Shown here piece after piece: positions 1-20,629 of a DNA stretch of 20,629 nt. The position numbers were made by a program, and so were the translations under genes. The stretch is from positions 1 through 20,629 of IMG/VR virus record IMGVR_UViG_3300020477_000795. One strand, written 5' to 3'. This stretch comes from a virus. Within the stretch, counting starts at the first letter, position 1; each line of letters opens with the position of its first letter. Below the pieces are notes generated by a model. The model was not told the origin of the DNA and searched no databases. It saw nothing but the letters and a program-made list of their open reading frames with translations.

Positions 1-647
1 GTGGGTTACATATCAATGCGAACTACGGTCGCAATATAAGCAGTATTACTAATTATACATTTATTGAAATGAGAGGTGATATTAATCAAAAAATATTAAA
101 TACCACACCTGTACATCAATATGATATAAAAAACAAAAGATTTTCCATCAACATGACAGACACTAATGTTAATAATACTATTAATCATATTAGAAGTAAT
201 GTTATTAATAACATGGTTGTAGATTCGAAGGTAAAAAAAGTTCCGATCAGCTCTAATATTGACGGTGACAGAGTTAAAAATTTTAGTTTAGATCATATCT
301 TTACTTCTTCGGTCGATAATTCTGCAGTATTGTCCTCCTCCCGAAATAAAGCAATTAAAAATTTTATTATGCAAAGCAATGCTATTGAATTTACAGTACC
401 GGGGCATACAACTAGGCAGGCATGCCGATTTATATCTGTATCTCATAACCAATCATTCATACATGATGCAGCTAGCTATAATGACAAGGTAGATGGTCAG
501 TATTTAGTTATTAGCGTTATACATAGATTTAGTGGCATGACTAACCAGTATGATAATAAGATAATAGGTGTTAAACCGTACAATTATACTCAAATATTTG
601 CTACAGATGAGCAAGCGATAAATGTATTTGAAAAATCAGATGAGTAA
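1..647 (+). CDS. Baseplate hub protein, C-terminal part (gpD/gp27-like)
   Basis: The reading frame is open from base 3 with no stop before the window edge, so this is the last 214 codons of a longer gene. The ATG at 69 is internal and should not be taken as the start. The last third carries the hallmarks of the phage late-control gpD / T4 gp27 hub fold: a VPGHTTRQA segment followed by DGQYLVISVIHRFSG and a terminal YDNKII strand. These correspond to the 'PGH..r.G' and 'G.YlI..v.H.f' pattern of tail hub β-barrels. Such proteins form the central trimer between the baseplate and the tail tube or spike. Gp25- and gp6-like wedge genes downstream fit this. The upstream part in the window (about residues 20-120) is polar and Asn-rich with no recognised motif. 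The gene overlaps the next one by 8 bases. The hub assignment rests on motif resemblance only. Confidence 0.65.
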   Translation, partial: GLHINANYGRNISSITNYTFIEMRGDINQKILNTTPVHQYDIKNKRFSINMTDTNVNNTINHIRSNVINNMVVDSKVKKVPISSNIDGDRVKNFSLDHIFTSSVDNSAVLSSSRNKAIKNFIMQSNAIEFTVPGHTTRQACRFISVSHNQSFIHDAASYNDKVDGQYLVISVIHRFSGMTNQYDNKIIGVKPYNYTQIFATDEQAINVFEKSDE

Positions 648-1749
648 GTATAAAGTAACACACATACCAAGTCTAGTTGATAACCCTATTATAAATAGTA
701 CCGGGTTTCTAGATGCATTAAACAATTATAGATGGACTATTGATGGGTTTTTAGACTTGTATTCAATCGCCTCTATACATAAAACAAACAAACAGTTACA
801 TGATCCAGTAACTCATCAAGTAGATTTCTTTAAAACATTAAATTCCGGTGATCTACCTATAAAAGAGAACAGAAAAGGTGTGACAAATGACAATGTATTG
901 AATAGTTTGGACATCCGTACGGATGATTTCTATACTAAATTTCAAGAAATTGCTGCAGATCTTCCGGAGAATTTTGGTTTAGATGATATATGGGAGACTG
1001 ATACTGAATTTCTTGTATATTGGATTGAAAAATACCGTACTTCACATGATTTAGTAAAAGAGCTGTTGCATAATGCAGATGTTCTTCCTAAGGAAACTGA
1101 AGACGGTGTATATAATACCGAAAATGTATACTTTAATGACTTTAGTGAGAGCATGTTCTCGTTAAAAACTACTACTTTATATGACCCTCCTCGTGAGGCT
1201 ATACCTACATGGGACATAAAGAGTACGTTTTTTAAGGAAATGGGAGGAAAGCATACAGTTCCTAATCAATACACTGGTACTTCTGTGTATAATGTACATA
1301 ATGATACGCGAGAGTTAGCATTTATTATGAGCAGAAAGACGTCCGCAGTGTTCAGAAATAATATGAAGAATGTTTTAGAGTGTGTTTCATCAGATTCTCG
1401 TATAGAAGACGAAGAAACTGGTCAATTATTACTAAAAAAGGTACTAATTACCGACTCAAAACAGGCACACGGGTGTAATTTAGTACATGATGGCTATCAT
1501 ATTGGTCGCGCGAAGCAAAATGCTGAACCGATTTCACGAATTGTCCACGAAACTCTGTCAAATATGGCTTATGTTCTTAGTTATATGGACAAAAATTTAA
1601 GAAATAACCAGAAAACCTGGGGTAAAATTAACGTTCAGTCAAGTATTGAAGATGTTATTGTAAGTGTTGACTTACTACATGACCGATTAGAGTATAGTAA
1701 GAAAGAAGAACCGGTTAGTATAAAGACAAATCAGTCTGTTTTAGGTTGA
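640..1749 (+). CDS. Unrecognised protein, probable virion/tail component
   Basis: Taking the ATG at 640 gives 369 residues. An in-frame ATG at 622 lies further inside the hub gene. The 640 start is preferred because it forms an ATGAGTAA overlap with the hub stop, a pattern repeated at 4998 and 10949, which suggests translational coupling. No family is recognised. The protein is soluble, with no signal peptide or membrane segment. It is acidic in the first half and then contains a probable β-rich segment (about residues 180-290). A helical C-terminal third holds an H-G-C and H-D-G-Y-H-I-G cluster near residues 280-290. Position directly after the hub gene suggests a structural or assembly role, which is inference. 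The last 19 bases overlap the convergent gene on the minus strand. Confidence 0.8.
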   Translation: MSKYKVTHIPSLVDNPIINSTGFLDALNNYRWTIDGFLDLYSIASIHKTNKQLHDPVTHQVDFFKTLNSGDLPIKENRKGVTNDNVLNSLDIRTDDFYTKFQEIAADLPENFGLDDIWETDTEFLVYWIEKYRTSHDLVKELLHNADVLPKETEDGVYNTENVYFNDFSESMFSLKTTTLYDPPREAIPTWDIKSTFFKEMGGKHTVPNQYTGTSVYNVHNDTRELAFIMSRKTSAVFRNNMKNVLECVSSDSRIEDEETGQLLLKKVLITDSKQAHGCNLVHDGYHIGRAKQNAEPISRIVHETLSNMAYVLSYMDKNLRNNQKTWGKINVQSSIEDVIVSVDLLHDRLEYSKKEEPVSIKTNQSVLG

Positions 1750-2216
1750 TTTTCTTCTTTTTCCCCATCTTCTAGTTCAATTACATCAGAATTTTGGATT
1801 AAATGAGACAAAACCTCTTGTCTGGTCAGAGCTATCTTATTATTTTGTTCATTATCCTGTAATTCTCTTTTAGACTCAATGTCCATCTGCTTAAGCTTGG
1901 TAGATGTTGTCCCTCTTTTGTCTTGAACAAGGATTTTGCTTAGAGTATCTATACTCGATGTGGTGGCACGTAGTAGTTCCGCTAATGATCCTACATCATC
2001 TGCTTCAGGAGCGGATTCTACGTAAGATTTTACGGTGTCTATCATGTCCATGCTTTGATTAATAAGCTGTCCGGTCCTATTGAGAATAAATTTTTCCAAA
2101 TCTTCCGGTTTAAGCTCAAACTCCTCATGTTTTTGAGCTTTCTTTACATTATTATTGTTTTCTTTAAGCTGTTCAATAAGATCATTGACATCTTCTGTTA
2201 AATCATCGTCAGGCAT
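1731..2216 (-). CDS. Small acidic helical protein, possibly gp16-like terminase small subunit
   Basis: The protein has 161 residues with an acidic N-terminus (MPDDDLTED) and a Lys/Asn-rich stretch. The central region (about 36-105) is predicted helical and spans LNRTGQLINQSMDMI through LAELLRATTSSIDTLSKILVQDKR. A charged Gln/Glu-rich C-terminus follows. The central pattern of two helices, with an 'a few residues, then L.ELL.a...sID.L.KIL..qK' layout, resembles the gp16 small terminase family of T4-like phages. Those recognise DNA and stimulate the large terminase ATPase during packaging. The resemblance is structural and from memory, and no diagnostic residue proves it, so a generic coiled-coil or assembly protein remains possible. 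It is transcribed opposite to both neighbours, from its own promoter-like box, and converges on the upstream gene. Confidence 0.8.
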   Translation of the reverse strand: MPDDDLTEDVNDLIEQLKENNNNVKKAQKHEEFELKPEDLEKFILNRTGQLINQSMDMIDTVKSYVESAPEADDVGSLAELLRATTSSIDTLSKILVQDKRGTTSTKLKQMDIESKRELQDNEQNNKIALTRQEVLSHLIQNSDVIELEDGEKEENQPKTD

Positions 2217-2221
2217 AAAAA

Positions 2222-2229
2222 TACTTATT
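2222..2229 (-). promoter_or_regulatory. Late-promoter-like box AATAAGTA, 5 nt before the start at 2216
   Basis: Read on the minus strand, the bases before the ATG are AATAAGTA then TTTTT. The box matches T4-type late promoters (NATAAATA) except for G at position six. The same octamer class sits exactly 5 bases before the ATGs at 4526 and 14645. No Shine-Dalgarno sequence is visible. Promoter function is inferred from recurrence and family knowledge. Confidence 0.5.
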
Positions 2230-2261
2230 ACTAATAGTTGAATATTAAAGATCTGATAGTA

Positions 2262-2278
2262 TAATCATATTATGATTA
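2262..2278. promoter_or_regulatory. Operator-like dyad over the start codon and -10 region
   Basis: TAATCATA, one central T, then TATGATTA form a perfect 8-bp inverted repeat. It spans the 3' part of a TATAAT hexamer (2260-2265) and the ATG of the small ORF at 2272. A TTGAAT (2238-2243) lies 16 bases before TATAAT, so the pair could be a host-type promoter. Its transcript would start at about the ATG. A protein bound to the dyad would block both -10 and start. Inverted repeats this size do occur by chance in AT-rich DNA, so the location is the main argument. Confidence 0.35.
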
Positions 2279-2433
2279 CAGTAAATATCACCGGTCATGG
2301 TAATTTTGTTATACATTCAGAGAAACTAGACGAGTTATTACTATGGCTACGTAATAATTCAATGTCAGTAGAGTCAAATACTAGACCCTTACGTGACGGC
2401 CAAACATTATTAAACGAAAAAAATGAATGTTAG
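2272..2433 (+). CDS. Small 53-aa hypothetical protein upstream of dUTPase
   Basis: This open frame begins at the ATG at 2272 and ends at the TAG at 2431. It encodes 53 residues starting MITVNITGHG. A short β-hairpin-like start is followed by an amphipathic helix (EKLDELLLWLRNNS, about residues 17-30) and a polar tail. It fills most of what would otherwise be a 206-base gap between the divergent minus-strand gene and the dUTPase. Its end overlaps the dUTPase start by 11 bases, a coupling arrangement typical of phage operons. Codon use resembles the neighbours. No family is recognised. The alternative is a leader region that is not translated; the continuous frame and the overlap favour a gene. 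Confidence 0.6.
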   Translation: MITVNITGHGNFVIHSEKLDELLLWLRNNSMSVESNTRPLRDGQTLLNEKNEC

Positions 2434-2998
2434 TATTAAAGTAAAGAAGACTCATCCGGATGCTGTCCTTCCGGTGGCTAATAATAAAGATTTAGGTACA
2501 GGTGATACAGGATATGACCTTACCGCGATAGAACCACAGCACATTCAAGCCGGAAAGTCTAAAGTTGTATCAGTTGGCCTGACATTAGCCTATATTACAC
2601 CTGGATACTGGTTTAGAATTGAACCTCGTAGCGGTCTAGGATTTAAAAACAGTGTTCAGCCGCATTTAGGAGTGATTGACAATGGGTATAGAGGTGATTT
2701 AGGAGTTAAATTGTATAATTTCCATGAGAAGACAAGTATTTCAGTGAAAAAAGGGGATAAAATCGCGCAGCTTGTAGTTTACCCACTAATTCAGCCCGTC
2801 TTTGAGTTTGCAGATGAAGTCTCCGAGTCAGCCCGGGGAAATAAAGGGTTCGGGTCATCAGATGAACCGGTTTCGGCAGGTAGTAATGATGACGTCCATT
2901 GGGAATATTCCTCTTATACTGGTATTGTCACTGATATTAATGAAACTGTCGCGGTTCCTAAGTTAGATCAGGGTGACCCTTTATATAAAGAAGTGTAA
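2423..2998 (+). CDS. dut: dUTP pyrophosphatase (trimeric dUTPase) with C-terminal extension
   Basis: The enzyme hydrolyses dUTP to dUMP and pyrophosphate, keeping uracil out of DNA and feeding dTMP synthesis. All five motifs of the homotrimeric family are present in order. Motif 1 is GDTGYDLTA (27-35) and motif 2 is PRSGLGFK (68-75). Motif 3 is GVIDNGYRGDLGVKLYN (83-99), with the catalytic Asp at 86. Motif 4 is GDKIAQLVVYP (111-121) and motif 5 is RGNKGFGSSD (138-147), the P-loop-like lid. Most family members end shortly after motif 5. This one continues for about 44 acidic, aromatic-containing residues (148-191) with no recognised motif. The start at 2423 overlaps the preceding small ORF, and the stop shares one base with the clamp-loader ATG (TAATG), so the three genes are probably co-translated. 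Confidence 0.95.
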   Translation: MNVSIKVKKTHPDAVLPVANNKDLGTGDTGYDLTAIEPQHIQAGKSKVVSVGLTLAYITPGYWFRIEPRSGLGFKNSVQPHLGVIDNGYRGDLGVKLYNFHEKTSISVKKGDKIAQLVVYPLIQPVFEFADEVSESARGNKGFGSSDEPVSAGSNDDVHWEYSSYTGIVTDINETVAVPKLDQGDPLYKEV

Positions 2999-3915
2999 TG
3001 TTTGATGATTTATGGGTAGAAAAGTACAGACCTTCAAAATTAGAAGATATTGTACTAAACGACACTAATCGTGAACTTATAGCGAAGTTTTCTGATAAAG
3101 ATAGTATACCAAACCTATTATTTGCCGGCAAGCCGGGCATAGGCAAGACGTCTTTAGCTAAGATAATAGTAAAAGACGTATTAAAGTGTCAGTATCTATA
3201 TATTAATGCTAGTGACGAAAATGGTATTGATACAGTCCGCACTAAGATTACTAACTTTAGTAAGGTTCGAAGTGTAGACGGTAATATAAAGATCATAATC
3301 CTCGATGAAGTTGATGGTCTTACTCTAGATGCCCAACGTGCTCTAAGAAATACCATGGAGGAATATAGTCAGTTTGTAAGATTTATACTAACAGCGAACT
3401 TTCATCACAAAGTAATACCAGCTCTGCAGAGCCGGTGTCAGAATTTTGACTTGACACCAGATTTAGACGGGTTTTATAGTCGTTGTGAACACATTTTACG
3501 CTGTGAAAGCGTTGAATTTGAACAGGGTGATTATATCCGTCAGTTATTGAAAGGATATTATCCTGATCTGCGACGAGCTATTAACGAACTTCAAAAGATA
3601 ACTGTTGAAAATAGATTAGTAGAGGATAAACAGCAGGGCAATGAAGACTTTATTAATAAAATTTTGGCATTAATACAAGCAGGTAAGGTATTAGAGCTTA
3701 GAAAGTATATAATTAAAAAAGAATCCGACTTTTCCGGTGATTATCAATTTCTATTAAGAGATTTATTTAACTGCATTGATACATCTAATGTACAATATGA
3801 TAAAAAGCGTGATTCTCTTTTATGTGTAAGCGAACACCTATATCGGTCCGCATTTGTAATTGATCAAGAGATTAATTTTTACTCTTGTCTGGTGAATCTA
3901 AGCAAGTTGGCTTAG
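2998..3915 (+). CDS. 44: Sliding-clamp loader ATPase subunit (T4 gp44 / RFC small-subunit-like)
   Basis: This is a AAA+ ATPase of 305 residues, close to the size of T4 gp44 (319). The RFC-box N-terminus WVEKYRP (6-12) is followed by Walker A GKPGIGKTS (44-52), Walker B IIILDEVD (99-106), sensor 1 LTAN (131-134), the SRC motif with its arginine finger (145-147) and a sensor-2-like DLRRAIN (190-196). The C-terminal third is the helical collar domain. In T4 four gp44 subunits and one gp62 load the gp45 clamp for DNA synthesis and for activating late transcription. Neither partner lies in this window. The ATG overlaps the dUTPase stop by one base. The last 22 bases contribute to a hairpin shared with the convergent gene. 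Confidence 0.94.
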   Translation: MFDDLWVEKYRPSKLEDIVLNDTNRELIAKFSDKDSIPNLLFAGKPGIGKTSLAKIIVKDVLKCQYLYINASDENGIDTVRTKITNFSKVRSVDGNIKIIILDEVDGLTLDAQRALRNTMEEYSQFVRFILTANFHHKVIPALQSRCQNFDLTPDLDGFYSRCEHILRCESVEFEQGDYIRQLLKGYYPDLRRAINELQKITVENRLVEDKQQGNEDFINKILALIQAGKVLELRKYIIKKESDFSGDYQFLLRDLFNCIDTSNVQYDKKRDSLLCVSEHLYRSAFVIDQEINFYSCLVNLSKLA

Positions 3916-3919
3916 ATTC
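3894..3919. terminator. Bidirectional terminator-like hairpin over two convergent stop codons
   Basis: GAATCTAAGC (3894-3903), a 6-base loop and GCTTAGATTC (3910-3919) form a perfect 10-bp stem. The stop codons of the clamp-loader gene (TAG, 3913-3915) and the opposing gene (TAA complement, 3912-3914) both lie in the right arm. There is no strong T-run on either side, so intrinsic termination may be weak. It could instead protect 3' ends of the two converging messages. Confidence 0.6.
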
Positions 3920-4472
3920 CTTGCATATATACTTTAGTATTGAAATTATCCGTTGGAGCTAGTGTGTGATCTTGATCTACATTAGTATTTTTTAAGCTCT
4001 TATCACCTTCTTTCACTCCTGTTTGTTTATAAGGTGACATATGTGATTCTTCTTCCTCTTTGAGCTCTTCTGGCTTACCAGTTATATCGTTTTTCCTTCT
4101 CTGACTGTCAGGAATCGGTGGTAAGTTAGTACCGAATTCAATATACTCAAGCATATCTGCTGGCACAGTAACAAAATCTGTAAACATCCCGGGGGCCTTT
4201 TCGCGAACAATATCGCAATAATAAGCATCGACTTGCTCGTCTTGCTGTACACTACCAGAAACAGCCGGTCTTAAAGCTTTAACAGAGCTAATACGAATAT
4301 TCTCATCTGTCTCACTAAATTCTTTTAACTTCTGCAAAAGATTGTCTTGCTGATTTTTAGCCCAAGGAGAAGTAAGAGCATCGCTTTTAAGTTTTACTAA
4401 ATCACCGGTTAGGAATCCACCGCCTTGAAATCTGGTGAATACTCCTTCTAATAATGTATCAAATTTGTTCAT
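3912..4472 (-). CDS. 186-aa protein of unknown function next to gp25
   Basis: The N-terminal two-thirds (about 1-130) looks like a compact domain. It contains FQGGGFLTGDLVKLKSDAL (15-33), IRISSVKALRP (59-69), a DIVREKAPGMF segment (87-97), and a terminal GTNLPPIPDSQRRKND (114-129) after the VTVP stretch. The 'GGGFL.GD.VK' start suggests a small β-barrel. The last 55 residues are charged and low in complexity (Glu/Lys/Asn), probably disordered. I recall similar small proteins near baseplate genes of marine T4-like phages, but no function is known to me. It is a lone minus-strand gene. It converges on the clamp loader with a 4-base overlap and diverges from gp25 across 53 bases that hold promoter-like boxes for both directions. 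Confidence 0.85.
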   Translation of the reverse strand: MNKFDTLLEGVFTRFQGGGFLTGDLVKLKSDALTSPWAKNQQDNLLQKLKEFSETDENIRISSVKALRPAVSGSVQQDEQVDAYYCDIVREKAPGMFTDFVTVPADMLEYIEFGTNLPPIPDSQRRKNDITGKPEELKEEEESHMSPYKQTGVKEGDKSLKNTNVDQDHTLAPTDNFNTKVYMQGI

Positions 4473-4478
4473 TTTAAT

Positions 4479-4486
4479 TATTTATA
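4479..4486 (-). promoter_or_regulatory. TATAAATA late-promoter box, 6 nt before the start at 4472
   Basis: On the minus strand the sequence before the start reads TATAAATA, then ATTAAA, then ATG. It is an exact match to the T4 late-promoter consensus. TATAAATA also turns up inside genes here (for example 690-697 and 18467-18474), so the match alone is weak. Its place in a 53-base divergent gap, opposite another box, adds weight. No ribosome binding site is visible between box and start. Confidence 0.5.
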
Positions 4487-4512
4487 GAATAAAACCTACA
4501 TTTAATACTTTC

Positions 4513-4520
4513 AATAAGTA
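4513..4520 (+). promoter_or_regulatory. AATAAGTA box, 5 nt before the gp25-like start
   Basis: AATAAGTA followed by ATAAT and the ATG at 4526 has the same spacing as the boxes before 2216 and 14645. It would drive the whole wedge operon from gp25 onward. The transcript start expected for a T4-type late promoter falls at or very near the ATG. No Shine-Dalgarno sequence is seen. Confidence 0.5.
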
Positions 4521-4525
4521 ATAAT

Positions 4526-5005
4526 ATGTCAAGCATTAACTTATCTTCATTATCCTCCAGAAGAATTAGCAAATATACATATAAAGATGTAGATCTAGAT
4601 ATAAAAACAGAAACAAATGTTCTGCCGCGTGGTTTATATCGAGAAGAAAACATTACTGATATTAAAGCCAGCCTAGACGAAGCTGCTATTAAAAATTCTT
4701 TAAGTAATATCTTTAATACTGCTCCTGGACAGAAGCTCTTAGCCCCAAACTTTGGTTTAGATTTAAAATATTACTTGTTCGATCCGCTTTCAGAGGATAT
4801 AGGGCAAAATATAGGAGAGACAATTATACAAGGGTTAAAACAGTGGGAACCTCGCGTAATAGTCAATAGAGTTCATGTATTTACCGATTATGATCAAAAT
4901 CAATATGTTATAACCTTACATATCGCAATTCCGACATTAAATATTTCTGAAGCACAGTATACAGGAGCTTTAAATAACGAAGGATTCACTTTTAATAATG
5001 AGTAG
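4526..5005 (+). CDS. 25: Baseplate wedge protein, gp25 / GPW family
   Basis: The 159-residue protein is slightly longer than T4 gp25 (132). The GPW/gp25 core is clear. A helix at DEAAIKNSLSNIFNT (51-65) leads into PGQKLLAPNFG, then LDLKYYLFDPLSE (78-90). A second helix ending at KQWEPRV (105-111) holds the conserved EPR core motif. Terminal β-strands follow (112-140). In T4 gp25 joins gp6 and gp53 in the wedge core and nucleates sheath polymerisation. About 45 N-terminal residues before the core, rich in Ser and Arg, are an extension. The start at 4526 follows the box described above. The end overlaps the gp6-like start by 8 bases (ATGAGTAG). Confidence 0.93.
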   Translation: MSSINLSSLSSRRISKYTYKDVDLDIKTETNVLPRGLYREENITDIKASLDEAAIKNSLSNIFNTAPGQKLLAPNFGLDLKYYLFDPLSEDIGQNIGETIIQGLKQWEPRVIVNRVHVFTDYDQNQYVITLHIAIPTLNISEAQYTGALNNEGFTFNNE

Positions 5006-6797
5006 TACATTTACAGACTTTAATTTAGATAGTAACTCGTATGTTGCTTTTGATGCGACAAGTTTACGCGACTTAATATTACAAAGACTTAAAGACCAAG
5101 GTGTATTCACTGACCAGGTATTTGAAGGAAGCAATCTATCATCGATGATAGATATTATTGCTTATTCTTATCACGTACTATTATATTATCTAAACAAAAC
5201 ATCTAGTGAATCAATGTTTTCTGATGCGGTTATATATGAAAATATGAATCGGATTGTTAAATTGTTAAATTATAAACCTATAGGTTACAGAACATCTATA
5301 GTCACATTTCAGAGTACCGCCAATAATGACTTACCGGTTGGTTCGTATACCATTCCACGGTATTCCTTTGTAGACGTTGACGGTATTTTTTATACCTTAA
5401 AAGAAGATATAGCATTTAGCAAGTATAATACAGGTTCTGTGCAGCTCACCACTGATGATAGTAAGTATTTGCTCTATCAAGGCAAATATCAAGAGTATCC
5501 GTCATATACTGCAGTAGGTAATGACTTTGAAACAGTAACACTTGCTTTAGATAAAGGTATATTAGTAGACCATCAAAGCATTGACGTGTATGTATACTCT
5601 TCAACTACTGGGAAATATTCTCAATGGAAAGAGACACAGTCGTTGTATTTACAATCCCCGGCGGATCAAAGCTATGAAATTCGTTTAAATGAAAATTACC
5701 GATATGAAATTAGATTCGGGAACGATATAAGCGGTGCGCGACTCAATCCCGGTGATGTAGTATGTATATATTATATTAAAAGTGACGGAGGTTCGGGTAT
5801 TATAGGTAGTAACCGATTAAAAGATAAAAAATTCACATTATATACAACAAATAAATTTGTCAATATAAAAAATGATATAAAAGATGAAATGACAAGCTAC
5901 CTAACGCTTAGTAATATATCAACTATTGAGTTAGACAACGATACGACATCAACCGATCCTCAGACATACGAAACAGTCGGCGAAATCCGGAGTAATGCCC
6001 CGGCATATTTTTCACATCAGAATAGATTGATAACATCATCGGACTTTACACAATATGTTAAAACATCATTTAGCCATATTGTAAATGATGCTATAGCTGT
6101 TGACAATACGACATATATTAGCCAGCATATTAAGTATCTAGTTAAAGATTTATCATTAGACAGACCGCTGTTAGAGTCCAGACTTTTATCAAATCAAGTA
6201 TCTTTCGCGAACTCAACCACTTTTAATAATGTTTATATATATGTAGTACCTAGAGTCCTCGCGAAATCATCGATAAATAAGCAGTCCAATTTTCTGAGTA
6301 TCGCTCAAAAAGAATTAATAAAGAATAGCTTCGAAGATATTAAAGGTATAGGGTTAGAGCCAGTATTTATCGATCCTGTTTATATGGCTGTAGATTTCTG
6401 CGCTACGTCCGGACCTGATAACCTAACACCGGATATGGCATCAACAACTAGGTTACATATTATTAAATCAATTAATACTCCTCGTGATAAAGAACAATTA
6501 AAACATGAGGTCAGTAATGTAATTTTACAATACTTTAAGCACACTAATATGACTTTAGGACAGACGGTAAATGTTGTTCAATTATATAATGATATAGTGA
6601 GCATCCCGGGAGTGCAGAATATAAAAACTGTCAGAGGTGACATAGAAGTAACAGGTGTTAGTATATTGGTATGGAACCCGGTTTATAATAACGACATTGC
6701 AGTCTATAATCAGAATATAACACTACCATATTTTAAATATCCATATTTATATGATTCTGAAAATATAGTATCTAGAATAGATGTAATTGATCAGTGA
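4998..6797 (+). CDS. 6: Baseplate wedge protein, gp6 / baseplate J-like
   Basis: The protein has 599 residues against 660 in T4 gp6. The N-terminal helical region (about 20-95) contains LRDLILQRLKDQGVFTD and a long helix through IIAYSYHVLLYYLNK, followed by MNRIVKLLNYKPIGYRTS, all typical of gp6. Around residues 234-262 is the J-like FGNDISGARLNPGDVVCIYYI segment. Near residue 330 comes SNAPAYFSHQNRLITSSDF, the conserved 'AP....qNR.vt..Df' motif. The C-terminus (about 440-590) is an alternating β/α domain. Gp6 dimers form the iris-like ring that links six wedges around the hub. It is translationally coupled to gp25 by the 8-base overlap and is followed one base after its stop by the next ATG. 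Confidence 0.9.
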   Translation: MSSTFTDFNLDSNSYVAFDATSLRDLILQRLKDQGVFTDQVFEGSNLSSMIDIIAYSYHVLLYYLNKTSSESMFSDAVIYENMNRIVKLLNYKPIGYRTSIVTFQSTANNDLPVGSYTIPRYSFVDVDGIFYTLKEDIAFSKYNTGSVQLTTDDSKYLLYQGKYQEYPSYTAVGNDFETVTLALDKGILVDHQSIDVYVYSSTTGKYSQWKETQSLYLQSPADQSYEIRLNENYRYEIRFGNDISGARLNPGDVVCIYYIKSDGGSGIIGSNRLKDKKFTLYTTNKFVNIKNDIKDEMTSYLTLSNISTIELDNDTTSTDPQTYETVGEIRSNAPAYFSHQNRLITSSDFTQYVKTSFSHIVNDAIAVDNTTYISQHIKYLVKDLSLDRPLLESRLLSNQVSFANSTTFNNVYIYVVPRVLAKSSINKQSNFLSIAQKELIKNSFEDIKGIGLEPVFIDPVYMAVDFCATSGPDNLTPDMASTTRLHIIKSINTPRDKEQLKHEVSNVILQYFKHTNMTLGQTVNVVQLYNDIVSIPGVQNIKTVRGDIEVTGVSILVWNPVYNNDIAVYNQNITLPYFKYPYLYDSENIVSRIDVIDQ

Positions 6798-6798
6798 A

Positions 6799-9700
6799 AT
6801 GAGTTCTGGTAGAACCACATATTATTTACCTTTTGATATAGAAATTCTTAAAGATAATGCTAGGATTGGCGATGGAGCATATTTAAACCGCGGTAAGAAT
6901 AATGCATATGTTGCAAGAAATAAACATAATGTGTATTGCTTGCCGAATATATCTTACAAATTTAGTATTGATGACGCCTTAGCACATGCTAGAGATGAAT
7001 ACTATAGTGGTGATAATGCTAGATTTGAAAAGTATGTGGACGATCATGAAGATTTGCAGGAGAAATGGTCTACTAATGCATTATGGCCCGGGCCAAATAA
7101 TATATCTGACCAGTCCGTACAGGACATATCAAAGTCACAGTTCGGACGCGAGCATTGGAAGATGTATGGTGTGTATGAATCATCTAGAGTTTTAGCAAAA
7201 AGTACATTTAATAGTATATTTTCAAAAGATTATATAGTGTGGGACTTCGGTGACGGTACTACAACTCAAGACTTCCGGCCAGTGCATACATATAATGAGC
7301 CCGGTGAGTATGAGATTACAGTTACTGTATTTGATACAGAAGGTCAGCCTGTAAGAAATCCATATAGTTATACTTTAACTATACATAATTTCTGCGCAGA
7401 TGAAATTGCATGGGATTCGGAAGACTTCCGGGAATTTGGTATCCAGTATGTGTATACGGGCATGTTCTCGAAGCCATTGACTGTAAAGAGAGTTAATAGT
7501 TGGCAAGACCCGGATAAGTATAGTACGTTAACACTATATGCTAGTGGTTCGGATTCTATACCAGCTGACCCGAGTAGTTATATAACCAACAAACATGCTC
7601 ATTTTCAAAAACTTTGGAGATTTGTTGATAATGTTATTGATCCTGTACCGATTAATAAAATCCATATACCAGGCCAACAATTATACGGAGATATGAAATT
7701 CGCTCCAATAAGCGGTGACGAAAATAATCCCGTTAGTATTGAACTTGATATATTTACACCTAAAGACCTATCTCAAGTAAGTAGAGATACGGTATATCTA
7801 GGAATCAGTGGTCAAACCGATATTTTCTATATAGATGATACAGCTAAAAATTATCTTTCCAGAGATACACAACCAGTATTTTTATTTATAAGCCCACAAC
7901 AATTTGATAGTATTAATGTATTACAAGATTCATATGAGACAGATGTCAGTGTATTACCAGCAAAGGTATATTACGCACCGGCAACAGATATACAATTAAC
8001 AACTAACGGTATAGAGTCGTTTAAACTTCAAAAAAACAAATATGTTGATAGTATCAATACACTAAATATATCAACAATAGCTCTCTCAGGAGCAACCCGG
8101 GCCATGACTTCTGTTAATTCTGTAACTGATGAAACCATTCAAACTATTAATAATAAGTCGTTAATACTAAAATCAGATTATAAGCAACTGTCTTTATCTC
8201 AATCCGCATCGAAATCTAGTGATCTAGCTCCATTTGAGGTTAGAGTGTTTATTGAAGACTATATACCGGTTATAGACCCTGATTCAGGATTAGAGACCGG
8301 TGAGTATAAAACCGTATTCCCTTCGCTTGAGTTATCTGAAAGACAAATTGAGTTGCCTATAACTCAAGGCGCCGGGAATTTTATATTTATTCCTAAAGAA
8401 GAGACATCCCCGGACGCAAAACTCATCGCAGAAGCTCATGTAGTTGACCCTGTGTACTGTCCGACCGACACAGAGGTTATGTTTGTTATTAACCCGTTAA
8501 GCAATCAGGCTCACTTTATAAGCACACGTACTAATACAGGTGTTAATGTTTCAGAAGGAGCAGCAAAATATACCACTCTCGCTGATGGTACTTTATCTGG
8601 CCAGAACCTTCAAATTACAGATGATATGGAGGCATCTATTGTACAGCACACACTCCCACTATCAGCTCATGATCCCTTCCCAGTTTGTGTCGATCAATTA
8701 TCTAATATATATGTTGGAGACACTAGCCGAGACACAATTATAAAATTTGACAAAAATGGTAATGTACTCAATAATGAAGCATTGATTTATGTGTCTGAAC
8801 TGATATGTCAGTCTAATATTATTGAAAGTAAGTTCAATACTCCTGATGTTGAAGTACTAGGTATGCTGTATCAAGCAGATGAGTCGTTTGATGACTCTGA
8901 TTGGTCTTCCGGGTTAGATCTTAATGCTAGCGATTCGACATGCTCATCGTTTAGAACTAGTGTTTCTGAACAAAATGCACTAGCGCCTTCTAGTATTGCC
9001 TGTGACGGAACCGGTGATATATGGGTAACGTTAATAGATGGTATATTCACTGTTAAGATCCATTATGATCAATCTTCTGAAAATTATCAAGTAACCGCAA
9101 TCGCAACTCCTGTAATTAGTGGAAGTGACACGGTATCTGATAACGGTCTATCCGTTCTACTAAAACAGACGGCGACTGGAGAGCGTCTATATATGCCGAC
9201 TCAAGTAGAGACAGATAAAAATAATAATATTTGGGTGTCATATACCAATCCAGAAAAAACAATGCTGGTCAAATATGATACTAATGGTGTTGAATTAACT
9301 AGGCTTGAGTTTGACGACGGAACTTCATTAGACAGTCTATTAGTTGATACCGGGAATGATTTATGGGTGACCAACTCGACATGCCTGAGAGAAGACAATA
9401 AAACACACGGTAGTATAATTAGGGTATCGGTTGACAATGCCGGGAAAGCATATATTGTCAAAGACGTACACGTATATAACAAGGAAAATGGAACTCCCGG
9501 GTATTTTGATAAACCGTCACAGATGATATTTGATATGGAAGACAATCTATATATTGCTCACGCCGGTAATGAATTGATAAGAATGAATCCCGCGACCTAT
9601 AAAGCTAATCATATAATGAATGTCGGTGGTAAGTGGTCTAATGAATACGGGTTTTCTAAAGCCGGAGGAGAGGTACAAGCAATCGAAGGGCTGTCATGTG

Positions 9701-10956
9701 ATTCAGATAATAAGATATTAGTTGTAAACAATAAAGACCGGAAGTTATATGTTATAGACCCGGAAAAAGACCCGGTGGAGATATACTATACACATGATCT
9801 AAGACAGTATAGTAAAGATGCTACTGAAAAGTGGGGAGTAGATATGGATATAAAAGACATATATAGTGAGCAGGAACTACGTCAATCCGTTTCGAATAAT
9901 TTTTATTACTTGAAATATAAAGAACTTACAAAAGACGGATTTGAGACTCTCATGTCACCCGGTGATTGGACCGGTATAAGATGGACACAGAAATACAGCA
10001 AGTCTGGTATGGGAAAGCGAATCCTCCGGGCTGAAACGCCTATACATGTCCAATCTGTGAATTATAATGATGTTCAAAAGATAAATGAAGACTTTGATGC
10101 AACTCAGAATACTGTCAATATTACATTACAAGACAATATTAATAAAAACACAAATTTAATGCATTGGTTTTTTCAAAGTATACTAGGAGATGTAGATAGT
10201 CCTCCAGAAACTATCGGAAAGACAGTATATGAAAAGATCTCTAACTTTGTTGGCAATAATAGCGATATTGATACATGCGATGTAGATTCGTTATATTCGA
10301 TGGCAACCGAACTAGGATTTGATATGAAGCAGTATCTTTATACATATCCCGGATCCATAAAACGACTAATAGATCTTTTTTCTATAAACTATAGCCGGCT
10401 AGCCGGTACAAGAAATCAAACAGACATTCAGTTTACAAAAAACGGATATGCAAATAATTTTAATCATGGTAGGAATTTAGGAGATATTATAAATCATACT
10501 TGCGCGCCGAACCCGGATAGTTCTTTAGATCCGTATATAGTAAAAGTCGGTACACGTCTTGTAGCAAAAGAACTATATAACGGGACATATACATTAATTG
10601 AACCGATGGCAATCCTAGGATCAGAATTTGATGATAATTATTCTGTGAAGCATGGAGGTCTGGTTGAATATCCATTGTGTAGCTATAGTAGAGATTGGGG
10701 CTGGGGCCTGTCTCATCCAAGCGACGAGCCGGATAATAAGGTGTTTTTATATTACGATTTCTATCAGTATAAAAATAATAACGAATACACAGAGATATTA
10801 GAACAGATGACTGGTGTTATTGATTGGGACAATCCATTAACACAATTAGACGAAAAAGTAACTGATAAAAGCGAGTGGGTAAAACCAGGAGGTATTATTG
10901 ACAGTATAATTGACCGGAAGTTAAGAAAAGGAATGGATTTATTTATAAATGAATGA
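6799..10956 (+). CDS. Giant baseplate wedge protein with PKD domain and β-propeller (gp7 position)
   Basis: The ATG at 6799 comes one base after the gp6 stop. A TTG at 6787 would add four residues but is less likely. The product is 1385 residues; T4 gp7, encoded at this place, has 1032. Residues about 135-205 hold a PKD domain (WDFGDGT near 147, then HTY and GEYEITVTVFD). Residues about 620-1000 hold six repeats of the form 'D..n.iwV...' (near 629, 731, 800, 845, 905 and 960), which I read as a six-bladed NHL/SMP-30-like propeller. The C-terminal part (about 1030-1385) is mixed, with FETLMSPGDWTGIRW, a helical SNFVGNNSDIDTC region and a PGSIKRLIDLFSINYSRL segment that looks conserved. A wedge role is inferred from gene order. 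The propeller and PKD suggest surface or protein-protein contacts. Confidence 0.85.
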   Translation: MSSGRTTYYLPFDIEILKDNARIGDGAYLNRGKNNAYVARNKHNVYCLPNISYKFSIDDALAHARDEYYSGDNARFEKYVDDHEDLQEKWSTNALWPGPNNISDQSVQDISKSQFGREHWKMYGVYESSRVLAKSTFNSIFSKDYIVWDFGDGTTTQDFRPVHTYNEPGEYEITVTVFDTEGQPVRNPYSYTLTIHNFCADEIAWDSEDFREFGIQYVYTGMFSKPLTVKRVNSWQDPDKYSTLTLYASGSDSIPADPSSYITNKHAHFQKLWRFVDNVIDPVPINKIHIPGQQLYGDMKFAPISGDENNPVSIELDIFTPKDLSQVSRDTVYLGISGQTDIFYIDDTAKNYLSRDTQPVFLFISPQQFDSINVLQDSYETDVSVLPAKVYYAPATDIQLTTNGIESFKLQKNKYVDSINTLNISTIALSGATRAMTSVNSVTDETIQTINNKSLILKSDYKQLSLSQSASKSSDLAPFEVRVFIEDYIPVIDPDSGLETGEYKTVFPSLELSERQIELPITQGAGNFIFIPKEETSPDAKLIAEAHVVDPVYCPTDTEVMFVINPLSNQAHFISTRTNTGVNVSEGAAKYTTLADGTLSGQNLQITDDMEASIVQHTLPLSAHDPFPVCVDQLSNIYVGDTSRDTIIKFDKNGNVLNNEALIYVSELICQSNIIESKFNTPDVEVLGMLYQADESFDDSDWSSGLDLNASDSTCSSFRTSVSEQNALAPSSIACDGTGDIWVTLIDGIFTVKIHYDQSSENYQVTAIATPVISGSDTVSDNGLSVLLKQTATGERLYMPTQVETDKNNNIWVSYTNPEKTMLVKYDTNGVELTRLEFDDGTSLDSLLVDTGNDLWVTNSTCLREDNKTHGSIIRVSVDNAGKAYIVKDVHVYNKENGTPGYFDKPSQMIFDMEDNLYIAHAGNELIRMNPATYKANHIMNVGGKWSNEYGFSKAGGEVQAIEGLSCDSDNKILVVNNKDRKLYVIDPEKDPVEIYYTHDLRQYSKDATEKWGVDMDIKDIYSEQELRQSVSNNFYYLKYKELTKDGFETLMSPGDWTGIRWTQKYSKSGMGKRILRAETPIHVQSVNYNDVQKINEDFDATQNTVNITLQDNINKNTNLMHWFFQSILGDVDSPPETIGKTVYEKISNFVGNNSDIDTCDVDSLYSMATELGFDMKQYLYTYPGSIKRLIDLFSINYSRLAGTRNQTDIQFTKNGYANNFNHGRNLGDIINHTCAPNPDSSLDPYIVKVGTRLVAKELYNGTYTLIEPMAILGSEFDDNYSVKHGGLVEYPLCSYSRDWGWGLSHPSDEPDNKVFLYYDFYQYKNNNEYTEILEQMTGVIDWDNPLTQLDEKVTDKSEWVKPGGIIDSIIDRKLRKGMDLFINE

Positions 10957-13900
10957 TTCACAATATAAAGATATAGCTTTGCAAGACAGTATTGTAACTC
11001 AATCTGATATATCAACAGTTTTTGCATTAGATAAAGAAGAACCATTTACATTTAAGAGATGGATTAAGCAAGCTGGTATATCTAATGCTATTATATCTGA
11101 TATAAAGCCTATATACGAGCAATATCTAGCCAAGTGGAATAGTGTTAAGACTAAAATAGATAGCGAGAAAAACAAAAATACTATTGAAATATATACTTTA
11201 TTCTTAAGAGAATTAGAGTTGGATTTGACAGTAGATGAAAAGAGATATATTGAAAATATTGATTATTCTAATAAAGAGGAAGTAGAGACTACACTTGCCT
11301 TCTTTTCTAGCAAGATAAAATCGATTGCATTATATTTTGCAGATAAGAGAGACCGGATAAAATTTCAAACAGTTAAGAATAATATAAAAGGAACAAAAAC
11401 CGGGCTTCACAAAGAAGTATATAATAAAGTTCTAGAGTTAATTTTTGATATTGGATACACAATAGATAATGAGATATCAGAGGAAGACAAAAATGATATA
11501 ATTAGAGAATTACATATTTCTATTGAAGAGTTATATGATATAGATTCCGGTTATTTTGAAGATGGTACTCCTTCCCATCTGGATGATGACGTTTCTAATA
11601 CTATAGTAAAGAAGTTAGAATATGATCCATACCTATTTATAGATTATGACACAGCGCAAGAAAACTTATTGAATAGCTATGGGCTGACGTTAGTGTCTGA
11701 CGGGGATTTAGATATTCTGACCGGTAATGAACAGGTTCTTTCACCGGTATTTGATATACCGTTAGATAATATTAGTCTCTTACCGGAACATGAATTTATA
11801 TTATATGATAAGCAGACATTAAATCTAGAAAATATAAAAGAGCTTATTAAGAATACTACGTCTGCAAAGACTATGTACCTAAGCTCCGGAGATTCTGGAG
11901 CTTCGTATGTTACGGATGTACTATTTGACAGTAGTGACAATTTAGCCAATATGCTAAATAAAAAGTTCCCAAATTTAAATGTGTTGCCTAGTAGTGAAGC
12001 TAAGACATTGCAAGAGCTGGGTGGATTATTTAAGCCGTCCGGGTTAGGAATGCTAAATTATTATAGTTATTCTCCTAGACCTAATATATTAACACAACAC
12101 ATTAAGCCTAATACATTATACGTATATCCGGATCCGGAGCAGTATAGTAGTAACACACTGGATATACCGCTAGATTATGATGAAGATGCATCAAATGTGA
12201 AAGACAACAGTTTAGAAGGCAATATAGTAGGTGAAATTTCCGGAATTTCACACATGCCAAAATTTTATAATTATCAATCAGATATCCAGACAAATATATA
12301 TTCACAGTTTGGTATTTCTAGAAATGATGATAATTTTGACTTCTGGTCCGGGGACAATAAAGACATATGGGGTAATGCTGACATATACCCGCTAGACGTC
12401 GAAAATATATACACTTTAGATGAAAAACAAGACGATCTGTTAGTTAATAAAGGACATACATATAAATGGCGGACTGATTCTTATGGTAATGAATATGCTA
12501 TAATTAAGAAGATTCATCCGTTCGAGGCGTTAACTGAGGAAGATTTTTCCGATCCGGAGAGTTTTACTAGATGTACCATCCTAGACGGATCGGTTTTCAA
12601 AGACGTCGGACAAAATCCACCAGATTATGGTGATGCAGTTATTAATGATGATGAAAATCATAATTTATTTGATTATAATAATTTTGACTATGTAGTTCTT
12701 AGAAACGGAGAATCATTTCTATATTTATCATGTGACTTCCCAGGTATATTTGCTGAACAAAGTAATCAGCGAAGAGCCCGGACCACGGAAGGACTACAAG
12801 GAAACAAGAAATATTGTACGACATTAGATGGTTACATATTTATGTACGATGGTCATCCATTTCCGTATGACAGTTATAAATTTTTCTCTAAAAATGTACA
12901 AGATGAATATTTCTACAACAAAGATACACTGTTTAAGGATTATGATGAATGGGACGGTGGAGGGTTTGATATGGAGTGTGTCCCAGTCCCTCGAGATGAA
13001 TTATTCTATAAAGTTGAAGACATAGTATTATATGATAATGAAATATATGAATATAATACTACAGAATTAGAATTACCAGATACATTTACATCTATACCAT
13101 TAACAGAACAAGCAGAGACACCAGGTGAACTAGTTGTTCGGAATGTTACTAGTTCGAGTATAGGCTCCTTTGAAACAGCGGGCAATCGTTTGTTTGAAAG
13201 GTATAGTACGGATATACAAAATGAAATATCGGAGGAATTATTAGACTTTGATGTTATTGAAAATGTTTTATTATTAAAGACAGCTAAATCATTTATTATT
13301 GACAGAGTTTCATACGATTTTGACAAAAATATTATATCTACCAACAATAGCCCGGGTCATATCCCTAGAATATCAGATATATATGATGAGTATATCATGT
13401 CTGAGCATTTTTATAATGAAAAACTAAGACATATAATTGTATGCTGCGTGTATACCAACGACAATAGTAGTAATATAGGAATAGACATGTACACTATAGA
13501 CGTAGATAACTTCACCTTATCAAAATCATCTCCGTCTGTTACACCGCTTAATATACATGATATTAAAAACCTTAGTATTTCATTTAATGAAATTACATAC
13601 AAGTACTATATAACATTCCTATGCCATTCCGCGGAGAATTTTTGCATCGGTCAGTTTATATGTATAGATTTATTATTTAATACAATAGATTTGGACATAT
13701 ATAAAACAAACTACACTGCTATTAGTACCCCGGAACAAGTAAAAAAATTCGCTCATCGTAAGATTACAGACGATTATGCTGAAAACGGTCCAGATGATCC
13801 TGCAGGTATTCCAATTACAGTATTGTTTAATCAACCAGTAAACACACTTACATTAGATATAACAGATATACTACCTGGGAAAATCGTTGATAGAATAGAA

Positions 13901-14590
13901 ATTGACTGGAATGTAGATGATGATACTCCTTTAGAAATAATAAAGAGGTCACCGGTTGTAAATTATGAAAAGTTTGATAAAGCAATAGGTACTGATTTAA
14001 GAGATCCGCGGTCCTTTAAAATAGAACATGTGTACAACACAACATCGCCACCACCTGGTGTAGTTGGTAGTGTATCCGACATAGACGTAGATGGTGCTGT
14101 GATTACATGTAATATTAAAGCTTATGTCCTAGGACAGCTAGCAAATACGTATGTCATAAAAATAATTCAGCACCCATATGATATCATGACATCATTTGAG
14201 AGTGTAGATATCTGTAAGACAGTATCGTATTCAGATGTATATGATAACGAGAACACGTTAGTAACATTATGCACACAAACACCTAGTTATGTTACATCGT
14301 TCATCCTTCGAAAAGACAGTATGCCTAGAGAAGTAATAACCTATAATTCAAACATGGTTGCAGGTGACGAATTACAGATGGAGAGCTCAATTGACATGTC
14401 TGGAATTTCTACTACCGGTTCTACTCCGGAAGAGCCTAGCAGCTCAACTATTTCAAATAATGCTAGTTCACAAAATGCGACTGCTCCGGTAATTTCACCG
14501 GTTGCTTCACCAGATACGTCTCCACCGGTTGCACCTCCACCGGTTTCCTCACCAGGTACACCACCACCGTCTGCTCCACCAAGTTACTGA
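10949..14590 (+). CDS. Large baseplate/tail structural protein with proline-rich tail
   Basis: The protein has 1213 residues. The start overlaps the previous stop as ATGAATGA (8 bases). Residues about 25-215 are strongly helical and charged, including KRWIKQAGISNAIISDI and repeated Glu/Lys-rich helices. A long Asp- and Tyr-rich β region follows to about 950. Residues about 965-1080 show a divergent PKD-like layout: DRIEIDWNVDDDTP, then FKIEHVYNTT, then a strand pair ending TYVIKIIQHP. The last 60 or so residues are Ser/Pro/Ala-rich and probably disordered. No family is recognised for the whole protein. In T4 the gp8/gp10 wedge and periphery genes occupy this position, but length and sequence give no direct support for either. 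A structural role is inferred from context. Confidence 0.85.
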   Translation: MNDSQYKDIALQDSIVTQSDISTVFALDKEEPFTFKRWIKQAGISNAIISDIKPIYEQYLAKWNSVKTKIDSEKNKNTIEIYTLFLRELELDLTVDEKRYIENIDYSNKEEVETTLAFFSSKIKSIALYFADKRDRIKFQTVKNNIKGTKTGLHKEVYNKVLELIFDIGYTIDNEISEEDKNDIIRELHISIEELYDIDSGYFEDGTPSHLDDDVSNTIVKKLEYDPYLFIDYDTAQENLLNSYGLTLVSDGDLDILTGNEQVLSPVFDIPLDNISLLPEHEFILYDKQTLNLENIKELIKNTTSAKTMYLSSGDSGASYVTDVLFDSSDNLANMLNKKFPNLNVLPSSEAKTLQELGGLFKPSGLGMLNYYSYSPRPNILTQHIKPNTLYVYPDPEQYSSNTLDIPLDYDEDASNVKDNSLEGNIVGEISGISHMPKFYNYQSDIQTNIYSQFGISRNDDNFDFWSGDNKDIWGNADIYPLDVENIYTLDEKQDDLLVNKGHTYKWRTDSYGNEYAIIKKIHPFEALTEEDFSDPESFTRCTILDGSVFKDVGQNPPDYGDAVINDDENHNLFDYNNFDYVVLRNGESFLYLSCDFPGIFAEQSNQRRARTTEGLQGNKKYCTTLDGYIFMYDGHPFPYDSYKFFSKNVQDEYFYNKDTLFKDYDEWDGGGFDMECVPVPRDELFYKVEDIVLYDNEIYEYNTTELELPDTFTSIPLTEQAETPGELVVRNVTSSSIGSFETAGNRLFERYSTDIQNEISEELLDFDVIENVLLLKTAKSFIIDRVSYDFDKNIISTNNSPGHIPRISDIYDEYIMSEHFYNEKLRHIIVCCVYTNDNSSNIGIDMYTIDVDNFTLSKSSPSVTPLNIHDIKNLSISFNEITYKYYITFLCHSAENFCIGQFICIDLLFNTIDLDIYKTNYTAISTPEQVKKFAHRKITDDYAENGPDDPAGIPITVLFNQPVNTLTLDITDILPGKIVDRIEIDWNVDDDTPLEIIKRSPVVNYEKFDKAIGTDLRDPRSFKIEHVYNTTSPPPGVVGSVSDIDVDGAVITCNIKAYVLGQLANTYVIKIIQHPYDIMTSFESVDICKTVSYSDVYDNENTLVTLCTQTPSYVTSFILRKDSMPREVITYNSNMVAGDELQMESSIDMSGISTTGSTPEEPSSSTISNNASSQNATAPVISPVASPDTSPPVAPPPVSSPGTPPPSAPPSY
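14480..14587 (+). repeat. Proline/serine-rich low-complexity tail with repeated CACCGGTT
   Basis: This stretch encodes the last 36 residues of the 1213-aa protein, almost all Pro, Ser, Ala, Thr and Val. At DNA level CACCGGTT recurs three times (within tcaccggttgc, ccaccggttgc, ccaccggtttc). It resembles a flexible linker but ends the protein, so it may tether it to a partner. Confidence 0.7.
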
Positions 14591-14631
14591 AAGAACTAAG
14601 CTAACAAATGTTGGAGAGTAATATACCCTAT

Positions 14632-14639
14632 TATAAGTA
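14632..14639 (+). promoter_or_regulatory. TATAAGTA box, 5 nt before the start at 14645
   Basis: In the 54-base gap after the 1213-aa gene, TATAAGTA is followed by TTTCT and the ATG. The octamer and 5-base spacing repeat those before 2216 and 4526. The GGAG at about 14612 is over 25 bases from the ATG, too far for a Shine-Dalgarno. It probably starts a transcript for the fibre genes. Confidence 0.5.
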
Positions 14640-14644
14640 TTTCT

Positions 14645-15232
14645 ATGGCCGGAAGTTCGAGATCTATTAATAGAATTGGTATAACAGATTTACCAGAAGC
14701 AGAAAACATAAAGCAAGCAGACTATCTGATATTACAATCAGATGGTATATCGTCAACGATACAAGTCAAAAATATACAGTTAAACAGAAACAATCTATCA
14801 TTTTACAATGAGATTGTTGACTTAAATGTCATGACAGCAAATCATGAGTTAAGCATTGAGAATTTTTCTACTAGTATATCACATCTGTCCGCGGAGGTGG
14901 ATAATGTTAGTACAGATGTAAAGAATATAAAGCAGTGGAAAGATAATGACAGCACATTTATTGGAAATTTATCTGATGGTTTATCAATTGACAAAGGACA
15001 GAAGACTATAAATGTTGGTACCGCATGGAAGTTTAATGTTAATGCTCAACCAGTAGGTGATACTATTGAAGATATTAAGAGTATGTCTACCAAGTTAGAG
15101 AATAGAATCAAAGAAATCGAGTCATTAAAGAGTGAAGTTACGGAACTTGAAGCTCGTATAAAAGATTTAGAAGACCATATACATTTCATCGCATCTGGAT
15201 CGGATCATACAAAGGCTCCTTCTAGTCACTAA
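14645..15232 (+). CDS. Small coiled-coil fibre/adaptor protein
   Basis: The protein has 195 residues. The N-terminus INRIGITDLPEAENIKQADYLILQS (8-32) has the 'I.dLP.a..i...DyLilq' pattern common at the start of phage fibre and baseplate-peripheral proteins that attach to the tail. Residues about 65-100 have hydrophobic heptads (LSIENFSTSISHLSAEVDNV), and 140-181 form a clear coiled coil (IEDIKSMSTKLENRIKEIESL onward, then LEARIKDLEDHIHFI). Between them lies a short β segment (108-137). This architecture suggests a trimer acting as a connector for the giant protein that follows, comparable in size to T4 gp11 (219 aa), though the sequence does not identify it as such. It begins a new transcript unit and is followed by a 15-base gap. 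Confidence 0.82.
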   Translation: MAGSSRSINRIGITDLPEAENIKQADYLILQSDGISSTIQVKNIQLNRNNLSFYNEIVDLNVMTANHELSIENFSTSISHLSAEVDNVSTDVKNIKQWKDNDSTFIGNLSDGLSIDKGQKTINVGTAWKFNVNAQPVGDTIEDIKSMSTKLENRIKEIESLKSEVTELEARIKDLEDHIHFIASGSDHTKAPSSH

Positions 15233-15247
15233 GAGTAAATGTAATTT

Positions 15248-18200
15248 ATGAGTGTAATTCTACTTACAGATTCAGGTTTAAGCAAGAATTGGTTTCCTTT
15301 AAAGCCAGAATATACACATGACCAGAACGCATCTCTACAACAATACACCTTGCAAGGTAGTGATAAATTAAAATTGTATTTAGACAGTAATCATGCAAAT
15401 GTTGAAGACTTTAAAATTAATAATTACAGTGCACTGACCCTGACTGGGAAGAAGCGATTACAAGATGTTATTAGGATTAATACACCACGCGACAAGACTA
15501 AAGAAACATTTACAACAACAATACAAGGCAATATTCAACAAGATCCTAGATATATTAGGATTATAATTACAGAGAACGACCGGTTACCTGATCCCGCGAG
15601 CTGTGAACTGGATCCTCCGCAGACGTTCTTATCACAAGGAGACAGGGTAAATGAATATTATTTTGAAGTAAGGCTCCGGGATAATGTCATGCAAATTTAT
15701 CATGAGCATCATGATCAATTATTTGCACTGTCTAATAGTTCTGAAGCACCTGTATTTAAGAATGTTGAAGGACTGTCAAAAAAACAGTTAGAAGAATTTG
15801 ATTTCGAGTATTATCTAGATAGAGACACTAAGAGTTTGATACTTATAACAGCTGAATCGAAACCTAGAGTACTGTCTATTGGTCTACAAGAAGACGGTTC
15901 TATAGGCATGGTATATAAGTCTAGTATAAATTTGGATGACGCTGATATCTTGCTACAAGTAAATTATAACAAGACAACTTCTGATACATTAGATGTCTCC
16001 GGAAAGACTAACAATTGGGTAGTATATAAAGACAAATTTGATATTAATCATGTTAATATCTCTTCTGAAAAAAGCCTTCTAGATGTTCATAATAATGTTT
16101 TGATTAATAGTGAATATTATAATAATGATTCAAATATAATACCGATAAATATAACTCCCTTAAAAAACCAGCTATCTATTACAGAAAATAATATCACAAA
16201 TAATGTATATCGATCCCGGCTAGGGAGCACACGTAATTATACGAAAATCTTTGCCGGTACTAATCAATTACGAGGAACAGATAATGTATATATCGGATAT
16301 GATACATACTTAAATAATATAGAGCTCAACCCTGGGAAACTTACATATTTTCATATGCCACAAAATATGTATCCGGTAAAGAAGCTCAATATTAATGACA
16401 GCGGTCTGATTTCTTCTGGTGCTATTGGTGGAGATGTCCCCTTAAGAGCTGATAAAGTCTTTAAGAAACGCAGCGGTTATAAAAACCACACAGCATACGG
16501 TTCAGCGACCGATGAACAATCCGGGCAATGGTTATGTACTTGGCTATATAAAGACCCGTACACTAATAAATGTATATGGTTAGATAGATATTTTAATAGT
16601 AATAAAACAACTTCTGCATTCGCTTTTAGAGCGAAACCGAAAAATAGAATTATTACATATAATACACAATATCAGTCAAGGAGTGCAAAAACCGGTGCTG
16701 ATGAACTGGTGTATGACAAGGCAAGTGATCTATGTTTCGAATCTGGTGTTCTATATGCCTATTACAGAATGGGGTTAAATGATATAGATAAGATAAAGGA
16801 GAATATATTAACTTCTGCTGTTATTATAAATCCTAAAAAGATTAAAGATATCAATAATGTTAATATAAACACCGATATACTACCGGGTGATATATTAACG
16901 TTTTCTAGTACTGTCCAAGACTATAGCATTGCATATATACCAAAGAACAAAGACCGGAAATACAATATTACAATTTCAGCTGTGTTTGAAAGTCAAGCTT
17001 GGGACAAACCATTCGGGGGTACAATTCTAGGTAACTATGTAGATCGTGGAATTAGTATTTTAAATAAGAGGATTATATCCCCTATTCAATTACTTCGGAA
17101 CAATACAAATATACTTGTATATAATAATAATTTTGAACTGATTAATAAAATTGATGTCGGTACTAGCAACTTTAAAATTGCTGAAACTGAATACTATCAA
17201 ATGTTATCAGTGGTTGTAGAGATCGAAATGGATAACAGCCTAGGCGAGAAAACTAGAGTATGGTATTTACGGCGATATAGTACTCTCTTACCAGATGTAT
17301 TAGATGAAAAGATATTAAAGAAAGGAGTAACCGGGCCTTCTCTGGATAAAATAGATGTTAAGAGCACTCCGGAGCATATACATATATTAACCGATAGTGA
17401 TAATGGTGTGTTCGAAAAAATAGACACGACAACATTAGATATTGAATCATTGTCCGGGACATACATGGGCGATGTTAATAAATTAGCTGAAACACATGAC
17501 TATGAGATTAATAATATAGTACCTATTGATGATAAAGCGTATTTGTTCTCCTCCGGGAGAGAAGGACACGATACTTTGATTCGTGTTGACGGTAACAAGA
17601 AAGTATGGTTTTTAAATTTTACAAAAACTAAAATATATAGATATGACCCAGAACTAGATAAATTCTTTAGCGAAGTTCATGTTACAAATACAAGAAATAC
17701 CTTGTTTCAAGTAACTCTTCCTGGGGAAAAGATAGTCGATTTTAAATTTGATAAACATAATCAAATTTGGGTTCTATATAAAAATAAAGGATCATATTTC
17801 TGTAGTAGTGTACATGTAGACGACCGCCAGGTCATAACGACTATTGATTTAGAAGAGACACAAGAAACCGAACCAAAAGAAAGCTGGGTATTCGACGATT
17901 CTATAGGCTGGGTAGACTCTCCAGTGACCGGGAAATCAGACGATGGTGTATGGATAACACAGCATACAGAATGGGGTTGGTTGTTCAAGTCAAATGAAAA
18001 AAACTGGTATCAACATCAAGACATTGATGATTGGTTGTATATAATAGATATAGATGATAGAAATAATGTATACATGGATTTTGTTTTTGATACTAATGAA
18101 GACAGTGTTTATTTTATTTTCGATAAAACCGCGACTAAAAATAAACAAGATGTATTTAAAAGATCTGTAGTCTTTAGCCAGAGGTTCCAAAAATGGACAA

Positions 18201-20080
18201 CAGGGTATAAGTTTTTAGAGCTCATGAGCTCTTTTAGAGCTTTCCCGGAAGGAAGCTTAGACACCAAGCCTCCTAGGACTGATGCTACATATAATGATTG
18301 GTTGAAGGCTGCTCAGGACAAGTGGGTAAGTATTAACGATGAAGAGCAGGCAGATTATATTTGGTATGACTCTCCGGTCAGTGAGCCTATTGATATAAAA
18401 CAGTCGAATATGAGTTTGTACCTCCTGCAGAACATGTTCGCTAATTCATACTCTAACAATGTTGTATATAAATACCCTATACTAGATGATAATACAGTAT
18501 TACCAACATTGAGTCCTAGTGATGCGACACAAATCGTTCTTGATCATGAAATAAATGTCAAAGATTTATATAAGCAAGATGTATCTGGTCTTCAATACCT
18601 TTTAAAATCATATTATTCATTCGACAAGTCTAATTATATATTTGCAAAATGCCGGTTATTAAATCCAGCTATGTATAGCGATACATCAGAACTCGAATTA
18701 TCTGCCGATGTGTCTGCTTATACAAAAGGATCTAATCAATTTACTGTTGTAGGAGATTCTGAAAATGGAGCGTTTTCCTTATATATAAACGGTGTACTGA
18801 AGGATCAAAAGAGGTTCGACTCTCTCCGGTTTAGATTCGATGAAGTGTTGGATAAGCATATTTATATTGGTATGCAACCGGGGTTGTACGGGACGCCTAT
18901 GTACGATACATTAAAAGTAGATAAAGGCCTAGACATTAACAATATTAAAATATCTAATCTACAAATATACAACACAGCATTATATCATTTTGAGATTGAA
19001 AACTTATATCGTGAAACACTGGGCATAAATAGTATCAATTGGTACGTTCCTGGCGGGGTCCGGAACTATATTGACGGTGTTGAGAAGTTCTTTAAACAGC
19101 GATACCCGGGTCGTAAAAGCGGTCAGTTTGACGTTAAAGTACATACACATACTAATACAGAGACAACAGTAGTTACTCCTGAGGAATCCCAGCCGGATGA
19201 CGATACAGCTCCCGATCCTACCGATGGTGCTGTAAGTGAAAGTGAAGATCTTGCTGTTCCTAATTCTAGATTATCTGCTAGGACTGCGGCTAATGTTCAA
19301 GCTACATCTGCATTTTCGGCGAAGAGTTCTATGAGTACTAGTACTATGTCCGCGATATCTAATGCTATTAATAGTACTTTAGGAAAGTCCTTACCTGGTG
19401 GGTCATCTCTTAAAAAGTTTAAATGGTCTCGACCGGTCGCTGGTAATCGGGTTGATGCTATTCTAAAAGATCGCGAAGAATATTATTATTATAAAGATTG
19501 TGAAGATCTTCCTGAGCCAGAGCCGCCGACTCCAACACCTACAGTTACACCTACTCCGACACCTACTCCAACACCCACATTAACACCTGAGCCAACAGCT
19601 ACACGCTTTGCACCGGTGCCAACAGATACTCCTTTACCTACGCTTACTCCTACGGTGACTCCAACAGTTACACCAACACCTACAGTTACACCAACTCCAA
19701 CAGTAACACCGACTCCAACAGTAACACCCACGCCGACTCCGACACCAACTCCTACAGTTACTAAAGAATCTACAGATAGTCAGTGTAAGGATAGCGGGTA
19801 TCCATATAGTATAACATCTGTAAAAGATAAAGAACAAATCACAGATCATGGTGTAACATACACACTACTAAAAGCTGGTAGTACTATATGCCACCATGGT
19901 TCCAACGTCGGCTCCGGTGGGATGATGTGTGTTATTAGAGCTGGTTCTAGTCTTGTAGGTAAGATAGTACCGAATGGTACTATGCATAAAACTCAGTTTC
20001 AATATATATCGCCGGAAGGTGCTGTATATGAAGGAAATTACAATCCTAAGGGAGGTCTAGTGGAGACACAATTGAAATGA
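15248..20080 (+). CDS. Giant multidomain fibre/adhesin-like structural protein with LamG-like domain and Thr-Pro repeat
   Basis: The protein has 1610 residues. The β-rich N-terminal half lacks recognised motifs. Residues about 700-980 are rich in Trp/Asp strands such as [10 protein letters not shown] (near 838), [15 protein letters not shown] and [11 protein letters not shown] (near 937), which look like another propeller. Residues about 1120-1255 resemble a concanavalin/LamG-type lectin fold: [11 protein letters not shown], then [15 protein letters not shown], then [24 protein letters not shown]. An acidic linker (about 1300-1335) and a Ser/Ala-rich stretch precede a 78-residue Thr-Pro repeat (about 1428-1505). 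A 105-residue C-terminal domain with four cysteines follows. The lectin-like domain plus long linker suggests glycan recognition at the host surface. Neither target nor oligomeric state can be read from the sequence. The nearest upstream sequence has no Shine-Dalgarno, and the stop overlaps the next start as ATGA. Confidence 0.88.
19529..19762 (+). repeat. Thr-Pro repeat (PTPTVT units) inside the giant fibre gene
   Basis: Seventy-eight codons are nearly all Thr and Pro with periodic Val. The centre holds three consecutive 18-base units (19670-19687, 19688-19705, 19706-19723) encoding TPTPTV, with the second and third differing at one base. Flanking copies are the same in protein but use varied Thr and Pro codons, so the central units look recently duplicated within an older repeat. 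An interruption of about 25 residues ([10 protein letters not shown] region) splits the tract. Likely a rigid extended spacer. Confidence 0.9.
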
Positions 20081-20629
20081 TCTTAAATGAGCAATTAAAT
20101 TTAGGGTGGTACGGTCAATGTAGTGATGAACCTTGTCGGCCATTTCCTTTAGCCGGTCATACTGATGTTATACTAGAAGTAAGACAGGTAATCGAATCCG
20201 GAGCAGGTTTCGCGGCTTGGAGGTCTGATTTTGCTAGTGATCCTGGTATGGACTGGTTGTTAGATTTCACTTCACTTGAATGTGGTCATACGTATTTAAT
20301 AATCTTATACCCTGGTGCTCAGATTGATATACCGAACTTTGTATACACAGATGTTGGGTCACAAGAGCAAATTTTATTGTCGTCAAGCTGCCTTCCTCCA
20401 GGAGCGACTCCTGGCCCGACACCAACGCCTACCCCTACACCAACACCGACATTACCAGAGTGGCTCCGGAAGGTGAGGGAGGAGATTGCCAAAGATCAAG
20501 CTACTCCGCTACCAACACTAACTCCTTATCCAACTAATACCCCATGTCCTACAGCGACAATATTACATGATGCTCCTCCAGGGCCAGATGGGCCAATCCG
20601 TCCAGAACGTCCATGTCCTACGAACCGTC
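20077..20629 (+). CDS. Thr-Pro-linker protein, cut off by the window end
   Basis: The frame opens with an ATG overlapping the previous stop (ATGA) and stays open for 184 codons to the window edge, so the gene continues beyond it. Residues 1-110 form a Cys-containing, β-like domain (Cys at about 15, 20, 70 and 105) with [30 protein letters not shown] and DIPNFVYTD segments. A Thr-Pro linker follows (about 114-125), then a helical [13 protein letters not shown] stretch and further Pro/Thr/Cys-rich sequence to the edge. No family is recognised with confidence. The shared linker with the preceding protein and the coupled start suggest a partner or decoration of the fibre. Codon use matches the neighbours. 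A GGAG about 11 bases before the ATG is a possible weak ribosome site. Confidence 0.75.
20416..20451 (+). repeat. Short Thr-Pro repeat shared with the upstream fibre gene
   Basis: Twelve codons alternate Pro and Thr ([12 protein letters not shown]). They match the protein pattern of 19529-19762 but with their own codon choices, so this is not a simple recent DNA copy. It links the N-terminal domain to a predicted helix. Confidence 0.8.

Follow-up and report, generated by a model that had tools for sequence, protein, structure and literature searches.

Promoter boxes set at the start codon suggest leaderless early and late operons in an uncultured branch of the T4 superfamily

Late transcription of phage T4 is a textbook system, and its messages have leaders with ribosome sites. 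In the stretch of viral DNA analysed here (the window, a whole virus record of 20,629 bases that is itself a fragment), T4-type late boxes stand immediately before start codons, which raises the question of whether these genes would have leaders at all. The window codes for a T4-superfamily block comprising dUTPase, the gp44 clamp loader and the gp25 and gp6 baseplate proteins, together with a PKD-domain protein of 1,389 aa and large proteins of the tail region. A first-pass annotation had placed four boxes at 5, 6, 5 and 5 nt before their ATGs, had counted only one further WATAAGTA and had seen no Shine-Dalgarno site at the four boxed starts. The positions and distances are confirmed on the window (Table 1), and Shine-Dalgarno sites are missing from all four starts; the window has four copies of WATAAGTA, the fourth lying within a gene at 15840-15847 on the minus strand. 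Nine copies of WATAAATA had been passed over, eight of which lie away from starts.

Table 1. Promoter elements and associated genes in the window
Feature	Position	Strand	Remarks
Late box AATAAGTA, T4-type	2229..2222	-	5 nt before ATG 2216
orfC, 161 aa, late-box gene	1731..2216	-	No PHROG/Pfam match; homologs in 80 related loci/pieces
Early-type promoter, -35 element TTGAAT	2238..2243	+	Pattern in 14/14 orthologs
Early-type promoter, -10 element TATAAT	2260..2265	+	Spacer 16; 6 nt before ATG 2272
53-aa ORF, predicted leaderless	2272..2433	+	Heads dUTPase-gp44 operon; orthologs 40-80% identical
dUTPase	2423..2998	+	Inside operon
gp44-like clamp loader	2998..3915	+	Inside operon
Late box TATAAATA, T4-type	4486..4479	-	6 nt before ATG 4472
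orfF, 186 aa, late-box gene	3912..4472	-	No family match
Late box AATAAGTA, T4-type	4513..4520	+	5 nt before ATG 4526
gp25 baseplate wedge	4526..5005	+	Heads baseplate operon
gp6-like baseplate wedge	4998..6797	+	Inside operon; no box
Late box TATAAGTA, T4-type	14632..14639	+	5 nt before ATG 14645
orfJ, 195 aa, coiled-coil protein, tail region	14645..15232	+	

One explanation would be chance, or A/T-rich intergenic DNA and the picking of starts could have produced an artefact; in favour of this, WATAARTA is not over-represented in the window overall (13 observed, 17.5 expected). The unusual feature is the position of the motif, not its frequency. A box at 5-6 nt precedes 4 of the 11 well-defined starts and none of the 78 internal in-frame ATGs (Fisher p = 1.4e-4), and 20,000 simulations of the window's five intergenic starts never yielded more than two boxes in any run.

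Since the window is a fragment, genome-wide tests were run on relatives, gathered from viral contigs as 80 loci via gp44 and five via gp25 (about 90 loci), with a further sample of long stretches from eight related records (50-209 kb). At the gp44 and gp25 loci, 116 of the 487 WATAARTA copies are followed exactly 5 or 6 nt on by an ORF-opening ATG, and this holds for most loci. Whole records gave 44 matches against 9 for the reversed pattern, 25 against 5, 20 against 1 and 12 against 0, among others; the same comparison gave no excess in T4, syn9 and the Ochrobactrum phage. Across the clade, a box at 5-6 nt precedes 128 of 1,033 well-defined starts (those with an in-frame stop within 60 nt) and only 11 of 3,641 internal ATGs (p ~1e-72), although in any one long relative the strict box marks just 6-24% of such starts. 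A logo built from the 128 boxes reads ATAA[A/G]TA, with position -13 loose. The first-pass annotation had proposed plotting the distance from box to start and had held that a flat distribution would speak against its reading; among the relatives, the distribution has a sharp peak at 5-6 nt. For TAARTA before well-defined clade starts, the gap is 4 nt in 0 cases, 5 nt in 134, 6 nt in 61, 7 nt in 35, 8 nt in 24 and 9 nt in 29, and positions farther away hold at most 9 cases each.

The boxes of the window also leave a footprint in its orthologs. In the closest relatives the box is kept at 5 nt for orfC, at 6 nt for orfF and at 5 nt for gp25 while the flanks diverge, and orfJ keeps its box at 5 nt in the sole relative that has this gene (L115). 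ATAAGTA stands at 5 nt in all 7 of the closest gp25 loci, and orfF has its own version, ATAAATA at 6 nt, which is kept among close relatives; distant relatives have weaker boxes or gaps of 7-9 nt. Start codons were taken from open frames and are backed by conserved N-termini; the alignments of gp25 and orfF orthologs begin at residue 1, and the start codons are therefore credible. These footprints argue against chance, as does the lack of the pattern in T4, syn9, KVP40 and RM378; with the shuffle, reversed-pattern and internal-ATG controls, which rule it out, we give that explanation practically no weight. A trait general to the T4 superfamily was likewise rejected, as pattern counts showed no clear excess over control in T4, syn9, KVP40, RM378 and P-HM1, or in PA5oct, Atu_ph07, Phosso, Mel-JY01 and the Ochrobactrum phage; Melnitz gave a weak signal (6 against 3 in the control). 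T4, the cyanophage syn9 and RM378 have zero boxes at 5-6 nt, and the late boxes of T4 and syn9 lie 12-32 nt upstream of the ATG.

What would such a spacing mean for the message? The T4 late box starts at -13 (PMC2988020), and a gap of 5 nt thus places +1 on the A of the ATG. The earlier proposal that transcription would start about 6 bases past the box, at the ATG, is supported by this offset together with the spacing histogram. An empty 4-nt class is expected from such an arrangement, because +1 would there cut the AUG; the hard lower edge at 5 nt is explained in the same way, because the RNA must retain its AUG, whereas a ribosome signal predicts no edge. We envision that gp55-type late promoters would start transcription on the start codon or no more than about 4 nt ahead of it, that the late operons (baseplate, sheath, tube, portal and head protease) would begin as leaderless mRNAs, and that ribosomes would bind their 5'-terminal AUG. 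We infer the exact +1, the use of the boxes during infection and a 70S or AUG-dependent initiation from sequence.

A second promoter class shares this geometry. Clade genes without a late box have, counted from the ATG, TTGA at about -34 and TATAAT at about -12, and the gap from TATAAT to ATG has its maximum at 6 nt (28 cases; 5 and 7 nt have 14 apiece). No TATAAT stands 5-8 nt before an ATG in T4 and syn9. The window has one such promoter, which the first-pass annotation missed and which lies back to back with the late box of orfC; in the 14 orthologs of the 53-aa ORF that it precedes, mostly aligned from residue 1, the pattern stands in the same place. Early operons, that of the late sigma factor included, would then be leaderless as well, their sigma70-type promoter (TTGA, 16-17 bp, TATAAT) standing some 6 nt ahead of the ATG. 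The earlier suggestion of leaderless late genes is thus upheld by the spacing in relatives but was too narrow, as early sigma70-type genes are arranged alike, and the leaderless arrangement appears to be a genome-wide expression style rather than a property of late genes. We regard it as very likely that early and late operons are both leaderless, through sigma70-type promoters and gp55-type boxes, respectively, placed at the start codon.

Operon heads provide a further comparison. In the clade, 65 of 363 heads carry a late box (1.3 in shuffles) and 25 of 363 a Shine-Dalgarno site, which is the shuffle level (23.7 expected); T4 heads have 0 boxes and 63 Shine-Dalgarno sites among 98 (10.2 expected). 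Operon-internal genes of the clade show a weak Shine-Dalgarno excess at -16 to -9. The late promoters could be real and yet yield messages with leaders, if the start were shifted or if the main 5' ends came from upstream promoters. The orfF orthologs of L005, L006 and L008 do have a second box farther up, at 32 nt, and read-through from upstream operons is possible; however, a leader would expose a Shine-Dalgarno excess that the operon heads lack, two promoter classes independently share a spacing that places +1 at the ATG, and the divergent pairs 2216/2272 and 4472/4526 leave scant space for an extra promoter. We consider messages with leaders improbable.

The two signals separate genes by function. 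In a PHROG tally of 72 late-box and 67 early-promoter genes, the former matched tail tube, sheath, portal, head protease, baseplate and endolysin, and the latter UvsX, SSB, helicase, primase, dUTPase, QueD/E and gp55; late-box genes are structural, and early-promoter genes are replication genes plus gp55. A gp55-like late sigma factor, which the first-pass annotation had suggested looking for elsewhere, is present in relatives: T4 gp55 as query finds homologs in 5 of 5 large clade records (E about 1e-9), and the phrog_234 profile matches 7 of 10 related records, including the closest, G008. The window fragment is too short for the gene to be expected in it. These observations bear on another reading, in which the box is an A/T-rich element of translation initiation, not a promoter, and the host does without Shine-Dalgarno sites. 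The A/T-rich clade genomes and the operon heads devoid of Shine-Dalgarno sites would fit it, but this superfamily is known to use the octamer as its late promoter and the clade has gp55, structural and replication genes bear different signals, the -35 element of replication genes keeps a fixed 16-17 bp unlike any ribosome signal, and the distribution is cut hard at 5 nt. A purely translational role therefore strikes us as highly improbable, and we retain the promoter interpretation.

The machinery behind the late promoters seems to differ from that of T4. The gp55 proteins of the clade keep the sigma-2 core and lack the C-terminal clamp-binding motif of T4; the profiles for gp45 and gp33 (phrog_223 and phrog_254), which do detect T4, syn9 and HTVC008M, gave no match in the five records G001-G005, where the proteins may be too diverged. 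Taken together, these results point to a promoter class that is T4-like and a late machinery that appears not to be identical to that of T4.

In trees of portal gp20, capsid gp23, terminase gp17 and clamp loader gp44, the clade forms its own well-supported T4-superfamily branch, in which the window adjoins G008; RM378, which together with the Lake Pavin contigs marks the Far-T4 group, is a very long branch. With Far-T4 phages (PMC4360716) and their Flavobacteriales-linked relatives (PMC7198788, PMC13037479) the clade shares an uncultured, aquatic, deep T4-superfamily character and Que genes; we did not find a promoter analysis in the Far-T4 paper (PMC4360716). Far-T4-like phages have been predicted on Bacteroidota/Flavobacteriales hosts (PMC7198788, PMC13037479). 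The clade differs from the Flavobacteriales-linked relatives in its early promoters, which are sigma70-like; Bacteroidota-type early promoters (TAnnTTTG) were considered and none was seen. A scan of bacterial genomes for a relative that might hint at the host found none carrying one.

Several known systems resemble this arrangement in part. With T4 (PMC2988020) the clade shares an eight-base TATAAATA-type box at the -10 position, an A/T-rich stretch downstream, late structural genes and a gp55-family sigma factor; it differs in the common G at box position 6 and in a gp55 without the clamp-binding tail. T4 and syn9 keep their boxes 12 nt or more ahead of the ATG and have Shine-Dalgarno sites at many starts, whereas clade boxes lie at 5-6 nt without any. 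Middle and late mRNAs of the Thermus phage phiYS40 were shown experimentally to be leaderless (reviewed in PMC3594737). This is also a large phage whose middle and late messages lack leaders, as predicted here for the clade; however, phage and host are unrelated, and in the clade early genes would be leaderless too, with late ones served by a T4-type sigma. The earlier view that leaderless phage late genes would be unusual was too narrow, since leaderless middle and late mRNAs had already been reported for this unrelated phage. In Deinococcus-Thermus, -10 motifs adjoining ORFs are common and genes are leaderless (PMC12340547); a -10 element a few bp before the ATG, giving a leaderless mRNA without a ribosome site, would be shared with the clade, but that pattern belongs to a cellular sigma70, and the clade consists of phages with a second, late sigma class. 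Subscription journals and preprints aside, we found no literature report of leaderless transcripts in T4-type phages or in both temporal classes. Leaderless phage mRNA as such was already known; what appears to be new is its coupling to a variant form of T4 late transcription.

If so, a widespread uncultured aquatic branch of the T4 superfamily has apparently dropped its leaders in early and late genes. Promoter position would be tied directly to translation and the start codon would be predictable from the promoter, giving a simple rule by which transcription units and start codons of uncultured phages could be located and their genes assigned to a temporal class, with a bearing on how genes of such viruses are found, expressed and tested. 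It would also restrict the possible hosts to bacteria with ordinary sigma70 promoters and the ability to translate leaderless mRNA.

A more limited form of the arrangement occurs in a phage of Pelagibacter. HTVC008M has seven TATAAATAG-N4-ATG starts (5 nt) on annotated, mostly late genes, a smaller set than in the clade, and its remaining genes mostly use Shine-Dalgarno sites. In the trees it clusters with cyanophages, not with the clade, and yet it carries the boxes, so that two or more origins of the leaderless spacing are probable. The ribosomal protein bS21 is encoded by three clade records (G002, G003 and G004) and by HTVC008M, not by T4 or syn9; a phage-driven shift of IF2/IF3 characterises leaderless phages of the phiYS40 type, and phage-encoded IF3 was looked for here and none was found. 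One could speculate that these phages modify host ribosomes, perhaps through the bS21 that some encode, so that leaderless viral mRNAs outcompete those of the host, that their late sigma can dispense with the clamp tethering of T4, and that the separate origins in the clade and in pelagiphages represent such a takeover; we hold this to be unlikely. HTVC008M on Pelagibacter offers a culturable test system. Such starts are also in excess, though less markedly, in its relative Mosig.

Among close relatives, orthologs of the baseplate wedge gene gp25 retain ATAAGTA at a gap of 5 nt, and those of orfF (a 186-aa protein without a family match) retain ATAAATA at 6 nt. Because each gene retains its own version of the late box, this suggests that promoter strength is tuned. 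Where the boxes precede non-ATG codons, 13 late-type boxes across G001–G008 (long viral records of the same clade) and the window lie 5–6 nt ahead of a GTG opening a frame of at least 100 aa; these codons are possibly leaderless starts.

The T4 C-terminal clamp-binding motif is missing from the late sigma factor gp55 in G001 and in the other clade gp55 genes, and profile searches of five clade records (G001–G005) for gp45 and gp33 returned zero matches. Late transcription in the clade may proceed without clamp coupling. A gene for ribosomal protein bS21 is carried by three clade records (G002, G003 and G004) and by Pelagibacter phage HTVC008M, while searches of T4 and syn9 found it in neither; a link between phage bS21 and non-Shine-Dalgarno translation is possible.

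Adding to the first-pass annotation, an early-type promoter stands ahead of a 53-aa ORF, the first gene of the dUTPase–gp44 operon, and is kept in 14 orthologs.

Coordinates and loci of the features discussed
Feature	Location	Remark
Clade gp55 gene	G001:C1:122373-122822	(-) strand
Sigma70 early-type promoter and ATG	window 2238-2274	ATG of 53-aa ORF 6 nt downstream
bS21, phage-encoded	L182; L183; L184; L185	HTVC008M; G002; G004; G003
tRNA/tmRNA observations (G001, G005, G003)	L094-L095, L123-L124, L144	
Thr-Pro repeat stretches (TPTPTPT)	window 19489-19731 and 20440-20560	close to tail-region protein ends

Large arrays of 24–26 tRNAs occur in G001 and G005; G003, by contrast, has one tRNA and a tmRNA gene. 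The TPTPTPT stretches are encoded by short tandem repeats, which could give rise to length variation.
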